Shown here: positions 1-64,000 of the stretch, piece by piece | Numbering within the stretch: the first letter of the stretch is position 1 | Layout of the letters: every line of letters starts with the position of its first letter | Source: Micromonospora sp. Llam0 | GTDB lineage: Bacteria; Actinomycetota; Actinomycetes; Mycobacteriales; Micromonosporaceae | DNA: 64,000 nucleotides | Direction of reading: 5' to 3' | Assembly: GCF_003751085.1 (NCBI RefSeq) | Contig: NZ_RJJY01000001.1 | Span: 124,001-188,000, forward strand | Made by a program: the position numbers and the translations under genes | Notes under the pieces: model-generated | Told to the model about the DNA's origin: nothing | The model's input: the letters and a program-made list of their open reading frames with translations, nothing else | The model's database searches: none

Positions 1-43
1 GGGGTTCGGGGCCTTTCGTCTGGTCGGGGCGGTGGTTGCGGGG

Positions 44-1576
44 TCAGCCGCTGGGGTTCAGGGCACGGATCTTCTGCCAGGCCTGGGTGTACTCGGCGGT
101 GTGGGGGTGGTTGTCGGGCAGGCGGATGAGGCGCCGTCGGGCGGTGTGGACAAGCCGGGCGGGGATGCCGAGCAGTGTGGTGCGTAGGGTGTTCGGAGTG
201 GCTCGGCGCAGGGTGTCGTGGTCGTTGACGGCGAGCAGGCGTAGCCAGGCGAGCAGGTCGGCGGCGATCGCGACGATGATGGTCCAGGCCTGGTTGAACG
301 TGAAGTAGTAGGACGGCAGCCGGCGTAGTCCGAGGTTTTTCGCATCTTTGATCACGGTTTCCACTCCGGCGTGGTTGCGGTGGAACGCGTCGAGTTTCGG
401 GTACTGCTGCCCGGGGATGTCGGTGGCGACGGCCTGGAACCGTTGACCACGTCGTTTCTCCTGCTCGCTGGCCTGTTTGCGGTGTTTCGGATGCAGCGGC
501 TCGGTGCGGGCGGTGATCCGCATGCCGGCCGGCCAGCCGTCGGCGAGTTCCAGTAACCCGGTGATCTCGGTGGTGTACGCCCCTTTACGGACCTTGCCCG
601 TAGGGGTGAGTGCGGGTACCCACACGTCGGCCGGGACCTGGCAGATCGCCTCGCGTACCGGGGCGGTGACGTCGAACCCGACGCTGTAATGCCAGGTGTA
701 GCCGTGCTCGGCGGCCTCAGTCTTGATCCAGGCGAGCAGGTCCTTGGTGGCGCCGGCCCCGTCGGCCCGGAAGATGATCTGCCTGCGGTAGCGGGCCGGG
801 ATCTGCGCGACCGCGTCAGCCAGCACCGTGAGGTGATCGGCGACGGTGTTACTGCCGGAGTTCCCGTCGCGTAGCAGGACGGTGAGCATCTCGCCGGTGT
901 TCGCGACCGACACGATCAGCGGGTGGAGCCCGAAGATGTGTTTCTTGTAGGTGGGTGCCGCGCCCTGCTTGTCGGAGTGCGACTCGACCAGGGAGGCATC
1001 CACATCGATCACGATCTACCCGGTCCAGGTCTTGCCCGCCACCTGAAGCCAGGGGAAACCCTCTGGCCGGGCGGCCAGGGCGGCCCAGACCCGACGCCGG
1101 TGCACGGCCCGCGCGGTAGCGATCTTGTCCAGCATGGCCGCGTCGAGCTCCTCGACCACGCGCCAGGCGGTCACCGCGGTCGGGACCGGACCGCAGGCGA
1201 CGGCCGCCTGTTGCAGTACGCCGGCCGCGGCGGTGACCGATACCGCTCCCAGGCCAAGCCCGACCGCCAGGTCGGTCACGACCTGACCCCGGTCGTAGCC
1301 GGGGCTGAACCCGGTGCGATGCAACGCCTTCGACAGCACCGTGCGCAGTCCGGATTCCTCGGCCAGCAGCCGCAGCAGCGGAACCCCGGCCGTGGGCAGC
1401 AGCCCGGACACCGACCCGGACACCGCCAGCCCGACGGTCCACCGTGACGTGCGTTTCTCCAGCTCACGCCGACGCCGCAGCTCGACGGCACGCTTGTTCT
1501 TCTTCTGCAACCTGCCCGATGTTCTACGCTTCACTGCGAAGGTGCCGTTCCCCTGGACGATTGATGATCTTCTCAA
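44..1576 (-). pseudogene. IS1380-family transposase interrupted by an in-frame amber codon
   Basis: A 511-codon frame encodes a DDE transposase of the IS1380 type. The N-terminal part runs from 1576 to 1016 and the catalytic part continues in the same frame from 1015. The two halves are separated only by a TAG at 1016-1018, in the context WTG-stop-IVIDVDASLVESHSDK. IS1380 relatives usually carry a tryptophan or similar residue there, so a single TGG to TAG change is the simplest explanation. The region around IDVDASLV holds the first catalytic aspartate of the family. The left end of the element is probably at or beyond the window edge, and I could not identify terminal inverted repeats. The element is probably immobile unless the amber codon is suppressed. 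Confidence 0.85.
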
Positions 1577-1592
1577 TCGATATCGTCCCAGG

Positions 1593-1898
1593 TCAGGACG
1601 GCGCCTTCCTCACTCCGGGGACGGCCCGGACGCACCCATCACAAACCCCGTGAATGCACGAGGCCAGGTTGTGGGCCTGGCTGTCCGGGGCCTGTGGGAG
1701 ATGGTCGCGCCAGCGGACGGCGACATTCACTGATTGGTCCTCCCGCAGGAGGACTGCCGTGTCGGGCTGTGGGTGGGTGACGAGGAGCCCGTGCACGGAG
1801 GCGATCTGTCCCAGCGCTGCGCGCAACTCCTCCGGGGTCACTGGGCCATGTAGGACGTGCCAGTTCCGGCCGAGTGGGGGGTTCTGGGTGGTCATCAT
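1593..1898 (-). CDS. small hypothetical protein with a C-terminal cysteine cluster
   Basis: About 101 residues starting MMTTQNPPLGRNWHVLHGPV. A GTGAGGAAC sequence just upstream of the paired ATG codons (1898 or 1895) is a good ribosome site and decides the start; the longer frame back to 2015 has low-complexity content and is unlikely to be translated. The C-terminal part contains SCIHGVCDGCVRAV, a C-x4-C-x2-C cluster that could bind metal. The middle, ITSVHGLL-like then LLREDQSVNVAVRW, looks like a compact alpha/beta protein. I do not recognise the family. Its 3' end abuts the start of the IS1380 element, so the C-terminus may have been altered by the insertion. Confidence 0.5.
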   Translation of the reverse strand: MMTTQNPPLGRNWHVLHGPVTPEELRAALGQIASVHGLLVTHPQPDTAVLLREDQSVNVAVRWRDHLPQAPDSQAHNLASCIHGVCDGCVRAVPGVRKAPS

Positions 1899-2340
1899 GT
1901 TCCTCACTGTGAGGAGGTGGTTGGTGTCAGCGGTCCGCGATGATGTCGTGGAGGAGAGCGTCGGTGTCGGCCTGGTGGTCGAGCAGGACGCTCGCTGCGC
2001 GGTGTCGGGGTACAAGCTCGTCTACATAGGCGCGTACGGCTAGGTGTGCAGAACTTGTCGTACCCCTGCAAGGACAAATGATCAACAAAGTTGGATGGCC
2101 CCAGCCGAGGTGCCTCCAGACCTTGCAGAGGCAGCCGGGACCGGCGTGCTTCTGGCAGCGGGCCGTGAGCATGGAAGAGCTTCGGCACGCAGCCGCAGCC
2201 AGACGTTGTCATCGGTAGCAAGCCGACCCGCACCGCAGCCGCGCAGCGGCGAGGAGGGGAAGCTGCGCGGTAGGGATCTTGAAGTCGCGGTACCTCGCAG
2301 ACGGGCTACAGTAACGCCTGGTACGGCGCAGATCTTGCCG
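1899..2340. other. no confident gene; possible 3' remnant of a minus-strand gene
   Basis: This stretch lies between the small ORF and the phosphotransferase. On the minus strand a frame ending at 1927 carries a protein-like tail (VRAYVDELVPRHRAASVLLD and onward) with no credible start codon, so it may be the end of a truncated gene. It stops 28 bases before the ATG of the downstream small ORF. Nothing else convincing is seen. Confidence 0.3.
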
Positions 2341-3292
2341 TCACGGTGTGTACGTGTGGCCGTACTTGCCTTTGCACTCCAGGCCGTACCCCGACACGCG
2401 GTGGCGTAGGAGCCAGAATTCGTCGAGGGCGTCCTGGAACAGGCCAGGCTTGAGGTAGTGCTGCTTGACTCCGTACAGGCTGGTGAGCAGTTGCAGCAGC
2501 GCGACCCGGGCACAGGACCGGATGTCGTCGTCGGTCACCGTGGGGTTGGTCCGCACGTAGCCTTCGATCAGCGTTCGCGCGATGGTGAGCCAATCTGCCG
2601 TCGTGGCGACCGTGTTGGGGTAGAACGCCACCCGGCCCACCTCGTAGGAGACGAAGAACGGGTCCGGCGGCCGGAAATCGATCACGGCGGAAAGCCGGTC
2701 GCCATCGAAGATCAGGTTCACTGGGCTGTAGTCGCCGTGCAGGATCTGGGTGGTGAGCTTGGGCAGGTCCTTCATGAGCCGGGGAATGTCGGCGATGGAA
2801 TCTCGTCGCTCGGCGAGCGTGCGGGCGGCTTGGGTATCGAAGGGGTCGGCAGGACCGGCCGCGATGCGAGCCTCGGCGATGTCGATGAGACGGTCGACGG
2901 TTGCTGCCAGACCGACGAGGTCGACGGCAAGCCAGTTCTGTGCTTGCGGCGATGGTCCCGCGCTGGCGGGCAGGGTGGCGAAGGCGGCGTGGATACGACC
3001 AAGGGTCGTGCCAGCGGCGAGCGCCTGACCCGCTGTCAGGTCCGTGGTGACGACGGCCCCGGGCATCCACTCCCACACGGATACCGCGTACAGGGAACTG
3101 GCGTCGATCGGGTCTCCGGCGTGGTTACGGAGCAGCCCGGCGACCGGCGTGCCGTGGCGCTCGGCGAGTGCCGACAGCTCGATAGCGGCGGCTTCGCCGG
3201 CCAGGTCCGTGCCGGGTGGATAGTTCTTGACGAAGACGTCTTGGCCTACGCACGTCGCCCGGTAGTTGGTTGTTCCCTGCCCGATGGCGGAG
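2341..3292 (-). pseudogene. APH-type phosphotransferase, 3' fragment cut by an IS3 element
   Basis: This fragment encodes most of an aminoglycoside/choline-kinase-like phosphotransferase. Visible features are the nucleotide loop (GQGTTNYRAT), a VFVKNYP segment with the likely ATP-binding lysine, the catalytic loop ILHGDYSPVNLIFDGD (HGDxxxxN), and VIDFRPPD supplying the metal-binding aspartate. The 5' end is interrupted at about 3292 by an IS3 insertion. The missing N-terminus lies on the far side at 4852-4955. Rejoining both parts and removing one copy of a 3-bp GAG repeat gives an uninterrupted 351-codon frame. It is the last gene of the ancestral minus-strand operon. The substrate is unknown, but neighbouring glycosyltransferase and isomerase genes suggest a sugar or sugar-like metabolite. 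The longer frame reading into the IS is an artefact. Confidence 0.8.
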
Positions 3293-3328
3293 CCTGTCAA
3301 GGCAAGTGAGACAGCTTCTTGATTTTTC

Positions 3329-4438
3329 TTAGCTTTGTGTTGCTGGGTGTGTGGTCGTGGGCGGGGTGGTGCTCTGGTCGGGGGCGGTGTTGTCTGGTTT
3401 GTTGATCCATGCCCGGTCCGGTAGGCGGGGCGGCTGGGGTCGGCGGCGGCCAAACCGGTGTGGGTGAGCCGCACGGGCGGCGTCGAGGGTGTGCTGGCGT
3501 TGCTGACGGATCTGTCCAGCGGTGCCGTGGTGCACCGAGGCGGGGGTGTGCAGGCCGATCCCGGAGTGCCGGTGCTCGTGGTTGTAGTAGGTGTAGAAGG
3601 CTTCGCAGTGCTGCCGGGCGTGCTGGATCGACCCGAACCGGTCGGGGAACGTGGGGTCGTACTTCAGGGTCTTGAAGCTCGCCTCGATGTACGGGTTGTC
3701 GTTGGATGTCTTGGGTCGGCTGTGACTGCGGCCGATCTTCAGGTCTGTGAGGAGTTGGGTGATGGTCTTGCAGGTCATCGCCGCGCCCCGGTCGGCGTGC
3801 ACGGTCAGCTGGTCGGGGTCGACGCGTTCGCGGGCGGCGGCGTCGGCGATCAGCGCTTCGGCGAGTTGGCCGTCCTCGTGCGTGGCGACCAGGTGACCGA
3901 CGACGTAGCGGGACCAGATGTCGATCACGGTGTACAGGTGGTACCAGACGCCTTTGACGGGTCCGCGTAGCTTCGTGATGTCCCAGCTCCATATCTGGTT
4001 CGCGGCGTCGGCGACGAGTTCGGGTTTGGTGCGGGCCGGGTGGGTGGCCTGGTTGCGGCGTTCGCCGTTCTGTCCAGCGGCGCGCAGGATTCGGTACATG
4101 GTGGACTCGGAGCACCACCAGCGGCCCTCGTCGAGTTCGCGTGCCCATACCTGTGCGGGTGCCAGGTCCTGGTAGGGCGGGCTGTTGAGCAGGTCGAGGA
4201 CCTGCTGTCGTTCGGTTTCGGTCAGTGCGGACGGTGATGGTCTGCGGGGTGTCCGGGGCTTCGGCGGTGTCGGGTCGCGGTGGCGGTAGATGGTGGCTCG
4301 GGACAGGCCGGTCAGTCGGCACGCCGCAGCGGTGCCCCACAGTGGTGTCAGCGCGGTGTGCGCCTCGCCGAGGCCGGCGGGGGTGTCGCGGTGTCCGCGC
4401 TCTCGGAGAGCAGTTCCAAGAGCGCGTGCGCTTTTCCC
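3329..4438 (-). CDS. IS3 OrfB transposase (DDE integrase core), read by -1 frameshift
   Basis: The catalytic half of the IS3 transposase. An HTH-like segment (CRLTGLSRATIYRHRD) is followed by a rve-type integrase core: WSWDITKLRGP carries the first Asp, TVHADRGAAM the second, and NPYIEASFKTLKYD the Glu. The frame runs well upstream of the first ATG (4099) and overlaps the end of orfA in the -1 frame. The sequence ATGGGAAAAGC at 4440-4430 is a plausible slippage site for making the OrfAB fusion. The start given is that inferred shift point, not a conventional initiation codon. The reading frame appears intact, so the element may still be active. Confidence 0.75.
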   Translation of the reverse strand, partial: GKSARALGTALRERGHRDTPAGLGEAHTALTPLWGTAAACRLTGLSRATIYRHRDPTPPKPRTPRRPSPSALTETERQQVLDLLNSPPYQDLAPAQVWARELDEGRWWCSESTMYRILRAAGQNGERRNQATHPARTKPELVADAANQIWSWDITKLRGPVKGVWYHLYTVIDIWSRYVVGHLVATHEDGQLAEALIADAAARERVDPDQLTVHADRGAAMTCKTITQLLTDLKIGRSHSRPKTSNDNPYIEASFKTLKYDPTFPDRFGSIQHARQHCEAFYTYYNHEHRHSGIGLHTPASVHHGTAGQIRQQRQHTLDAARAAHPHRFGRRRPQPPRLPDRAWINKPDNTAPDQSTTPPTTTHPATQS

Positions 4439-4776
4439 ATGATGTCCAGTGCTGTGCGTGTCTTGGTCAGCTCGATCTCGAGGCGGGCGTTCTGTCGACG
4501 TAGCCGGGCGAGTTCGGCTGACTCGGTGTTCTTCCGGGTCCGTTCGGTGGACTGGCGTCGGTCGGTCAGGCCTGCCGCTGCGCCCGCGTCACGGGCCTTG
4601 CGCCAGTCCAGGATGTGTGATCCGTACAGGCGTTCCCGGCGCAGGATCGCACCCCGGGCCGTGGCGTCGGGGGCCGCGTCGTATTCCGCGAGGATCCTGG
4701 CCTTGAACTCTGCGGTGAATGTCCGACGAACCGGCTTGGCGTCCAGATCGCCGGAACCGATGGACTTGTCTGCCAT
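4348..4776 (-). CDS. IS3 OrfA (helix-turn-helix subunit)
   Basis: This 142-residue protein has the typical OrfA layout. A conserved FTAEFKARILAEYDAAP start leads into a helix-turn-helix, then a leucine-zipper-like coiled coil (LARLRRQNARLEIELTKTRT). It binds IS ends and, fused to OrfB by frameshifting, forms the active transposase. GGGGAG about 10 bases before ATG 4776 is the ribosome site. The C-terminus (SESADTATPPP) overlaps OrfB in the other frame, as in other IS3 elements. Confidence 0.85.
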   Translation of the reverse strand: MADKSIGSGDLDAKPVRRTFTAEFKARILAEYDAAPDATARGAILRRERLYGSHILDWRKARDAGAAAGLTDRRQSTERTRKNTESAELARLRRQNARLEIELTKTRTALDIMGKAHALLELLSESADTATPPPASARRTPR

Positions 4777-4851
4777 GCTGATGAACTCCCCTCAGACCCG
4801 TCCCGGGGAGCGTATCCCCTGGTAGACGGCCTGTCTCAACTCAGCCTGACA

Positions 4852-4955
4852 GAGAGGGGGGTGGGTAGCTGGGCCAGACGGGCCGGTGCGAGTCCGTAGC
4901 GGCGCAGGAGAAGGTCGGCGATCGTGCGTGCGGGTTCGCTGGTGAGTTCGGTCAT
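4852..4955 (-). pseudogene. APH-type phosphotransferase, 5' fragment
   Basis: The N-terminal 34 codons (MTELTSEPARTIADLLLRRY and onward to LPTPLS) of the phosphotransferase whose remainder is at 2341-3292. The ATG at 4955 overlaps the TGA of the upstream glycosyltransferase as ATGA, so the gene was translationally coupled to it. After removing the IS and one GAG copy the sequence reads PTPLS-AIGQGTTNYRA in one frame, placing the glycine-rich loop at the position expected for this fold. This is the evidence that both pieces belong to one gene. Confidence 0.75.
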
Positions 4956-6114
4956 CGGAGGGACTCTCCCGTCGCGTCTTCGTGTGGTGGGCAACCGGAC
5001 GCGGCTGGTGCGGAGGGTTGGTCCGGTAGCAGTTCTTTGGCGAGCGCTTCGTAGATCTGGCCGGTGCGTTTCCACCGGCCGGCTGAGCTGCTCGGCGGCC
5101 TGGGGGCCTTCCGCTCGACGGCACGTCGTGGTGTCATCAGAGCGGCTTCCGCTGCGGCCATCGCGGGTCCGAGGTCGCCTTCGGCGGGTGTCAGCCATCG
5201 GGGACGGTCTCGGGTGATTTCCTCGACGGCGGGTAGATCGGGCGCGATTACCGGCAGGTGATAGCAGATGGCGGTGGTGACCGAGCTGGGGTGCAGAACC
5301 TCCGAGAAGAAGTCGTAGCCGTCATCGCTGCGGTACGGGCAGACAGCGGCGTCTGCGGCAGCGTAGAGGTGGCCGGCCTGCTCAGGTGGCACGCGGTGTG
5401 GATACCAGATGGCTCGGCCTTCGGCGTCGGCGACGACGCGATTGATGTCGGCCGAGATCGCTGGGTCGCGGCTGGCGCCGGCGATTACCAGGCTCGCGCG
5501 GGTGGTGTGAGCGAGGAAGGCCGCAGCGGTGGCGGGTACGTCCTTGTACCGGGTGAGGTGGCCCAGTAGCAGGAACGTCAGGGACTGGTCACGCATGTGC
5601 TGCACCAGCTCGGAGACCGCGCCGCTCGGCGCTCGCTCGGGTCGTCCAGCCCGGCCCAGCCGACCACACGCACGTCCGCGTCTGTGCGGGGGCGCAGCGT
5701 GGTGGCATCTGCGTGCGTGTGGCACAGGACGATGTCGGCGAGGTCGAGGACACCCCGGGTCACGGTGTCATCGGTGTCGGTCGCCGCGTCGCCGTCGATC
5801 GGTTTCAGGTTGTGGACCGTCCAGACCACGCGCCAGCCGGCCTGCCGCAGACCGGCCAGGGTCGCCAACAACCTTTCGGCAGCCTGTGGTGTACGTGCCC
5901 CCTGGGCCGGATCTTGGTAGAGCCGTTTGAGCCGGTGCAGGTTGAGTACGCCGGGCGGCTGCATCGCGTTGACGCTGGCGAGGTCCGGACGGAAGGCCAA
6001 CGGAAGCGTCATCGGGGCGTAGCGGTGGAGGTGAGCAAAGTACGGGCTCGGCCAGCGTGGGTAGTCCGTGGGAATGACCCATCGGCGAGGCATCGCGGTC
6101 GGTGCGGACGTCAT
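4952..6114 (-). pseudogene. glycosyltransferase (GT4/GT-B-like) broken by a frameshift
   Basis: The N-terminal half begins MTSAPTAMPRRWVIPTDYPR at ATG 6114, which overlaps the TGA of the isomerase gene as ATGA. It reads through WTVHNLKPIDGD and DIVLCHTHADA to about 5635. The C-terminal half (LLLGHLTRYKDVP, LVIAGASRDP, YAAADAAVCPYRSDDGYDFF, ICYHLPVIAPDLPAVEEI) continues in a different frame to a TGA at 4952. This is the usual Glyco_trans_1 order: a Rossmann-like nucleotide-sugar domain with a conserved acidic E/D region. The whole span is 1163 nt, not a multiple of three, so one base is missing or two are extra near 5620-5640. The protein would act in the cytoplasm on an unknown acceptor. A sequencing error is possible, but decay fits the state of its neighbours. 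Confidence 0.75.
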
Positions 6115-6837
6115 AGGTTTGCCTCCGAGCGGGAGTGCCACCAGGCAACGGCGCGGCGGTAGCGGTCCAGGCAGACCTGCGGGCTGCGGTCGGCGCCGGT
6201 CCATTCGAAGGCGATCTCGACCGGGCTGTCGTTCTCCAGGTGCCCGAACGTCTTTGCCACGATTTCGTAGCCGGCACCGGGCACATGATCGTCACTGTCG
6301 CTGATGTGAATGACGCGGGTGCGCGGTGCGAGGACGGACACCTGAGCGGCGAGATTGTCGGGATCCTCGGAACGCCGCCACGCCTGTTGGACCTGAGCCG
6401 TGTCCATCAGCAACGCGAGCCATGGGGTTCGTTCGAGGTGCGTAACCAGCGCATCGACTGAATGATCTGTGAACCACGCTGGCTCATGTAGCTCGATGAG
6501 CGTCGTCAGCCCGTGGCGGGCGGCGAGGTCTGGCACCGCCAGGTCGGCCCACTGCCGCTGGTCGAGGTGATGCCTGGCGAGCAGGCGAACCGCGTGCGCT
6601 CGCAGTACGGACGCGGCGTGGCCCAGCTGGCTGAGTTCGGCGCTGGCCCGCCAGTACGTAGGAGTGCCCGGCCGAGCGAAATCGATCAGATCGAGATCTG
6701 CGGTGACAACGGTTATCGGCACGCTGACCTGGGAGCAGCGAGCCCACCGATCGAGCGTGGCGGTGTCACGCCTGGCCAGGTCGAATCCGCGCGGGCCGCC
6801 GCGCAGGTGCAAGAACGGAACCTCGTGCTCCACCGCG
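6111..6837 (-). pseudogene. TIM-barrel sugar-phosphate isomerase/epimerase, 3' fragment
   Basis: This is the main body of a xylose-isomerase-like TIM-barrel protein. Recognisable elements are VPITVVTADLDL, LTTLIELHEPAWFTD with a metal-type Glu, LALLMDTAQV with Asp, VIHISDSDDHVPGAGY with His/Asp, and VEIAFEWTGAD near the end with a second Glu. The gene is interrupted at 6837 by an IS66 element, and its first 26 or so codons lie at 8763-8842. Removing the element and one copy of the 8-bp target duplication gives a 269-codon frame with no change. The TGA at 6111 overlaps the ATG of the glycosyltransferase. The frame that reads upstream into the IS on this strand is not a real gene. Confidence 0.8.
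6830..6837. repeat. 8-bp target-site duplication, left copy
   Basis: CCACCGCG flanks the left end of the IS66 element and is repeated exactly at 8755-8762. Eight bases is the usual IS66 duplication length, so this dates the insertion as a single clean event. Confidence 0.9.
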
Positions 6838-8754
6838 GTAAGTAGTCCCAAGTCCCGTGGGTGACTGTGTGTAAGTCGGACAGTTGGTGCGTGGTCGGGC
6901 GGCTGTGATGGTGTTGGTTGGTGGCTGTGACGGTTTCGGTGGGTGCTGCGGTGGAGGCGGATGCTGACGCCGGGTTGCGGGATGTGCTGGCTCGGGTGGT
7001 GGAGGCCAACGAGCGGTGGGAGCGGTTGGCTGGGCAGTTGCGGGCCGAGGACGCTGAGTTGCGGGCGGAGAATGGGCGGCTTCGGGCGGAGAACGAGCGG
7101 TTGTCGGCGGAGCTGGCGGTGTTGCAGCGGCTGGTGTTCGGCCGTTCGTCGGAGCGGGTCCGGCCGTCGTCGCCGGTCGACGGTGACGGTGACGGCCAGG
7201 GTGGACATGGCGGTCAATCTGACGGGCGGCAGTCGGGGAAGGCGACGCGGCGGGGGCCGGGTGGCCGGGCCGGCCGTAGGGACTACTCGCACCTGCCGCG
7301 GGTGGAGGTGCTGTGGGACTTCACCGGGGGCGGGTACTGCTGCCCGGATTGTTCGTCGCCGTTCGAGGCGTTCGGTGATCACGCCTTCGAGCAGGTCGAT
7401 TGGCGGGTGACGGTGCGGGTGGTGGTACACCGCCGCCGCCGGTACCGGCGGCGTTGCCGGTGTGCGGGAGCGAGGACGGTGACCGCACCCGGGCCGCCGA
7501 AAGCGGTCGGGAAGGGCCGGTTCGGTAACGGCTTCATCGCGATGCTGCTGGTCGAACGGTATGTGGCCGGGCGTTCCCAGAACTCCCTGATCGCCGGGCT
7601 GGCCCGTCACGGGGCTGACGTCAGCGGGTCGACGCTGGTCGGGACCTGCACGGCGGCCGGGGCGCTGCTCGCGCCGCTGCAAGAGGCGATCGTCGCCCGT
7701 AACCGTGATTCGTGGCATCTGCACGCTGATGAAACCTCGTGGCACGTGTTCACCCCCGATACCGGTGACGGGCCGGCCCGCTGGTGGCTGTGGGTGTTCA
7801 TCGGCGCGGACACCACCTGTTTCGTGATGGACCCGACCCGCGCCGGGGTGGTGCTGGCCCGGCACGCCGGGATCGACCCCGACACCGGGCAGTTGACCCC
7901 GCACGACGACGGCGGGCCGCGCGGGCTGGTCGTCTCCAGTGACTTCTACACCGTCTACGCCTCGGCCGGGCGTAGGACCGACGGTCTGACCAACCTGTAC
8001 TGCTGGGCGCACATCCGCCGGTACTTCGTGCGCGCCGGGGACGCGAACCCGACCCAACTCGGGTACTGGACCCGCGACTGGCTGGACCGGATCAAGGCCC
8101 TCTACCACGCCCACGACGAACTGACCGACGCGTGGAACGCGTCCACGGCCGCCACGCCCGGACGCGCCGCGACCGAAGCCGCCACGCGGCTGGCTGACGC
8201 GTACACCGCCTGGGACACCGCTCTGGACGCGATCGACACCGCCCGGCAGGCACAGATGGCCAGCCCCGGGCTGCAACAGCCGGCGAAGAAGGCCCTGGCC
8301 ACCCTGGACCGAGAATGGGACGGCCTGACCGCCCACCGCGACCACCCCATGATCAGCCTGGACAACAACGCCAGCGAACGCGCGCTCCGCAGACCGGTCG
8401 TGACCCGCAAGAACGCCTACGGCTCCCGCACCGACGACGCCGCCCGCCTCGCGGCCACCGTCTGGACCGTCACCGCGACCGCCGAACAGGCCGGCCTCAA
8501 CCCGCTGACCTACCTCACCGCCTACCTCGACGCCTGCGGCCACCACGGCGGCACACCATTGACCGGCCCGGACCTGGAACGATTCCTACCCTGGACCGCG
8601 TCTCCCGCCGACCTGCACACCTGGGCCCAGCCACCACCGACCGGCTGACACCCACCACCACCACCACCACAACGGCGCCGTCACCACAACCGGCCGCGCC
8701 GGCCGTCGGTATGCCCACCTATCCGCGTCACCCACGAGACTTGGGACTACTTAC
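6838..8754 (+). mobile_element. IS66-family element, apparently intact, inserted in the isomerase gene
   Basis: A 1917-bp element with terminal inverted repeats of about 28 bp. The left end reads GTAAGTAGTCCCAAGTCCCG and continues GTGGGTGAC; the right end, on the complementary strand, reads GTAAGTAGTCCCAAGTCTCG and continues GTGGGTGAC, with one mismatch. An exact 8-bp duplication CCACCGCG flanks it. It carries only a transposase (TnpC type) and no TnpA or TnpB partners. The intact reading frame and near-perfect ends suggest a recent arrival. Confidence 0.92.
6918..8648 (+). CDS. IS66-family transposase (TnpC-like)
   Basis: A 576-residue transposase. It has an N-terminal coiled coil with repeated RAE(D/N)xxL units (residues about 35-75), a FGRSSERV motif typical of IS66, a zinc-finger-like CCPDCSSPF segment with nearby CRCAGA, then the catalytic core: HADETSWHVF (D), SSDFYTVYAS (D) and DNNASERALRRPVVTRKNAY (E). 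This order is the family hallmark. The annotated start is a TTG; GTG codons at 6921 and 6927 are alternatives, and no strong ribosome site decides between them. The protein is full length and has no visible defect. Confidence 0.92.
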   Translation: MVAVTVSVGAAVEADADAGLRDVLARVVEANERWERLAGQLRAEDAELRAENGRLRAENERLSAELAVLQRLVFGRSSERVRPSSPVDGDGDGQGGHGGQSDGRQSGKATRRGPGGRAGRRDYSHLPRVEVLWDFTGGGYCCPDCSSPFEAFGDHAFEQVDWRVTVRVVVHRRRRYRRRCRCAGARTVTAPGPPKAVGKGRFGNGFIAMLLVERYVAGRSQNSLIAGLARHGADVSGSTLVGTCTAAGALLAPLQEAIVARNRDSWHLHADETSWHVFTPDTGDGPARWWLWVFIGADTTCFVMDPTRAGVVLARHAGIDPDTGQLTPHDDGGPRGLVVSSDFYTVYASAGRRTDGLTNLYCWAHIRRYFVRAGDANPTQLGYWTRDWLDRIKALYHAHDELTDAWNASTAATPGRAATEAATRLADAYTAWDTALDAIDTARQAQMASPGLQQPAKKALATLDREWDGLTAHRDHPMISLDNNASERALRRPVVTRKNAYGSRTDDAARLAATVWTVTATAEQAGLNPLTYLTAYLDACGHHGGTPLTGPDLERFLPWTASPADLHTWAQPPPTG

Positions 8755-8762
8755 CCACCGCG
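8755..8762. repeat. 8-bp target-site duplication, right copy
   Basis: CCACCGCG, identical to 6830-6837, flanks the right end of the IS66 element. Removing the element and one copy restores the isomerase reading frame exactly. Confidence 0.9.
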
Positions 8763-8842
8763 AGCGCGAGTAGGGCTTCCGGATCGACGCCACGGATTCC
8801 GATGCTGTAGAGGCCGACGGCTGTCGGCGTCGAACTGGTCAC
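8755..8842 (-). pseudogene. TIM-barrel isomerase, 5' fragment
   Basis: The first codons of the isomerase: M(GTG)TSSTPTAVGLYSIGIRG and onward to LLALAV, continuing after the IS as EHEVPFLHLRGGPRGFDL. The GTG at 8842 overlaps the TGA of the upstream dehydrogenase as GTGA, showing coupling. VGLYSIGIRG forms the expected first beta strand of the barrel. The reading is cut by the IS66 left end, which adds a premature stop shortly after the junction. Confidence 0.75.
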
Positions 8843-9729
8843 GACCACTCCAGGATCACGAACGGTGCAGTACAGCGCCGATTGCCGGTCAGAGCGGCGT
8901 AGAACGGACCGGCCAGCTCGCCCGGAAACCGGGCGAACCAGCGCGGCACTGCGTCGATGTCGACCGTGTCGCCCACCCAACCCAGCACGGTCTCGGATGC
9001 CGACCGCCTCGCCTGGTCCGAGTGACCGGCAAGTTCATGCATGCCCACCACAGCAACGCCTTGCCGGTGCACGGCAGCGGAAGACAGGTCCGCCGCGTCT
9101 CCCGGCGTGCCCAGCAAGCCAAGGAGCCCGCCCGGGGTGACCATGGCCAGCGCTCGCGTCGGACGCCCGGTGCAGTCGATGACAAAAGTCTGCGTCGCTA
9201 CCCCGGGCGGCTCGGTCAGCATGGTCACGTCCGGTATGACCGCCGCAGCCGGTCGCGGATGCCGGGTAACTGCCACCACCTGCGCCACACCTCGGCGCTT
9301 GAGTTCCAGCACACAGCCGAGGGCGACCGGTCCGCCGCCGATGACTACAACGGGCTCCGAGGCGCGGTCGTCCGACATCCAGCGGCGCAGGCCAAGAGCC
9401 GCTATCAGCTGGAACCGGGCAACTGCGACGTGCTCGGGTCTGGCCCCCGTCGGGATCGGCAGTGCGCGGTGGTCGTCAGGCTGGGCGTCAGCACCGTGAG
9501 GCACGGGTGTCAGTAGCTGCCCACCATCCAGCGAATCGGCGACTGTCATGTACCCGGCAGCATGATCGTCTTCATCAGCTGTGGCGAGAAGATGCCGCAG
9601 CTCGGTCCCAGGGCTGACCACGCTGTACCGAGCCGCGAGCCAACCCTGCCTCGCGGGCACGCGCGGCACGACAATGGCGGTACCCCGCCGGAAGATGATC
9701 CGAGCACCTATACCTTTCGGATCGATCAT
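8839..9729 (-). CDS. MDR-type (zinc-less) dehydrogenase-like protein
   Basis: A 296-residue protein of the medium-chain dehydrogenase/reductase superfamily. ARYSVVSPGTELRHLL resembles the catalytic-domain segment of the SPGTE-type alcohol dehydrogenases. VVVIGGGPVALGCVLELKRR (about residues 125-145) is a clear Rossmann NAD(P)-binding motif, and GGLLGLLGTPGDAADL is the usual MDR strand. It is shorter than typical members (about 340 aa), and the catalytic zinc Cys and His-Glu pair are not evident. It may therefore reduce or oxidise without zinc. The start ATG at 9729 overlaps the HAD stop as ATGA; an ATG at 9735 is also possible. The gene appears intact. In this operon it probably acts on a sugar-derived intermediate. 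Confidence 0.7.
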   Translation of the reverse strand: MIDPKGIGARIIFRRGTAIVVPRVPARQGWLAARYSVVSPGTELRHLLATADEDDHAAGYMTVADSLDGGQLLTPVPHGADAQPDDHRALPIPTGARPEHVAVARFQLIAALGLRRWMSDDRASEPVVVIGGGPVALGCVLELKRRGVAQVVAVTRHPRPAAAVIPDVTMLTEPPGVATQTFVIDCTGRPTRALAMVTPGGLLGLLGTPGDAADLSSAAVHRQGVAVVGMHELAGHSDQARRSASETVLGWVGDTVDIDAVPRWFARFPGELAGPFYAALTGNRRCTAPFVILEWS

Positions 9730-10427
9730 GGCCATCGCTCCAGCAGGTTTGGCAGCTCGGCCACGTGCGCGATGACCGGAACGTCCTCGGGCAGGCCGGG
9801 CGGCGGTTCCCCGGCGCACACCAGGGCAGCCCGCATCCCGGCGGCACGCGGGCCGACGACGTCCTTGTCGAGAGTGTCGCCGACGAACAGCACTGCCTCC
9901 GGTACACCTCCGGCAGCGTCGACCACCGCAGCGTAGAAGCGGGGATCGGGCTTGGTGAACCCGATGTCGCTGGACAGCACAAGGGCATCGAAATGCTCCA
10001 CCAAGCCGGCGACCGCAAGCGTCCGTCGCCGGTGGGCGATCGGGCGCTGAGTGTTGCAAGCCAGGACCAGCTCCCGCTGGCTGCGGCGAAGCGTCCGGAC
10101 CGCAGCGGCGGCACGCGGATCGACGACAGCGTCGGGCACCGACTCCCACAGCGCGTCAACCACCGCGTCCAGGTCTGGCGGCTGAGCGCTCACGCGCTGC
10201 CAGGCATCCGCGAGAATCGTCTCCCACGGTGTCTGGACACCTTGCCGGTATGCCGCCTTCGCCTCGGCACGCACTTCGTCGACCGCGACGTCAAGCCCAG
10301 CGGGACTCGGCCAGCCAAACCGCGACTCCAACACGGCCACGACGTCGCGGCCGCACGGTGACGCCCCTGGAGTTGCGAGCGTGCCGCCGAAATCTAGCGC
10401 CACCGCTGCCACAGCTAATGTATTCAC
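9726..10427 (-). CDS. HAD-superfamily hydrolase-like protein with a DFGGT first motif
   Basis: A 233-residue HAD protein. Motif I reads VALDFGGTLATPG, so the nucleophile Asp is present but the second acidic residue of the usual DxD is a glycine. Motif II is LVLACNTQRP, motif III GFTKPDPRFY (Lys) and motif IV VLFVGDTLDKDVVG (acidic pair). A helical cap lies between motifs I and II, as in subclass I. The missing general acid means that ordinary phosphatase activity cannot be assumed. The GTG start at 10427 overlaps the upstream stop as GTGA and its own TGA overlaps the next ATG, placing it firmly in the operon. Confidence 0.8.
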   Translation of the reverse strand: MNTLAVAAVALDFGGTLATPGASPCGRDVVAVLESRFGWPSPAGLDVAVDEVRAEAKAAYRQGVQTPWETILADAWQRVSAQPPDLDAVVDALWESVPDAVVDPRAAAAVRTLRRSQRELVLACNTQRPIAHRRRTLAVAGLVEHFDALVLSSDIGFTKPDPRFYAAVVDAAGGVPEAVLFVGDTLDKDVVGPRAAGMRAALVCAGEPPPGLPEDVPVIAHVAELPNLLERWP

Positions 10428-11272
10428 CGCCGATCCTCCTCACGCTGCATGGCATCAACCGCCGCCGCGATGTCGCCTGGGCTGCCCCGCACCCACCAAC
10501 AACGAATGGTGGATGCCAGCCGACGCACCAGCCGCAGTCGACGGCGGGCTAACTCGGGGTCCTCCAGAAGCGACAACGGGTCCGCCGCCGCGTCGTCCAG
10601 GATCTTGCTCAGCAGGTGCCCGCTCGCCCGGTACAGCGCGTTCGCGGCCACCTGTTCCCCACAAGGAGCCGGTGGTGACCCGAAGCTGTTGCCATCCACC
10701 GCCACCATCACGATGCCCGCAAGATCCGCGACCGCGTTGCTGGCGTCACTGGGAAGGCTCGCGGCGAGATCTACCCGCTCGTCATCCGGCTGGCCGAGAA
10801 CAAAGGTGGGGAACCACCGCTCAATCGCAGATCGTCGCAGCACATACGCGCGGGTGCCGCCGACCACGTCGAAGCTGCCCTGGCCATTCAGCCTCACGAG
10901 GCAGGTGTCCCCCGCGAGGGGAGACCAGCCCATCGACGTGATCATGGCCAGCCCAGAGAGACTCTTTCCGGCGCCGTAGTCGCCGATCAGCAGCATCGCG
11001 TGGCCCGCCTTCGCCACGGCGACACCGTGCACGCTCAGCGTGTCGTCGTAGAGGTGCTCGGCATGGAACCTGGCGTTGATGGTGCGCCGGGCGTCGGCCT
11101 GGGTGGTCGCGTCAGCAAGGGTGAGCGACGTGTTCTCGCTATCCACTTCGATTGGCTCGCTGCGCGCAGTGGGGATCTGCGCCAAGAGCGTGGGCCACCA
11201 CCGGCCCAGGTGGGGTGGTCCTGCTACCACCAACCGGTTGCTACCGCTGTGAACAGCCCAACGGATGGTCAC
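10424..11272 (-). CDS. HPr-kinase/phosphorylase-like P-loop protein (copy B)
   Basis: A 282-residue protein with an HPrK-C-like P-loop: LSVHGVAVAKAGHAMLLIGD leads into YGAGKSLSGL (Walker A about residues 98-106), followed by GWSPLAGDTCLVRL, which matches the strand and Asp pair after the P-loop in this family. The N-terminal 95 residues are divergent. HPrK-like proteins of actinobacteria commonly occur in peptide or sugar biosynthetic clusters and phosphorylate non-HPr targets. The GTG start at 11272 overlaps the TGA of copy A as GTGA; the longer frame from 11320 is therefore not used. The gene looks intact. The target is unknown. Confidence 0.7.
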   Translation of the reverse strand: MTIRWAVHSGSNRLVVAGPPHLGRWWPTLLAQIPTARSEPIEVDSENTSLTLADATTQADARRTINARFHAEHLYDDTLSVHGVAVAKAGHAMLLIGDYGAGKSLSGLAMITSMGWSPLAGDTCLVRLNGQGSFDVVGGTRAYVLRRSAIERWFPTFVLGQPDDERVDLAASLPSDASNAVADLAGIVMVAVDGNSFGSPPAPCGEQVAANALYRASGHLLSKILDDAAADPLSLLEDPELARRRLRLVRRLASTIRCWWVRGSPGDIAAAVDAMQREEDRR

Positions 11273-12103
11273 GACGCACTCCCCATGATCCAGGGGAGGT
11301 GGGCGGCGAGAGCATCCCATACTGGCAGCGACGGCAACCGCGCCATGTCCGGTACGCGTAGTCCGACTACCGCAACCTCGGCGCTGCGGAGCGCAGCGAG
11401 CAAGTCGGCCTGCCCGATCTCCGTTGACCGGAGCAGCTGCGCTGGCGGCCCAGCGACACCGAGAAGGTCGAGCATCATCAACCGTTGAGCGGGAATCTGA
11501 GTCGCGACCGTCAGCGCTGACCCGAGCCGGTCTACGCCGATATTCCCATCGACCTCCAGCCCGTGCCGCCCCGGGGAGGTGGCACTGGTTGGACTGACCA
11601 CGACGACCGCACCCACCATCGTGGGTCCGGTCCGCTGGATGTCAAACATGGAAGCGTACTCGGGTGGGCTGAGCACCAACCGGTGCCGTCGAGAGCTACT
11701 CCCGAAGGTGTTGAGCGCAGTCGCAGTGGTGGGCCTCTCGTGTGTCATGGTGTTCAAAAGTTCCAACGGGATACTGACTCGGGTTGGCCAGCCGACCGCG
11801 ATCACGCCGCCGGAACTGGGGCGGAGGAGTACAAGGTCGTCGGACATGAACTTGGCGGACAACTCGACAGACGCCCGGTGTGCCAGCGTCGACTTGCCGC
11901 CATGTGAGCCGGCAAGAAAGACCACCGCCTGAGGACCGACGTCCGTGTCGACGCTTACGGCCGCAGCGTGCATCAGGTACCAACCATCCGCGAGTAAGCG
12001 CGTTCCGAAGAACATCCGGCCAACCCAGTCCGGCCACCGCCGGCTCGGTTCGTCCCCGGAGGGCAGCAGCAACCTTGTTCGTTGGGATGAGGTGCCCCGA
12101 GGA
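11269..12103 (-). pseudogene. HPr-kinase-like protein (copy A), 3' fragment
   Basis: The fragment begins in frame at the IS3 boundary (PRGTSSQRTRLLLPSG) and continues VGRMFFGTRLLADGWYLMHA, then a P-loop in VVFLAGSHGGKSTLAHRA and KFMSDDLVLLRP. W-LHAAAV followed by GxxGGKST and a downstream DD is the signature of this HPrK-like family. The IS3 element removed the 5' part, which I place at 15086-15451, where a matching N-terminal domain exists. Without its own start this portion is probably not translated, except from the TTG at 12072. Its TGA overlaps the GTG of copy B. Confidence 0.7.
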
Positions 12104-12160
12104 TTCCGGACAGGGAGCCAATAAGGTTACCCTGTTAGGAAAGTCGAGGGAAGAAGCGCG

Positions 12161-12454
12161 ATGGCACGCATAAGCTCATACACCCCAGAGTTCCGTGAAG
12201 AAGCAGTGCAACTCGTTCTACAGTCGAACAAGCCAGTGTCGCAGGTTGCCCGGGAGATCGACGTTCATCCGGAGACGCTGCGTTCCTGGGTCCGCCAGTA
12301 CCGGCGGGAAAACAGCGGCGCCCAGAACAGCCCACAGATCGGCATCGACGAGCGCGCTCGACTGAAGGAACTCGAACGCCGCAACCGGGAACTCGAAATG
12401 GAGAACAGCTTCCTGAAAAAAGCCGCGGCGTACTTCGCGAAGGACCCTCGGTAA
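12161..12454 (+). CDS. IS3 OrfA
   Basis: A 97-residue protein with the conserved start YTPEFREEAVQLVLQSNKPV, a helix-turn-helix (SQVAREIDVHPETLRSWVRQ) and a C-terminal coiled coil (LKELERRNRELEMENSFLKK). The run GAAAAAAGCCG near 12415-12425 lies where IS3 elements usually place the -1 slippage signal for the OrfAB fusion. Six bases after the orfA stop the orfB ATG begins. The protein is full length for this group. Confidence 0.9.
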   Translation: MARISSYTPEFREEAVQLVLQSNKPVSQVAREIDVHPETLRSWVRQYRRENSGAQNSPQIGIDERARLKELERRNRELEMENSFLKKAAAYFAKDPR

Positions 12455-12459
12455 CGAGC

Positions 12460-13344
12460 TTGTACGAGTTCATCGAGACGATGCGACTCGACACCGCGAA
12501 GTACGCCTACCCCGTCGACTTCATGTGCGAACAACTCGGCGTGTCCAGGTCCGGATACTACGAATGGCGAACCCGCCCCGACTCCGCGACCGCCACCCGC
12601 CGCGCCCACCTTCGATCGGCCATCGAGGAGGTGTTCGCCGCGTCTGACGGCACCTACGGGCATCGACGTGTCCACGCGCAACTGCGGCGCCAGGGCGTGT
12701 CCGCCGGGCCGGAACTCGTCCGCCAGCTGATGCGCGAGCTCGGGCTCGTGCCGTGCCAGCCCCGCCCGAGGCGGTGGGGACTCACCCAGTCGTCGTCCGG
12801 CACGGTGCCTGACCTCGTCGGCCGGGAGTTCACCGCCGACGCGCCTGGGGAGAAGCTCGTCGGCGACATCACGTACATCCCGACCGGCGAGGGGTGGCTG
12901 TATCTGGCGACCGTCATCGACTGCTGCACGAAGGAAGTCATCGGGTACGCGATGGACGACCACTACCAGACGCCGTTGATCTCCCGCGCCATCCGTAACG
13001 CCGCCCGGAATCGCGAACTCAGGAAGAACGCCATCTTTCATTCGGACCGGGGCAGCAACTACATGTCGGACGACTACGGCAGAACGCTTCGGGATCTGAG
13101 GTTGCGGCGATCCGCTGGCCGGACCGGAATTTGTTTCGACAATGCGATGGCGGAATCGTTCTTCGGTGCACTGAAGAACGAACGCGTGTCGCGTGTGAAG
13201 TATCCCACGCGTGAGGCGGCACGTCGGGACGTTACTGCCTACATCGAATTCTGGTACAATCGTCAGCGTCTGCATTCAGCGGTGGGCTACCGACCTCCCC
13301 GGGAAGTCCACGCAGAGTTCGAGAACCTTCAAATCGCGGCGTGA
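12460..13344 (+). CDS. IS3 OrfB transposase
   Basis: A 294-residue DDE transposase. The N-terminal HTH_21 segment contains CEQLGVSRSGYYEWRTRP and GTYGHRRVHAQLRR. The integrase core shows KLVGDITYIPTGEGWLYLAT (first Asp), AIFHSDRGSNYMSD (second Asp) and GICFDNAMAESFFGALKNE (Glu), with the usual YIEFWYNRQRLHSAVGYRPP end. All three catalytic residues are present and the frame is intact, so with OrfA it could be active. Confidence 0.92.
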   Translation: MYEFIETMRLDTAKYAYPVDFMCEQLGVSRSGYYEWRTRPDSATATRRAHLRSAIEEVFAASDGTYGHRRVHAQLRRQGVSAGPELVRQLMRELGLVPCQPRPRRWGLTQSSSGTVPDLVGREFTADAPGEKLVGDITYIPTGEGWLYLATVIDCCTKEVIGYAMDDHYQTPLISRAIRNAARNRELRKNAIFHSDRGSNYMSDDYGRTLRDLRLRRSAGRTGICFDNAMAESFFGALKNERVSRVKYPTREAARRDVTAYIEFWYNRQRLHSAVGYRPPREVHAEFENLQIAA

Positions 13345-13388
13345 AAGAACCGGCCGGACCACTGTCCGGAAAACGCGAGGCCCCTCAG

Positions 13389-13396
13389 GACTGGGC
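13389..13396. repeat. 8-bp target-site duplication of the second IS66, left copy
   Basis: GACTGGGC, repeated exactly at 15090-15097. It lies 17 bp to the right of the IS3 element's end. Confidence 0.88.
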
Positions 13397-15089
13397 GCAA
13401 ACATTCAGGTGGTGGGCGTAGGGTTCCGTGCGGTGGCATAGCGTGATGGCCGGTTGGCTGGTGGCCGCCGGCTGATGTTTACCTGGGTGGGTCGGGGTCA
13501 GGTGGGTACGGGTAGGTCCGGCATCCAGGGCCGTCCGAGGATGGCGTCGCGGAGGACCTGCATCTTGTCGAGGCCGTTCTTCGCCGCGCTGGACACATAG
13601 CCGAGAATTCTGTAGCGGTCTTTCGTGCGTTGCTCGCTGGTGAGCCGCCCGGAGATCTTCTGCTGGATCTTCGCTGGTCGTAGGTCCCGTTCGGCCTGGT
13701 TCGAGGTCGGCGGAACCTGTAGGTCGTCGACGAAGCGCAGCACGTCGGCGCGACGGTCCCGGAAGACTTCCAGCAGCAGGCGGGCTTTACGCTCACCGGG
13801 ACGGTTGCCGGTGGTGGTGGTGGTGTCACAGGCCAACCAGGACACCGTGGTGCAGGTTGTACAGCAGTTTGGCCTTGACCTGCGGGTCGATGCCGGGCCG
13901 GTTCTGTTCCCGGGCCACGTTCGTCTCGTGGATCAGAGCACGCGGGGCGTCGGAGATCCGCTTCGGCCAGACCGCGTCGGGGTACACCTCGGCCGCACCG
14001 TCGAGATCACGGAGGAGGTGGGCACAACACAACTGGTGTACCAGGGTGCCCAACCCGGCCGAGTCGTAGTTCTGGTAGCGGTCGTGCACGACCACCGAGG
14101 CGGTCAGGTCCTTGACCACGAACGCGGTGAACGTGGCCAGGTCCCGATCACCGACCTGGTAGTGAGTCCACCACTGGGTACAGGCCACGAGCAGGTACTT
14201 GTCCGCTTTCTTGCGGCCCGGCTTCGGCTCCTTCGGCCCGACCCGCAGCGGCGTCTCGTCACAGCACACCGCGTACGCCAAGGTGATCAGCGTTCGGATC
14301 CGTTTGTCGACCTCACTGGTCAACGCGGCGGCCCGGCTCAGCATGCCGTGCACGAACCCCGGCGACGGTGTCGCCCCCGTCAACGACTGGAGCATCCGCA
14401 CACACCGCTGCACCGGAATGAAATGCACGACCATCAGATAGACAGCCCACGCCTGCGGGTTCGGGCCGTACCCCACCGGACCGGCTCCCGCGCCTTGCGG
14501 GCGGGCCGCGGTGTGCAACGTCCCGCACCCGCACCGCACCGCGTGCTGGTCGTACTGGGTCAGCGTCGCGGTCATCAACGGGACCTCGACCTGCTGATAC
14601 CGGTCCACCACACCCAGATCCCGCGCGTGCGTCAACTGCGCTCCGCACCCGCACACGCCTTCGGGGAACCGGTCCCGCCGCTGATCAGGGGCATCCGACC
14701 AGGCCAGGTTCGACCCCGGCGCACCCCGCTGTTTACCCCGCGTACCCGCCGGAGTGTCCCGCTTCTTCCTGACCGCCGGTGGCGTTCGACCCGGATCGTC
14801 GTCCTTCGACGGCGGAGACGACGAGTTCCGCGACAGCAGATGCTCCAACCGTGCCAACCGCGCCGCAAGAGCTTCGTTCGCCGCCGTCAACTCCGCGATC
14901 CGAACGTCCTGAGCAGCGATCCGCTCCGCCTGCGTCCGAGCGAGCGAGATCAGCTCTTCACGAGAAAGATCACCCAACGCCGGCACACCCAAGATGAAAC
15001 CACATCGGACAGGGCCCCGCCGAACCAGCCAAGCCCCGTCACTCAGCCCGCACTGACCATCACGCTTCGAGAACCACGTGAATGTTTAC
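13397..15089 (-). mobile_element. IS66-family element (second copy, degenerate)
   Basis: A 1693-bp element. The right end, read on the minus strand, is GTAAACATTCACGTGGTTCT; the left end is GCAAACATTCAGGTGGTGGG, an imperfect terminal repeat. An exact 8-bp duplication GACTGGGC flanks it. It is a different lineage from the copy at 6838 and carries one transposase gene broken by a frameshift. It inserted at the 3' side of the HPr-kinase N-terminal segment and happens to supply a TAA in the same frame. Confidence 0.88.
13498..14992 (-). pseudogene. IS66-family transposase with a frameshift near 13840
   Basis: The first 388 codons start MGVPALGDLSREELISLART at 14992. They contain an N-terminal coiled coil, SRNSSSPPSKDD, a zinc-finger-like CGCGAQL, and the core segments VCCDETPLRV (D) and VVHDRYQNYDS (D). 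The frame ends at 13826, while the C-terminal part continues in another frame as VPPTSNQAERDLRPAKIQQK (Glu region) to 13498. The combined span is 1495 nt, one more than a multiple of three, consistent with a single inserted base near HHGVLVGL. The transposase is therefore probably dead. Confidence 0.88.
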
Positions 15090-15451
15090 GACTGGGCGTC
15101 TACCTCAATGAGAGTCTCAGCGGAGCCCTGCCGATACTGGCCGGCGAGGACAAGACGGCCGCCCGCTACATCGACGAGCTCCAGCCGCCGGCCAATGTCA
15201 GACCATGAAAGGACCGGATGGCCACGGCGGCGACCAGCGCTGACCGAGGCAAGCGCGATGTGGACCGACCAACCAGGTTTCGTAGCCGACGGCTCCGCCA
15301 TTGAACATGGCGGGGCCAACACCGCCAGTGCGTCATCCGTCAGGCCCTGCGCGTCGGCGGTGAACCGTAGGCAATGCCCTGCAAGAACCAGGTCCCTTGG
15401 TGCTCCCGATGACCGCTTGGGCAGCCCAGCCGCACTGGACGTCAGCGTCAC
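15086..15451 (-). pseudogene. HPr-kinase-like protein (copy A), N-terminal fragment
   Basis: An AAGGAGG sequence six bases before GTG 15451 is one of the best ribosome sites in the window and decides the start: M(GTG)TLTSSAAGLP. The 121 residues include LVLAGHCLRFTADAQGL, LELVDVAGGRLVLAGQYRQG and TLIEVDAQS, which resemble the N-terminal domain that precedes LHAAAV-GGKST in HPrK-like proteins. The IS66 insertion sits at the last codons and by chance provides TAA directly after DAQS; the uninterrupted sequence would have read TGA in this frame. The rest of the gene is at 11269-12103. The two parts are out of frame by two bases, so extra mutations occurred. Alternatively this is a separate small gene. 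Confidence 0.55.
15090..15097. repeat. 8-bp target-site duplication of the second IS66, right copy
   Basis: GACTGGGC, matching 13389-13396 exactly, at the right boundary of the degenerate IS66 element. Confidence 0.88.
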
Positions 15452-15821
15452 CACAATCCTCCTTGCTGGACAATTACGCCATACATGCCTAAACCTCAAC
15501 GACCTCGATGATCGCGGTCATAGAGCAGATCCTCGGGATTGAGCGCCCGGCTGCGCCCAGCGACTGCCCAACCCGTGCGATCCGGCGGCAGCTGTCCCGC
15601 GTCCGGCTCGCGGCCAGCAGAAGGCGGTGGCGAGCCGGGATATCGATCAGGGTCGTCCCCGGCTGCCACGATGACAGACGCGGCGGATGCCCGTACCGGG
15701 CATGGCGCAGTCCTGCCACGGGTCGAGCACGTTCTGGCTGTGGTGGCGTGGTGGCGCTGGTACAGCTCCACGGCCGTAGAGTGAGTCAGAGTGCCGCGCA
15801 GGGTCGAGATCGGTCGATGCA
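15452..15821. other. degenerate stretch between the epimerase stub and HPr-kinase A
   Basis: All three minus-strand frames hold short runs that look protein-like but none is a convincing gene. One ends RALNPEDLLYDRDHRGR, another ends with the small ORF MTAIIEVVEV at about 15518-15486. This looks like the remains of one or more operon genes after deletion. No promoter is obvious apart from the strong ribosome site just before 15451. Confidence 0.35.
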
Positions 15822-15944
15822 TCACAGTTCACCGAGCCTCCGCTGATGCAGGCGGACGCCCCTGACTTCGCTGACCGGCGGCGCGTCAACCAGGTGCGAG
15901 CCGATGAAGCCGGCTGCTCCGGTGACCAGAACGCGGGACATCAT
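15822..15944 (-). pseudogene. NAD-dependent epimerase/dehydratase, N-terminal stub
   Basis: Forty codons beginning MMSRVLVTGAAGFIGSHLVD. VLVTGAAGFIGSHL is the TGxxGFIG nucleotide-binding motif that opens extended short-chain dehydrogenases such as UDP-glucose epimerase or GDP-mannose dehydratase. After LVDAP the similarity ends and a TGA follows 20 codons later, so more than 250 residues have been lost, probably by deletion. The ribosome site GGAAGGAG lies 9 bases before the ATG at 15944. That ATG overlaps the TGA of the upstream 61-aa ORF, making it part of the same operon. A sugar-nucleotide enzyme fits the glycosyltransferase further down. Confidence 0.75.
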
Positions 15945-16126
15945 CGGCGTCGCTCCTTCCGCACGCTCTGTTCGAACAGCCGCTGCCAGACGTGGGTGAA
16001 CAGCGGAGGATCGGTGCTGGGCGCGGCGGGGCCATCTCCCGCGATCGGCGAGCCGCCGTCGCTCGACCTGACGGTGCCGGCGACAACTGCCGTCGTCGCG
16101 GCGTTACGGGAGAGGTAGATCGTCAT
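15941..16126 (-). CDS. 61-aa peptide ORF heading the ruined operon
   Basis: MTIYLSRNAATTAVVAGTVR opens a 61-residue peptide with a small, glycine/proline-rich middle (SSDGGSPIAGDGPAAPSTDP) and a basic tail (LFTHVWQRLFEQSVRKERRR). The ATG at 16126 has a weak GCAGGA site. Its TGA overlaps the epimerase start as ATGA, which is the main reason to believe it is translated. I do not recognise the family. In a cluster with HPr-kinase-like proteins and a glycosyltransferase a ribosomal-peptide substrate is conceivable, but nothing in the sequence proves it. It could equally be a small regulatory or accessory protein. Confidence 0.5.
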   Translation of the reverse strand: MTIYLSRNAATTAVVAGTVRSSDGGSPIAGDGPAAPSTDPPLFTHVWQRLFEQSVRKERRR

Positions 16127-16206
16127 CGCGGTCCTGCCCCCGACCTGTGCGCGCCGCGCCTGAGTCGGGCAAACCCGCCGCCGGGTCGCCGGCGTTGGCC
16201 GCCGAA

Positions 16207-16242
16207 GTGGCGGACCCGCCGCGATGCCGGCGGGTCCGCCAC
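16207..16242. promoter_or_regulatory. perfect 15-bp inverted repeat (hairpin or operator)
   Basis: GTGGCGGACCCGCCG at 16207-16221 and CGGCGGGTCCGCCAC at 16228-16242 are exact reverse complements around a 6-nt loop. There is no T-run. It sits upstream of the minus-strand peptide ORF and upstream of the plus-strand regulator, so an operator or an attenuating hairpin is more likely than a simple terminator. Confidence 0.5.
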
Positions 16243-16545
16243 CGCGAGGCGGCGGCTGGGAGCACCCCGCCAGTCACCCACCCGCGCAGCCCCAGTGGCG
16301 GTACGCGGATGAGGAATCAACCTCGCGGAACCGAAACCGACCGCCATGGCGGCAGCCTGGCCCTGCCGAGGTGACGCGTTCTCGAATCTGATCGATGTGT
16401 CCACCATGAACCTCATGCCGTTGACGGATCGGGTCGGTGAGCACCGGTGGCGCCAGGAAGCGGCGTCATTCGATGCTCGGCATCAGCGAACCGTCTGTAG
16501 GCGGTGACCGGTACCGTCCGCTACCCGTCCAATCGCGACCAGCTA

Positions 16546-16575
16546 GTGACGACCCGTAGCCGCAGTGGCTAGCGT
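16546..16575 (+). promoter_or_regulatory. probable promoter of the XRE/TPR regulator
   Basis: GTGACG (16546-16551) and TAGCGT (16570-16575) are separated by 18 bases. TAGxxT is a common actinobacterial -10 form. The distance to the start codon at 16611 is about 35 bases. Inferred from pattern only. Confidence 0.4.
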
Positions 16576-16610
16576 GATCCATGTCGACAGGTGAAGCCCG
16601 GAGGTACGTG

Positions 16611-17945
16611 ATGGCGGGACGGCGCTACCCCCCGAACCGGCGGCTCGCGTGGGAAAGGCTCCAACGCGGCTGGTCCTACGAGGAGATCACCGAACACATC
16701 CGCGCCGAGATGAGCCGCGCGGGCGAGACCGACACCGGGCTCAACGCCAACACCGTCCGACGCTGGGAGATCGGCGAGCGGTGGCCCGACCCGCGCTACC
16801 GCAAGCACCTGGTCGCGATCCTCGGCAAGCCGGCAAGCGACCTCGGTCTGCTCACCCCCGACGAGCTTGCCGTGCGACCGGACGCGGAGACACTGCACGA
16901 GTTCAGGAGGTTGTGGGAGATGCTCACCGGAGACGACAACAGCAACGGATGGGACCGCGCATCGGTACTACGCGCTCTCGTCGGCGCCAGCATGCTGCCC
17001 TTGGTCGCACCCCTGCTGTCCCTCGATCCAGACGCCGCACGCGCCGACGGCAGGACCGTCGACCCCGACTCGTACCAGCAGATCGTGCGCTGCCAGCGTG
17101 AGCTGTACTGGACCAGCCCGGCCCGGCCGCTCTACGAGGCCGCCTACGCCCACACCCAGCTCGGCGTCGGACTCCTGCGCGCCGCCGCCACCGGTACCAG
17201 CCGGGCCAGTCTCGCCAGCGCGCTCGCGAAATCCGCGCTGCTCACCGCCCGGCTCGCCTTCTTCGACCTCAGCCAACCCGCCATCGCCGAACGCTGCTAC
17301 GACGTCGCCCTCGCCGCCACCCGCGAGGCCGGCGACCACGCCCTGGCCGCCGCCGTCCTCGGCCACATGGCGTTCATCCCCGCCTTCGGCCACCAACCGG
17401 CCAACGCCCGCCCGCTGATCGACGCTGCCCTGCAACACACCTGGCACGGCGTCAGCCCCATGGTCCGCTCCTGGCTGCACTGCGTCGCCTCGGAGGTCGA
17501 GGCCCGTGCCGGAGCGGCGGCGGCCAGCCGCCGCCACATCGACCTCGCCGCGGGCGCGGTCGACGGCAACTCCACCCCACCCGAGTGGCTCGACTTCTAC
17601 GACAACGGCCGCCTGCATTCGTTCGCCGGGTACGCCGCCCTCGCCAGCGGCGACCACAGCGAAGCTGCCGGACAGCTCAACCAGGCACTCGCCACGCTCA
17701 CCGGCACCAGCGCCAAGCAGCGCAGCGTTGTCCTCGCCGACATGGCCACCGCGCAGGGCGGTGACGGCGACCGCGCCGCCGACTACCTCAACCAGGCCAT
17801 CGACGCCCTACACACCGACTGGTACGGCACCGGCCTCGACCGGGTCCGAGCCGTCCGTCCGACGCTCGGCGACAGCCGACACGGCGCACTGCTCGACGAA
17901 CGCGTCGCCGCTCTCACCGCCGGCCGGGCCGCGCTCTCGGGATAG
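16611..17945 (+). CDS. XRE-family regulator with C-terminal TPR-like region
   Basis: A 444-residue protein. An N-terminal helix-turn-helix region (about residues 10-70) contains LAWERLQRGWSYEEITEHIR and LNANTVRRWEIGERWPDPRY. The rest is helical and alanine-rich with tetratricopeptide-like repeats such as RLAFFDLSQPAIAERCYDVA and AADYLNQAIDALHTDWYGTG. This XRE-TPR layout is common in actinomycetes and usually controls nearby genes or development. GGAGG eight bases before ATG 16611 supports that start over the ATG at 16581. It converges on the HAD gene with no spacer: its TAG at 17943-17945 is directly followed by the HAD stop. The ligand is unknown. Confidence 0.85.
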   Translation: MAGRRYPPNRRLAWERLQRGWSYEEITEHIRAEMSRAGETDTGLNANTVRRWEIGERWPDPRYRKHLVAILGKPASDLGLLTPDELAVRPDAETLHEFRRLWEMLTGDDNSNGWDRASVLRALVGASMLPLVAPLLSLDPDAARADGRTVDPDSYQQIVRCQRELYWTSPARPLYEAAYAHTQLGVGLLRAAATGTSRASLASALAKSALLTARLAFFDLSQPAIAERCYDVALAATREAGDHALAAAVLGHMAFIPAFGHQPANARPLIDAALQHTWHGVSPMVRSWLHCVASEVEARAGAAAASRRHIDLAAGAVDGNSTPPEWLDFYDNGRLHSFAGYAALASGDHSEAAGQLNQALATLTGTSAKQRSVVLADMATAQGGDGDRAADYLNQAIDALHTDWYGTGLDRVRAVRPTLGDSRHGALLDERVAALTAGRAALSG

Positions 17946-18602
17946 TCAGCGAGCTGACTCGTTGTGCTTGCGGACGAGGTCGGGCAGCTCTGCCAGCGAG
18001 TCGAGCTGGAACAGGCAACGGTCGATGACCGTCTGGTCGTCGAGGATGTGCCCCCACGGGCCGCGACGGATCAGGGCAGTCGCGATCCCCGCCTGCTGCG
18101 CGGGCCGGATGTCGTTGTCCAACCGATCCCCGACATAGAGCACCTGGCCGGCCTGGCAACCTGCCTCGGCGACCACCCGGTCGAAGAACGCGGTAGACGG
18201 TTTCTCCACGCCCCAGCCGTCCGAGGTGCCGATGACGTCCACCGGTAGGTCGAGGACCCGCAGGATCGTCTCCGCCCGTGCCGTCTGGTTACCGGCCAGG
18301 CCGACATGCAGCCCTGACTCGCGCAGCGCCGCCAGACACGGCCGGGCATCCGGATACAGGTCCTCCTCGGTGAAGGACTCCGGCTGCCCCGCCGCCGTCC
18401 GGCGTTGCCGCTCCTCGGCCAGGTCGAACCCCGGCCGGAACACCTGGAACGTCTCCCGGTAGTCGAGGCCGCGCGCGATCACCGCCCCGAAGGCGGCGGA
18501 GAAGGTGTGGCGCGGTACGCCGAGCCAGTCCGCCCAGGTCCCGTACTCCCGGGACTCGTCGACGATGGTCTCGCCCACATCGAAGAACACGCTCGCGATC
18601 AC
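17946..18602 (-). CDS. HAD-family hydrolase
   Basis: A 218-residue HAD subclass I protein. ASVFFDVGETIVDE is motif I (nucleophile Asp, with Val-Gly in place of the usual x-D). LHVGLAGNQTAR is motif II, GVEKPSTAFF motif III and VLYVGDRLDNDIRPA motif IV. A cap domain lies between motifs I and II. As in the HAD of the ruined operon, the second acidic residue of DxD is not present. The GTG start at 18602 is chosen because the protein begins two codons before the beta strand of motif I. The gene lies 47 bases after the ValRS stop on the same strand and may be co-transcribed. Confidence 0.8.
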   Translation of the reverse strand: MIASVFFDVGETIVDESREYGTWADWLGVPRHTFSAAFGAVIARGLDYRETFQVFRPGFDLAEERQRRTAAGQPESFTEEDLYPDARPCLAALRESGLHVGLAGNQTARAETILRVLDLPVDVIGTSDGWGVEKPSTAFFDRVVAEAGCQAGQVLYVGDRLDNDIRPAQQAGIATALIRRGPWGHILDDQTVIDRCLFQLDSLAELPDLVRKHNESAR

Positions 18603-18649
18603 CCGGCGATTGTGCCTGGCGCGCCCGGTGGTCGTCGAAAGCCCTTCAG

Positions 18650-21205
18650 CTACACCGTCACCTGGGTGCTCAGGCCTGGCTCGTCGGCTTCCTCCGTGTC
18701 GAGCGACGCGACCCGGCCGGCGGCACGCAGATCCTCGACGACGCCGCCGAGCGCGGCCAGCATCGCCGGCTCGGCCCGGACCAGGACCTTGGACACGTCC
18801 GCCCGCATGGACAGCTTGGCCTCCGACTTGGCCTTGCGGATCGCGGCGATGACCTGGCTGGCGACGGTCAGCGCGGTCGAGTCGGCACCATCGGCCGCAG
18901 CGCGCAGCTCCGCACCCGTCGGCCAGGCAGCCTGGTGCACCGTTCCGGTGCGCCACCAGGACCACACTTCCTCGGCGACGAAGGGCAGGAACGGCGCGAA
19001 CAGTCGCAGCAGCGTGGCCAGGGCGGTGGTCAGCGCGGTGCGGGCGGACTCGGCCGGGGCGGAGCCGCGTTCGCCGTACCCCCGGCTCTTTGCCAGCTCC
19101 AGGTAGTCGTCGCAGAACCGCCAGAAGAACTGCTCGATGCGCTCCAGGGCGCGCGCGTAGTCGTAGCCGTCCAGCGCGGCGGTGGCGTCGTCGACCACGG
19201 TGGCCAGCTCCGCCAGCATCGCCCGGTCCAACGCTTCGATGACGGTGGCCGATTCGACCGGAGCACCCAGGCCGAGCACGAACCGGCTGGCGTTGAGGAT
19301 CTTCATCGCCAGCCGGCGACCGACCTTCATCTGCCCGGTGTCGAACGCGGTGTCGGTGCCCGGCCGGCCGTTGACCGCCCAGTAGCGAGCCGCGTCGGAT
19401 CCGTACTCCTCCAGCAGCGCCAACGGAGTGACGACGTTGCCCTTGGATTTCGACATCTTCTTGCGGTCCGGGTCCAGGACCCAGCCGGAGATCGCCGCGT
19501 GCGACCACGGCAGGCCGTCATGCTCCAGATGCGACCGTACGACGCTGGAGAACAACCAGGTCCGGATGATCTCGTGCGCCTGGGGCCGCAGGTCCATCGG
19601 GAACACCCGCTGGAACAGGTCGTCGTCGGTGCCCCACTTGCCGGCGATCTGCGGCGTCAACGAGGACGTCGCCCAGGTGTCCATGACGTCCGGGTCGCCG
19701 ACGAACCCGCCGGGGGTTCCCCGCTGCGCGGCCTGGTAGCCCGGCGGGGTGTCCACGCTCGGGTCGACCGGCAGCGTCGCCTCGTCGGGCAGGATCGGCT
19801 GGTCGTGGACCGGCTCGCCATGCTCGTCGAGGGGGTACCAGACCGGGATCGGCACGCCGAAGAACCGCTGCCGGCTGACCAGCCAGTCTCCGGTCAGGCC
19901 GCCGACCCAGCTGTCGTAGCGGGCCCGCATGTACTCCGGCTGCCAGGCCAGCTGCCGGCCCCGGTCCAACAGGGCGTCCCGCAGGTCGGTCTCCCGGCCC
20001 CCGTTGCGCAGGTACCACTGCCGGGTCGTGACGATCTCCAGTGGCTTGTCGCCGCGCTCGTAGAACTTCACCGGATGGGTGATCTTCTCCGGCTCGCCGA
20101 CCAGGTTCCCGGCAGCGCGCAGCAGCGCCACCACCCGTTCCCGGGCGGTGTGCATGGTGGCCCCGACCAGCTGGGCGTAGGCCGCGCGTCCCGGCGGGTC
20201 GTCCAGGCCGGGTGGCGGGTCGGCCAGGACGCGGCCGTCCCGGCCGACGACCGGCCGGGTGGCCAGCTGCAGCTCGCGCCACCACAGCACGTCGGTCAGG
20301 TCGCCGAAGGTGCAGATCATGGCGATGCCGGTGCCCTTGTCGGGCGCGGCGAGCCGGTGCGCGGTGACCGGGACCTCGACCCCGAACAGCGGGGTACGGA
20401 CGGTGGTGCCCACCAGGTCGCGGTACCGTTCGTCGTCCGGATGCGCCACCAGCGCCACGCATGCCGGCAGCAGCTCCGGTCGGGTGGTCATGATGTGCAC
20501 CGGGCTGCCGTCCGGCCGGTGGAACGCCACCCGGTGCTGCGCGCCGGGTCGGTCCCGGTCCTCCAGCTCCGCCTGCGCGACCGCGGTCCGGTACGTGACG
20601 TCCCACAGCGTCGGCGCCTCGGACAGGTACGCCTCGCCGCGCCTGACGTTGCGCAGGAACGCCCGCTGCGACACCCGCCGCGCGTCGGCGTCGACGGTCT
20701 GGTAGGTCAGCTGCCAGTCGACGGACAGCCCCAACCGCCGCCACAGCTGCTCGAACACCTGCTCGTCGGCGACCGTCAACCGCTCGCACAACTCGATGAA
20801 GTTGCGCCGGGACACCTGAATCTCCGACTTGCCGGGCTGCTCGGGCGGGGTGAAGTCCGGGTCGTACGGCAGGGACGGGTCGCAGCGCACCCCGAAGAAG
20901 CTCTGTACCCGGCGCTCGGTGGGCAGGCCGTTGTCGTCCCAGCCCATCGGGTAGAACACCGCTTTGCCCCGCATTCGCTGATACCGGGCGATGACGTCGG
21001 TGTGCGTGTACGAGAAGACGTGACCGACGTGCAGCGACCCGCTGACCGTGGGCGGTGGCGTGTCGATGGAGTACACCCCGCCCCGGTCGGCGGACCGGTC
21101 GAACCGGTATACGCCCTGCTCCTCCCAGCGACGCGCCCACTTGTCTTCCAGCCCGTTCAACGACGGTGCCGACGGCACGGCGAAGCCCGCTGAGGTGTCA
21201 GTCAT
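18650..21205 (-). CDS. valS: valyl-tRNA synthetase
   Basis: An 851-residue class I aminoacyl-tRNA synthetase that charges tRNA-Val. The HIGH-type motif is SGSLHVGHVFSYTHTD near residue 60, and KMSKSKGNVVTPLALLEEYG is the KMSKS loop. A CP1 editing domain lies between, including MTTRPELLPACVALVAHPDD. The motif FYPMGWDDNGLPTERRVQ differs from the usual bacterial PGMDHAGIATQ version and resembles the ValRS type seen in archaea, Rickettsia and some actinobacteria. The length is near normal. It is followed on the same strand by a HAD protein and preceded, 11 bases away, by the TrmH gene. The ATG at 21205 has only a weak ribosome site. Confidence 0.95.
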   Translation of the reverse strand: MTDTSAGFAVPSAPSLNGLEDKWARRWEEQGVYRFDRSADRGGVYSIDTPPPTVSGSLHVGHVFSYTHTDVIARYQRMRGKAVFYPMGWDDNGLPTERRVQSFFGVRCDPSLPYDPDFTPPEQPGKSEIQVSRRNFIELCERLTVADEQVFEQLWRRLGLSVDWQLTYQTVDADARRVSQRAFLRNVRRGEAYLSEAPTLWDVTYRTAVAQAELEDRDRPGAQHRVAFHRPDGSPVHIMTTRPELLPACVALVAHPDDERYRDLVGTTVRTPLFGVEVPVTAHRLAAPDKGTGIAMICTFGDLTDVLWWRELQLATRPVVGRDGRVLADPPPGLDDPPGRAAYAQLVGATMHTARERVVALLRAAGNLVGEPEKITHPVKFYERGDKPLEIVTTRQWYLRNGGRETDLRDALLDRGRQLAWQPEYMRARYDSWVGGLTGDWLVSRQRFFGVPIPVWYPLDEHGEPVHDQPILPDEATLPVDPSVDTPPGYQAAQRGTPGGFVGDPDVMDTWATSSLTPQIAGKWGTDDDLFQRVFPMDLRPQAHEIIRTWLFSSVVRSHLEHDGLPWSHAAISGWVLDPDRKKMSKSKGNVVTPLALLEEYGSDAARYWAVNGRPGTDTAFDTGQMKVGRRLAMKILNASRFVLGLGAPVESATVIEALDRAMLAELATVVDDATAALDGYDYARALERIEQFFWRFCDDYLELAKSRGYGERGSAPAESARTALTTALATLLRLFAPFLPFVAEEVWSWWRTGTVHQAAWPTGAELRAAADGADSTALTVASQVIAAIRKAKSEAKLSMRADVSKVLVRAEPAMLAALGGVVEDLRAAGRVASLDTEEADEPGLSTQVTV

Positions 21206-21216
21206 AGCTGCTCATG

Positions 21217-22080
21217 CTACGGGTGGCCGCCGTCCGCCCGGCAAAGGATCAACGGTGCGGTACGGGCGTCCCCAGCTCGCTGCCGGGCCGATTCGTACAG
21301 CACGACAGTCGCGGCGCTCGCCGCGTTCAGTGAGCTGGCGGAGCCGACCATGGGAATCCGGACGAGTTGGTCGCAGGCCGTCCGCCAGCCGGCGCTGATG
21401 CCGCTGGTCTCGTTGCCGATCACCGTCACCGTGGGTCGCGTGAAGTCGTGGTCGGCGGCGTTCCGATCGCCGTGCTCATCGGCTCCCACGATGCCGAGGT
21501 CGATGCCGTCGGCGCGGATGTCAGCGACCCAGGACAGAACGGTCTGGTGGGTGGGCACCCGGACCACGGGCAGGGCGAACAGCGCGCCGATGCTCGCCCG
21601 GACCGCCTTCGGGTCGTACACGTCGGCCGCGTGGCCGGTGACGATGACCCCGGAGGCGCCGAACGCGTCCGCGGAGCGAATCAGGGTCCCGATGTTGCCG
21701 GGGCTGGTGGGCCGGTCGAACACGACGACGTACATGGCTGGTCCGACCGGGATCCGGCGCAGGTCGTCCTCGGCGAGCGCGACCACGGCCAGCAACTCGG
21801 GGACAGTGTCCGCCTTGCCGCCGAGTTCGTGCATCAGCTCCCGGGAGACGGCGATCTTCTCGGCCCGGACCGTGTCCAGCGTCCGGCGTGCCCAGCCGGA
21901 CAGGCGGCAGCTGTCGTCGTGCAGCAGCTCGCGGATCTGCCAGCCGTGTTCGACGGCCATGGTGATCGGGCGTACGCCCTGCACGAGGAGCTCGCCGCGA
22001 CGCTGCCGTTTGCTCCGGTTGCCGAGCAGAGCTTCCCACTGTTGAAACCGCGCATTGCGGCTACTCACCTGCAGACCCAC
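21217..22080 (-). CDS. TrmH/SpoU-family RNA 2'-O-methyltransferase
   Basis: About 287 residues. An N-terminal substrate-binding region (RFQQWEALLGNRSKRQRRGE, LVQGVRPITMAVEHGWQIRE) is followed by the knotted SPOUT domain with its three motifs: VVVFDRPTSPGNIGTLIRSA (motif 1, Asn and Arg), VTVIGNETSGISAGW (motif 2), and IPMVGSASSLNAASAATVVL (motif 3). It uses SAM to methylate a ribose in rRNA or tRNA. No ATG fits the N-terminus; GTG 22080 is the probable start and GTG 22068 an alternative. It lies 11 bases upstream of valS on the same strand, so joint transcription of translation genes is likely. Confidence 0.9.
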   Translation of the reverse strand: MGLQVSSRNARFQQWEALLGNRSKRQRRGELLVQGVRPITMAVEHGWQIRELLHDDSCRLSGWARRTLDTVRAEKIAVSRELMHELGGKADTVPELLAVVALAEDDLRRIPVGPAMYVVVFDRPTSPGNIGTLIRSADAFGASGVIVTGHAADVYDPKAVRASIGALFALPVVRVPTHQTVLSWVADIRADGIDLGIVGADEHGDRNAADHDFTRPTVTVIGNETSGISAGWRTACDQLVRIPMVGSASSLNAASAATVVLYESARQRAGDARTAPLILCRADGGHP

Positions 22081-22177
22081 GGGCCGGAAACTACGCCCGA
22101 TGTCGGCGGTGGCTCCCGACAGAAGCGGTGCAGTACATGTCGGGTGGTCGGGACCGGTGCCGTCGCATGATGGGGGC

Positions 22178-23017
22178 ATGGACGACACGACCCTGGTGTC
22201 CCGCTTTCTCCGCGATGGTTTCGTGAAGTTGGCGGGCGCCGTCGCGCCGCGCGTGGCCGCGGACTGCGCGCGGCTGCTGTGGCGCGAGACCGGCTGCGAA
22301 CCGGACGATCCGGCGACGTGGACGCAGCCCGTGCACTGGGTGACCGGCATGGCGCAGGGCCCGTTCGCCGCCGCACCCAACTCGCCTGACCTGCATCACG
22401 CGTACGACCTGCTCGTCGGCGAAGGACGTTGGGAGCCGCGCTACTCGCTTGGCGCGTTCCCGTTGCGCTTCCCGCACGACAGTGAGCCGGACGACGCGGG
22501 CTGGCACATCGAGGGAAGCTACCTGCCCGAGGGCGAGAGCTGGTACTTCACCAATGTGCGCTCCCGGGGCCGGGCGCTGCTGATGCTGTTCCTGTTCAGC
22601 GAGGTCGGCGTGGAGGACGCCCCGACCCGGATCCGGGTCGGCTCGCACCTTGACGTGCCGAAGGTGCTGGAGAGGTACGGGGAGGACGGAGCGAGCGGTC
22701 TGGCCCTTGCACCCGATCTGGTGGCGGCGTCCGACCACCGGCCACTCGCCCTCGCCACCGGATCCCCGGGGGATGTCTACCTGTGCCATCCCTTCCTGGT
22801 GCACGCGGCGCAGCCGCACCATGGGGTGCGGCCACGTTTCATGGCCCAGCCACCGCTGATGCCGGCTGCGGCGTACGAACTGGAGCGGGCCGACGGCGCG
22901 TACTCACCGGTGGAGACCGCGATCCGCCGGGGCCTCGGCCGAGACATCTCCGGCCCGGATGGGGACGATGCCGACGTTCGGACGCCGAAGGCCGTGGACC
23001 GTTCGGGGCGTACCTGA
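22178..23017 (+). CDS. phytanoyl-CoA dioxygenase (PhyH)-like oxygenase
   Basis: A 279-residue protein of the Fe(II)/2-oxoglutarate PhyH family. FLRDGFVKLAGAV is the typical N-terminal helix, DAGWHIEGSYLPEGESWYFT carries the first iron ligands, and VYLCHPFLVHAAQPHHGVRP carries the distal His and a downstream Arg for 2-oxoglutarate. The first metal motif reads HxE, where HxD is more usual. ATG 22178 follows TGGGGGC and is preferred over upstream in-frame codons that would overlap the divergent TrmH gene. It converges on the caspase-helicase gene with a 22-bp gap. The substrate cannot be told from sequence. Confidence 0.8.
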   Translation: MDDTTLVSRFLRDGFVKLAGAVAPRVAADCARLLWRETGCEPDDPATWTQPVHWVTGMAQGPFAAAPNSPDLHHAYDLLVGEGRWEPRYSLGAFPLRFPHDSEPDDAGWHIEGSYLPEGESWYFTNVRSRGRALLMLFLFSEVGVEDAPTRIRVGSHLDVPKVLERYGEDGASGLALAPDLVAASDHRPLALATGSPGDVYLCHPFLVHAAQPHHGVRPRFMAQPPLMPAAAYELERADGAYSPVETAIRRGLGRDISGPDGDDADVRTPKAVDRSGRT

Positions 23018-23039
23018 ACGTGGCAGAGTGCGGATTCGA

Positions 23040-26000
23040 TCATCGGCCGGCTAGGTTGAGTTGACGGAGCTGCTCGGACAGCTCGGTAGCCACCTGCTCC
23101 GGTTCGGCCAGGCAACGCCACGCGGGCACCCGGCGGACGGTGCCGTGGTGGGCGGCGACATCGAGGCGGGCAAGGACCTTGCGCAGGGCGCGACCGGACG
23201 GATCGCCGGCCGGGTCGTCGACGTAGACGGCGATCTCCCGACCTGCTTGGCGGATGACGAGGTCGGCGGTCTGCCCGGCCAGGGCGACGTCCCGTCGTAC
23301 GGCGACCCCGGCCTCGCCCAGGGCACGGTGCAGCTGATCGGCGGGCCCCGGGGCGGCGTCCGGCAGCTCCGCTGTTGACGTGCGGCCAAGGGCCACGGCG
23401 GTGAGCAGGCCCCGTTGACCCGACCACCACGACCGGTCGCCGACGACGACGAGCTGGGATCGGGCCCGGGTGATGGCGACGTTCCACAGGTTCGTCTGGT
23501 GGGCGAGCCAGTCCCGGGTGCGGTCACCGATGCCGTGGGCACCGACCGGCGAGACGACCATGATGTCGCGTTCGCTGCCCTGGAACCGGTGGATGGTCGC
23601 GCAGAGCAGATTCTCGGTCAGGCCGGCGGCCTGCAGCGCGGATTTCAGGCCGCGCTGCTGCGCGGCGAGTGGTGTGACCACTCCGATGGATGCCTCCGGG
23701 TAGGCCGCGCGGAGTTCGGCCACTTCGGTCACCACCGCCGCGATCTCGACGTCGTTGCGCCCGGACCCGGTCGGTCCGTAGCTGAACGTGCCCGGCACGT
23801 CGCGCCACCGTACGGCCGGTTCGGCGGGAGCGGTCAGCCGGGCCGGATCGGTCAACACGGTGAGCCGGCCCTGGTACACCTCCCGGTTGGGGGCGTCGAC
23901 GATGTCCGGGTGGCAACGGTAGTGCTCGTCGAGCAGATAGGCCGTGCCGGCTGCGGCGGCGAACGCGTCGTACGCCGAATGGCGTGCGTAGCGCAGCCGG
24001 CGGGTGTCCAACCATCCGGCGCCGAGCCCGGCCTTGGCCTGCTCGGTGCGATCGTCGGTGTCGGAAAGCTCGACGACGGGCGGCAACTGCCGGGGATCCC
24101 CGATGATCAGTGCCCGTTTGGCGCGGTACAGCATGGGCAGGATCGCCGGTACGGTGCACTGCGCGGCCTCGTCGATCACGACGAGGTCGTACATCGCCGG
24201 TTCCCGCCGCAACCGTCGCACGGACAACGCCGTGACGGCCCAGCCCGGCAGCACCCGGAGCAGCTCCGGGAAGTAGGCCCAGCTGTCGGACTGGGCTCTG
24301 GCCATCTCGTCGGCCCGGTTCTGCAGCAGCCGGGCCCCCGACGTCACCCGACGGGCGATCTGGGCGCGCAGCAGTTCGATGCTGCGCCGGGGCCGCTCGA
24401 CGCCGATGAGTTCGGTCAACCGCTGCCACGACGTGTCGGCATCGGGCAGCGCGTCGGCCTGTCGCCGGCAATCCCGCCACCGCAGCTCGATGACGGTACG
24501 TTCACCGAGGGCCCGGATGGTACCCGGGTCGCCGGCGCCGTGCCGACGTAGCCGCCAGCGGTACCACCAGCCGAGCCACCGGCTGGTCAGGGCACGGTCG
24601 GTGAGCCGGTACAGCTGCGCGAGCGCGTCGTCGTCGTCCGGCAGCCCGACCGCTGCGGCGTCGCGGTCGGCCCGGTGTTCGTGGCCGGTCCGGTGTTCGT
24701 GGCGCGGCCCCGGCCGGCGCTCGGCTGCGAGGTCGGCCAGGTCACGTTCGAGCAGCCGCTGATCGTCCAGGCTCTGCCGGAGGCTGCTGATCTCGTCGGA
24801 GATCAGGCGGAGTTCGTACAGGGGTGTCCGATCGTCGGGCGCCAGGTGGCTCTCGGCCGGCGGGTACGCGGCGATCAGGTCGGCGATGTGCTTGGGCTCC
24901 TGCAGCCGGTGCTCCTTGTTTCCAGTGCGTAGCACCAGCCCTGGGCCGACCAGTTCGCCGACCCGGCCGATCACCGCGTCCACCGCCTGGTTGCTGGTGG
25001 AGCCGATCAGCACACTCTGGCCGGCGGCGGTGGCGGTGGCCAGCAGCGCGGTGACCAGTTGGCTCTTCCCGGTTCCCGGAGGACCCTGCGCGACGGTCAA
25101 CGGCTGCGACATCGCGGCCCGGATGATCTCCTCCTGCGCCTCGTTGGCCGGGGCCAGCGCGACGGTCGTGATCGATACCGGAGCCTCCTCGCCCGGGCCC
25201 GCCGCGAGGGTTGCCAACGCCGTCCGGTCGATGAGCCGCGGATTCTTGATCATGCTCTGCAGATCGGCGACGAGCTGCTGCTGTGGTGAGGCCGAGGCGT
25301 CGACGGAGTAGAGCAGCGCGGCGTTCTGTACCCGGTCGAGTGGCCCGGGACGCGGTGCGCCGACCAGCGCCATCGGGTCGAGGTCGGCCACCGGAGTCAG
25401 ACCGAACGTCTTCGTCAGCAGGTCGACGGTGGCGGTGAGGGCCGCCGGGTCGCCAGGGGCGAAGACCTGTCCGACCCGTTGCAGCAGCTCATCGGACTCC
25501 ACGTCGGACAACTGCAGCAGGTCGAGCAGTGCCGGGCCGGGCCGTGGCGGGAAGGCGGCGTGCACGACGTCGTTGGTGCCGACGGTGACGTCACAGATCA
25601 GCAGCGGCGTCAGCCGTACGGGCTGCTGCCTGGTGGGTCGGACCGCGACGACCGGATAGCCGTACTGCAACTCCTTGCCGTCGGCGCGGGCCCGGGCGGC
25701 CAACGCGGACGCCCGGCCGGTCAACCGGACCGGCGAGGTCGCCGTGAACACGGCCTCGGCACCCGCCGGTGCCGGGGTGTACGTACTGACCGCCTGCGGA
25801 TCGATGAAGGACCGTAGGACGGCCGAGCGCTCCATGCAGTTGACGTAGTAGGTGATCAGACGGCGCCACTGGTCGGCGTCGAACGGGGCGTCGTCGGCGG
25901 GGGTCGCCGGGCCGGCGTCAGCTTGCGCCCGGGCGGCCGTCGAGTCCGGCGCGGCGACCAGCCGGATGGGTTCGGTCACCCCCTCGCTCGACTCGACCGG

Positions 26001-26669
26001 TGAGTGCTGCCGACGTCGGGCCATCTCGGTCATCGCGTAACGGGAGAGGTCGTTGGTGGTGACCCAGCCGTCGGCGGACCCGTCGGCCGCGCCGCGCAGC
26101 CCGTCGAGCAGCACCTCGGTGAACACCGACGGCCGGTCGGCTCCTTGCGCCTTCGATGCCTTCATGTGGGTGCTGGAGGTCAGGATGAAGGTGCCCCGTT
26201 CGCGCTTGCCCCGGCGCGGCTCCTCACGTACGCCGCCACGGAACCGGTGCCGTGCGGTGAAGGCTCCGGAGAAGCAGCAGTCGAGCAGGACGACCTTCTG
26301 ACTGGCCTTGGTGCTGTTCAGCAGATGCCGCAGGGTGCCGTCGACGTCGAAGGCGGTGGCGTGCAACTGGCCGGCGTGGGAATCCGTGGCGGCGAGGAAC
26401 AGCGACTCCCGGTCCTCGTGCAGCACGCCGTGCCCGGAGTAGTACAGCAGGGCCAGGTCGTCTCTGCCGCACCGGCCGTAGAAGTCCTCGACGACCTGGC
26501 GTAGGTGTGCGACCGGTAGGTCCAGTCGAGCGTCGACGGTGTCGAAGCCGCCGCTGCCATCGAGCAGCGTCTTGAGCTGGGTGACGTCCTGGCGTACCGA
26601 GGGCAGCGGCGGGAGTTGCCGGTCGGCGTGGTAGCTGGCCGTGCCGAGCAGCAGCGCGTGCCGGCCCAT
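23040..26669 (-). CDS. metacaspase - superfamily 1 helicase - possible nuclease fusion protein
   Basis: A 1209-residue protein. Residues 1-240 are a C14 caspase-like domain: LALLYYSGHGVLHEDRES gives catalytic His80 and KVVLLDCCFSGAF gives Cys132. Residues about 500-1100 are an SF1 (Upf1-like) helicase: VAQGPPGTGKSQLVT (Walker A 529-536), YDLVVIDEAAQCTVPAILPM (Walker B), IGDPRQLPPVVEL, LLDEHYRCHPDIVDAP, ATIHRFQGSERDIMVVSP and NVAITRARSQLVVVGD. The last 110 residues (DVALAGQTADLVIRQAGREI, then AVYVDD) could be a PD-(D/E)xK-type fold but lack a clear lysine. It is preceded by EACC1, overlapping by one base (TGATG). Such fusions are predicted NTP-dependent conflict effectors. The trigger and target are unknown. 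Confidence 0.88.
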   Translation of the reverse strand: MGRHALLLGTASYHADRQLPPLPSVRQDVTQLKTLLDGSGGFDTVDARLDLPVAHLRQVVEDFYGRCGRDDLALLYYSGHGVLHEDRESLFLAATDSHAGQLHATAFDVDGTLRHLLNSTKASQKVVLLDCCFSGAFTARHRFRGGVREEPRRGKRERGTFILTSSTHMKASKAQGADRPSVFTEVLLDGLRGAADGSADGWVTTNDLSRYAMTEMARRRQHSPVESSEGVTEPIRLVAAPDSTAARAQADAGPATPADDAPFDADQWRRLITYYVNCMERSAVLRSFIDPQAVSTYTPAPAGAEAVFTATSPVRLTGRASALAARARADGKELQYGYPVVAVRPTRQQPVRLTPLLICDVTVGTNDVVHAAFPPRPGPALLDLLQLSDVESDELLQRVGQVFAPGDPAALTATVDLLTKTFGLTPVADLDPMALVGAPRPGPLDRVQNAALLYSVDASASPQQQLVADLQSMIKNPRLIDRTALATLAAGPGEEAPVSITTVALAPANEAQEEIIRAAMSQPLTVAQGPPGTGKSQLVTALLATATAAGQSVLIGSTSNQAVDAVIGRVGELVGPGLVLRTGNKEHRLQEPKHIADLIAAYPPAESHLAPDDRTPLYELRLISDEISSLRQSLDDQRLLERDLADLAAERRPGPRHEHRTGHEHRADRDAAAVGLPDDDDALAQLYRLTDRALTSRWLGWWYRWRLRRHGAGDPGTIRALGERTVIELRWRDCRRQADALPDADTSWQRLTELIGVERPRRSIELLRAQIARRVTSGARLLQNRADEMARAQSDSWAYFPELLRVLPGWAVTALSVRRLRREPAMYDLVVIDEAAQCTVPAILPMLYRAKRALIIGDPRQLPPVVELSDTDDRTEQAKAGLGAGWLDTRRLRYARHSAYDAFAAAAGTAYLLDEHYRCHPDIVDAPNREVYQGRLTVLTDPARLTAPAEPAVRWRDVPGTFSYGPTGSGRNDVEIAAVVTEVAELRAAYPEASIGVVTPLAAQQRGLKSALQAAGLTENLLCATIHRFQGSERDIMVVSPVGAHGIGDRTRDWLAHQTNLWNVAITRARSQLVVVGDRSWWSGQRGLLTAVALGRTSTAELPDAAPGPADQLHRALGEAGVAVRRDVALAGQTADLVIRQAGREIAVYVDDPAGDPSGRALRKVLARLDVAAHHGTVRRVPAWRCLAEPEQVATELSEQLRQLNLAGR

Positions 26670-27046
26670 CAGCGGTGGCCGGCTTCGATCGCGGCCCGTA
26701 CCGTCTCGATCAGTTCGGCGGTTTCTCCCCGGGTGGGCTGGTCGATCGTCAACTCGACGTCGCCGACGCGGAGCTGGACGCGACGGCCGGTGTGGCGTTG
26801 CAGGAATGCCACGGTCACATCGACCAGCGACTGTACGTAGGAAGGGTCGACGCTGGTCAGTACGGTGACGGCTGCCAGTGCCAGCTCAGCGACGCCTTTG
26901 CTCGCCGGACCGGGGGCGAGTGGAACGCGCCGTACGTCCCCGACCTGACGAAGATCGTCCGCGAGCTCCTCGGTGAGCTGGTCGAGAACGAAATCGTCAT
27001 CACCGGTCAGTGGTGTGAAAGTGACCTCGACACGTACCTGCGACAC
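26669..27046 (-). CDS. EACC1-family protein (effector-associated constant component 1)
   Basis: A 125-residue alpha/beta protein beginning SQVRVEVTFTPLTGDDDFVL and containing LADDLRQVGDVRRVPLAPGP, ASKGVAELALAAVTVL, and LRVGDVELTIDQPTRGETAE. This matches the EACC1 family, small proteins that accompany caspase, CHAT or trypsin effectors in actinobacterial conflict systems and are thought to link effectors to signal-sensing components. The ribosome site AGGAGG lies seven bases before GTG 27046. The stop overlaps the caspase-helicase ATG, so the two proteins are made together. It has no catalytic motif. Confidence 0.85.
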   Translation of the reverse strand: MSQVRVEVTFTPLTGDDDFVLDQLTEELADDLRQVGDVRRVPLAPGPASKGVAELALAAVTVLTSVDPSYVQSLVDVTVAFLQRHTGRRVQLRVGDVELTIDQPTRGETAELIETVRAAIEAGHR

Positions 27047-27295
27047 GCAGCCTCCTCCTGTTTCGCGACGAGAAGGCTACGGAATCGTCGATGCGGCCGG
27101 GCGCGTCTGTCGGCTATCTGATCGTGCCGACCGTGAACCGCTGCGTGCCGCTCGATGATCACATCGACAGTCGTCGAACAACTGGCAGTTCATGGACAGA
27201 AGCCTCGCCAGCCGGGAGAAGGCGATGAGGATTCATCTATGGGAGCACGTCCGAGCAGAGACCACCGGACACCCACCTCATCATCGGGAGGTTCC
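27047..27295. other. divergent intergenic region
   Basis: About 250 bp between EACC1 (minus) and the secreted protease (plus). It should contain both promoters. I see no strong -35/-10 pair; GGGAGGTTCC before ATG 27296 is the protease ribosome site. Confidence 0.4.
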
Positions 27296-28273
27296 ATGGA
27301 CAAGAAGGCACACCGGACGCTCGGTGTCCTCGTCGCCACGGCGGCGTTGACATTGGCTGCCGCGGCGACACCCGCCGCGGCCGCACCCAGCAGCACTGTC
27401 GACATGGTCACCCCGGTCTCCGACACCGGCGAGACCATCAACCCGGCGGTCCTCGCCGAGCGGATCGACGAGACGACGGTCCAGGCCACCCGTCCGACCG
27501 CGCGACGCGGTGCCGACGGGACGGACCGGGTGCCCGCCGCCCAGATCGAAGGTGAGACCGAGCCGGGCGAGATCGGCGTCAGCAGCATCATCGGTACGGA
27601 CAACCGGTACCAGACGACCCCGGCGGACTGGTGGCCGGCGAGTTCCACGGTCCAGATCACCCGTACCTCCGGTGGGGTCACCCGGGGACACTGCACCGGT
27701 TGGATGATCGGTGCCGACACACTGATCACCGCCGGACACTGCGTCTACCCCCGTAACGGCACCGCGTGGTACCCGCGCAACGAGTTCACCGTCTGGCCGG
27801 GACGCGACGGCAGTTCCACGCCGTACGGCTCGTGCAGCGTGGCCAGCCTGCACTCGGTCGCGGGATGGGTGAACAGCTTCACCAACGGCTACGACTACGG
27901 TGCCATGAAACTCAACTGCACGGTCGGCAACAGCACCGGAACCTTTGGTTTCATGTGGACCTCCGCCAGCCAGAACGGCACCTCGACCTACAACCGGGGC
28001 TACAGCGGGGACAAGGCCTTCGGCACCCAGTGGGCCAGCTCCGACCAGATCCGGGTGACCCAGTCCACCGAGCTGTTCTACCTTCACGACACGGTCGGCG
28101 GTAACAGCGGTGGACCCGTCTACACGTATTCCGTGACCGACTGCGGCCCCTGTGCCGTGGCGGTACACGCGCACGGCCTGCACGGCAGCGGGGCGCCGAA
28201 CAACAACCACAACAGCGGACCGCGGATCACCGAGCCCGTGTTCAACAACTTCATATACTGGCGCGACCTGTAG
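27296..28273 (+). CDS. secreted V8/glutamyl-endopeptidase-like serine protease
   Basis: A 325-residue exported protease. Residues 1-32 are a signal peptide (charged MDKKAHR, then a long Ala/Leu core ending AAAAP). A pro-region follows, then a trypsin-fold domain with all three catalytic residues visible: TLITAGHCVYP (His), TNGYDYGAMKLNC (Asp) and TVGGNSGGPVYTY (Ser). Cysteines near HCTGWMIGADTLITAGHC suggest disulfides. The layout matches secreted glutamyl endopeptidases and related actinobacterial proteases. ATG 27296 with GGGAGG upstream is preferred over the longer frame. The product acts outside the cell. Confidence 0.9.
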   Translation: MDKKAHRTLGVLVATAALTLAAAATPAAAAPSSTVDMVTPVSDTGETINPAVLAERIDETTVQATRPTARRGADGTDRVPAAQIEGETEPGEIGVSSIIGTDNRYQTTPADWWPASSTVQITRTSGGVTRGHCTGWMIGADTLITAGHCVYPRNGTAWYPRNEFTVWPGRDGSSTPYGSCSVASLHSVAGWVNSFTNGYDYGAMKLNCTVGNSTGTFGFMWTSASQNGTSTYNRGYSGDKAFGTQWASSDQIRVTQSTELFYLHDTVGGNSGGPVYTYSVTDCGPCAVAVHAHGLHGSGAPNNNHNSGPRITEPVFNNFIYWRDL

Positions 28274-28397
28274 TACGAAGTCGACGGCCCCGTCCGGTGA
28301 CCGCACAACCCGGTCGCCGGGCGGGGTCGGCGCAGCGCGACGGGCAGCACTTCACCTAGAGTCCTGATACTCTGTGTGATCGAACAATGACGCGATT

Positions 28398-28433
28398 CGA
28401 GGACTGGCCATGAAACGAGGACTGGCCATGAAG
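28398..28433 (+). repeat. 18-bp tandem duplication of a ribosome site and start codon
   Basis: CGAGGACTGGCCATGAA occurs twice with a period of 18 bp (28398 and 28416). Each copy includes a GAGGA ribosome site and an ATG in the same frame, giving the following lipoprotein two alternative starts six codons apart. Confidence 0.8.
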
Positions 28434-28877
28434 TCAGTACGACGTGCGCTTCTGCCGGTGCTGTTCGTCAGCTTGCTGGTGGCGGGCTGCGCGACTGAAT
28501 CATCGAGTTCGCCCGGACCATCGGCGCCGACCAGCCCGGACGCCCCTGTTTCGGACCAGCGATCGCCGGAGGGGCCCTCGGCATCGCCGGGTTCGGCCGC
28601 CGGCCGCGGTACGGCGATCATCGAGGTGCGAAGTCCGGCCGGTGAACCGCTCCCGGTGATCCCGGTGGAGGTCCGTACGGTCGACTGGCCGATGCCCGCA
28701 GAACTGTCCGAGGACATCGCCCGGATGACCGACGCACGCGGCGAGTACACCTGGACCGATCTGCCACCGGGGGAGTACGAGTTCACCGTACGGATTCCGG
28801 GCGAGGACGTCGCCGCGGCCCAGCGGGTGACTGTGGTGGCGGACGAGACCAGCCGGGTGCCGATGACCCTCGGCTGA
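28410..28877 (+). CDS. small lipoprotein with a carboxypeptidase-regulatory-like domain
   Basis: About 155 residues. The signal sequence MKSVRRALLPVLFVSLLVAG ends in a lipobox (LVAGC), so the protein should be anchored to the membrane by a lipidated cysteine at about residue 27. A Ser/Pro-rich linker follows, then a beta-sandwich-like domain: TAIIEVRSPAGEPLPVIPVE, DARGEYTWTDLPPGEYEFTV. That resembles the transthyretin-like CarboxypepD_reg fold. Because of the upstream duplication, translation could begin at 28410 or 28428; the second is the more usual signal-peptide start. No enzyme motif is seen. It is probably a surface binding or structural protein. Confidence 0.75.
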   Translation: MKRGLAMKSVRRALLPVLFVSLLVAGCATESSSSPGPSAPTSPDAPVSDQRSPEGPSASPGSAAGRGTAIIEVRSPAGEPLPVIPVEVRTVDWPMPAELSEDIARMTDARGEYTWTDLPPGEYEFTVRIPGEDVAAAQRVTVVADETSRVPMTLG

Positions 28878-28894
28878 GCGGCGTCCGGTGGCGC

Positions 28895-28944
28895 CGTGTG
28901 GGCGCCCGACGTGCCGTGCCGTGTGGGCGCCCGACGTGCCGTGC
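28895..28944. repeat. two tandem copies of a 25-bp unit
   Basis: A 25-bp unit starting CGTGTGGGCGCCCGACGTGC is repeated without spacer just after the lipoprotein stop. It is GC-rich and includes GGGCGCCC, a short palindrome. It may fold, but no role is apparent. Confidence 0.75.
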
Positions 28945-29377
28945 CGTGGTGAGCCCGTCCCGCCCGGGAAGCGGCGCTGTGATCGGCAACATCGTGGACC
29001 AGCCGGCTGGTCGGCTGTCCGTTCGGTGCCCGACCGATCCGAGCCTTGTCCTAGAAGGACATGCGTCTCGCCCAGGTCGAATGTCCCGAGCGGCCTGGCG
29101 AGAGAGCCGAGACTATCGACGTCGGTCGTTTGACGTATGACGTCGTGAGCGTTAACTTCTGAGGTAGCGGGTCGGGTGGCTGCCGGGAGCCTGATGACGC
29201 ACCGCCGCGGTCTGCGGGGGCCTGCTTCGATCGTGGGCTCAGCGCGCCGCACCGCGCACGGGCTCTTTCCGTGCGACATCCCACGTGCTGACGTCACCAC
29301 CACTGGGCGCCGGCACATTCCTTGAACGCCCACGCGCATCCGTCCGCTCGTGGGTGATCCGATCAAAGGAGTGGATC
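28945..29377. other. intergenic region upstream of the lectin-esterase
   Basis: About 430 bp with no credible gene. It contains the TTGACG/TAACTT promoter at 29130-29158 and AAAGGAG before ATG 29378. The remainder shows nothing I can assign. Confidence 0.5.
29130..29158 (+). promoter_or_regulatory. promoter-like sequence, TTGACG-N17-TAACTT
   Basis: A near-consensus sigma-70-type pair with ideal 17-bp spacing, in one of the few AT-richer stretches. It lies about 220 bp upstream of the lectin-esterase start, implying a long leader. Pattern evidence only. Confidence 0.5.
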
Positions 29378-30766
29378 ATGAAGTCTGTCAGTGCAGCGCG
29401 TCCGGATGCTCCGCCGAGACGTGGTTGGCGGTCGGTGGTGGCCGCAGCAGCCGCCGTGGTCATGACGGCGGGCACGCTCATTACCGTGAACGCGGCGCCC
29501 GCCGCCGCGGCCACGGTGGACACCAGCGCGTGGTACGTGCTGGTCAACCGCAACAGCGGCAAGGCATTGGACGTGTACGGGTTGGCCACCGACGACGGGG
29601 CCCGGATCAGCCAGTGGACCCGCAACGACGGCAACCAGCAGCAGTGGCAGTTCGTCGACTCCGGCGGCGGCTACTACCGGCTCAAGTCCCGCCTGTCCGG
29701 CAAGGTTCTCGACGTCTACGAGTGGTCCACCGCCAACGGCGCGGCCATCGTGCAGTGGACCGACCACAACGGCACCAACCAGCAGTGGCGCCTCGCCGAC
29801 TCCGACGGCGGTCACGTCCGACTGATCAGCCGACACAGCAACAAGGCCCTCGAAGTCCAGGGCGCCTCGACCGCCGACGGCGGCAACATCGTCCAGTACG
29901 ACGACTGGGGCGGCGCCAACCAGCAGTGGCAGCTGGTCCGCGTCGACGGCGGCGGTGACCCGCCGCCACCGGGCGACAGCGGGTGCGGCACGGCCCCGAC
30001 GCTGTCCAGCGGCACCCACACGATCCAGAGCAACGGCCAGAACCGCCAGTTCATCCTGCGGGTGCCGGCCAACTACAACAGCAACAACCCGTACCGGCTG
30101 ATCTTTGCGTTCCACTGGCGCGGCGGCACCATGCAGGACATCTCGTCCGGCGGCACCAGCGGGGCCGCCTGGTCCTACTACGGCCAGCAGGAACAGTCGA
30201 ACAACAGCGCGATCCTGGTCGCACCCCAGGGATTCGGCAACGGCTGGGCGAACAACGGCGGTGAGGACGTCAGGTTCGTCGACGACATGATCAGGCGGAT
30301 CGAGAGTGGCCTCTGTGTCAACCCGCGACAGCGCTTCGCGCTCGGCTTCAGCTGGGGCGGCGGCATGAGCTACGCCCTGGCCTGCGCGCGGGCCGATGTC
30401 TTCCGGGCCGTCGCGGTCATTTCCGGGGCGCAGATCAGCGGGTGCAGCGGCGGTAGCCAGCCGATCGCGTACTTCGGGCTGCACGGCATCTCGGACAACG
30501 TCCTCAGTATCGGCCAGGGCCGTTCGCTACGTGACACCTTCGTCCGCAACAACGGATGTACCTTCCAGAACCCGCCGGAGCCGGGTGCCGGCAGCCGTAC
30601 CCACATCACCACGGCGTACTCGGGATGCCGGGCCGGGTATCCGGTGCAGTGGGCGGCGTTCGACAACGGGCACATGCCGGGCCCGGTGGACGGGACGTAC
30701 GCCGAGAGCGGCGTGACGACCTGGACCAAGGGCGAGATCTGGCGCTTCTTCGCACAGTTCTCCTGA
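29378..30766 (+). CDS. secreted ricin-lectin / CE1-type esterase
   Basis: A 462-residue exported enzyme. It has a long signal peptide (twin-arginine-like RRGWRSVVAAAAAV, then APAAAA), a ricin B-type lectin domain (about residues 45-190) with three QxW repeats (NQQQWQF, NQQWRLA, NQQWQLV), a Pro-rich linker, and a CE1/PHB-depolymerase-like esterase. The catalytic Ser is in ALGFSWGGGMSYA, with a likely Asp in LHGISDNVLS and His in FDNGHMPGP. Relatives hydrolyse feruloyl or acetyl esters on plant polysaccharide; the lectin would hold it on the substrate. AAAGGAG upstream supports ATG 29378. Confidence 0.9.
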   Translation: MKSVSAARPDAPPRRGWRSVVAAAAAVVMTAGTLITVNAAPAAAATVDTSAWYVLVNRNSGKALDVYGLATDDGARISQWTRNDGNQQQWQFVDSGGGYYRLKSRLSGKVLDVYEWSTANGAAIVQWTDHNGTNQQWRLADSDGGHVRLISRHSNKALEVQGASTADGGNIVQYDDWGGANQQWQLVRVDGGGDPPPPGDSGCGTAPTLSSGTHTIQSNGQNRQFILRVPANYNSNNPYRLIFAFHWRGGTMQDISSGGTSGAAWSYYGQQEQSNNSAILVAPQGFGNGWANNGGEDVRFVDDMIRRIESGLCVNPRQRFALGFSWGGGMSYALACARADVFRAVAVISGAQISGCSGGSQPIAYFGLHGISDNVLSIGQGRSLRDTFVRNNGCTFQNPPEPGAGSRTHITTAYSGCRAGYPVQWAAFDNGHMPGPVDGTYAESGVTTWTKGEIWRFFAQFS

Positions 30767-30799
30767 CCCCGATCCCGGCTCGCCGCTGAAGCCGGACGG

Positions 30800-30835
30800 C
30801 AGCCGCCACTTCCAGGTACCTGGAAGTGGCGGCTG
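30800..30835. terminator. bidirectional terminator, perfect 36-bp palindrome
   Basis: CAGCCGCCACTTCCAGGT followed directly by ACCTGGAAGTGGCGGCTG, an 18-bp perfect inverted repeat. It lies between two convergent genes (lectin-esterase and the large sugar dehydrogenase), where a two-way terminator is expected. Confidence 0.8.
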
Positions 30836-30888
30836 TTCGGTGTCCGGTAGGTGACCGCCTCACGCACTACTACGGCGGCCGCGGTGCG

Positions 30889-33800
30889 TCAGGCCGGGCT
30901 GAACCGCCACTGCTGGTTGAGGCCCTGGTGGCAGTTCCACTGGATGAGGCGTGCGCCGTCGGCGGTGGCGGCGCCGTTGACGTCCACGCACAGCCCGCTC
31001 GGCACGCTGCGCACCGTGTAGACCCCGGTGGTGCCGGTCGGGGTCGCGGTGAACCGCTGCTGGCTGCTGTTGGTGCAGGTCGCCTGCTGGAGGAAGGCAC
31101 CCGCGCTGGTGGAGCCGCCGATGACCTCCGCACACTTGCCGCTGTGGACGGCCTTGAGGTAGACCGCACCGTCACCGGCGTCCACGGCCTGCCACTTTTG
31201 GTTGTCTCCGCCGGTCGCCGCCCATTGGTGGATCTGAGCGCCGTCGGCGGTGGAGACGCCGTTGACGTCCATCAACTTGTTGCTGTGCTGCGCGGCGATG
31301 GTCCATGTCCGGCCGGCGACCCCGTCACCCGGCGGATCGTCCGGCTGGCCGACCCCGGCCCCGTCGAAGGTGAACGAATCAAGGTCGAACCAGTTGTTCG
31401 AGCTTCCCTTGAACACCATGTAGAGGGTGTGGGTGCCGGCGAGCGCGGTGACGTTCACCGGGGACGTGGACTGGTAGTTGTCCCAGCCGCCGGTGCCCGG
31501 TACCGGTGTGGTGGCCAGCAGTGTGCCGGTCGGCGAGCCGGCCCGCAGTTCGATCGAGCCGCCGCCGGACGGTGACGACAGCCGGTACCTGACGTCGGTG
31601 ATACCGGACAGGCTCATCGGGGTGAACGCCACCCAGTCGTTGTTGGAGATGTCCCCGATGCGCTTGCCGCTCTCCGCCCCGGCCTGATCGATGACCCGGG
31701 TGCCGGACTGGCTGCTGTAGTACTCGGCCTGCTTGTTCTTAGGCTGGAGGATCACCTTCGCGTAGCCGGTGAGCGGTGCGGCCCCTCCGTCGCCGCCGTC
31801 GTCGGTGTACCGGGCGTTGAGCGCGTAGAACAGGTTGGCTCCGTCGGGATGCCCTCCCAGCAGCTCGGTGGGGATCGTTCCGGAGCAACCCGGGTAGTCC
31901 GTGGTGTCGTGTTCGTGGTCGTCGTGACCGAGCGCCGGATTGACCAACACGTCGTCGCAGTCGACCGGTGCGCCGCCCGGGTCGGACACGTCGACCGTGT
32001 ACGCGACCTGGTCGCCGAAGGTCAGCATGCCGCCGTTGGCCGGGGCGGTGATGGTGACCACCGGTGCGCTGTTGCCGACGGTGATGTTCACGTTGGCGAA
32101 GGCGGTCCGGCCGGTGTTGTCGGTGACCGTCAGCTGTGCGGTGTAGTTGCCGTTGCTGGTGTAGACGTGCGACGGGTTGGCCGCCGTAGACGAGCCGCCA
32201 TCGCCGAAGGTCCACTGGTAGCTGATCGTGTCGCCGGGGTCGGGGTCGGCCGATCCGGCGCTGCTGAGCTGGACCGTCAGCGGGGCGTAGCCGTTGGTGG
32301 GGTTGCCGGTTGCCTTGGCGATCGGTGACCTCCCGCCCTGGATGTAGTCGATGCGGTAGAGGCCGGAGTCGCTGTTGCCGCCACCGAAGTTGCTGCCCCA
32401 CTCCAGCAGGTAGAGCGAGCCGTCCGGGCCGAACTCCAGGTCCATCGGCTTGTTGAACTCCGCGCCGGGCAGGAACGGGTTGGTACGGGTCACCGCTGTC
32501 GCGGAGTCGAAGTGCACCTCCTTGACGTAGCTGCGTGACCACTCGTAGAAGAAGTGCACGCCGTCGTAGTAGGGCGGGAACTTCGTGTCGGACGGGTTCG
32601 CGGCGTCGTACCGGTAGACCGGCCCGCCCATTGGCCCGGAGCCACCGGCGCCGAGCTCCGGGAAGGTCGGCGAGGTGCCGTAGCCGTACCACATGTTGGG
32701 TGCGACGACCGGACGGAGGTTGGTCAGGCCGGTGTTGTTGGGCGAGTTGTTGACCGGTGCGTCGCAGTTGAACTTCGCGCCGACGGCGCCGGTGTCCGGG
32801 TTGTACGGCGCGTAGGGCTGGTTGTCGCCGTGGCAGAACGGCCACCCGTAGTTGCCGGGCGACTTGATCACATTCAGTTCGACCAGACCCTCGGGACCGC
32901 GGTTGGTGGTGGGTGGGTTGCGGTCGGGTCCGTAGTCGGCCAGGTACACCCAGCCGTTGGCCGGGTCGATCGAGAAGCGGAAGGGGTTGCGGAAGCCCAT
33001 CGCGTAGATTTCCGGTCGGGTGGACGCCGTCCCCTGGGGGTAGAGGTTGCCCGCCGGAATGCTGTAGCCGCCGCCGGCCGACGGTCGGATGCGCAGCAAC
33101 TTTCCGCGCAGGTCGTTGGTGTTGCCGGCGGTTCGGGCGGCGTCGAGCATGTGCCGGCCCGGCCGCCAGTCGAGTGGGGCGTAGCCCTGCCAGTTGGGGT
33201 CGAGGTTCGGCGCGACATCGTCGCCGGTGCCGATGTAGAGGTTGTCGTCCGGGCCGAAGCTGATGTACCCGCCGGTGTGGCCGGGTTCGGCGAACGTCCG
33301 GTCCCGGTACGCCGGGATGTCGATGATGGTGACCTGGCTGGACATGTTCAACGTGTCGCCGGTCAGGGTGTACCGGGACACCCGGTTGATGTCCGTGGAG
33401 CTGCTCGCCGGCGAATGGTACAGGTAGACGTACCCGTTGCTGGCGAAGTCCGGGTCCAGTGCGATTCCCGTCAGGCCGTCCTCACCGCCGGTGTAGACGC
33501 TGAGGGTGCCGGCGGTGACCGTACTGTTCGTGCTCGGCTTGAAGATCTTCACCTGGCCGCCGCGTTGGACGTAGAGCACGCGACCGTCGGGCGCGACCGC
33601 CAGTGCCATCGGGTCGACGGTGTTGCTGTCCAGGGTGCGTTTTTCGAAGTTGTTCCAGACGGTGCCGCCGCAGTCGCCGGGCTCGTTGCCGGCGGCCCAC
33701 TTCACGCCGCCGAGTACGTGATCACGGAAGAGGGTCTCGCTGTAGGACTCAATGGCGTGTCCCATGGCGGTGGCCCAGACCCGACCGCCTCCGACGCTAC

Positions 33801-34443
33801 GACACCAGGAGATCGGGTGGTCCGGCCCCATCGCCTGGGAGCCAGGGTTGTATGTCCGTTCGTCGGCGGTCACCAGGACGTGTACGGCGCCCCGCGGGTT
33901 GGCGTTGAAGTTGTACCACTCCTCGCTGCGGTTCCAGCGGTCCGGCAGGCTGGTCGTTGACGGGTGCTGCTTGTCGGCGACGACGGCGGTGCCCGGCAGC
34001 ACCCCGGGGGAGTGTTCCGTCATGTGTACGCCGCCGTTGACGGTCTGGTCCCACCACGGATACTCGCCCTCGATGTTCATGTCGGTGGCGTTGTGCACGG
34101 CGGCGATGCCCTTGCCGCTGGCGAGGTACCCCTCGACGGCCTGGCGTTGGGCGGCCGAGGTCCAGATCATGCCGGAGGTCTGGAACATGATGAGGACGTC
34201 GAAGGTCGCCAGGTTGGCCGGGGTGAAGACGTTCGAGTCCTCACTGTGCACCAGTTCGAAGTTGTTGGCCGCCGCCTGCTGCTGGAACATGGCGATCCCG
34301 GCGGGGATCGAGTCGTGTCGGTACCCGACGGTCTTGCTGAACAGCAGGGCGCGGAAGGTCGGGGCCGCCGACGCCGGGTTCACGAGCGCGACCGCCAGTA
34401 TCAGGCCGGCGATCAATCCGATGATGGGTGTGTTGCGACGCAT
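30889..34443 (-). CDS. secreted ThuA / PQQ-type sugar dehydrogenase / PKD / CBM6-like / ricin-lectin protein
   Basis: A 1184-residue exported protein. After the signal peptide (MRRNTPIIGLIAGLILAVAL) comes a ThuA-like domain (about 30-260: FRALLFSKTVGYRHDSIPAG, GIAAVHNATDM). Next is a glucose/sorbosone dehydrogenase-like beta-propeller (about 280-680: VDPMALAVAPDGRVLYVQRG, GYISFGPDDNLYIGTGDD, MGFRNPFRFSIDPANGW). A PKD domain follows (ISYQWTFGDGGSSTAANPSH), then a CBM6-like beta-sandwich (about 950-1060) and a C-terminal ricin lectin (NQKWQAV, LNQQWRF). ATG 34443 with GAGGAG upstream is the start. The layout suggests extracellular oxidation of a polymeric or bound sugar. It converges on the lectin-esterase across a terminator. 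Confidence 0.9.
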   Translation of the reverse strand: MRRNTPIIGLIAGLILAVALVNPASAAPTFRALLFSKTVGYRHDSIPAGIAMFQQQAAANNFELVHSEDSNVFTPANLATFDVLIMFQTSGMIWTSAAQRQAVEGYLASGKGIAAVHNATDMNIEGEYPWWDQTVNGGVHMTEHSPGVLPGTAVVADKQHPSTTSLPDRWNRSEEWYNFNANPRGAVHVLVTADERTYNPGSQAMGPDHPISWCRSVGGGRVWATAMGHAIESYSETLFRDHVLGGVKWAAGNEPGDCGGTVWNNFEKRTLDSNTVDPMALAVAPDGRVLYVQRGGQVKIFKPSTNSTVTAGTLSVYTGGEDGLTGIALDPDFASNGYVYLYHSPASSSTDINRVSRYTLTGDTLNMSSQVTIIDIPAYRDRTFAEPGHTGGYISFGPDDNLYIGTGDDVAPNLDPNWQGYAPLDWRPGRHMLDAARTAGNTNDLRGKLLRIRPSAGGGYSIPAGNLYPQGTASTRPEIYAMGFRNPFRFSIDPANGWVYLADYGPDRNPPTTNRGPEGLVELNVIKSPGNYGWPFCHGDNQPYAPYNPDTGAVGAKFNCDAPVNNSPNNTGLTNLRPVVAPNMWYGYGTSPTFPELGAGGSGPMGGPVYRYDAANPSDTKFPPYYDGVHFFYEWSRSYVKEVHFDSATAVTRTNPFLPGAEFNKPMDLEFGPDGSLYLLEWGSNFGGGNSDSGLYRIDYIQGGRSPIAKATGNPTNGYAPLTVQLSSAGSADPDPGDTISYQWTFGDGGSSTAANPSHVYTSNGNYTAQLTVTDNTGRTAFANVNITVGNSAPVVTITAPANGGMLTFGDQVAYTVDVSDPGGAPVDCDDVLVNPALGHDDHEHDTTDYPGCSGTIPTELLGGHPDGANLFYALNARYTDDGGDGGAAPLTGYAKVILQPKNKQAEYYSSQSGTRVIDQAGAESGKRIGDISNNDWVAFTPMSLSGITDVRYRLSSPSGGGSIELRAGSPTGTLLATTPVPGTGGWDNYQSTSPVNVTALAGTHTLYMVFKGSSNNWFDLDSFTFDGAGVGQPDDPPGDGVAGRTWTIAAQHSNKLMDVNGVSTADGAQIHQWAATGGDNQKWQAVDAGDGAVYLKAVHSGKCAEVIGGSTSAGAFLQQATCTNSSQQRFTATPTGTTGVYTVRSVPSGLCVDVNGAATADGARLIQWNCHQGLNQQWRFSPA

Positions 34444-34792
34444 GCCGTCTCCTCGTTGGGGGCGGGCAACAGTGGGGTGCGACCGGGGGCCGGCCACCTC
34501 CCACCACACGTCGGACGGTTCCTGAAGGTGCGAAGGCGCGAGGGTCCGGTCGGCGGCGTCGTGCCGCCCGTCACTCCGGCACCTGGTACGCCGAACCTAA
34601 CGCAGCGTGAGGAGCGGGTGGGGTCTGCCCTGTGGTCTGCCAGCGGTCAGTTGGTGCTGGTCGGTTAGTTGATCATCGATGTTAACGACAACACACGCTG
34701 ATGCCCTTCAGCGCGCTGGTGGCCCGGCAGCCCTCTTGGGCAGCGACGTCACGGCCGAGCGGACGGCCGGAAGCTGCTGCGAGCTCGGGGGA

Positions 34793-34821
34793 TTGCGAAC
34801 TCATTCCCAAGCACCTATCTT
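34793..34821 (+). promoter_or_regulatory. promoter-like sequence, TTGCGA-N17-TATCTT
   Basis: A well-spaced -35/-10 pair facing the ABC operon, 160 bp upstream of its first codon, in a local AT-rich stretch. Pattern evidence only. Confidence 0.45.
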
Positions 34822-34845
34822 CATACGTGTGATGTTTCGGGTGTG

Positions 34846-34860
34846 TCAAGGAAAACTTGA
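34846..34860. promoter_or_regulatory. operator-like inverted repeat TCAAG-N5-CTTGA
   Basis: TCAAGGAAAACTTGA lies 25 bp downstream of the putative -10 element. The position and symmetry suit a repressor site for the sugar operon. The repressor is not in the immediate neighbourhood. Confidence 0.35.
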
Positions 34861-34980
34861 GCACGACAACACCGAGTCCTGCTCCGAGTGTTGAAGGCGG
34901 CGTCACTGTATTGACGGAAGGTGATCAACGCCAGCCGAGGCGACGCCCGCGAAAAGTACTATCCGTAAGGATCTTCGACG

Positions 34981-36480
34981 ATGGTGGATCGACGCCCAGC
35001 GTCGCTGCTCGCTCTGCGGGGCATCAGTAAGTCCTTCCTCGGGACGCGGGTCCTCGACGGTGTCGACCTCGATGTCGCGCCGGGCGAAGTCCACGCAGTC
35101 GTGGGCGAGAACGGTGCCGGGAAGTCCACCCTCATGAAGATCGTTTCGGGCGGGTACGCCCCCGACGAGGGTTTCATCGAGTTCGCTGGACGACGGTGCG
35201 TGTTCGCCGGTCCCCGCGACGCCCAGCGGGTCGGGATCGGCATCATCCACCAGGAGTTCAACCTGTTGCCGGAGCGCACCGTCGCGGAGAACGTGTTCCT
35301 GGGCCGCGAGCCGCTTCGTCGCGGTCTGGTCGACCGTCGACAGATGCGCGGCCGGACCGAGCAACTGCTGGCCACGGTCGGCGAGCGGGCGCTGCCGGTC
35401 GATGCCCCGGTGGGGCGCCTCGGCGTGGCGCAGCAGCAGGTCGTCGAGATCGTCAAGGCGCTGGCCCTCGACGCCCGGCTGCTCATCATGGACGAACCCA
35501 CCGCGGCCCTGGCCGACCATGAGGTGGAGTTGCTCTACCGACTGGTGCGTCGGCTGCAGGACCAGGGGATCGGTCTGCTCTACGTCTCGCACCGGCTCAC
35601 CGAGGTCTTCGACCTGTCCAGCCGGATCACGGTTGTCAAGGACGGCCGCCGGGTGGACACGCTGCGTACCACCGACACCACGGCCGGGGAACTGGTGCGG
35701 CTCATGGTCGGTCGGGAGATGTCCACTCTCTACCCCGACCGGGCCGGGACCGGCGGCGGTCCCGTGCGGCTCGCCGTCCGGGGTGCGGGGAACCGGAAAC
35801 TGCGCGACATCGATCTGCAACTGCGCGCCGGGGAGGTGCTCGGCGTCGGTGGACTCCAGGGCTCGGGGCGCTCGGCGCTGGCCCGGGCGCTGTTCGGGGC
35901 GGTTCCGTTTACCACCGGGGAGATCACGATCGACGGCGCACCGGTGCGGTTGCGCTCCCCACGCTCGGCGACGCGGGCCGGCATCGCCTACGTCACCGAG
36001 GACCGCAAGGGCGAGGGCATCGTCGCCCGACAGTCGGTGCTCGACAACGCGCTGCTCGCGGTCCGGGCCGTGGCCGCTAGCCGACCGGGCCGTACCGCCC
36101 GGGTCCGTGCGCTGCTTGCCGCCGTCGACGTCCGGGCCGCCACCGAGGACCAGGAAATCCGCTTCCTGTCCGGCGGCAACCAGCAGAAGGTCGTCCTGGC
36201 GAGATGGCTCGCGGCGGACCCGGTGGTCCTGCTCTTCGACGAACCGACCCGCGGCATCGACGTCGGTGCCAGATCGGCGATCCACCATCTCGTCCGCCGG
36301 CTCGCCCGGGACGGCGCCGCCGTGCTGATGATCTCATCCGATCTGCCCGAGCTGATCGGCATGAGCGACCGGATGATCGTCATGCGCGACGGTCGGATCG
36401 CGGGTGAGCTGCCCGCCGGCGCGACCGAGCCCGACGTCCTCGCCCTCGCGGTCGGGACCGGGCCGGAGACGCCCGCGTGA
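34981..36480 (+). CDS. sugar ABC importer, double ATP-binding subunit (RbsA/MglA type)
   Basis: A 499-residue protein with two ATPase modules. Module 1 has VVGENGAGKSTLMKIVSGGY (Walker A), GRLGVAQQQVVEIVKALA (signature region) and LLIMDEPTAALADHE (Walker B). Module 2 has a degenerate Walker A (GLQGSGRSALARALFG, Arg in place of Lys), an intact LSGGNQQKVVLARW signature and LLFDEPTRGIDVG. That asymmetry is normal for RbsA/MglA-type proteins. It powers import of a monosaccharide across the membrane with the two permeases and the lipoprotein that follow. TAAGGA nine bases before ATG 34981 is the ribosome site. Its stop overlaps the next GTG. Confidence 0.95.
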   Translation: MVDRRPASLLALRGISKSFLGTRVLDGVDLDVAPGEVHAVVGENGAGKSTLMKIVSGGYAPDEGFIEFAGRRCVFAGPRDAQRVGIGIIHQEFNLLPERTVAENVFLGREPLRRGLVDRRQMRGRTEQLLATVGERALPVDAPVGRLGVAQQQVVEIVKALALDARLLIMDEPTAALADHEVELLYRLVRRLQDQGIGLLYVSHRLTEVFDLSSRITVVKDGRRVDTLRTTDTTAGELVRLMVGREMSTLYPDRAGTGGGPVRLAVRGAGNRKLRDIDLQLRAGEVLGVGGLQGSGRSALARALFGAVPFTTGEITIDGAPVRLRSPRSATRAGIAYVTEDRKGEGIVARQSVLDNALLAVRAVAASRPGRTARVRALLAAVDVRAATEDQEIRFLSGGNQQKVVLARWLAADPVVLLFDEPTRGIDVGARSAIHHLVRRLARDGAAVLMISSDLPELIGMSDRMIVMRDGRIAGELPAGATEPDVLALAVGTGPETPA

Positions 36481-37451
36481 CCGCCCCCGCACTGCGGTCC
36501 GCTCGCCGGTCCGTACCGGGCGTCTTCGTGGCACTGGCCCTCACCCTGGCCGCCGGCTGGCTGGTCGTCACGATCGACGGAGGCCAGCTGTTCAACCAGT
36601 CGACGACGGTGAGCCTGCTCCATGTCGCCGCCGGGCTGGGGCTGGTCGCGGTCGGCCAGACCCTGGTCGTGCTCGGCGGCTCGCTCGACCTTTCCGTGGC
36701 GTACGTGGTGAGCCTCAGCACCCTGGTCGCGGCCGAGACGATGAACGGCCGGGACGGCGGGCTGCTGCCCGGCATCGGCCTGGCGCTCGCCGTCAGCGCC
36801 GCCATCGGGCTGTGCAACGGACTGCTCGTCACCAGGCTGCGGATCAACGCGTTCATCGCTACCCTGGGCGTCGGTTTGCTGCTCAAGGGCTACCTCGACA
36901 ACGGCTACGACGGCCCGGCCGGCAGCACCTCGCCGGCGCTCGTGCAGACCCTCGGCTATCAGCGCGTCGGTCCCGTTCCGCTGTCCTTCCTGCTGCTGAT
37001 CGCGGTCACCGGGGCGTGCTGGTTCGTCCTTTCCCGGACCCGGTTCGGCCACCACCTGGTCGCGGTCGGCGGCGACCCGCAGGTCGCCAGACTCTCCGGC
37101 GTCCGCAACGACCGGGTCCTGGTCACCGCCCATGTGATCTGCTCGCTCTGCGCCGGGCTCGCCGGGATCTATCTGGCCAGCAGACTGGGCTCGGGCGCGC
37201 CCCGGGTGGGCACCGAGGGCCTCTACGACCTGGAGTCGATCGCCGCTGTCGTCATCGGCGGCACCGCCCTCGCCGGCGGGCGCGGTGGAGTCATCGGCAC
37301 CGTCGGCGGCGTACTGCTGCTCGCCAGCATCGACGCCATCTTCAACCAGCTTGAGGTCGACGCCTTCTTCAAACAGGTGATCCGGGGCGCCGTCATCATC
37401 GTCGCCGTGGCCGTCTACGCCCGTCGGACGCTGCGAAAGGCGGCCTGGTGA
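36477..37451 (+). CDS. sugar ABC importer permease 1
   Basis: A 324-residue integral membrane protein of the BPD_transp_2 (RbsC) family with about eight to ten hydrophobic segments. The conserved GGSLDLSVAYVVSLSTLVAA and LRINAFIATLGVGLLLKG regions are present, and IAAVVIGGTALAGGRGGVIG is the cytoplasmic loop that contacts the ATPase. GTG 36477 overlaps the ATPase stop as GTGA. It forms the channel together with the next permease. Confidence 0.92.
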   Translation: MTAPALRSARRSVPGVFVALALTLAAGWLVVTIDGGQLFNQSTTVSLLHVAAGLGLVAVGQTLVVLGGSLDLSVAYVVSLSTLVAAETMNGRDGGLLPGIGLALAVSAAIGLCNGLLVTRLRINAFIATLGVGLLLKGYLDNGYDGPAGSTSPALVQTLGYQRVGPVPLSFLLLIAVTGACWFVLSRTRFGHHLVAVGGDPQVARLSGVRNDRVLVTAHVICSLCAGLAGIYLASRLGSGAPRVGTEGLYDLESIAAVVIGGTALAGGRGGVIGTVGGVLLLASIDAIFNQLEVDAFFKQVIRGAVIIVAVAVYARRTLRKAAW

Positions 37452-38431
37452 TCATGCAGATCGTCCAGCGTCGCCCCGTGTCGCCGCGGTGGGCAGCTGC
37501 CGGCGGTGTGCTGCCCATCCTCGCGATACTCGTGGTGCTGCTGATCCTCGTCGCCGTCCGGCAGCCCGACTTCCTGGCTCCGGCGTCGCTGATGTCGTTC
37601 CTCGGCCGGTCGGCGCCGATCATCCTGCTCGCCGCCGGGCAGTACTTCGTGATCGTCTCCGGAGAATTCGACCTGTCGGTCGGCGCCCTGGTCACCGCGC
37701 AGGTCGTGGTCGCCGCCCGGATCATCGACAGCGATCCCGCCCGGACCTGGCCGGCGGTGCTGGTGCTGCTCGGCGGTGGTGCGCTCGTCGGGCTGGTCAA
37801 CGGCCTGATCACGACGCGCCTGCGGGTGCCTTCGTTCATCACCACACTCGGCATGTTCCTGATTTTGGTGGGCGCTGTCTACCTGTGGTCCGACGGCGCA
37901 CCCAAGGGCGGGTTCTCCGAAGAGTTCCGCCAGTTCGGCCGGCGTGCGGTCGAGGACGTGCCGGCACTGGGCCGGGTCCCGTACTCCCTGATGATCCTGC
38001 TGGTCCTCGCGGCGCTGGCCGTGCTGCTGACCCGCTCCGACTTCGGCCGGATCCTGATCGCCGTCGGGGACAACCCACGCACCGCGCACCTCAGCGGGGT
38101 GCGGGTCCGGCGGGTGCGCACCATCGCCTTCATCCTCAGCGGCCTCGCGGCAGCCGTCGCCGCCATCCTGATCGGTGGCTACAGCGGCGTCTCCTTCCAG
38201 GCCGGCGCCGGCCTGGAGTTCGGGTCCATCACCGCGGTCGTCCTCGGCGGGGTCGCGCTGGGCGGCGGCCGTGGGTCGGTCGTCGGCGCGATGCTCGGCG
38301 CGGTGACCCTCGAACTGCTGTTCGCCCTCATGAACTTCTACGGCGTCTCCGGCGCACTCAGACCGACCGTCCAGGGCGCCATCATCCTGTTCGCCGTGGC
38401 GGTCGCTACCCGACGTTCCTCGTCGAGATAG
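37448..38431 (+). CDS. sugar ABC importer permease 2
   Basis: A 327-residue RbsC-type permease, similar in layout to its neighbour: GQYFVIVSGEFDLSVGALVT, LRVPSFITTLGMFLILVGAV, ITAVVLGGVALGGGRGSVVG. GTG 37448 overlaps the previous stop as GTGA; an ATG two codons later is also possible. A heterodimeric channel is likely because the two permeases are distinct. The substrate-binding gene follows after ten bases. Confidence 0.92.
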   Translation: MIMQIVQRRPVSPRWAAAGGVLPILAILVVLLILVAVRQPDFLAPASLMSFLGRSAPIILLAAGQYFVIVSGEFDLSVGALVTAQVVVAARIIDSDPARTWPAVLVLLGGGALVGLVNGLITTRLRVPSFITTLGMFLILVGAVYLWSDGAPKGGFSEEFRQFGRRAVEDVPALGRVPYSLMILLVLAALAVLLTRSDFGRILIAVGDNPRTAHLSGVRVRRVRTIAFILSGLAAAVAAILIGGYSGVSFQAGAGLEFGSITAVVLGGVALGGGRGSVVGAMLGAVTLELLFALMNFYGVSGALRPTVQGAIILFAVAVATRRSSSR

Positions 38432-38440
38432 GGGATCCTG

Positions 38441-39622
38441 GTGCAACGTCGCCTGACCGCGCTGTCCGCGGTGGCTCTGCTCGCCCTCGCCGGCTGCGCA
38501 ACGGACCAGCCGACCGTAGCCAGTACCGGCGGGTCGTCGGCGCCGGCAACAGGCACCGGCGACCAGTCGAAGTTCTTCGTGCAGGCCGACTACGACAACG
38601 AGCTGGCGCTCCTCGACGCCACTCCGACCGGCCCAGCGGACAAGCCGTGGGAGCAGGTGCTCGACCCGACGATGGTGGACACCGCGAAGTACGCCAAGGC
38701 CGGCCCGTACAAGATCTGCTTCTCCAACGCCGCGCTGAACAACCCGTGGCGGCAGGTCGGGTTCAAGACCATGCAGGCCGAGGTGGAGGCACAGGCGGAC
38801 CTGATCGAAGAGTTCGTCCACATCGACGCCGAAGGAAAGGACCAGAAGCAGATCGCCGACATCAACGACCTGCTCGGCAAGGACTGCGACGCGCTCATCG
38901 TCTCGCCGAACACCACCGCCACGCTCACCCCGGCGGTCGAGGCGGCCTGCCGTACCGGTCTGCCGGTCGTCGTCTTCGACCGGGGAGTGGACACGGACTG
39001 TCCCGTCACGTTCATCAACCCCATCGGCGGGTACGGCTTCGGCCACGTCGGCGCCGAGTTCGTCAGCCAGCAAATGGACCCGGGCGGCAAGCTGCTCGCC
39101 CTGCGCATCCTGCCCGGCGTCGACGTGCTGGAGACCCGCTGGTCCGCCGCGAAGGTCGTCTTCGACCAGGCGCAGGTCGACGTCGTAGGAGTCGAGTTCA
39201 CCGACGGCGACCCGGCGAAGACCAAGAAGATCGTCGACGACTACATCCAGCGGTACGGCACGATCGACGGTGTCTGGATGGACGCCGGTGCGGTCGCCGT
39301 CGCCGCGGTCGAGGCGTTCCAGGACGCCGGCCAGCCGGTGCCACCCATCAACGGCGAGGACCAGCTCGACTTCCTGCGGATGTGGAAGGACAACGGCCTC
39401 ACCGCGATCGCACCCACCTACCCGACCTACCAGTGGCGTACCCCGGTGATCGCCGCCCTGCGCATCCTCGACGGCCAGCAGGTGTCCAACCCGTGGAAGC
39501 TGCCGCAGCCGACGATCACCGAGGACAATCTGGACAGCTACCTCGACCCGGACATGCCACCGCTGCACTACGCGATGTGCGGCTGCACCGGCCTGCCGGG
39601 CTACCCCCAGCGGTGGAAGTAG
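38441..39622 (+). CDS. sugar ABC importer substrate-binding lipoprotein
   Basis: A 393-residue lipoprotein. The signal sequence ends ALLALAGC, giving a lipid-anchored Cys at about residue 19, followed by a Ser/Gly/Thr-rich linker. The body is a periplasmic-binding-protein type 1 fold of the RbsB type: KICFSNAALNNPWRQVGFKT, DALIVSPNTTATLTPAVEAA, LPVVVFDRGVDTDCPVTFIN. It captures the sugar outside the cell and delivers it to the permeases. GGGGATCCTG precedes GTG 38441. The family is confident; the exact sugar is not known. Confidence 0.92.
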   Translation: MQRRLTALSAVALLALAGCATDQPTVASTGGSSAPATGTGDQSKFFVQADYDNELALLDATPTGPADKPWEQVLDPTMVDTAKYAKAGPYKICFSNAALNNPWRQVGFKTMQAEVEAQADLIEEFVHIDAEGKDQKQIADINDLLGKDCDALIVSPNTTATLTPAVEAACRTGLPVVVFDRGVDTDCPVTFINPIGGYGFGHVGAEFVSQQMDPGGKLLALRILPGVDVLETRWSAAKVVFDQAQVDVVGVEFTDGDPAKTKKIVDDYIQRYGTIDGVWMDAGAVAVAAVEAFQDAGQPVPPINGEDQLDFLRMWKDNGLTAIAPTYPTYQWRTPVIAALRILDGQQVSNPWKLPQPTITEDNLDSYLDPDMPPLHYAMCGCTGLPGYPQRWK

Positions 39623-39629
39623 GCGCCCG

Positions 39630-40526
39630 GTGTATCAGATCGGGGTGAACCCCTGGGTGTGGACCTCGCCGGTGGACGACGCGGCCCTGGCCGAGTTGCT
39701 GCCCCGGATCGCCGGGTTCGGCTTCGACGCGGTCGAACTGCCGATCGAGCAGCCCGGCGACTGGGACCCGCACCGTACCCGGGACCTGCTCGCCAGACAC
39801 GGGCTGACCGCGGCGGGCGTGTGCGCGGTCACCCCACCCGGCAGGGAACTCGTCGACGCCCCACCGGCCGTGGTCGAGGCGACAGTGGCCTACCTGAAGG
39901 GCTGCGTCGACAGCGCGGTGGCCGTCGGCGCGCCGACCGTCGGCGGGCCGGTCTACGCCTCGGTGGGTCGGACCTGGCGGATGACCCCGGCCGACCGCGC
40001 CGCCTGCTACGCCGACTTCCGCCGGTCGCTGGCGCCGGTCGCCGACCATGCCGCCGCACACGGCGTGACGATCGGCGTGGAAGCGCTGAACCGGTACGAG
40101 ACGAGCGTGGTCAACACGATCGATCAGGCGGTGGAGCTGATCGACGGCCTACCGCCGAACGTCGGGCTGATGATCGACACGTACCACATGAACATCGAGG
40201 AGGCCGATCCGTACGCGGCGGTCACCGCCGCAGGGCCGTACATCAAGCACGTACAGGTCAGTGGCACCGACCGGGGGGCTCCCGGCGCGGACCACCTGGA
40301 CTGGCCCCGGTTCCTCGCCGCCCTGGCCGCGACCGGCTACCGGGGCGCGATCTGCATCGAGTCGTTCACCCCGGAGAACGAGACGATCGCGACCGCCGCG
40401 TCGATCTGGCGGCCCCTCGCCCCGTCGCCCGACCGGCTCGCGCTCGACGGTCTGGTCTACCTGCGGCAGGCCCTGCGGTCCGTACCCGGACCACCACCTC
40501 GTCGGCCGGCCCGGCGCGGGCGGTGA
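39630..40526 (+). CDS. TIM-barrel sugar epimerase/isomerase (D-tagatose 3-epimerase-like)
   Basis: A 298-residue protein of the AP-endonuclease-2/xylose-isomerase-like fold. The four metal ligands expected for ketose 3-epimerases are visible in order: GVEALNRYETSVVN (Glu), LMIDTYHMNIEEADP (Asp, His), IKHVQVSGTDRG (His) and GAICIESFTPEN (Glu). It starts with GTG 39630, eight bases after the binding-protein stop, so it is the last gene of the import operon and probably converts the imported sugar. The C-terminus is extended and Arg/Pro-rich. Confidence 0.88.
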   Translation: MYQIGVNPWVWTSPVDDAALAELLPRIAGFGFDAVELPIEQPGDWDPHRTRDLLARHGLTAAGVCAVTPPGRELVDAPPAVVEATVAYLKGCVDSAVAVGAPTVGGPVYASVGRTWRMTPADRAACYADFRRSLAPVADHAAAHGVTIGVEALNRYETSVVNTIDQAVELIDGLPPNVGLMIDTYHMNIEEADPYAAVTAAGPYIKHVQVSGTDRGAPGADHLDWPRFLAALAATGYRGAICIESFTPENETIATAASIWRPLAPSPDRLALDGLVYLRQALRSVPGPPPRRPARRGR

Positions 40527-40738
40527 TCACCGGTACGTTCGTGACGGTGCTGGCCAGCTGATCACTAGGGATTCACCTCGATCATCTCTGCCTCTGTTCG
40601 CCCGCACGTATCATGCGAATGATCCACCATGAGCACTCTGTGCCCTTGTATCGGGCTCGGACGGTGCCTCTATCCGGTGCCGGCCGACATCTGGTGCTGG
40701 CTGAAAGGTGTGGAATCGGTGCCGAACAAGGTGAATCG

Positions 40739-42490
40739 ATGAGTATCCCGATGAGGAGTCAGTTCCGGATTCTCATGGGGGCGGTCATGGGTCTGGTCAC
40801 GATGGTTGCCCTCACCGCCTCGGTGGCACCCAGCCCGGCCGACGCCGGTGAGCCGCTGCCCGGCACCAGGGTGTCCGACGCGGATCTTCGCCTGCTGACC
40901 GAGGCCGCCAAGTCGTGTCCCACCTTGACCCCGGCGCGGCTCGCCGGTCAGGTGATGGTCGCGTCCCGGTTCTCGGGGATGCCGGTCGAGGCGGTGCGGT
41001 CGGTCGGTGGTCAGGGCGTCGCCGGTCTGGTGCCCACCGTGTGGGAGAAGTGGGCCCCCTGGGAGGAGGCGCGGCCGGCTGACCGGGAAGCCAGCGTCAC
41101 CGCCCTCGCCCACCACATGTGCCAGCTGGTCGGCCAGCTCCGGGTGCTGCAGATCGACGGCGACCGGTGGCAGCTGGCGTTGGCGGCGCACTGGGTCGGC
41201 ATGGAGCCGGTCGTCGACGCTGGTGACGTCCCGGCCGGCGCCCAGGAGTACATCGACACCGTGGAGCGGTACGCCATCTGGTACGCGTTGCAGCCGGAGT
41301 TCGGTGGCAGTGGTGACGCGGCGCCCGAGACATTCGTACCCGCCGTCGTGTGGTCCGCCACCGGTGCCGCGCCGTCGCCGGTGCCGGACGCCTATCTCGA
41401 GCTGATCCAGGCTGCTGGCGCGGTCTGCCCGCAGCTGCCCCCGGCTCGGGTCGCCGCGCAGCTCATGGCGACCTCCGCGTTCGACCCGCAGCGGCTCGGC
41501 CCGTTGGGTGAGCAGGGCATCGCGCAGTTCCTCCCCCAGATGTGGGTGACCTACGCACCGCCGTCGGCGACGGCGTCGCCGTGGACCCCGGCCTCGGCGG
41601 TTCCGGCTCTCGGCCAGGCCATGTGCGCGCTCCTGGAGGCCATACCCGGAACCGGACCAGACGACTACCCGCTGGCTCTGGCAGCGTTCCTGCACGGCGA
41701 CCCGACGGTACGCACACTGGCCGAGGTGCCGGGCGGTGACGGGATCCTGGCCCTCGCCGAGCAGGTGAGCCGCTTCGAGAGCGAGTACGCCAAGGACCCG
41801 AGGTTGGCCCCGCCGGCCGGTGCCTCCCCGTCGGCGAGCCCGGCCGCGACGCTCAAGCCCAAGCCCGGGGCGACCACTGGCGCCCCGACCGCACCGCCGG
41901 CACCGACCACGCAGCCTGCGCCGACGGTGCAGACGCCGAAACCGAGCGCCCCGGCGCCGAGCGCCTCCGACCAGCCACCGGTCAAGGCCAAGGACGCCGA
42001 CGGGACCAACCGTCCGTACGGCCCGTTCTTCGTCTACAACCTGGCCACCGAGATGTGCCTGGACATCCCGGGGATCGGCCCCGGGCCACGCGACGGACCG
42101 GTCCTGCAGAACCTCTGCTACGTGCACAGTCAGGACAACCAGGAGTACGCCTTCGTCCCGCGTCGGGCCGACTCCGCCGGCAACCAGCTGTACTGGGTTC
42201 GTAGCATCACCTCCCAGTACTGCCTGGACCTGCCCGGCCTCGGCTCGGTCCCGGCGGGAACCAGGGTGTACGAGACCGGCTGCTTCGACGACGAGAACCA
42301 GTACTGGCGGCTGCAGCCGACGGTGAGGTCCGGCGACACCCAGTTCTACCGGCTGATCAACACCGCCTCGAACCTCTGCCTCGACGTGCGCGGCACCGGG
42401 ACCGGTGGATTGGACGAACACATAGAAGTGACTGTCTGCAGAGGCAACGACGATCACGACTGGGCACTGATTCGGCGGGTGAACTGGTGA
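40739..42490 (+). CDS. secreted protein with two inactive transglycosylase-like repeats and a ricin-lectin domain
   Basis: A 583-residue exported protein. After the signal peptide (FRILMGAVMGLVTMVALTAS) come two SLT-like repeats: ARLAGQVMVASRFSGMPVEA then QGVAGLVPTVWEKWA, and ARVAAQLMATSAFDPQRLGP then QGIAQFLPQMWVTYA. In active lytic transglycosylases the position before the Ser of xESxF is the catalytic Glu; here it is Ala in the first and Thr in the second. A Pro/Ala/Thr linker (about 400-460) leads to a C-terminal ricin B lectin (QYCLDLPGLGSVPAGTRVYE). AACAAGGTG before ATG 40739 selects that start. A wall-binding, non-enzymatic role is likely. Confidence 0.78.
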   Translation: MSIPMRSQFRILMGAVMGLVTMVALTASVAPSPADAGEPLPGTRVSDADLRLLTEAAKSCPTLTPARLAGQVMVASRFSGMPVEAVRSVGGQGVAGLVPTVWEKWAPWEEARPADREASVTALAHHMCQLVGQLRVLQIDGDRWQLALAAHWVGMEPVVDAGDVPAGAQEYIDTVERYAIWYALQPEFGGSGDAAPETFVPAVVWSATGAAPSPVPDAYLELIQAAGAVCPQLPPARVAAQLMATSAFDPQRLGPLGEQGIAQFLPQMWVTYAPPSATASPWTPASAVPALGQAMCALLEAIPGTGPDDYPLALAAFLHGDPTVRTLAEVPGGDGILALAEQVSRFESEYAKDPRLAPPAGASPSASPAATLKPKPGATTGAPTAPPAPTTQPAPTVQTPKPSAPAPSASDQPPVKAKDADGTNRPYGPFFVYNLATEMCLDIPGIGPGPRDGPVLQNLCYVHSQDNQEYAFVPRRADSAGNQLYWVRSITSQYCLDLPGLGSVPAGTRVYETGCFDDENQYWRLQPTVRSGDTQFYRLINTASNLCLDVRGTGTGGLDEHIEVTVCRGNDDHDWALIRRVNW

Positions 42491-42502
42491 CCTGGTCACC
42501 AG
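42484..42502. terminator. palindromic hairpin between convergent genes
   Basis: CTGGTGACCTGGTCACCAG is a perfect palindrome around one central T. It overlaps the stop codon of the lectin protein and lies 26 bp before the end of the MFS gene. A bidirectional terminator is the simplest reading, though the stem is short. Confidence 0.45.
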
Positions 42503-42527
42503 CCCGGGGGGCGGAGGCGTCCCGCCG

Positions 42528-43853
42528 TCAACCCTGGCGCAGCTCGCGGCGGGACAGGCCGAAAGCGAACGCGGCCAGCAGGGTCGCCCCGCAGGCCAGG
42601 AAGACCGCCGTGCTGCCGTACCGGTCGACCACCAGGCCGGCGGTCACCGTGGACAGTGGGAACAGGCTCAGAGCCGCGAAGACGATCGCGCTCATCACCC
42701 GGCCCAGCAGGTGCGGCGCGGTGCTCTGCTGCATGGTGGTGATCACCAGTACGTTCGTGACGGTGCTGGCCAGACCGGCCACCACCAGGGCCACCACCGC
42801 GCCGAGGTAGCCGGCGAACGGCACGACGGCGATCGCCAGGCCCAGCACCATGCCGGCGAGCATCGCCGTCGCGCCGCGCCGGGGCAGCCCGGCCAGTCCG
42901 GCGGAGAACAGCCCACCGACCAGCGAGCCGGCGGTGAACGCGGCCAGCAGCCCACCCAGCCCGCCCGCGCCGGCGGCCAGTTCGCCGTTGCTCAGCGACG
43001 GCAACCCGATCCGGACCATGCCGCCGACGGTCAGGTTGGCGGCGGCGGTCACCAGCAGCACGGTACGCAGCAGCGCCGACTCGCGTAGCAGCCGCCAGAA
43101 CCCGACCGGCGGTGCGTCCGACGGCGGTGCGCCACCGTCCGGTCCCGCCCTGCCCGGTTGCGGGCCGTCGTCGGCCGGCGGCGGTGGCGGTGGCACCGTG
43201 CCCCGCGCGACGCCGCCGATCATCGCCAGGCAGACCGCCGAGACGGCGAACGTCGCCGCGTCCACGCCGAACGCCACCGCCGGGGAGAGCACGGCCACGA
43301 CGAGCCCGGCCACCCCCGGACCGATCATCCCGGCCGTAAAGCTCGCGGTGCTGTGCAGCCCGTTGCCGGCCTGCAACTGATCGGCCGGCAGCAGCCGCGG
43401 GGTGATCGCGTAGGCGGCAGGCTGGAACAGGCCGGCCCCCAGGCCGGTGCCGGCGACCAGGACCGCGATCACCGGTACGGACGGGTCGTCGGCGACGGCG
43501 GCCGCGACGATGCCGGCGGTGAAGACGACCCGGCTCAGATCGGAGATCAGCATCACCCGCCACGGCCCGATCCGGTCGGACAGGATCCCGCCCAGCGGTG
43601 TCGTCGCCAGCCGGCACACCCCGTACCCGGCGACCAGCAGGCCCAGCTCCCGCCCGCCACCGCCGAGTTGGTAGACCAGGAACGGCAGGGCGACGGCGTG
43701 GAACGCGTCGCCGAACACGGACACCAGTTCGGCGGCGAACAGCAGGCGGTAGCCGCGCGAGCGCAGCGGCGCGAAACTGAGCTTCGGCCGGAACCGCCGG
43801 GCCACCGTCGCGGTCGCCTCCGCCGGTGCCGAGTCGGTCACGGAGTCAGTCAC
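42528..43853 (-). CDS. MFS exporter of the RiPP cluster
   Basis: A 441-residue major-facilitator protein with about twelve hydrophobic segments, of the MFS_3/enterobactin-exporter type. SRGYRLLFAAELVSVFGDAF is the typical first helix, PLGGILSDRIGPWRVMLISD is the conserved loop 2-3 motif with RIG, and a central Pro-rich cytoplasmic loop (residues about 215-245) separates the two halves. It overlaps the P450 gene by eight bases at its start (43853), so it belongs to that operon and is the likely exporter of the mature peptide. Self-protection is an equally reasonable role. Confidence 0.9.
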   Translation of the reverse strand: MTDSVTDSAPAEATATVARRFRPKLSFAPLRSRGYRLLFAAELVSVFGDAFHAVALPFLVYQLGGGGRELGLLVAGYGVCRLATTPLGGILSDRIGPWRVMLISDLSRVVFTAGIVAAAVADDPSVPVIAVLVAGTGLGAGLFQPAAYAITPRLLPADQLQAGNGLHSTASFTAGMIGPGVAGLVVAVLSPAVAFGVDAATFAVSAVCLAMIGGVARGTVPPPPPPADDGPQPGRAGPDGGAPPSDAPPVGFWRLLRESALLRTVLLVTAAANLTVGGMVRIGLPSLSNGELAAGAGGLGGLLAAFTAGSLVGGLFSAGLAGLPRRGATAMLAGMVLGLAIAVVPFAGYLGAVVALVVAGLASTVTNVLVITTMQQSTAPHLLGRVMSAIVFAALSLFPLSTVTAGLVVDRYGSTAVFLACGATLLAAFAFGLSRRELRQG

Positions 43854-45048
43854 CGAGGGCCACCGGCAGCGACTCCAGCCCGCGGAGCATGATCGTGTTC
43901 CGCCACGGTAGTTCGTGTTCGTCGGCGGCGAGTGTCAGCCCGGGATGCCGGTCCAGCAGGGCGCCGAGCGCCAGCTCGCCTTCGAGCTTGCCGAGGAACG
44001 CGCCGAGGCAGCGGTGCAGGCCGTGGCCGAACGCCAGGTGCCCGGTGTCGCCCCGGTCCAGGATCAGCCGGTCGGGGTCGGGGAACCGGTCCGGGTCCCG
44101 GTTGGCGCCGCCGAGCGAGACGAGCACGAGTTCACCTGCGGGAATCCGTACCCCGTCGATGTCGACCTGCTCGGTGGTGAACCGCAGCGTCGCCATGCTG
44201 ACCGGCGACTCGTACCGCAGAAACTCGTCGATCGCGGCCGGCAGCGCCGGCCGGTTCGCCAGCAGCCAGCGGAGCTGGTCAGGGTTGCGCAGCAGGGCGA
44301 GGGTTGCGGTGCCGAGCAGGTTGACGGTGGTCTCGTGACCGCCGATCAGCAGCAGGAAGACCATTCCGACGATCTCGTCGTCGGTCAGCTCACCGGCGTC
44401 CCGGGCGGCCAGCAGGCCGGTCAGGATGTCGTCACCGGGATGGGCCCGCCGGTGCCGCAGCTGCCCGCTGATGTAGTCGGTCATCTCACCGAGCGCGGTG
44501 GCGAAGTCCGCCGGATCGTCGCTGTGCGTGAGGATCGCCGTCGACCAGGCGCGGTACGCGGCACGGTCCTCGGCCGGGAAGCCGAGCAGCTCACAGATGA
44601 TCAGCATCGGCAGCGGGAAGGCGAAGTCCTTCACCAGGTCCACCGTCCGACGTCCGGCGATGCCGTCGAGCAGCGACGCGGTGATCCGGTCCACCATCGG
44701 CCGCATCGCGGCCACCCGCCGGGCGGTGAACGCCGAATGGATGAGTCGCCGCAGCCGGGTATGGTCCGGCGGGTCGCTGTTGAGCATGTGGACGACGTCA
44801 CCGCCGAGGGTGACCCCGGCGACCCGGTTGTCGGCGAGCGTCTGAGCGCGGCGGGCGTCCTGACCGAACCGTGGATCGGCGAGCGCCGCCCGCACGTCCC
44901 GGTAGCGGGCGATCACCCACATCGGCAGCCCTTCGTCGCTGTGCAGGATCGACACCGGACCGTTGGACCGGATCCGGGCCAACGTCGGGTACGGGTCGGC
45001 GATGTACGGCACCTCGGGCTGCGTCGCCGTACCGGTCACGGTGTCCAT
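43846..45048 (-). CDS. cytochrome P450
   Basis: A 400-residue bacterial class I P450. The I-helix reads MVFLLLIGGHETTVNLLGTA (HETT), the K-helix ExxR is DEFLRYESPV, and the heme-binding loop is HLAFGHGLHRCLGAFLGKLE, whose Cys is the iron ligand. The acidic/His pair is normal for actinobacterial tailoring P450s. GAGGAGG before ATG 45048 is a strong ribosome site. It probably hydroxylates or cross-links the RiPP or another small molecule. It needs ferredoxin partners that are not in the window. Confidence 0.95.
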   Translation of the reverse strand: MDTVTGTATQPEVPYIADPYPTLARIRSNGPVSILHSDEGLPMWVIARYRDVRAALADPRFGQDARRAQTLADNRVAGVTLGGDVVHMLNSDPPDHTRLRRLIHSAFTARRVAAMRPMVDRITASLLDGIAGRRTVDLVKDFAFPLPMLIICELLGFPAEDRAAYRAWSTAILTHSDDPADFATALGEMTDYISGQLRHRRAHPGDDILTGLLAARDAGELTDDEIVGMVFLLLIGGHETTVNLLGTATLALLRNPDQLRWLLANRPALPAAIDEFLRYESPVSMATLRFTTEQVDIDGVRIPAGELVLVSLGGANRDPDRFPDPDRLILDRGDTGHLAFGHGLHRCLGAFLGKLEGELALGALLDRHPGLTLAADEHELPWRNTIMLRGLESLPVALGD

Positions 45049-45094
45049 GTCCCTCCTCGCGGAGACGGTTGGTGAAGGGAAACCGGGGTGGTGC

Positions 45095-45814
45095 TCATAT
45101 CGCCAGTGCCGGGAACGGCCAGCGGTACGCCGGGGTCGGCAGCCACCACAGCTGTCCGGCCTGGGCCGCGATCAGCCGGGCGTCGGCCAGGTCCCGCCGT
45201 ACCGGCGCGGGCACCTGCCCGGCCGGTACCCCTTCGAGCAGCTGCCCGATTGCGACCAGATGTTCCGGTTCGTCGATGGTGAACAGCTCCAGTGCGCCGG
45301 CTCGCCGGTCCCGGACCTCGACGAACCCGGGCCCGCGCCGGAACACGCACTTGCCGAGGAAGAACGAGTCCCGCCAACCGCGTACCGCCGGGTCGTCGGC
45401 GCCGACGGCGCCGACGACCCGGTCCGGCGGGTACAGATGGTCGAACATGCCCTGACCGGCGCAGCCGTCGTGGCAGCGGGCCACCCAGTCGACCGCGACG
45501 GCGTGGGCGGTGAGCTCCCTGAGCAGCACCAGGGCGCGGCCGGACGCGGCCCCGGCGTCCGGGCACAGGTCGACCGGGACGGGCAGCCGGGCATGCCGGA
45601 CGCCGGCCCGGTGCAGCTCCGCCACCAGCGGCCGCCACGCGCCGGTGATCCGCCGGGCGCCGAGCGACATCCCGGTGACCTGGGCGGCGTCGGGCAGGTA
45701 GTCGCGGGACAGCGCGATCTCGACCGCACATCCGGTCCAGTCGGTCGGGCCGGTTGACCCGGGCGGGCTGGTCGGGCTGGTCTGGGTGGTGACGTCAGCC
45801 GACGACGACGGCAT
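45095..45814 (-). CDS. DUF5825-family protein of the RiPP cluster
   Basis: A 239-residue protein. An N-terminal flexible segment (SSSADVTTQTSPTSPPGSTG) is followed by alpha/beta structure: YLPDAAQVTGMSLGARRITG, LVAELHRAGVRHARLPVPVD, HLYPPDRVVGAVGADDPAVR, WRDSFFLGKCVFRRGPGFVE, IDEPEHLVAIGQLLEGVPAG. It resembles the DUF5825 proteins found next to radical-SAM methyltransferases in actinobacterial peptide clusters. Its ATG 45814 lies inside the radical-SAM gene (20-nt overlap), so the two are tightly coupled. Function is unknown; a partner or recognition subunit of the methyltransferase is a fair guess. I recognise the family from memory and have not searched a database. Confidence 0.75.
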   Translation of the reverse strand: MPSSSADVTTQTSPTSPPGSTGPTDWTGCAVEIALSRDYLPDAAQVTGMSLGARRITGAWRPLVAELHRAGVRHARLPVPVDLCPDAGAASGRALVLLRELTAHAVAVDWVARCHDGCAGQGMFDHLYPPDRVVGAVGADDPAVRGWRDSFFLGKCVFRRGPGFVEVRDRRAGALELFTIDEPEHLVAIGQLLEGVPAGQVPAPVRRDLADARLIAAQAGQLWWLPTPAYRWPFPALAI

Positions 45815-47720
45815 GCGGCTCCTCCTCGCTGTGCCGAGCGGCGGCGGCGGTCCGGCGGTGGTCCGTCCGGGCCAGCACCTGGTTGTCGGACTCGACCGCG
45901 AGATGCACCTGGTATCCGTCGTCGTGGAACAGGATGCCCAGCGCCGTCCAGCGGTCCAGTAGCGGTCCGACCGCCGCCGCCCCGCCGGGCACCTTGGCGG
46001 CGAGGGTGGCGGCGGTACGCGGCTGATCGAGCAGCCGGAACAGGGCGATCTCCGGTGCCGTGGTCAGCTCCAGCACCGTCCAGTCGTAGGCCGCGCGTTG
46101 GCTGACCAGCACGATCCGGTCGGGCAGTTCCTGACAGGTGAGTCGGCTGACCGGGTACTGCGCCTGCCAGGTGGCGAGGGCCGCGTCGAGGTCGTCGGCC
46201 CGGGCCCGGTCGATGCCCTGCGGGATCGACGTGAAGATGTACGCCAGGTCGGCGAGTTCCGCCTCGGGCAGCCGGTAGATTTCGGCGTACTGCGGTGCCG
46301 GTCGCAGGGTGGCGAATCCCAGCTCGGGGCGGTCGAAGTACGGGCTGAACCGTTCGATGGCGATCCGGGCGGCCCCCATCGGCGGCTCCAGGTGGTGCAG
46401 TGCCGGCAGTTGGTCGATGACGCCGGTGTAGTCCTGCGCCGTCTCGCCGGGGAACCCGTAAAGGTAGTTCCAGCTGGCCGTCACACCGGCGCTCTGCGCG
46501 TCGCGCAGCGCCCGCACGTTCTGGCAGCCGGTCACCCCTTTGTCCATCAGCCGCAGCACGTGGCTGCTGAGGTTCTCCACACCCGGCTGGACCTGCACCG
46601 CGCCGGAGTCGTTGAGCTGCTGGAAGTGTCGTCGGCGCAGGTTGGCCTTGACCTCGAAGTGCAGGCGGACGTCGTACTCCGATTCGGCCAGGCGCTGCAG
46701 CACCGAGTCGAAGTAGGACATGTCGAGGATGTTGTCGACCACGATGAAGTCGAGCAGCTGGTGGCGTCGGGCGAGGTCGAGGACCTCGTCGAGGAAGCGG
46801 GCCGGGCTCTTGCTGCGGAACTGCATGAACGATCCGTTGAGTCCGCAGAACGTGCAGTGGTGTTTCTCGCCCCACCAGCAGCCGCGGGAGCCTTCGACGA
46901 CCAGCCTGGGAGCCACCCAGTCGGCTGCCGTCGACGCGTCCAGCCGGTCCAGGTAGCCGGTGTAGTCGGGGGCGACGATGTCGGCGGGCGGCAGCGGCCG
47001 TGACGACATCGGGTTGGCCCGGGCGACGCCTTCGGCGTCGCGCCAGCACAGCCCGGAGATGTCAGCGAGCCCGGATGAGCCGACCGGCCCGGACCCGTCG
47101 GCGGCGTCGGCGGTGTCGAGGACGGCGAGCAGTTGCGGGAAGGCGACCTCGCCTTCGCCGCGTACCACGTAGTCGACGTAGCGGAAGTTGCGGTGCAGCG
47201 CCGCTCCCTGCGGACCGTCGCAGTTGGCCCCGCCGAACACGATCCGGGTGTCGGGCCGCACCTGCTTGACCAGGCGGGCGACGGCAAGGCTGGCGGCGTT
47301 CTGCTGGAACGTGGTGGTGAATCCGACGACGTCCGGGGCGGCGGCGGCCAGTTCGGCGGCGAGCTCGCGGATGAAGCCGGGCACCAGCCGGTGCATCGCC
47401 CGGGTCAGTGCGATCTCGGTGTCGGCCGAGCCACCTTCGGTGAGCAGCCGGGCGTACGGGTCGAACGGCCGCTCTTCGTCGTCGAGCAGCCCGGAGAAGA
47501 CCCAGTCCCCGGCGCCGAGGAAGTAGGAGGACTCGGAGAAGTAGCGGTAGTCGGCGAGGGTGAAGTCGGTGACCCCAATCACCCAGTCGACGAAGTCGAT
47601 GTTGGCGTAGCGGACCTGCACGTCGTGGCCGGCCCGGCTGGCCGCCGCCCGCAGGATGCCCAACGCCAGCGACGGCACGTCGATCGACCCCCAAGGCATG
47701 TGCAGCAGGACGACTTTCAC
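45795..47720 (-). CDS. RiPP-maturation B12-dependent radical SAM C-methyltransferase
   Basis: A 641-residue enzyme. The N-terminal part has a cobalamin-binding-like fold (VVGFTTTFQQNAASLAVARL, RIVFGGANCDGPQGAALHRN). The radical-SAM core contains GSRGCWWGEKHHCTFCG, whose Cys281, Cys289 and Cys292 (C-x7-C-x2-C) bind the 4Fe-4S cluster; this spacing is typical of the RiPP maturation group. IVVDNILDMSYFDSVLQRLA and LYGFPGETAQDYTGVIDQLP match the later core strands. It would methylate an unactivated carbon of the precursor peptide. GTG 47720 has AAAGGGG about ten bases upstream. It is downstream of the 52-aa peptide gene across a hairpin. Confidence 0.92.
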   Translation of the reverse strand: MKVVLLHMPWGSIDVPSLALGILRAAASRAGHDVQVRYANIDFVDWVIGVTDFTLADYRYFSESSYFLGAGDWVFSGLLDDEERPFDPYARLLTEGGSADTEIALTRAMHRLVPGFIRELAAELAAAAPDVVGFTTTFQQNAASLAVARLVKQVRPDTRIVFGGANCDGPQGAALHRNFRYVDYVVRGEGEVAFPQLLAVLDTADAADGSGPVGSSGLADISGLCWRDAEGVARANPMSSRPLPPADIVAPDYTGYLDRLDASTAADWVAPRLVVEGSRGCWWGEKHHCTFCGLNGSFMQFRSKSPARFLDEVLDLARRHQLLDFIVVDNILDMSYFDSVLQRLAESEYDVRLHFEVKANLRRRHFQQLNDSGAVQVQPGVENLSSHVLRLMDKGVTGCQNVRALRDAQSAGVTASWNYLYGFPGETAQDYTGVIDQLPALHHLEPPMGAARIAIERFSPYFDRPELGFATLRPAPQYAEIYRLPEAELADLAYIFTSIPQGIDRARADDLDAALATWQAQYPVSRLTCQELPDRIVLVSQRAAYDWTVLELTTAPEIALFRLLDQPRTAATLAAKVPGGAAAVGPLLDRWTALGILFHDDGYQVHLAVESDNQVLARTDHRRTAAAARHSEEEPHAVVVG

Positions 47721-47745
47721 TTCCGGCCCCTTTCCGGCGGTGGTG

Positions 47746-47790
47746 GGCGTCGTTCCGGAGCGGCAGGCGCTTTCGCTCCGGAACGACGCC
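47746..47790 (-). terminator. perfect 16-bp hairpin between precursor and radical-SAM genes
   Basis: GGCGTCGTTCCGGAGC at 47746-47761 and GCTCCGGAACGACGCC at 47775-47790 are exact reverse complements with a 13-nt loop. There is no strong T-run. In RiPP operons a partial terminator here makes the precursor mRNA more abundant than that of the enzymes, which is the likely role. Confidence 0.75.
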
Positions 47791-47817
47791 GTCGATCGTG
47801 CGGTCAGTACGGACCTG

Positions 47818-47976
47818 TCACTCGCTGGCGGGTGCCTTGTCGGCCGCCGCCTCGGTCACGTCGTGCCGCCTGGCCGGGACTGCCCGGTCCATGTCGAGGA
47901 GCATCTTGACGATGACCGCCCCGCGCTCCCGCTCGCTGGTGGTGATCGGGTCGTGACGTACGCTGCGTCGCTTCAT
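47818..47976 (-). CDS. putative RiPP precursor peptide, 52 aa
   Basis: MKRRSVRHDPITTSERERGA opens a 52-residue peptide that continues VIVKMLLDMDRAVPARRHDV and ends TEAAADKAPASE. The ribosome site GGGAGGTGAATGGT is strong and begins directly upstream of ATG 47976. It lies 28 bases after the S9 peptidase stop and 97 bases before the radical-SAM start, the usual place for a RiPP precursor. No Cys or Trp is present, so lanthionine or similar rings are unlikely. The border of leader and core cannot be seen. The identification is by position and size; an alternative is a small accessory protein. Confidence 0.7.
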   Translation of the reverse strand: MKRRSVRHDPITTSERERGAVIVKMLLDMDRAVPARRHDVTEAAADKAPASE

Positions 47977-48004
47977 ACCATTCACCTCCCTCCCTGGCTG
48001 GCTG

Positions 48005-49903
48005 TCAGGAACGGGCGACCGTCCACTGCGGTCGTCCGGCTTCGGTCCGGTCGTGGCACCGTGTCGGCGTGAACACCGTGTCGGCGTACCGGAGCAGTTC
48101 GTCGAAGGTTCGGGTCTGCCCGGCGGCGTCACCGTGGTGGCCGCCGGGCATCCAGTGCAGTCGGTGCGGCACCCGTCGGTGCCGTAGCGCGGCGACGTAG
48201 CGGCGGATCTGGTCCGGCGGGCAGCGTTCGTCGTCGGTGGCGGCGGCGATGAACAGCGGTCCGCGGACCCGGTCCAGGTAGGTCGTGGGGTCTGCGGCGT
48301 GGTACCGCTGCGGTACGTCCTCGGGCCCGCCGCCGAACAGTTCGTCGTCGACCTCGCGCAGCGCTGCGGTGGCGCCCCGGTGGGCCGCCGGGTAGTCGGC
48401 GATCGGGCAGACGGCGAGTCCGACCGCCCAGTCGGCCGGCGCGACGCCCATCGCGAGCAGGACCAGGTAGCCGCCCCACGAGTAGCCGCACAGCCCGGTC
48501 CGGCCAGGTTCGGCCACGCCGAGGTCGATCAGCTTCCGGCGTACGGCGGCCAGGTCGTCGAGTTGCGCCAGCCCGACCCGGTGGTCGAAGTCCCGTTGCC
48601 ACCGTGGCCCGTACCCGGTCGATCCCCGGTAGTTGGTGCGGGCCACCGCGTAGCCGGCGCGGACCAGCAGCTCCACCCGGGGGTCGTAGGCGTCCCGGTC
48701 GTGCAGGTACGGCCCGCCGTGCACCAGGAACAGCGTCGGCCACGGCCCGGTGCCGGGCGGGGTGGCCAGGAAACTGTGGATCTGCCCGTACGGCTGCTCG
48801 GTCCACAGTTCGGTGCGCCCGGGGACGGCAGCGGGGTGGGCGGCGGGTCGGGCAGCGGGTCGGGCGGGCCGGGGCCGGCTGGCCGGATGCGGTGCGGCCG
48901 TACCGGGGTGGGCGACCAACCGGCGGGGTGGCACCGAGTCGCTGGTCCAGACGTAGTGGATGGCGCCGTCCGGGGCGGCGGCCAGGTCGAGGACGGTGCC
49001 GGCTGGGGTGGCGACGGTGGTCTGTTCACCGGTTTCGGGGTCGGCCAGGAGCAGCCGGCTGCGCCCGGCCCGGTCGTGCTGGACGAGGATCCGCCCGTCG
49101 TCGCCGTACCAGTGGGCGGTGATCTCCGAGTCGTAGGACAGTTCGCGGTACAGTTCGACGCCGCGGTCGCGCCGCCAACTGCCGATCTGGTACCGGTCCG
49201 GTGTCTCGACGACGATCAGCAGTTCCGGCTCGGGCCGGTGCCCGGGGCGGAACTCCAGTGCCCAGATCCGCTGCTGGTCGCTGCCGGCGACGGTGTCGGT
49301 CCGTCCGTCGGTGAGCCGTACGACGCTGATCGCCGTCGTGGCGTCGGCCCGGGCGGCGAGCGCGATGGTGTGTCCGTCGGCGGTCAGGTCGACCAGGGTG
49401 GTGTAGCCGGCGGCGACCGCCACCAGGTGGCCCGGTCCGCCCGGTTCTCCGACGTAGCAGCGGGTCTGTGGGCCGGTTCCGACGCAGACGGCGGCGCGGC
49501 GGCCGGTGGCGTCGAAGGCGATGCCGTGCTGCCGGCCCGGTGGCAGCCCGGTCAGTGCCAGCGGTGGCGGGCCGGTTGCGGGTCGACCGGTTGTCTTCTG
49601 GCCGGTGAGACGCCGACCGGTTGTCTCCTGATCGGGGTCGACCGGCTGGCGCCGCCAGACACCGACGCCGGTCCGGTCTGCGTCGAACCACCAGAAGTGC
49701 CGGCCGTCCGGTTCGATGTCGCAGGCGGACACCCCGTTGGGCGCGGCGGTGCGGATCTGACGTCGGCCCGTGCGGATGTCCCAGGCCAGGACCTGGGCCG
49801 GGCCACCGTCGTCGTGCAACTCGACGGCCCTGGTGGGCTGGTGAGCGGCGAAGGCAGGTACATGTGGCGTGTTCACAACCACCCCGATCGGGTCGCGTGC
49901 CAC
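48005..49903 (-). CDS. S9-family prolyl-oligopeptidase-like peptidase
   Basis: A 632-residue protein. An N-terminal seven-bladed propeller-like region (about 1-370) is followed by an alpha/beta-hydrolase domain: LFLVHGGPYLHDRDAYDPRV, GLCGYSWGGYLVLLAMG (nucleophile Ser), IAAATDDERCPPDQIRRY (Asp) and LHWMPGGHHGDAAGQ (His). It is cytoplasmic, with no signal peptide. In a RiPP operon it probably removes the leader peptide or trims the product. The start GTG 49903 lacks a ribosome site; a GTG a few codons later (NTPHVPAF) is an alternative, or the message may be leaderless. Confidence 0.88.
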   Translation of the reverse strand: MARDPIGVVVNTPHVPAFAAHQPTRAVELHDDGGPAQVLAWDIRTGRRQIRTAAPNGVSACDIEPDGRHFWWFDADRTGVGVWRRQPVDPDQETTGRRLTGQKTTGRPATGPPPLALTGLPPGRQHGIAFDATGRRAAVCVGTGPQTRCYVGEPGGPGHLVAVAAGYTTLVDLTADGHTIALAARADATTAISVVRLTDGRTDTVAGSDQQRIWALEFRPGHRPEPELLIVVETPDRYQIGSWRRDRGVELYRELSYDSEITAHWYGDDGRILVQHDRAGRSRLLLADPETGEQTTVATPAGTVLDLAAAPDGAIHYVWTSDSVPPRRLVAHPGTAAPHPASRPRPARPAARPAAHPAAVPGRTELWTEQPYGQIHSFLATPPGTGPWPTLFLVHGGPYLHDRDAYDPRVELLVRAGYAVARTNYRGSTGYGPRWQRDFDHRVGLAQLDDLAAVRRKLIDLGVAEPGRTGLCGYSWGGYLVLLAMGVAPADWAVGLAVCPIADYPAAHRGATAALREVDDELFGGGPEDVPQRYHAADPTTYLDRVRGPLFIAAATDDERCPPDQIRRYVAALRHRRVPHRLHWMPGGHHGDAAGQTRTFDELLRYADTVFTPTRCHDRTEAGRPQWTVARS

Positions 49904-50048
49904 ACCGAGAGTAATTGATCCGCTTCTATTGGTAAAGAAGATGTTCGGCTGGCGGCGGAATCACCTGGTCACCGACGTGGCCGGCACCCGAGGCGGGGTG
50001 CCTGGGTGCCGGAGAGATCCGCCGGACCGTTGCGTCACGGTCGCCTGG

Positions 50049-50636
50049 TCACTGCCATCCGGCGGAGCCGGGTGCCGGACCGCCGGGTGCCGAGGGGCGC
50101 GGCGTCTGCGCGGCGAGCACCCGCTGGTTGTGCTGTTCCACGCCCTGTGTGGCCAGCAGTGGGCCGACGATGGTGTAGGTGAGCCAGGTCAGAAAACCGG
50201 TCACCCAGCCGATCAGGAGGAAGGTGAGCAGGATGTTGATGCCCTGGAACACCCAGTAGGAGATCATCATGATCAGGCCGAGGGCGGTGCGGCCCGCGTA
50301 CATGTTGCCGACCCCGAAGAGGCCGAGGAAGCCGAGCACGATTTCGAGCACGACCGCGGTCCCGCTCGATTTCATGGCCAACATCGCCGCGTAGTTCGGC
50401 TGTTGCGGCCCGGCCACGACGTAGATCTGCGCCGGGGGCGGGCCGCCCGGGGGAGGAGGCGTCTCGAGTGGGCGAGGCTGATAGGGGTCCGGCACTGGCG
50501 CGGGTAGATCAGGTCGGGGTGGCGGCGGTCCGCTGCCGTCGCTTCCGGCGGTGGCCGTTGGCTCGTACGGTTCGGCTCGGTCGGGGCGCTCGACGAGGTA
50601 TCGGTCCTGGTCGGGGCGATAAGGGTCCTGGGTCAC
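50049..50636 (-). CDS. proline-rich membrane protein with a TM2-like domain
   Basis: A 195-residue protein. The first 90 residues are rich in Pro, Asp and Arg and probably cytosolic. The C-terminal half has about three hydrophobic helices: VVLEIVLGFLGLFGVGNMYA, GLIMMISYWVFQGINILLTF, GWVTGFLTWLTYTIVGPLLA. LGFLGLFGVGNMYAGRTALG resembles the TM2 domain hallmark, G-x-x-x-x-Y-x-G. GTG 50636 is preferred to the longer frame back to 50780, whose N-terminus is unlike the rest. The function is unknown. It is divergent from the conflict operon and lies downstream of no obvious partner. Confidence 0.65.
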   Translation of the reverse strand: MTQDPYRPDQDRYLVERPDRAEPYEPTATAGSDGSGPPPPRPDLPAPVPDPYQPRPLETPPPPGGPPPAQIYVVAGPQQPNYAAMLAMKSSGTAVVLEIVLGFLGLFGVGNMYAGRTALGLIMMISYWVFQGINILLTFLLIGWVTGFLTWLTYTIVGPLLATQGVEQHNQRVLAAQTPRPSAPGGPAPGSAGWQ

Positions 50637-51035
50637 CTTCGCAGTATCTCGATGAATTGCGTTCCGTCGGAAGTGGCCGTTCAGTGGAATGAAGAGTAAT
50701 AGTACGTACGAGAAGCACCCGGTCAGCGGCGTGCGGAGTCTCTTCGTTCCGGTTTTCGTAGGTTCCAGCGAATCCGTCAAGATCTTTTTGTGCAGCGCCG
50801 ACGGTGATGATCATGGAGTGGTACGGATATGAGCCGTCCCGATGACATCGGCTACGTACTTGTGCTTACTCGTAGCCGCCGGCCGGACGATTGTGCCCTG
50901 GTAGTACGCCGTGCCAGTCTTGGCAATCTCGATCGATACTCATCCGGTTTCGCCTGTCCCGGCCACGACCGGGATGCTATTCCGGCCGGCATCGGGTGAA
51001 CTCGGGCAGAAACGCGCTGATCAGGAGAGCGGAAC
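50637..51035. other. divergent intergenic region before the conflict operon
   Basis: About 400 bp, locally AT-rich (for example AAGATCTTTTTGTG near 50780). It must hold the promoter of the seven-gene operon, but I find no convincing -35/-10 pair. AGGAGAG just before GTG 51036 is the ribosome site of the first gene. Confidence 0.45.
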
Positions 51036-52364
51036 GTGCCGTGCGGGTTTGAGTTGGGGCTCGTCGCCCCGAAGGTCGGGCTGGTCGCCGCTTCGGCGGC
51101 GGGCCCGGTTGCCGTGGCCGGGCTGGCCGTCGGAATGACCTGGGCGGTGGGGCGGGCCGCCGACGCGCTGATCGAACGGCAACAACGCGTACTTGCGGCG
51201 AACTTCCGCATCGAACGGGCAGCGGACCGGTACCAGGCGGTGCGACGCTGGGCGGAGCGGGCCCGCGCCGAGTTCGGGTCCGGGATCGATCTGCCGTCGG
51301 AGCTGCCACGCCGTTCCGCCGGTGCCGACCTGGCCCGGGCCGACACGCTGGCGGACGACCTGCTGGCCCGGACCGCAGCGGCGGAGCAGACCCTGCACGC
51401 GCAGTTGGGCGCGGCCCGCGCCCGCCGGATCGTCGCCCGGGTGCGTGCGGCGATCGCCGACGGTGCGGTCACCTCCCGCACCGACCCGGGCCCGGACCCG
51501 GCGCTCGGGTCACCCGGGCCCGGTCGGCAACGGATGACCGAGCTGGCCGAGCTCGGTGAATCCCTGCACCGGATACTGTCCCGACTCGACGCCGGAGCGT
51601 CCGACGTGGCGGTACGGCAGTTGGAGCAGTGGGCCGAGCAGGCGCTGCGGGCACCGTCCCCAGCCACCGCCCGGCGGCTGCTCGACGACCTGCGGCACTC
51701 GGTGGACAAGGCGAACCAGGAGGTGGCGGCCCGTCGCGCCCGGTTGGACACGCTCGCCGCCCCACTGCGGGAGCGGGTCGGCCCGGCAGTCACCGTGATG
51801 CACGCCCGGCTCGCCGCCGCAGCCGACGACCCCCGACCCGACTGGCCTGGCCTGACCGCGGCGATCGACGCAGCCCTGGCGGACGCCCGCGCCGCCGCCG
51901 ACCACGTGCAGACGGCGACCACCCGCACCTACACCGCCTGGTCGGTGCGGGAGTCGCTGCAGCAGCTCGGTTACACGGCGGAGCAGGGCTTCGACGACCG
52001 GCTCGCCGGCGACGGTACGGCCCACCTCACCCGACCCGACTGGCAGGACCTCGCCGTCCGGGTCGTCCAACGCCCCGGCGACCCGCACACCCCCCGGCGA
52101 CAGGACCTGCACCTCGACCTGGTCGCGCCGCGCGACAGCGAGCCGGACTTCGGTCCGGCGGTACGCGACCAGTGGCAGACCTCCGTCGCCGCGCTGACAC
52201 CCGCGCTGCAGGAACGCGGATTCGACGTACGGGTCGACGATCGCGGCGCGGACAGCGGCCCGCACGTACACCCGGTCGACGGGCAGGCGTACCCCTTCGA
52301 CCGCGCCGACCGCTCGCGCCGCGACCGGCGACACCAGCCGCGCCTGCGGGAGCGGCGGCCATGA
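51036..52364 (+). CDS. conflict-operon gene 1: membrane-associated coiled-coil protein
   Basis: A 442-residue protein with no enzyme motif. Residues about 7-45 are hydrophobic (VAPKVGLVAASAAGPVAVAG, LAVGMTWAVGRAADALI) and could enter the membrane. Residues 45-330 are long, charged, Ala/Arg-rich helices, probably coiled coil. The C-terminal region (SVRESLQQLGYTAEQGFDDR, LHLDLVAPRDSEPDFGPAVR, VRVDDRGADSGPHVHPVDGQ) looks globular. GTG 51036 follows AGGAGAG. Its TGA overlaps the next ATG as ATGA, so it is coupled to the AAA+ ATPase. A scaffold, sensor or adaptor role is the reasonable guess. I do not recognise the family. Confidence 0.75.
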   Translation: MPCGFELGLVAPKVGLVAASAAGPVAVAGLAVGMTWAVGRAADALIERQQRVLAANFRIERAADRYQAVRRWAERARAEFGSGIDLPSELPRRSAGADLARADTLADDLLARTAAAEQTLHAQLGAARARRIVARVRAAIADGAVTSRTDPGPDPALGSPGPGRQRMTELAELGESLHRILSRLDAGASDVAVRQLEQWAEQALRAPSPATARRLLDDLRHSVDKANQEVAARRARLDTLAAPLRERVGPAVTVMHARLAAAADDPRPDWPGLTAAIDAALADARAAADHVQTATTRTYTAWSVRESLQQLGYTAEQGFDDRLAGDGTAHLTRPDWQDLAVRVVQRPGDPHTPRRQDLHLDLVAPRDSEPDFGPAVRDQWQTSVAALTPALQERGFDVRVDDRGADSGPHVHPVDGQAYPFDRADRSRRDRRHQPRLRERRP

Positions 52365-54241
52365 CCGGCTGGGATGACCGGACGTACCCGGTCTGGTTGA
52401 GGGGGGTGAGCACCGCACTGTCGATCAACTCGCAGATGGTGCTCTACGGCAACGTACGGGACCAGTTCCTGCTGCCGGGACGGTCCGGACCGGAGCTGTG
52501 CGACCTGCGGCGGGCGGTGCACCGGATGCTGCGCGCCGAGGGCTACCCGACTCTGGCGGTGGCCGACGCGATCCATGGCGTGGGCGTACAGGCCGAACCG
52601 GACGTCTCCGCCACCACCGACGGCCGGGACGGTACGGCGGACCCGGCGGCCGGCTCTGCCGCACGTCCACCGGCGATAAAGATCGGCCCGTGGCGCGGTG
52701 CCGGGCCGGACCTCGACCGCGTCGCGGACCTGCTCACCCAGACGGCCGAGGCGCAGCAGCGGCAGGCGGTGCTGGTCGACTACGCCTCCCATCTGGTGCT
52801 GGACGCCAACCGGCTGGAGCCGGGCGAGCACCACTTCTTCGCCCGGTGTCTGCGGCTGGCCCGCTCGGTCTACCCCAGGCCGGCCCCGCCGGACCCGCGA
52901 CCGCTCTACAACCCGGTGATCTGGGTGGTCGAGAACGAACGGGACCTGCCGCTGTGGCTGACCGCCGGCAACGAGGACATCCGCAAGATCGCCGTGCCGC
53001 TGCCCGACCTCGGCGTCCGTCAGGCCGCAGCGACCCTGCTGGCCGGCGTCCTACCCGGATACACCGAGGCCGGGCCGGACGACCGCCGGGAGGTGGAGAA
53101 GCGGCTGGCCGAGCTGACCCAGGACATGCCGCTGCGCAGCATGATGGCGATCGCCCGACTGGCCATGCGGATGGGCACCAGGCTGGACGACATCGACGAG
53201 GCGGTCCGCTGCTACCGGGTCGGCGTGTACGACAACCCGTGGCGGCAGGCGCATCTGCGGGACCGGTTGCGCGACGCCACCGGCACCATCGGCGCCCGGG
53301 TGCGCGGCCAGCGGGAGGCCATCCAGCATTCGGTGGACATCGTGACCCGGGCGGTGCTGGGGCTGTCCGGAGCGCACGCCGGCAACTCGTCGCGTCCGCG
53401 TGGGGTGCTGTTCTTCGCCGGGCCGACCGGGGTGGGCAAGACCCAACTGGCGAAGGAGCTCACCCAGCAGATCTTCGGCGACGAGCGGGCGTACACCCGG
53501 TTCGACATGAGCGAGTTCTCCGCCGAGCAGGCAGCGGACCGGCTGATCGGCGCCCCGCCGGGATACGTCGGCTTCGACGCGGGCGGCGAACTGACCAACG
53601 CCGTACGGGAACGGCCGTTCAGCCTGCTGTTGTTCGACGAGGTGGAGAAGGCCCATCCGAGGATCCTGGACAAGTTCCTGCAGATTCTCGACGACGGCCG
53701 GCTCACCGACGCCAGCGGCTCCACCGTGTACTTCTCCGATACCGTGCTGGTCTTCACCTCCAACCTGGGTGTCTCCGAGCAGGAGTACGCGCTGCACGCC
53801 GCCGCCGAAGCCGGTGGCCGGGCCTTTCCCCGCCAGGAGCTGGAACAGCGGGTCCGCGCCGCGGTGAACCGGCACTTCGTCAGCGAACTCAACCGGCCGG
53901 AGCTGCTCAACCGGCTGGGCGACAACATCGTGGTGTTCAACTTCATCACCCGTACCGCCGCCGAAGAGATCTTCTCCGTCCTGCTCGACCACATCGCGCA
54001 GCGGCTGCGCAAGGAGCATCAGCTCCAGCTCGAGCTCGCCGACCCGGTACGGCGGCAACTGCTCGACGGGGCCACCGCCAACCTCACCTTCGGCGGTCGG
54101 GGTATCGGGTCGTACCTGGAGAGCGCGCTGGTGAACCCGTTGGCCCGGGAGCTGTTCCGCCGAGACCACCCGCGCGGGGACCGGGTGGTGGTGACCTCGC
54201 TGCAGCGGCGCGACGACACCTACCAGATCGGACTGCAATGA
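52361..54241 (+). CDS. conflict-operon gene 2: ClpB/HSP100-like AAA+ ATPase with a degenerate first module
   Basis: A 626-residue protein. The N-terminal module (about 1-300) looks like an AAA+ fold without a Walker A: MVLYGNVRDQFLLPG, AVLVDYASHLVL at the Walker B position, PVIWVVENERDLPLWL, VPLPDLGVRQAAATLL. The second module is intact: FAGPTGVGKTQLAKE (Walker A 354-361), IGAPPGYVGFDAGG (pore loop), SLLLFDEVEKAHPRILDKFL (Walker B), LVFTSNLGVS (sensor 1) and LNRPELLNRLGDNIVVF. The C-terminal small domain (FGGRGIGSYLESALVNPLAR) follows the ClpB pattern. It would use ATP to unfold or remodel proteins, perhaps feeding the CHAT proteases encoded downstream. Confidence 0.9.
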   Translation: MTGWDDRTYPVWLRGVSTALSINSQMVLYGNVRDQFLLPGRSGPELCDLRRAVHRMLRAEGYPTLAVADAIHGVGVQAEPDVSATTDGRDGTADPAAGSAARPPAIKIGPWRGAGPDLDRVADLLTQTAEAQQRQAVLVDYASHLVLDANRLEPGEHHFFARCLRLARSVYPRPAPPDPRPLYNPVIWVVENERDLPLWLTAGNEDIRKIAVPLPDLGVRQAAATLLAGVLPGYTEAGPDDRREVEKRLAELTQDMPLRSMMAIARLAMRMGTRLDDIDEAVRCYRVGVYDNPWRQAHLRDRLRDATGTIGARVRGQREAIQHSVDIVTRAVLGLSGAHAGNSSRPRGVLFFAGPTGVGKTQLAKELTQQIFGDERAYTRFDMSEFSAEQAADRLIGAPPGYVGFDAGGELTNAVRERPFSLLLFDEVEKAHPRILDKFLQILDDGRLTDASGSTVYFSDTVLVFTSNLGVSEQEYALHAAAEAGGRAFPRQELEQRVRAAVNRHFVSELNRPELLNRLGDNIVVFNFITRTAAEEIFSVLLDHIAQRLRKEHQLQLELADPVRRQLLDGATANLTFGGRGIGSYLESALVNPLARELFRRDHPRGDRVVVTSLQRRDDTYQIGLQ

Positions 54242-54753
54242 CACCGAAGCTCATCTGCCCGGGCTGCTCCCGCGTCGTCACCGACGGGCCGCCGTACTGT
54301 CCCACCTGCCTGCTGACGCTGGAGCCGCTGCCGGCCGACGAACCGGCGCAGGAGCCGGCCGACACGTCGGTTGAGCCGGCCGACCCGGCGGTCGCCGTAC
54401 GACCCGCCGGCGACGGACCGGCGACCAGCCCGGCCACGGCGGTCGACCAGGCGGCGGCGGTGCTGTCCTTCCCCTGGGGAGCGGTCGAACTGGCGGCCGG
54501 ACGCACCCTCGCCATCGGCCGGGAGAGCTCACCGTTCGCCACGGAACTCACGAGTTACGGCAACGTCTCCCGCCGGCACGCGGAGATCAGCTCCGCCGGA
54601 ACCGGCCTGACCGTGACCGATCTGCAGTCGGTGAACGGCACCTTCGTCAACGACCAGCGGATCGCCCCGGGGGAACCGTTCCCGGTGCGGCCCGGAGACC
54701 GGGTCCGGTTCGCCGCCACGCTCGTGGTGCGGGTAGAGCGGCCCGAACAGTGA
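54238..54753 (+). CDS. conflict-operon gene 3: zinc-ribbon FHA-domain protein
   Basis: A 171-residue protein. The N-terminus KLICPGCSRVVTDGPPYCPT has two CxxC pairs forming a zinc ribbon, followed by a disordered acidic/Pro/Ala linker (about 30-80). The C-terminal FHA domain shows TLAIGRESSPFA (Arg), GNVSRRHAEISS (Ser and His) and DLQSVNGTFVNDQR (Asn), the residues that bind phosphothreonine. It should recognise a protein phosphorylated by the kinase in the same operon. The ATG at 54238 overlaps the ATPase stop, and its own TGA overlaps the phosphatase GTG, so stoichiometric synthesis is likely. Confidence 0.92.
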   Translation: MTPKLICPGCSRVVTDGPPYCPTCLLTLEPLPADEPAQEPADTSVEPADPAVAVRPAGDGPATSPATAVDQAAAVLSFPWGAVELAAGRTLAIGRESSPFATELTSYGNVSRRHAEISSAGTGLTVTDLQSVNGTFVNDQRIAPGEPFPVRPGDRVRFAATLVVRVERPEQ

Positions 54754-55514
54754 ACCGGGTCGAGGTGGTCGGGGTGACCCACCGGGGTCGGGTGCGTCCC
54801 GCCAACGAGGACACCATCGCCGTCGCCGGTTTCCTGTCGGCGGTGCCGGAAGGTGAGCCGGTGCGCCTGACCGTATCGTCGACCCGTCCGGTGACCTGCC
54901 TGGTCGCCGACGGGCTGGGCGGGCACGCGGACGGTGCCCGGGCGTCCCGGCTGGCCGCCCAGGTGATCGTCGACGCGAGTCCGACCTTCGCGGATTCCGC
55001 GGCGATCGTGGCCGCCGTGCACCGTGCCGACGCCGACCTGTACGCCGACACCGACCTGCACGCCGGGTCCGGGCAGCCTCCGTCACCGGGCGCGATGGGC
55101 ACCACCGTGGTTCTGCTCACCGTGTCCGGCGAGAACGCCACCTGTGTCAACGTCGGAGACAGCCGCTGCTACCTGCTGCGCGACGGCCTCCTCGTTCAGC
55201 TGTCCCAGGACGACTCGCCGCCGCCGTCGGTGCCCGGCCCGGCGGTACGTACCGGCCGGGTGACCCAGACCCTCGGCGGGCGTCTGACCCGGGTCCCGAT
55301 CCATCCGCACGTACAGCGGCTTGCGACCGTCGCCGGGGACCGCTTCCTGCTGTGCAGCGACGGGCTCACCGACTACCTGCCGCTGGACGACGTGGAGACC
55401 TGCCTGACCGGCGGAGGTCGACCGGACGACGTCGTCCGGGACCTGCTGCGCCGCACCCTCGACGCGGGCGGTGGCGACAACGTTTCCGCCCTGCTCGTCA
55501 CGATCCTGGAGTAG
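54750..55514 (+). CDS. conflict-operon gene 4: PP2C-type Ser/Thr phosphatase
   Basis: A 254-residue PPM phosphatase. The metal-binding Asp residues are all present: VRPANEDTIAVA, CLVADGLGGHADGARASRLA, CVNVGDSRCYLLRDG, FLLCSDGLTDYLP and GGGDNVSALLVTI. RGRVRPANED supplies the phosphate-binding Arg. It would reverse phosphorylation by the membrane kinase encoded next, giving an on/off switch read by the FHA protein. GTG 54750 overlaps the FHA stop as GTGA. There is no extra domain. Confidence 0.93.
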   Translation: MNRVEVVGVTHRGRVRPANEDTIAVAGFLSAVPEGEPVRLTVSSTRPVTCLVADGLGGHADGARASRLAAQVIVDASPTFADSAAIVAAVHRADADLYADTDLHAGSGQPPSPGAMGTTVVLLTVSGENATCVNVGDSRCYLLRDGLLVQLSQDDSPPPSVPGPAVRTGRVTQTLGGRLTRVPIHPHVQRLATVAGDRFLLCSDGLTDYLPLDDVETCLTGGGRPDDVVRDLLRRTLDAGGGDNVSALLVTILE

Positions 55515-55516
55515 CC

Positions 55517-57514
55517 GTGGACGACATGCACAGTGAAGCGGGCATCGAGCGCGCCGCCGAACCGCTGAGCCCGCCGACCAGCCGGGACGATCTTCCGGCG
55601 ACGACGGTCGACCAGCCCGCGACCACGCCCGACCAGCCGACCGGACGGTACCGGCGGGTCAACCTGCCGCCGGCCCTGCTCGACCGGTATTTCCCGGACC
55701 GGGACCTCGCCGCGGGCGGCGAGGCGGACCTGATGCTGGTCCGGGACCGAACCAGCGGCACACCGGCGGTCATCCGGATCTACCGTCGCGGTGACGCCGT
55801 CGACACCGCCACCCTGGACATCCTGCGGCGGGCGGACCGTCGGCACCTGATCGGCCTGCTGGACTGGGGGCGGGGCGACGGCGTGCTCTGGGAGGTCCTG
55901 GAGTACGCGGCCGGCGGGTCGCTGGCGGACCTGCGTCGTGACCGTCCCGGGCCGTGGACCGACGGGCAGGTCCGCCAGGTGCTCGACCAGCTCCTTCCGG
56001 CGCTGGAGTACGTCCACTCGTTGCATCTGGTGCATCGGGATCTCAAACCGGACAACGTCCTGGTCCGCTCGGTCGAACCGCTCGATCTGGTCCTCGCCGA
56101 CTTCGGTCTGACGACCATGGTGGCGGCGACCCACGAGATGCGCCAGACCACCTCCCGTACGTTGGCCTACGCCGCTCCCGAGGCGGCCGCCGGCGACACC
56201 TGGGCCGGGTTGGACTGGTGGGCGCTCGGGATTCTCCTGGTGGAACTGCTCACCGGGCAGCACCCGTTCCAGCGGCTGGACGGCAGCTGGATGGACGACC
56301 GGATGATCGCCCGCGAGGTGGCCGTCCGGGAGATCGACCTGAGTCTGATCCGCGACGAGCGATGGCTGCTGCTGTGTCGAGGCCTGCTGACCCGCGCCCC
56401 GGAGCAGCGCTGGGGTGCCGCGCAGGTGCGCCGGTGGTGCGCCGGCGCGGCACCCGCCGTCGCCGGGCCGAGCGGACCGGTCTACGTCTTCGCCGACACC
56501 GCCTACAGTTCGCCGCAGGAACTGGCGGACGCGTTCCGGCGCCGGTGGACCGACGCCCGGCGGGTACTCGCCGGGCAGGCGTACCGGACCCCGCAGTTCC
56601 TGGCGTTGCGGGACTGGGCCGCGACCTGCCAGCTGACTGCGGCGGTACGGGCGCTGGACGAGCCGAGCCGGCCGGACCGGGCGGTCACCCGGCTGATCCA
56701 CGCTCTGGACCCGGAAGGGGTCGCCGTCTACTGCCAGCGCCCAATGGACCGGGACAACCTGGTCCAGCTGGCCCAGCAGGCGATCGAAGGCCCCGGCGCG
56801 GCCCGGGACATCATCGTCGGGCTGCATGAGGACGGCATCCTGACCGTGCTCGACGGGCGGCCCGGCTGTGCCGGCTACGCCCTGGTCGACGCCCGGTGGC
56901 GGCGGCTCGGCGAGGGGTTCACCTTCCGGGCCCGGGAACTGGATCCGTCGTTGACGAAGTCCCAACGCGGGATGTACCTGGCGATGCTGCTGCTGGCCGC
57001 TTTTCCCGGCCAGGACCAGATGTACGCCCGGCAGGCCGAGGCCGCCGCGGCCGATCCGGACGCCCGGGAGCAGGCGCGGTTCGCCGCACTGGCCGACCAG
57101 GACATTCCGGCGGAGTCCCGTCCCGCCCACCACGTCATGTTGCTGCACATGGCACCGCTGGCCGCCGACCGGACGGCCCGGCAGCGTGCGGACCGCGAGA
57201 TCCGTCAGGCCGAGGAGGACCGGCAGCGGAAGCTCCGTCGGCGACAGACGCTGGACGTGCGCAGCGGGCCGGTCGCGGTGGTCTGCGGTGCGCTCGCCTG
57301 CTGGCTGGCGCGGCCCGAACCGGTGCCGCTCGGTCCGGTGACCGCACCGTGGTGGCTGCTCGCCAGCGTCGCGATCGCAGCGACGTTCTACCTCGGCTTC
57401 CGGGCCCGGCGCGGCGGGCGCAGGAAGACCTCCATCGTGGCCTTCCTCTGCGGGGTGATCGCGGTGCTGATGCTCTACAGCGGCCTGGGTGGACAGTTGC
57501 CGCTGCCGGGATAG
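55517..57514 (+). CDS. conflict-operon gene 5: membrane Ser/Thr protein kinase with altered ATP-lysine
   Basis: A 665-residue Hanks-type kinase. Residues about 50-310 hold LVHRDLKPDNVLVRS (HRD 173-175), LVLADFGLTTMVAA (DFG), LAYAAPEAAAGDT (APE) and WWALGILLVELLTGQHPF. The glycine loop is DLAAGGEADLMLVRD. The usual VAIK lysine is replaced: the strand reads TPAVIRIYRRG, giving Arg at that position. A middle domain (about 330-560, VYVFADTAYSSPQELADAFR and LDPEGVAVYCQRPMDRDNLV) is unfamiliar. The C-terminus has two or three hydrophobic segments (APWWLLASVAIAATFYLGF, TSIVAFLCGVIAVLMLY). GTG 55517 with GGAG upstream lies two bases after the phosphatase stop. Confidence 0.88.
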   Translation: MDDMHSEAGIERAAEPLSPPTSRDDLPATTVDQPATTPDQPTGRYRRVNLPPALLDRYFPDRDLAAGGEADLMLVRDRTSGTPAVIRIYRRGDAVDTATLDILRRADRRHLIGLLDWGRGDGVLWEVLEYAAGGSLADLRRDRPGPWTDGQVRQVLDQLLPALEYVHSLHLVHRDLKPDNVLVRSVEPLDLVLADFGLTTMVAATHEMRQTTSRTLAYAAPEAAAGDTWAGLDWWALGILLVELLTGQHPFQRLDGSWMDDRMIAREVAVREIDLSLIRDERWLLLCRGLLTRAPEQRWGAAQVRRWCAGAAPAVAGPSGPVYVFADTAYSSPQELADAFRRRWTDARRVLAGQAYRTPQFLALRDWAATCQLTAAVRALDEPSRPDRAVTRLIHALDPEGVAVYCQRPMDRDNLVQLAQQAIEGPGAARDIIVGLHEDGILTVLDGRPGCAGYALVDARWRRLGEGFTFRARELDPSLTKSQRGMYLAMLLLAAFPGQDQMYARQAEAAAADPDAREQARFAALADQDIPAESRPAHHVMLLHMAPLAADRTARQRADREIRQAEEDRQRKLRRRQTLDVRSGPVAVVCGALACWLARPEPVPLGPVTAPWWLLASVAIAATFYLGFRARRGGRRKTSIVAFLCGVIAVLMLYSGLGGQLPLPG

Positions 57515-57518
57515 GCCA

Positions 57519-57538
57519 CCGGCGGTGCGAGCCGCCGG
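57519..57538 (+). promoter_or_regulatory. hairpin between kinase and CHAT genes
   Basis: CCGGCGG-TGCGAG-CCGCCGG, a 7-bp stem with a 6-nt loop, lies a few bases after the kinase stop in a 90-bp gap that is otherwise rich in short GC inverted repeats. It may attenuate transcription into the two protease genes. Weak evidence. Confidence 0.4.
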
Positions 57539-57606
57539 CCAGGTGAGGCGTCGACGCCGGCGGCCGGTGGACCATCCGGTCCGTCAGTCGACAATGGGAG
57601 GGCGTG

Positions 57607-60135
57607 ATGACCGCGATGGCAGGGCGACCGGACGGTGCCGCTGAGTTCGACGCGGCGCTGGTCGAACGGATCCGGGCCGTCGCCCACCGGCACTCGGCGG
57701 CCGAGGGGCAGCATCCGGGCGAACTGCTCCGCGAGCTGGACGTGCTCGGTGCGCAGGCGGCCGGATCGCCTGGCGTCCGGATCCTGTACCACGCGGTGCG
57801 GTCGGTGCTGACCACCGCCCGGGCGGTCCATGACGGCGACTCGACAGCGGACCGGCCCGGTCGGGGCCGGGACGAGATCGACGCCCTCCTGGCCCGTGAT
57901 CTGCCGGGCTTCGATCGGCAGCTGCGGGCGCAGCAGATCATGCTGGCCATGGCGGCGAGCAGCGGGCCGGGCCGGGACGAGGAGTTCCTGCGGTCGCTGG
58001 AACAACTGCACGACCTGCTCGACCAGCCGGGCACCCGCGCCGAGGAGCGGACCGTGGCGTCGGATGCGAAGCTGGTCGCCACGCTGCTGGCCGGCATGAC
58101 CGGTGACCAGTGGCAGTGGGACGCGGCCGCCGGGCTCACCGACGAGCAGCTGACACCGTTGCGGGCGCGGGCCAGGCCGCCGTACGGGCGCGACCCGCGG
58201 CAATCGGACCGTCTGCTCTACGGCCTGGCGCTGCTGATGACCAGCGCGACGGATTCGGCCCGGCTCGACGAGGCGGTCGCCGAGTTCCACGCCGCAGCGG
58301 CCGCCACGTCAGCTCGATCGCCGTTCCACGCGGCCACCTACGCCGCCCTTGCCGGAGTCGGCCTGTTCCGCCGGGCGGAACAGGCCGGCACCGCCGACGC
58401 CTGGGCTGCGGCCCGTGAGACGCTGGCGGCCGCCCGGCGGCTGGCCGGCGGACCGCAGCATCCCTTGTGGCCGGTCGTCGGTGAGCTGCTTGGCGCGGCC
58501 GAACAACACCGGGGACAGTGGGCGGACGCCCGGCAGACCGAGCTGGCGGGGTTGGACCGGTACGCCTGGCAGGTGCTCCTACAGCCCGACGTCACCGCTG
58601 CGGCGGAACTCGCCCGGTACGCGGCGGGGAAAGCGGCCGACCTGGCCCGCCGGTACGTGGCCCAGGACTCGATCGCTGAGGCGGTCCGGGCGTTGGAGTC
58701 GGGGCGGGGACTCATCCTGCACTCCGCGACCGAACTGCGTTCGGTCGGCGACCGGTTGGCCGGGGCGGGCCGCGCTGACCTGGCCCGACGATGGCTGGCC
58801 GCCACCGACCCGGCAGGGCTGGACGGCGCGCCGGCGGAGCTGCGTCGGGAGGTGCTGACGGCGCTTACCGACAGCCCCGGGGACCGGGCCGGCGCGGCGC
58901 TGCTGCGCCCGCCCGCGCCGGCCGAGATCCGCTCGGCGCTGGCCGTGCTGGAGCTGGACGCACTGGTCTACCTGGTGCCGTCGCCTGCTCCCGAGTTCGG
59001 CATGGCGGTCATCGTGCCCGTGGATGGGCCGCCGCTGGCGGTCCTGCTGCCCAACCTGGTGACGCAGCGGCCACCCGACGTCGAGCACTACCTGCGCGCG
59101 GTGACCGACCGGGCGGCCGCCCTCGCCGAGCCACACCGGGAGCTGCAGGTGCAGGAGGCGGATGCCCGGCTCGGCAACAGCCTCGCCGCGCTCTGCGACT
59201 GGGCGTGGTACGCGGCGGTCGGTCCGGTGCTGGCGAACTGCCCGCCGGGGCGAGCGTCGGCCGCGTCGGCCCGGCCTCCGAGGCTGGTCCTGATCCCGGT
59301 CGGGGAGCTGACCCGCGTCCCGTGGCAGGCGGCCCGCCGCCCGGACGGGGTGTACGCCCTCGAACTGGCCGAGTTCTCCCAGGCGGTCTCCGCCCGGATG
59401 CTCTGCGAGATCGCGGCGCGGCCACCGGTACCGGCGCGTCCGGTGGGCCTGATCGTCGGCGACCCGGACACCGCCGACCAGGCGGCCGACCTGCCGTACG
59501 CGCGGGCCGAGGCGTACGCCGTCCAGCAGTCCTTCTACCGTGGCGGACGGTACGTGGGACGCCGGCCGGACGGCTCGGTGAGCCGGTCGGGTCAGGGCGG
59601 CAAGGCCGAGGTCCGCGACTGGTTGTTGTCCACCGCTGCGGCGGACGGCGTGACGCTGCACCTGGCCTGTCACGGCGTCATCCAGGTCGAGCCCGGGGTG
59701 GCCAGCTCCTATCTGCTGCTGGCGGACGGGGAACGGCTCAGCGCCGAGGAGATCATCGCGAGCCTGGCGCTACGTCCGGACCGGCAGATCGGGCTGGTCG
59801 TGCTGGCCGCCTGCCGTACCGGTGTCTCCGGCCGTGGCTACGACGAGGCGTACAGCCTGGGCACCACCTTCCTGGCCGTCGGCGCCCGCGCCGTGCTGTC
59901 CACCCAGTGGAGCATTCCGGACGGCGCCACGTCGGTGCTGATGTTCATGTTCCACCACTTCCTGATGGTCGAGCGGCGGACGGTCCGGGACGCACTTCGC
60001 CAGGCGCAGCTCTGGATGCTCGACCCGGGCCGGCGGCCGCCCGATGCCATGCCGGCCGTGCTGCGCCGGCAGCTGCGGGTGTCGGATCCGGCGGCGGTCG
60101 TCGCCTGGGCCGGCTTCACCCACTGGGGTCACTGA
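57607..60135 (+). CDS. conflict-operon gene 6: CHAT-domain protease
   Basis: An 842-residue protein. Residues 1-430 are helical and TPR-like (for example VLGAQAAGSPGVRILYHAVR, AAARETLAAARRLAGGPQHP). The C-terminal half is a CHAT caspase-like domain with the complete dyad: GVTLHLACHGVIQVEPG (His689) and IGLVVLAACRTGVSGRGYDE (Cys736). The signature end SLGTTFLAVGARAVLSTQWS, then FMFHHFLMVERRTVRDALRQ, fits the family. GGAGG five bases before ATG 57607 chooses that start over GTG 57604. It should cut proteins once triggered, plausibly through the AAA+ ATPase. Confidence 0.92.
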   Translation: MTAMAGRPDGAAEFDAALVERIRAVAHRHSAAEGQHPGELLRELDVLGAQAAGSPGVRILYHAVRSVLTTARAVHDGDSTADRPGRGRDEIDALLARDLPGFDRQLRAQQIMLAMAASSGPGRDEEFLRSLEQLHDLLDQPGTRAEERTVASDAKLVATLLAGMTGDQWQWDAAAGLTDEQLTPLRARARPPYGRDPRQSDRLLYGLALLMTSATDSARLDEAVAEFHAAAAATSARSPFHAATYAALAGVGLFRRAEQAGTADAWAAARETLAAARRLAGGPQHPLWPVVGELLGAAEQHRGQWADARQTELAGLDRYAWQVLLQPDVTAAAELARYAAGKAADLARRYVAQDSIAEAVRALESGRGLILHSATELRSVGDRLAGAGRADLARRWLAATDPAGLDGAPAELRREVLTALTDSPGDRAGAALLRPPAPAEIRSALAVLELDALVYLVPSPAPEFGMAVIVPVDGPPLAVLLPNLVTQRPPDVEHYLRAVTDRAAALAEPHRELQVQEADARLGNSLAALCDWAWYAAVGPVLANCPPGRASAASARPPRLVLIPVGELTRVPWQAARRPDGVYALELAEFSQAVSARMLCEIAARPPVPARPVGLIVGDPDTADQAADLPYARAEAYAVQQSFYRGGRYVGRRPDGSVSRSGQGGKAEVRDWLLSTAAADGVTLHLACHGVIQVEPGVASSYLLLADGERLSAEEIIASLALRPDRQIGLVVLAACRTGVSGRGYDEAYSLGTTFLAVGARAVLSTQWSIPDGATSVLMFMFHHFLMVERRTVRDALRQAQLWMLDPGRRPPDAMPAVLRRQLRVSDPAAVVAWAGFTHWGH

Positions 60136-60199
60136 GAGAGGGATCCCGCCCTGTCGGCGCCGACCGGCGGGCGGGCACTGGCGGAGAGTGAGGACCAAG

Positions 60200-62809
60200 G
60201 TGTCGACGTACGACGAGGTCATCGCCGGACTGCAGGCGACGCTGGCGGCCCGGTCCGGGCCGGAGCGGAGCAGCGTGTTGCGTGAGCTGGCCGCCGCCCA
60301 CATCGGCCGGTACCGGCTCAGCCCGGGCAACCCGGCGGGGCTGCCCGATCTGACCGCCGCCATCGACGCCTGGCGGGAGATCTACACGGGTCTGGAGTCC
60401 GACGATCCGCAACGCTATCCGTACGCCGGGGTACTGGGGCTGTACCTGACGGTCCGGGACCGGGCACACACCCGGTCCTCGGCCGACCGTGAGCAGGCGG
60501 TCGCCTTTCTGGAGGAGGCGCTCAGCTATCCGCAGCAGTCGCCGACCGCGCTGGCGATGTACCGGTTCAGCCTGGCGCAGTACTACCTGTTCGAGACGGT
60601 GGGCCGCTTCGAGGCCGCGCAACGGGGTGGATCGGCCTTCCACTCCGGGGCTTCCCCTGAGGCCAGGGCCGTCGCCCGGCGTACCGTCGAACTGCTGCGT
60701 CTCGCCGCAAAGGAGTTGGACGGGGCCAACGTACAGCTCACCGCCGCCGTCACGCCGCTGCTGACGACGGCGCAGGCGTGGTGGGACCTGCTGGAGTCCT
60801 TGGGCTCAGGCTTCGGCGACATCGACTTCCCCCGATTGGCGCAGGCGATGGCCGCGGTACAGCAGCTGAACAAGGACGCCCAGCAGCCGGCGGGCGGGTT
60901 GCCCGCCGGGCTGCTGAGCGGAGGGCCGGCGGGCGGCGGGCCGGCGCATGCCGGCGGCCACCTGCCCGACCCGTGGCCTTCGGTGGCCGACCTGCTGGCC
61001 CAGGTGTCGCCACAGGACTTCCCGACCCTGGTCGTACGCAGCCGCGAGGCCGATGAGGACCTGTCGCCGGCACCGCCTGTGCAGCCGATCCCCGTCGCGG
61101 CGCTCGACCTCCTCGCCGTGCGGCACGAGCTGCTGGCGACGCTGGCCGGCACGGCCGCCGTCCCACCGGTGGACGAGGCACCGATGGAGGCGGCGCCGGT
61201 GGAGGCCGGGACGTCGCAGGACGACACCGTGCTGAAGTTGACGGCAGCGTTGTGGCGCACCGACGGTCCGGTGCCGGCGACGACCTTGATCGACCGGGCG
61301 GCAGCGCTGGCGACCACCCTGGTCGGCGAAGGAGAATCCGACCCGGTGATCGCCGCGATCGACCGTCTGCTGCTGGCCACCACGCTGTTTCTGCGGAACC
61401 GCGACGACGACGGTGGAGGTTGGGGGGACGACACCTGGACCGGCGAGGATCCCGCCGGACCAACCGGAGACTCCGGCACGGACCTGTCGGTGGCGGCCGG
61501 ACATCTGTTGACGGCCGCGGCCGGTCTGTCGGCCGCGCACCCGGTGGCTGCGGTCGTCCAGCAGGCGTTGGGTGTGCTGCTGGACCAGCGTGGCTGGCTG
61601 CCCGGGGTGCTCGGGCCCGCCGATTCGATGCCTGCAACCGACGGGGTGCCCGCCGTCGACGCGGCCCCGGCGGCGGAGCCGCCGTCGGTCGGTGCCGTCG
61701 CCGCAGGGGCCCGCGACCTCGGAGCCGACCTGCTGGTGCAGCTCTGCCCACTGCCGGCCGGGGGGCGGCCCGGCGTACCCCGGGTGGGGTTGCTCCTGCT
61801 CCGTCCGCAGCCGGCCCGGGTCGACCTGGCCGGTCCGGTGCCGCTTCCCGATCGACCGGGCGGCGTGCCGGGAAGCCTGCCGGGCGGCGAGTTCGGTGCC
61901 TGCCTGCGGGCGGCGCTCGGCGAGCGGACCGTACCGGGGCGGGTACTGCTGGTCGTACCCGACGACCTGGCCCGGCACGCGTGGTCGGCGGTGCGCGACG
62001 AGGCCGGCCGCCACCTCGTCGCGGACCTGACGATGTCGTACGTCGCCTCCGGCAGACAGGTGATCGAGTTGGCCGGGCGGCGGCGGCTGCCAGCCACGTA
62101 CACCCCGGTCTTCGTCGCCAACCCCCGGGGCGACCGGGAATGGGCGAGCGTCGAGGCGATGGAGCTGCGCCGGTTGTTCCACCCACGGTCCGTCGGGCTG
62201 GGCCGGGTCGTCGAGCAGTCGGACGGGGCAGGTACGCCGGCCCAGCTGCTCGCCTGGCTGCCCGGCCCGGACGGTCCCGGCACCGGGTTGCTGCAGCTCG
62301 ACTGCGGTCTGGTCGACGCCGAGGCGGGGTACGACGGCGGCGCGGGGTACGACGGCGGCGCGGGCCCCGCGTTGGAGCTGGGGACAGCCGACGAGCCAGC
62401 CGTGCTCACCGCCGAGAGCATTCGGCAGCAGGGGCGGCGCCGTCCGGTGGACTCACCCGGCGGTCTTGCGCTCCTGCCGGCCGCCGCTGACCCCGGTGCC
62501 GCGATCCGGTTGGCGGACGCGTTGCTGGCCGCCGGGCTGACCGGGGTGATCGGCTGGTCGTGGCCGGTGCCGCGGCCGGTGGCGGCGCTGATGCTCGCGG
62601 TCCTGCATGGCAAGCTGATTGACGAGCGGCTGCCGGCGGCCGAGGCGGTCACCGCGGTACGGCGGTGGATGCTCGACCCCGACCGGCGTGGCCCGGTGGC
62701 CGGGGCGGCCGGCCACGCCGCGACCATGGCCGGAACCGATCTCACCGATCCGGTCTTCTGGGCGGCCATGTGGCATCGCGGCTCGATCCGGGTGCCGGAC
62801 GAGTCGTAG
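60200..62809 (+). CDS. conflict-operon gene 7: CHAT-like protein lacking both catalytic residues
   Basis: An 869-residue paralogue of the preceding protein. The N-terminus is TPR-like (LRELAAAHIGRYRLSPGNPA, YRFSLAQYYLFETVGRFEAA) with a variable Gly/Ala/Pro middle. The C-terminal third follows the CHAT order. Where its neighbour has LHLACHG this protein has LLQLDCGL (about residue 701), so the His is missing. Where the neighbour has VLAACRT it has LLPAAAD (about 762), so the Cys is Ala. The shared ending (AAEAVTAVRRWMLDPDRRGP, FWAAMWHRG) matches AQLWMLDPGRRPPD in the active protein. It is probably a regulatory pseudoprotease. GTG 60200 follows GAGGACCAAG. Confidence 0.85.
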   Translation: MSTYDEVIAGLQATLAARSGPERSSVLRELAAAHIGRYRLSPGNPAGLPDLTAAIDAWREIYTGLESDDPQRYPYAGVLGLYLTVRDRAHTRSSADREQAVAFLEEALSYPQQSPTALAMYRFSLAQYYLFETVGRFEAAQRGGSAFHSGASPEARAVARRTVELLRLAAKELDGANVQLTAAVTPLLTTAQAWWDLLESLGSGFGDIDFPRLAQAMAAVQQLNKDAQQPAGGLPAGLLSGGPAGGGPAHAGGHLPDPWPSVADLLAQVSPQDFPTLVVRSREADEDLSPAPPVQPIPVAALDLLAVRHELLATLAGTAAVPPVDEAPMEAAPVEAGTSQDDTVLKLTAALWRTDGPVPATTLIDRAAALATTLVGEGESDPVIAAIDRLLLATTLFLRNRDDDGGGWGDDTWTGEDPAGPTGDSGTDLSVAAGHLLTAAAGLSAAHPVAAVVQQALGVLLDQRGWLPGVLGPADSMPATDGVPAVDAAPAAEPPSVGAVAAGARDLGADLLVQLCPLPAGGRPGVPRVGLLLLRPQPARVDLAGPVPLPDRPGGVPGSLPGGEFGACLRAALGERTVPGRVLLVVPDDLARHAWSAVRDEAGRHLVADLTMSYVASGRQVIELAGRRRLPATYTPVFVANPRGDREWASVEAMELRRLFHPRSVGLGRVVEQSDGAGTPAQLLAWLPGPDGPGTGLLQLDCGLVDAEAGYDGGAGYDGGAGPALELGTADEPAVLTAESIRQQGRRRPVDSPGGLALLPAAADPGAAIRLADALLAAGLTGVIGWSWPVPRPVAALMLAVLHGKLIDERLPAAEAVTAVRRWMLDPDRRGPVAGAAGHAATMAGTDLTDPVFWAAMWHRGSIRVPDES

Positions 62810-62841
62810 CGGTAGCTGGCCGGCGGGGGTCAGCCCGGCTA

Positions 62842-62873
62842 AGTCAGCCCCGGCTGGAGTCAGCCCCGGCTGG
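62842..62873. repeat. two tandem copies of a 16-bp unit over a gene end
   Basis: AGTCAGCCCCGGCTGG is repeated head to tail and a degenerate third copy lies just upstream. It overlaps the stop codon of the VOC gene, so repeat number could change where that protein ends. Confidence 0.8.
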
Positions 62874-63267
62874 AGATCTGCTGCACGGCCCAGCCGTTGC
62901 CGTCCGGGTCGGTGAAGTAGAAGAAGCCGACGTTGTCCAGCGGGTCGGGGACCGGATGGGGATTCTCGCCGAGGACCTGGATGTCGCTGACCGCGACACC
63001 GCGTCCGCTGAGCTCGGCGTGCGCGGCCTTGAGGTCGGCGACGACGAGCTGTAGGCCACGGAGCGAACCGGGCGGCATGTCCGGTACGGCGCCCTTGCCG
63101 ATCACCACGGAGCAGCCCGACCCGGGCGGAGTCAGTTGGATGATCCGTACCTCGTCGTTGATCTTCGTGTCGTGGTCGACGGCGAAGCCGAGCTGTTCGG
63201 CGTAGAAGTCCTTGGCCCGGTCCAGGTCCGCAACCGGGACCACGACCACCTCGAGCGTCCAGTTCAC
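62860..63267 (-). CDS. VOC/glyoxalase-family protein
   Basis: A 135-residue vicinal-oxygen-chelate protein with two beta-alpha-beta-beta-beta units: EVVVVPVADLDRAKDFYAEQ, LGFAVDHDT, then GLQLVVADLKAAHAELSGRG and FFYFTDPDGNGWAVQQI. FTDPDGN-W is typical. The expected metal ligands are partly missing, so it may bind rather than isomerise a small molecule. AAGGTGA before GTG 63267 is the ribosome site. It follows the LacI-type regulator by three bases and is probably co-transcribed with it. Confidence 0.88.
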   Translation of the reverse strand: MNWTLEVVVVPVADLDRAKDFYAEQLGFAVDHDTKINDEVRIIQLTPPGSGCSVVIGKGAVPDMPPGSLRGLQLVVADLKAAHAELSGRGVAVSDIQVLGENPHPVPDPLDNVGFFYFTDPDGNGWAVQQISSRG

Positions 63268-63270
63268 GTG

Positions 63271-64000
63271 TCACCTTCCGGTCGACGGCGCGGCGGTGCT
63301 GCCCCGGACGACGAGAGTAGTGCCGATCTCCACCCGGTGTTGCGGCAACACGCCACCGTTGGCCAGCGCGAGCACCATCCCGGCGGCGGTCGACGCCATC
63401 TCGTCCAGCGGCTGGCGCACGGTGGTCAGCGGCGGGCAGCACCAGCGGGCGTTGTCGATGTCGTCGAAGCCGACCACGCTCAGGTCCTGCGGGATGCGCA
63501 GGCCGAGCCGCCAGGCAGCACTGTAGACGCCGAGGGCCTGCAGGTCGTTGCCACAGATCACCGCCGTCGGCCGGTCAGGCCGGTCGAGCAGGTCCCGGCC
63601 GTGCGTCTCGCCGTCCTCGTAGAAGAACCGGCCACTGCGGATCAGATCGTCGTCCAGCCGTACGCCGACGGCCGCCATCGCCGCCCGACAGCCCTCCAGC
63701 CGGGCGCGGGCTCCGAGCATGTCGAGTGGGCCGCTGATCACGGCGATCCGGCGGTGCCCGAGGTCCAGCAGGTGGCGGGTCGCGGTGATGCCGCCGTTCC
63801 AGTTGGTGGCACCGACCGACGGGGTCGGGTGGGCCGGTTCGCCGACCGGGTCCAGGGCGACCAGGGGGATGGCGCTGGCGGCGAGTTGGGCGTGCTGCTC
63901 CGGGGTGAACGCGGAGTAGACGGCGATCACCCCGACCGGCCGGCGGGCCAGCAACTGCTCGGCCCAGGACCGGCCCGGCTCGGTGCGGCCCTGCACCTCG
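63271..64000 (-). CDS. LacI-family transcriptional regulator (partial, N-terminus outside window)
   Basis: The visible 240 codons are the C-terminal sugar-binding core of a LacI/GalR regulator: RPVGVIAVYSAFTPEQHAQL, LVALDPVGEPAHPTPSVGAT, NWNGGITATRHLLDLGHRRI, AVICGNDLQALGVYSAAWRL and DLSVVGFDDIDNARWCCPPL, TTVRQPLDEM. The DNA-binding domain lies beyond base 64000; the frame is open at the window edge, so an apparent GTG at 63996 is not the start. It would repress a sugar gene set, possibly outside the window. The adjacent VOC gene shares its direction. Confidence 0.92.
   Translation of the reverse strand, partial: EVQGRTEPGRSWAEQLLARRPVGVIAVYSAFTPEQHAQLAASAIPLVALDPVGEPAHPTPSVGATNWNGGITATRHLLDLGHRRIAVISGPLDMLGARARLEGCRAAMAAVGVRLDDDLIRSGRFFYEDGETHGRDLLDRPDRPTAVICGNDLQALGVYSAAWRLGLRIPQDLSVVGFDDIDNARWCCPPLTTVRQPLDEMASTAAGMVLALANGGVLPQHRVEIGTTLVVRGSTAAPSTGR

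Follow-up and report, generated by a model that had tools for sequence, protein, structure and literature searches.

Seven co-directional genes, all with open frames, occupy positions 51036 to 62809 of the window (the whole 64,000-nucleotide stretch of Micromonospora sp. Llam0 DNA that was analysed). We refer to them as G1 to G7; these genes and two further features are as follows.

51036..52364, plus strand: G1, coiled-coil-type protein of 442 aa, without a Pfam family
52361..54241, plus strand: G2, AAA+ protein of 626 aa, with its own N-domain and one ClpB-D2-type module
54238..54753, plus strand: G3, FHA domain and zinc-ribbon-like N-terminus, 171 aa
54750..55514, plus strand: G4, PP2C-type phosphatase, 254 aa
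55517..57514, plus strand: G5, Ser/Thr kinase with a C-terminal hydrophobic segment, 665 aa
57604..60135, plus strand: G6, CHAT (caspase-fold) peptidase; ATG at 57607 is a possible alternative start
60188..62809, plus strand: G7, pseudo-CHAT protein; the start is GTG at 60188 or 60200
54238..54241, plus strand: AAA+/FHA junction, a 4-nt overlap where near relatives have a radical-SAM gene
49981..63270, no strand: 13.3-kb segment absent from the same-genus genome G480, spanning the operon plus a short ORF on the minus strand (62860-63267)

The seven-gene composition given in the preliminary description held up: the genes are genuine, and the expected Pfam domains were confirmed in all but G1, which has none. 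The first four junctions are also as claimed, with three 4-nt overlaps and one 2-nt gap from G1 to G5. The preliminary description took these tight junctions to mean that the set is made together; downstream the spacing is wider, at 89 nt between G5 and G6 and 52 or 64 nt (depending on the G7 start) between G6 and G7. Thus, G6 and G7 are coupled less tightly to the remaining genes. A structured terminator in the G5-G6 gap was considered and found no support (z-score −1.22; 21 of 200 shuffles were equally good).

G1, which matches no Pfam family over the gathering cut-off, has sequence relatives extending as far as the beta-proteobacteria. Its reading as a membrane-associated coiled-coil protein survives in its coiled-coil character, but a hydropathy scan gives only a marginal hydrophobic stretch near the N-terminus (residues 9-27). 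G2 matches AAA_2 and ClpB_D2-small over the Pfam gathering cut-offs and carries a Walker A motif (GPTGVGKT, 354), a Walker B motif (from 422), a pore loop (GYVG, near 402) and a sensor 2 motif (GGRGIG, 578); the Walker, pore-loop and sensor residues are invariant or nearly so across 45 aligned relatives. The label ‘ClpB-like’ suits the C-terminal half of G2 but not its N-terminal part, for which hhalign against ClpB D1 or D2 gave no support and a search of solved structures gave no significant match (best E 0.36). That the N-domain is a degenerate AAA+ D1 is likewise unsupported by hhalign, although structurally it may still hold. Curated equivalog cut-offs exclude an ordinary ClpB or ClpV, or a Type VI secretion remnant, as G2 reaches 258 of 1232 bits for ClpB, 213 of 993 for ClpA and 207.5 of 885 for ClpV.

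The next three genes would supply the parts of a phosphorylation switch. G3 matches the FHA family (PF00498, 52.9 bits) and by eye has a zinc-ribbon-like CxxC...CxxC N-terminus, and G4 matches PP2C_2 (PF13672, 55.2 bits), with the usual PP2C motifs seen by eye. G5 passes the Pkinase gathering cut-off and has a hydrophobic segment at residues 640-658 (hydropathy scan), so that it is predicted to be a membrane kinase, as proposed; a C-terminal hydrophobic segment is present in 36/37 kinases of relatives. Genes for OmpA-domain proteins adjoin the kinase gene in some relatives. Although the kinase, FHA and PP2C genes of the proposed switch were all found, G5 calls for caution: it retains HRD, DFG and APE, but its β3 Lys is replaced by Arg, a change that often disables a kinase. 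The Lys is kept in 30 of 38 aligned kinases and the Arg is found in eight, which form the clade of G5; six other loci have β3 Arg kinases, every one of them with a radical-SAM gene.

Both G6 (165.5 bits) and G7 (49.7 bits) pass the gathering cut-off of 24 for the CHAT family (PF12770). The operon thus has two CHAT proteins by Pfam, as described, but the His/Cys catalytic dyad is intact only in G6; in G7, the residues that align with it are Gly and Ala. Among 35 assessable CHATs, 30 keep the dyad, and dyad-less CHATs recur in the other five. Dyad-intact and dyad-less CHATs are adjacent in this operon and in loci L128, L131 and L155, with the pairs of L131 and L155 on the opposite strand. In L144, L145, L146, L149, L151 and L152, two tandem dyad-intact CHATs come after the PP2C/FHA genes and share their strand.

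We compared 39 actinobacterial loci, this one included, with 40 control stretches. The seven-gene set itself is not a conserved unit, since a search for the same set found it in only one of the 38 other loci, in a genome of the same genus (G479) whose proteins are 96% identical to the AAA+ N-domain of G2 and 91% identical to the C-terminal part of G7. A smaller set recurs throughout. By iterated profile, 37/39 loci have a G1 relative immediately 5′ of the AAA+ gene (28 in the first scan), and a kinase (38/39 vs. 3/40 controls), an FHA protein (35/39 vs. 1/40), a radical-SAM/4Fe-4S gene (36/39 vs. 0/40) and, less often, a PP2C (16/39 vs. 1/40) accompany it. A caspase-fold peptidase, either CHAT or C14, is present in 25/39 stretches (vs. 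0/40 controls) and was not seen in the other 14 fetched stretches. The CHAT count over the 39 loci was 18 in a first, two-seed scan and 23 by profile, and 25 is reached with C14; L130 was counted in the two-seed scan and lost in the profile scan because its gene is cut at the stretch end. Of the first 18 loci, 12 have the CHAT and AAA+ genes pointing the same way. Because relatives of G1, the AAA+ protein, the radical-SAM protein and CHAT occur in none of the 40 controls under the same scans, the clustering is not due to chance. We take the conserved unit to be G1, AAA+, radical SAM, FHA and kinase, with PP2C and CHAT optional. In the Llam0 operon, G1 immediately precedes the AAA+ gene, and the locus has no radical-SAM gene; the locus scan found none in G479 either, and the rest of the Llam0 genome yielded just two matches, with E values of 2e-6 and 5e-6. 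Judging from the AAA+ tree, the lineage of this operon probably lost the gene.

CHATs resembling the C-terminal part of G7 (E ≤ 1e-15) occur in 50/354 genomes of the family and the AAA+ N-domain in 32/354, with both in 22 (Fisher p 4e-14). Of 33 AAA+ places, 17 have such a CHAT within 30 kb, where placing genes uniformly over 9 Mb would predict 0.26; this null ignores the possible location of both genes in variable regions. In some loci (L130, L141, L148 and L153), a G7-like CHAT sits just beyond the fetched stretch. The two genes are separable, as 28/354 genomes have a G7-like CHAT and no AAA+ protein, although many of the hits in these genomes are weak (60-80 bits) and may be active CHATs.

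The family is patchily distributed, with at least 7/296 genomes of the class, at least 32/354 of the family and at least 2/7 of the genus positive; these, like the genome counts for G7-like CHATs, are lower bounds, because few candidates were scored per genome. G480 lacks 49981-63270 and its flanks abut, giving one clean presence/absence polymorphism. Matches were found in 20 of 72,556 plasmid records, of which 12 are typed conjugative and 13 are from Rhizobium or Moellerella. Outside the actinobacteria, G1-type, AAA+ and radical-SAM genes are grouped in Proteobacteria, in a planctomycete and on plasmids of clostridia and cyanobacteria, and there the effectors are different: a helicase plus PIN in five plasmid loci, a kinase-DUF4011-helicase-MTES_1575 fusion in Rhizobium (PADLOC PDC-S37, E 9e-139; Hhe, E 8e-65) and an MkoA-like helicase in Photobacterium (E 8e-93). 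One locus, L046, was excluded from this non-actinobacterial set as a ClpB-like 889-aa frame with nothing else adjoining. When ten hand-picked neighbour proteins of relatives were compared with PADLOC, one match reached E ≤ 1e-10, a caspase. Phage-borne spread and presence in E. coli were considered and rejected: among 50,697 phage records, 139 gave a match, in no case covering more than 80% of the query (the 15 listed cover about half), and 1466 E. coli records match, again none over more than 80%, the ten listed being clpB or Clp-annotated.

What we observe is that parts with recognizable motifs are conserved together, that effectors are exchanged, that plasmids carry relatives and that there is one presence/absence polymorphism; the last three lead us to read the operon as a chromosomal anti-invader conflict system, probably abortive or cell-death in type, with a constant core and exchangeable effectors. 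We hold this reading with about even confidence. The same weight for and against attaches to our outline of the family core, which would comprise G1 and an AAA+ protein of ClpB-D2 type that has an N-domain of its own, in most cases a radical-SAM protein, and also a membrane kinase, FHA and sometimes PP2C. The signal-gated proteolytic conflict system of the preliminary description persists as a conserved module of phospho-signalling, AAA+ and often caspase-fold parts, but the seven-gene set is not its unit. Every functional step of the mechanism that we propose is conjectural, including what G5 senses, which proteins are phosphorylated, whether G6 pairs with G7 and what follows. Membrane-anchored G5 would detect a sign of infection or of damage to the envelope; G3 would read the phosphorylation through its FHA domain and G4 would reset it. 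G3 or the kinase might then dock the assembly of G1 and the AAA+ protein, which would thread or remodel a partner that holds G6 back, the likeliest candidates being G7, the pseudo-CHAT, and G1, so that active G6 is freed to cleave host proteins.

Part of the same evidence would fit two adjoining modules that favour the same regions but are not wired together, with G1/AAA+/FHA/PP2C/kinase serving signalling and remodelling and CHAT/pseudo-CHAT forming a cassette of its own. The 89-nt gap before G6, the opposite-strand CHAT pairs of L131 and L155, the 28 genomes with G7-like CHATs alone and the 14 stretches without a caspase-fold gene all point this way. We consider it rather unlikely, however, given the co-directional CHATs of the first scan, the six loci with tandem active CHATs following PP2C/FHA on the same strand, and a CHAT-AAA+ association well over the uniform null.

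Two further explanations would remove the conflict role or the function itself. Sets of kinase, PP2C and FHA genes are common in actinobacterial signalling, and with the C-terminal membrane segment of the kinase and its OmpA-domain neighbours in some relatives they could suggest a housekeeping or developmental envelope-stress phospho-relay, in which CHAT is a regulatory protease; the patchy distribution, plasmid carriage, and helicase or nuclease effectors of relatives in other phyla make this distinctly improbable. The loss of the radical-SAM gene, the β3 Arg and the missing dyad of G7 could instead mark a degenerate relic with a pseudokinase and one dead CHAT. We think this very unlikely, because every one of the seven genes has an open frame and G479 retains the set, the β3 Arg recurs in six loci that have the radical-SAM gene, dyad-less CHATs recur, and HRD, DFG and the G6 dyad are retained.

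The conflict-system reading can be extended, more tentatively and somewhat short of even confidence, to an undescribed pan-bacterial system. Its defining parts would be G1, an NrdG-like radical-SAM protein and an AAA+ protein that has an N-domain of its own and a single module of ClpB-D2 type, and its effectors would differ entirely from case to case (caspase-fold peptidases, helicase plus PIN, or helicase-nuclease fusions). The actinobacterial version would work much like a regulated caspase cascade, with kinase, FHA and AAA+ freeing an active caspase-like enzyme from its catalytically dead partner. If so, a single AAA+ core can be coupled to effectors that act by proteolysis or on nucleic acids, across five phyla or more (Actinomycetota, Pseudomonadota, Planctomycetota, Bacillota and Cyanobacteriota), which would be a new class of modular immunity and a bacterial model of phosphorylation and an unfoldase releasing a caspase-like protease from a pseudo-enzyme. 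It would also raise the question of why a radical-SAM enzyme accompanies an unfoldase.

The literature searched gave no published account of the G1/AAA+ family and, in agreement with the preliminary description, no system of this exact composition. Among the matches listed, PADLOC returned only generic kinase and AAA matches for the seven proteins (for G5, the best 25 of 33 families). Those to PDC-M37B (E 7e-27), Dodola DolB (3e-17) and MADS mad6 (4e-40) are limited to the AAA core or kinase region, with no further partner matches; from the MADS partner set, only mad6 in the kinase region and mad8 in the AAA region (E 0.0045) are among the matches listed. The TerY-P triad consists of the vWA protein TerY, PP2C and a kinase, and the seven proteins include no vWA TerY protein. 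Type VI secretion is under phospho-control by PpkA, PppA, Fha and ClpV, and the operon resembles this in its kinase, PP2C, FHA and ClpB-family AAA+ proteins; unlike Type VI, however, G2 scores 207.5 bits against a ClpV cut-off of 884.95, G3 scores 21.4 against 120.25 for TagH, and no secretion genes are among the seven. Mokosh, Hhe and PDC-S37 are defined by a helicase, and their models (MkoA for Mokosh) match the helicase effectors of proteobacterial relatives; in our family, by contrast, the helicase is one of several effectors beside G1, AAA+ and radical SAM, and this operon has none.

A CHAT caspase-fold effector (PF12770) is shared with Type III-E CRISPR Csx29 (TPR-CHAT) and Borvo, both listed as CHAT-bearing (PMC10952713), but G6 matches Csx29 weakly (NCBIfam E 0.0012; PDB E 0.07) and no CRISPR parts are among the seven. 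Kaur et al. (2020; PMC7159879) describe two further parallels. Their GAP1-N2 DO-GTPase systems, in the actinobacterial kinase/PP2C/vWA theme, resemble the operon in pairing an actinobacterial kinase (with a zinc ribbon or membrane segments) with PP2C, but have a GTPase and GAP1 core, whereas the seven proteins have no GTPase or vWA match by Pfam. Their MoxR-vWA ternary conflict systems (VMAP, iSTAND and FtsH types), found mostly in multicellular prokaryotes, have an AAA+ threshold core and exchangeable effectors. The likeness to our operon lies in a constant AAA+ core, swappable effectors, caspase-fold peptidases and occasional FHA, kinase or radical-SAM proteins, and the difference lies in the core itself, which is MoxR and vWA there and here consists of G1 and an AAA+ protein of ClpB-D2 type that has an N-domain of its own.

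The seven plus-strand genes lie at 51036 to 62809, where the preliminary description had placed them, and its account of the first four junctions holds, with 4-nt overlaps at G1/G2, G2/G3 and G3/G4 and a 2-nt gap at G4/G5. The spacing is 89 nt ahead of G6 and 52 or 64 nt ahead of G7, the start codon of which is GTG 60188 or GTG 60200. The coiled-coil-type G1 had no family match in the Pfam search, which assigned the other genes as follows:

G2: AAA_2 and ClpB_D2-small
G3: FHA
G4: PP2C_2
G5: Pkinase
G6: CHAT
G7: CHAT, weaker than G6 yet above the cut-off

The host assembly, in two contigs, measures 8.9 Mb (6.7-7.6 Mb in six other genomes of the genus).

The distribution of the AAA+ family is patchy. 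N-domain searches found it in 32 of the family's 354 genomes (E 1e-10) and in 2 of 7 of the genus; a class-wide search found it in 7 of 296 (E 1e-80), and of the places listed when 200 genomes of the order were searched, only 4 align well past the ClpB part. We compared 39 loci (the window, 31 places from the family search, 3 from the order search and 4 new ones from the class search; mostly 19-19.5 kb, L136 and L137 being shorter at contig ends) with 40 control stretches, taken at fixed fractions along 20 contigs of 19 genomes; one control stretch (L204) lies ~20 kb from a system locus. The exact seven-gene set treated as a unit in the preliminary description recurs only in L128, the locus of G479 from the same genus, but several of its parts are widely kept together: G1 (37/39 system loci vs. 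0/40 controls), kinase (38/39 vs. 3/40) and FHA (35/39 vs. 1/40). A radical-SAM/4Fe-4S gene was found in 36/39 vs. 0/40, PP2C in 16/39 vs. 1/40 and a caspase-fold peptidase (CHAT or C14) in 25/39 vs. 0/40; seeds came from the window, L119 and L120, making the rows for those loci partly self-matches, and the G1 profile was built up on system loci before being applied to controls. Because the G1 end lies one AAA+ gene length ahead of the AAA+ stop in 37/37 loci, G1 is the immediate neighbour of the AAA+ gene.

The label 'ClpB-like' suits only part of G2. Its C-terminal half is ClpB-D2-type (E 2e-79 to solved ClpB, profile positions 285-596), with Walker A, Walker B, GYVG pore loop, sensor 1 and sensor 2 all present; in ClpB, a GYVG-type pore loop threads substrates. 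The N-terminal part, in contrast, found no hhalign support as ClpB (residues 1-240 against D1 and D2, 1-300 against D1), nor did it match any solved structure significantly. Identity as ClpB, ClpA or ClpV was rejected, scores being far under curated cut-offs. The only strings resembling a ClpP-docking loop, at 333, 403 (the pore loop) and 623, were inspected by eye and none was accepted. The closest named protein, searched with the 300 N-terminal residues, is from Solwaraspora sp. WMMB762 (97% identity), which makes Solwaraspora the probable genus of the host.

The radical-SAM gene directly follows the AAA+ gene in L119, L121, L129 and L130-L134; the order in L119 (genome G036) is G1-AAA-RSAM-FHA-PP2C-kinase-CHAT. 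All 36 proteins carry CxxxCxxC, and the L131 protein, put to a Pfam test, matched PF13353. Since the window and L128, both lacking it, nest within radical-SAM-bearing relatives in the AAA+ tree (forks 100/99, 99/98 and 89/85), the simplest reading is that their lineage has lost the gene. Matches within the genus are weak (E 6e-7 to 1e-5, in 6/7 genomes).

In G5 the beta-3 Lys is replaced by Arg, as in L119, L128 and L130-L134 (8/38 kinases), with HRD and DFG unaltered in all eight; the kinases of this clade should not be presumed active. The HRD motif is changed in L142 and L154-L158. OmpA-domain protein genes, assigned by Pfam test on two genes, lie beside or near the kinase in L120 and L141, and also in L137, L139, L140, L148 and L153 (same cluster).

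Both G6 and G7 match CHAT, as had been described, but only G6 is active-type, the His/Cys dyad being gone from G7. Among 37 CHAT-type frames, 2 are cut off; the dyad is kept in 30 of the 35 assessable and wholly lost in 5. Active-type and dead copies are adjacent in the window, L128, L131 and L155, and a second layout, at six loci, places a tandem pair of active-type CHATs downstream of PP2C/FHA genes. CHATs resembling the G7 C-terminal part (chosen by this similarity alone, E 1e-15, whatever their dyad state) occur in 50 of 354 genomes, AAA+ in 32 and both in 22 (p 4e-14), and such a CHAT lies within 30 kb of 17/33 AAA+ places, against 0.26 expected under uniform placement. G7-like CHATs are thus separable from the AAA+ gene, yet strongly prefer its neighbourhood. 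Peptidase_C14-type caspase genes, a second caspase-fold type, lie near the system in L138, L140, L119, L133 and L135, assigned by phmmer, and in L139, assigned by Pfam:

L139:1839-4340, minus strand, Peptidase_C14-type caspase gene

The AAA+ protein is also encoded on 20 of 72,556 plasmid records, 12 of them typed conjugative. We scanned 19 non-actinobacterial loci (the best 8 of 80 loci, plus 11 taken from these 20 plasmid records) and removed L046, which resembles ClpB. The remaining loci came from beta-, alpha- and gammaproteobacteria, one deltaproteobacterial bin, a planctomycete, a clostridial plasmid and a cyanobacterial plasmid. G1 or a G1-like gene was found in 17/18 and radical SAM in 16/18, counts softer than the actinobacterial ones because six G1 rows (L039, L044, L045, L123, L124 and L126, five picked by position) and three radical-SAM rows (L042, L124 and L167) are their own seeds. 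The L041 stretch stops just downstream of the AAA+ gene, which in L043 stands alone. Independent support for G1 homology comes from tblastn (E ~1e-5 for L039, L040 and L041), from the Rhizobium gene before its inclusion in the profile (E 1e-15), from profile matches in Photobacterium (2e-5) and Aristaeella (8e-4), and, by hhalign only, from Rhodopirellula (E 7e-5, probability 63%).

Judged by their domains, the putative effectors differ between loci. Five plasmids carry helicase and PIN (by Pfam in Photobacterium, by annotation in the rest), Rhizobium a kinase-DUF4011-helicase-MTES_1575 protein, and a 44-kb Aristaeella plasmid a DUF4011 protein with two kinases, FHA, radical SAM, AAA+ and PP2C. 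The top PADLOC matches were those of the helicase-type effectors (to PDC-S37, Hhe and MkoA); the Photobacterium AAA+ and radical-SAM proteins gave weaker ones (PDC-M37B 3e-28, DolB 3e-18, pVip 4e-8), and its PIN and G1-like proteins had no PADLOC match. L137, L141, L148 and L153 share a gene family situated close to the radical-SAM gene; its L141 copy has a ThiF (E1-like) domain (PF00899, E 1.6e-39), and the family is perhaps another effector or modifier type. In L164, a Geminocystis plasmid, HigB-type toxin and regulator genes precede the AAA+ gene.

The two flanks abut in G480, which belongs to the same genus: the left one aligns up to window 49980, the right one from 63271, and the intervening 13.3 kb is missing; 20 G480 bases are matched by both flanks, and no repeat was seen by eye at this junction. 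In G479 the operon is present beside this left flank, without the short downstream ORF. Beside the operon, 43846-49903 (minus strand) holds a small cluster with a P450-like and a B12/radical-SAM-like protein (by eye); among the matches listed within the genus, long DNA matches to it occur only in G479 and G480.

The sequences show the parts and their co-conservation; how the system might work, we infer. Most likely, kinase and FHA would fix the state of a membrane G1/AAA+ complex; the AAA+ protein would remodel a holding protein, and this remodelling would free the effector, in the window G6 from G7. In agreement with the preliminary description, we recognised no described system of this composition in the PMC literature, a coverage outside which most subscription journals fall. 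The closest published work, as far as the accessible portion of that source goes, is Kaur et al., 2020 (PMC7159879). AAA+-gated conflict systems with exchangeable effectors are already known; the core here we rate as new.
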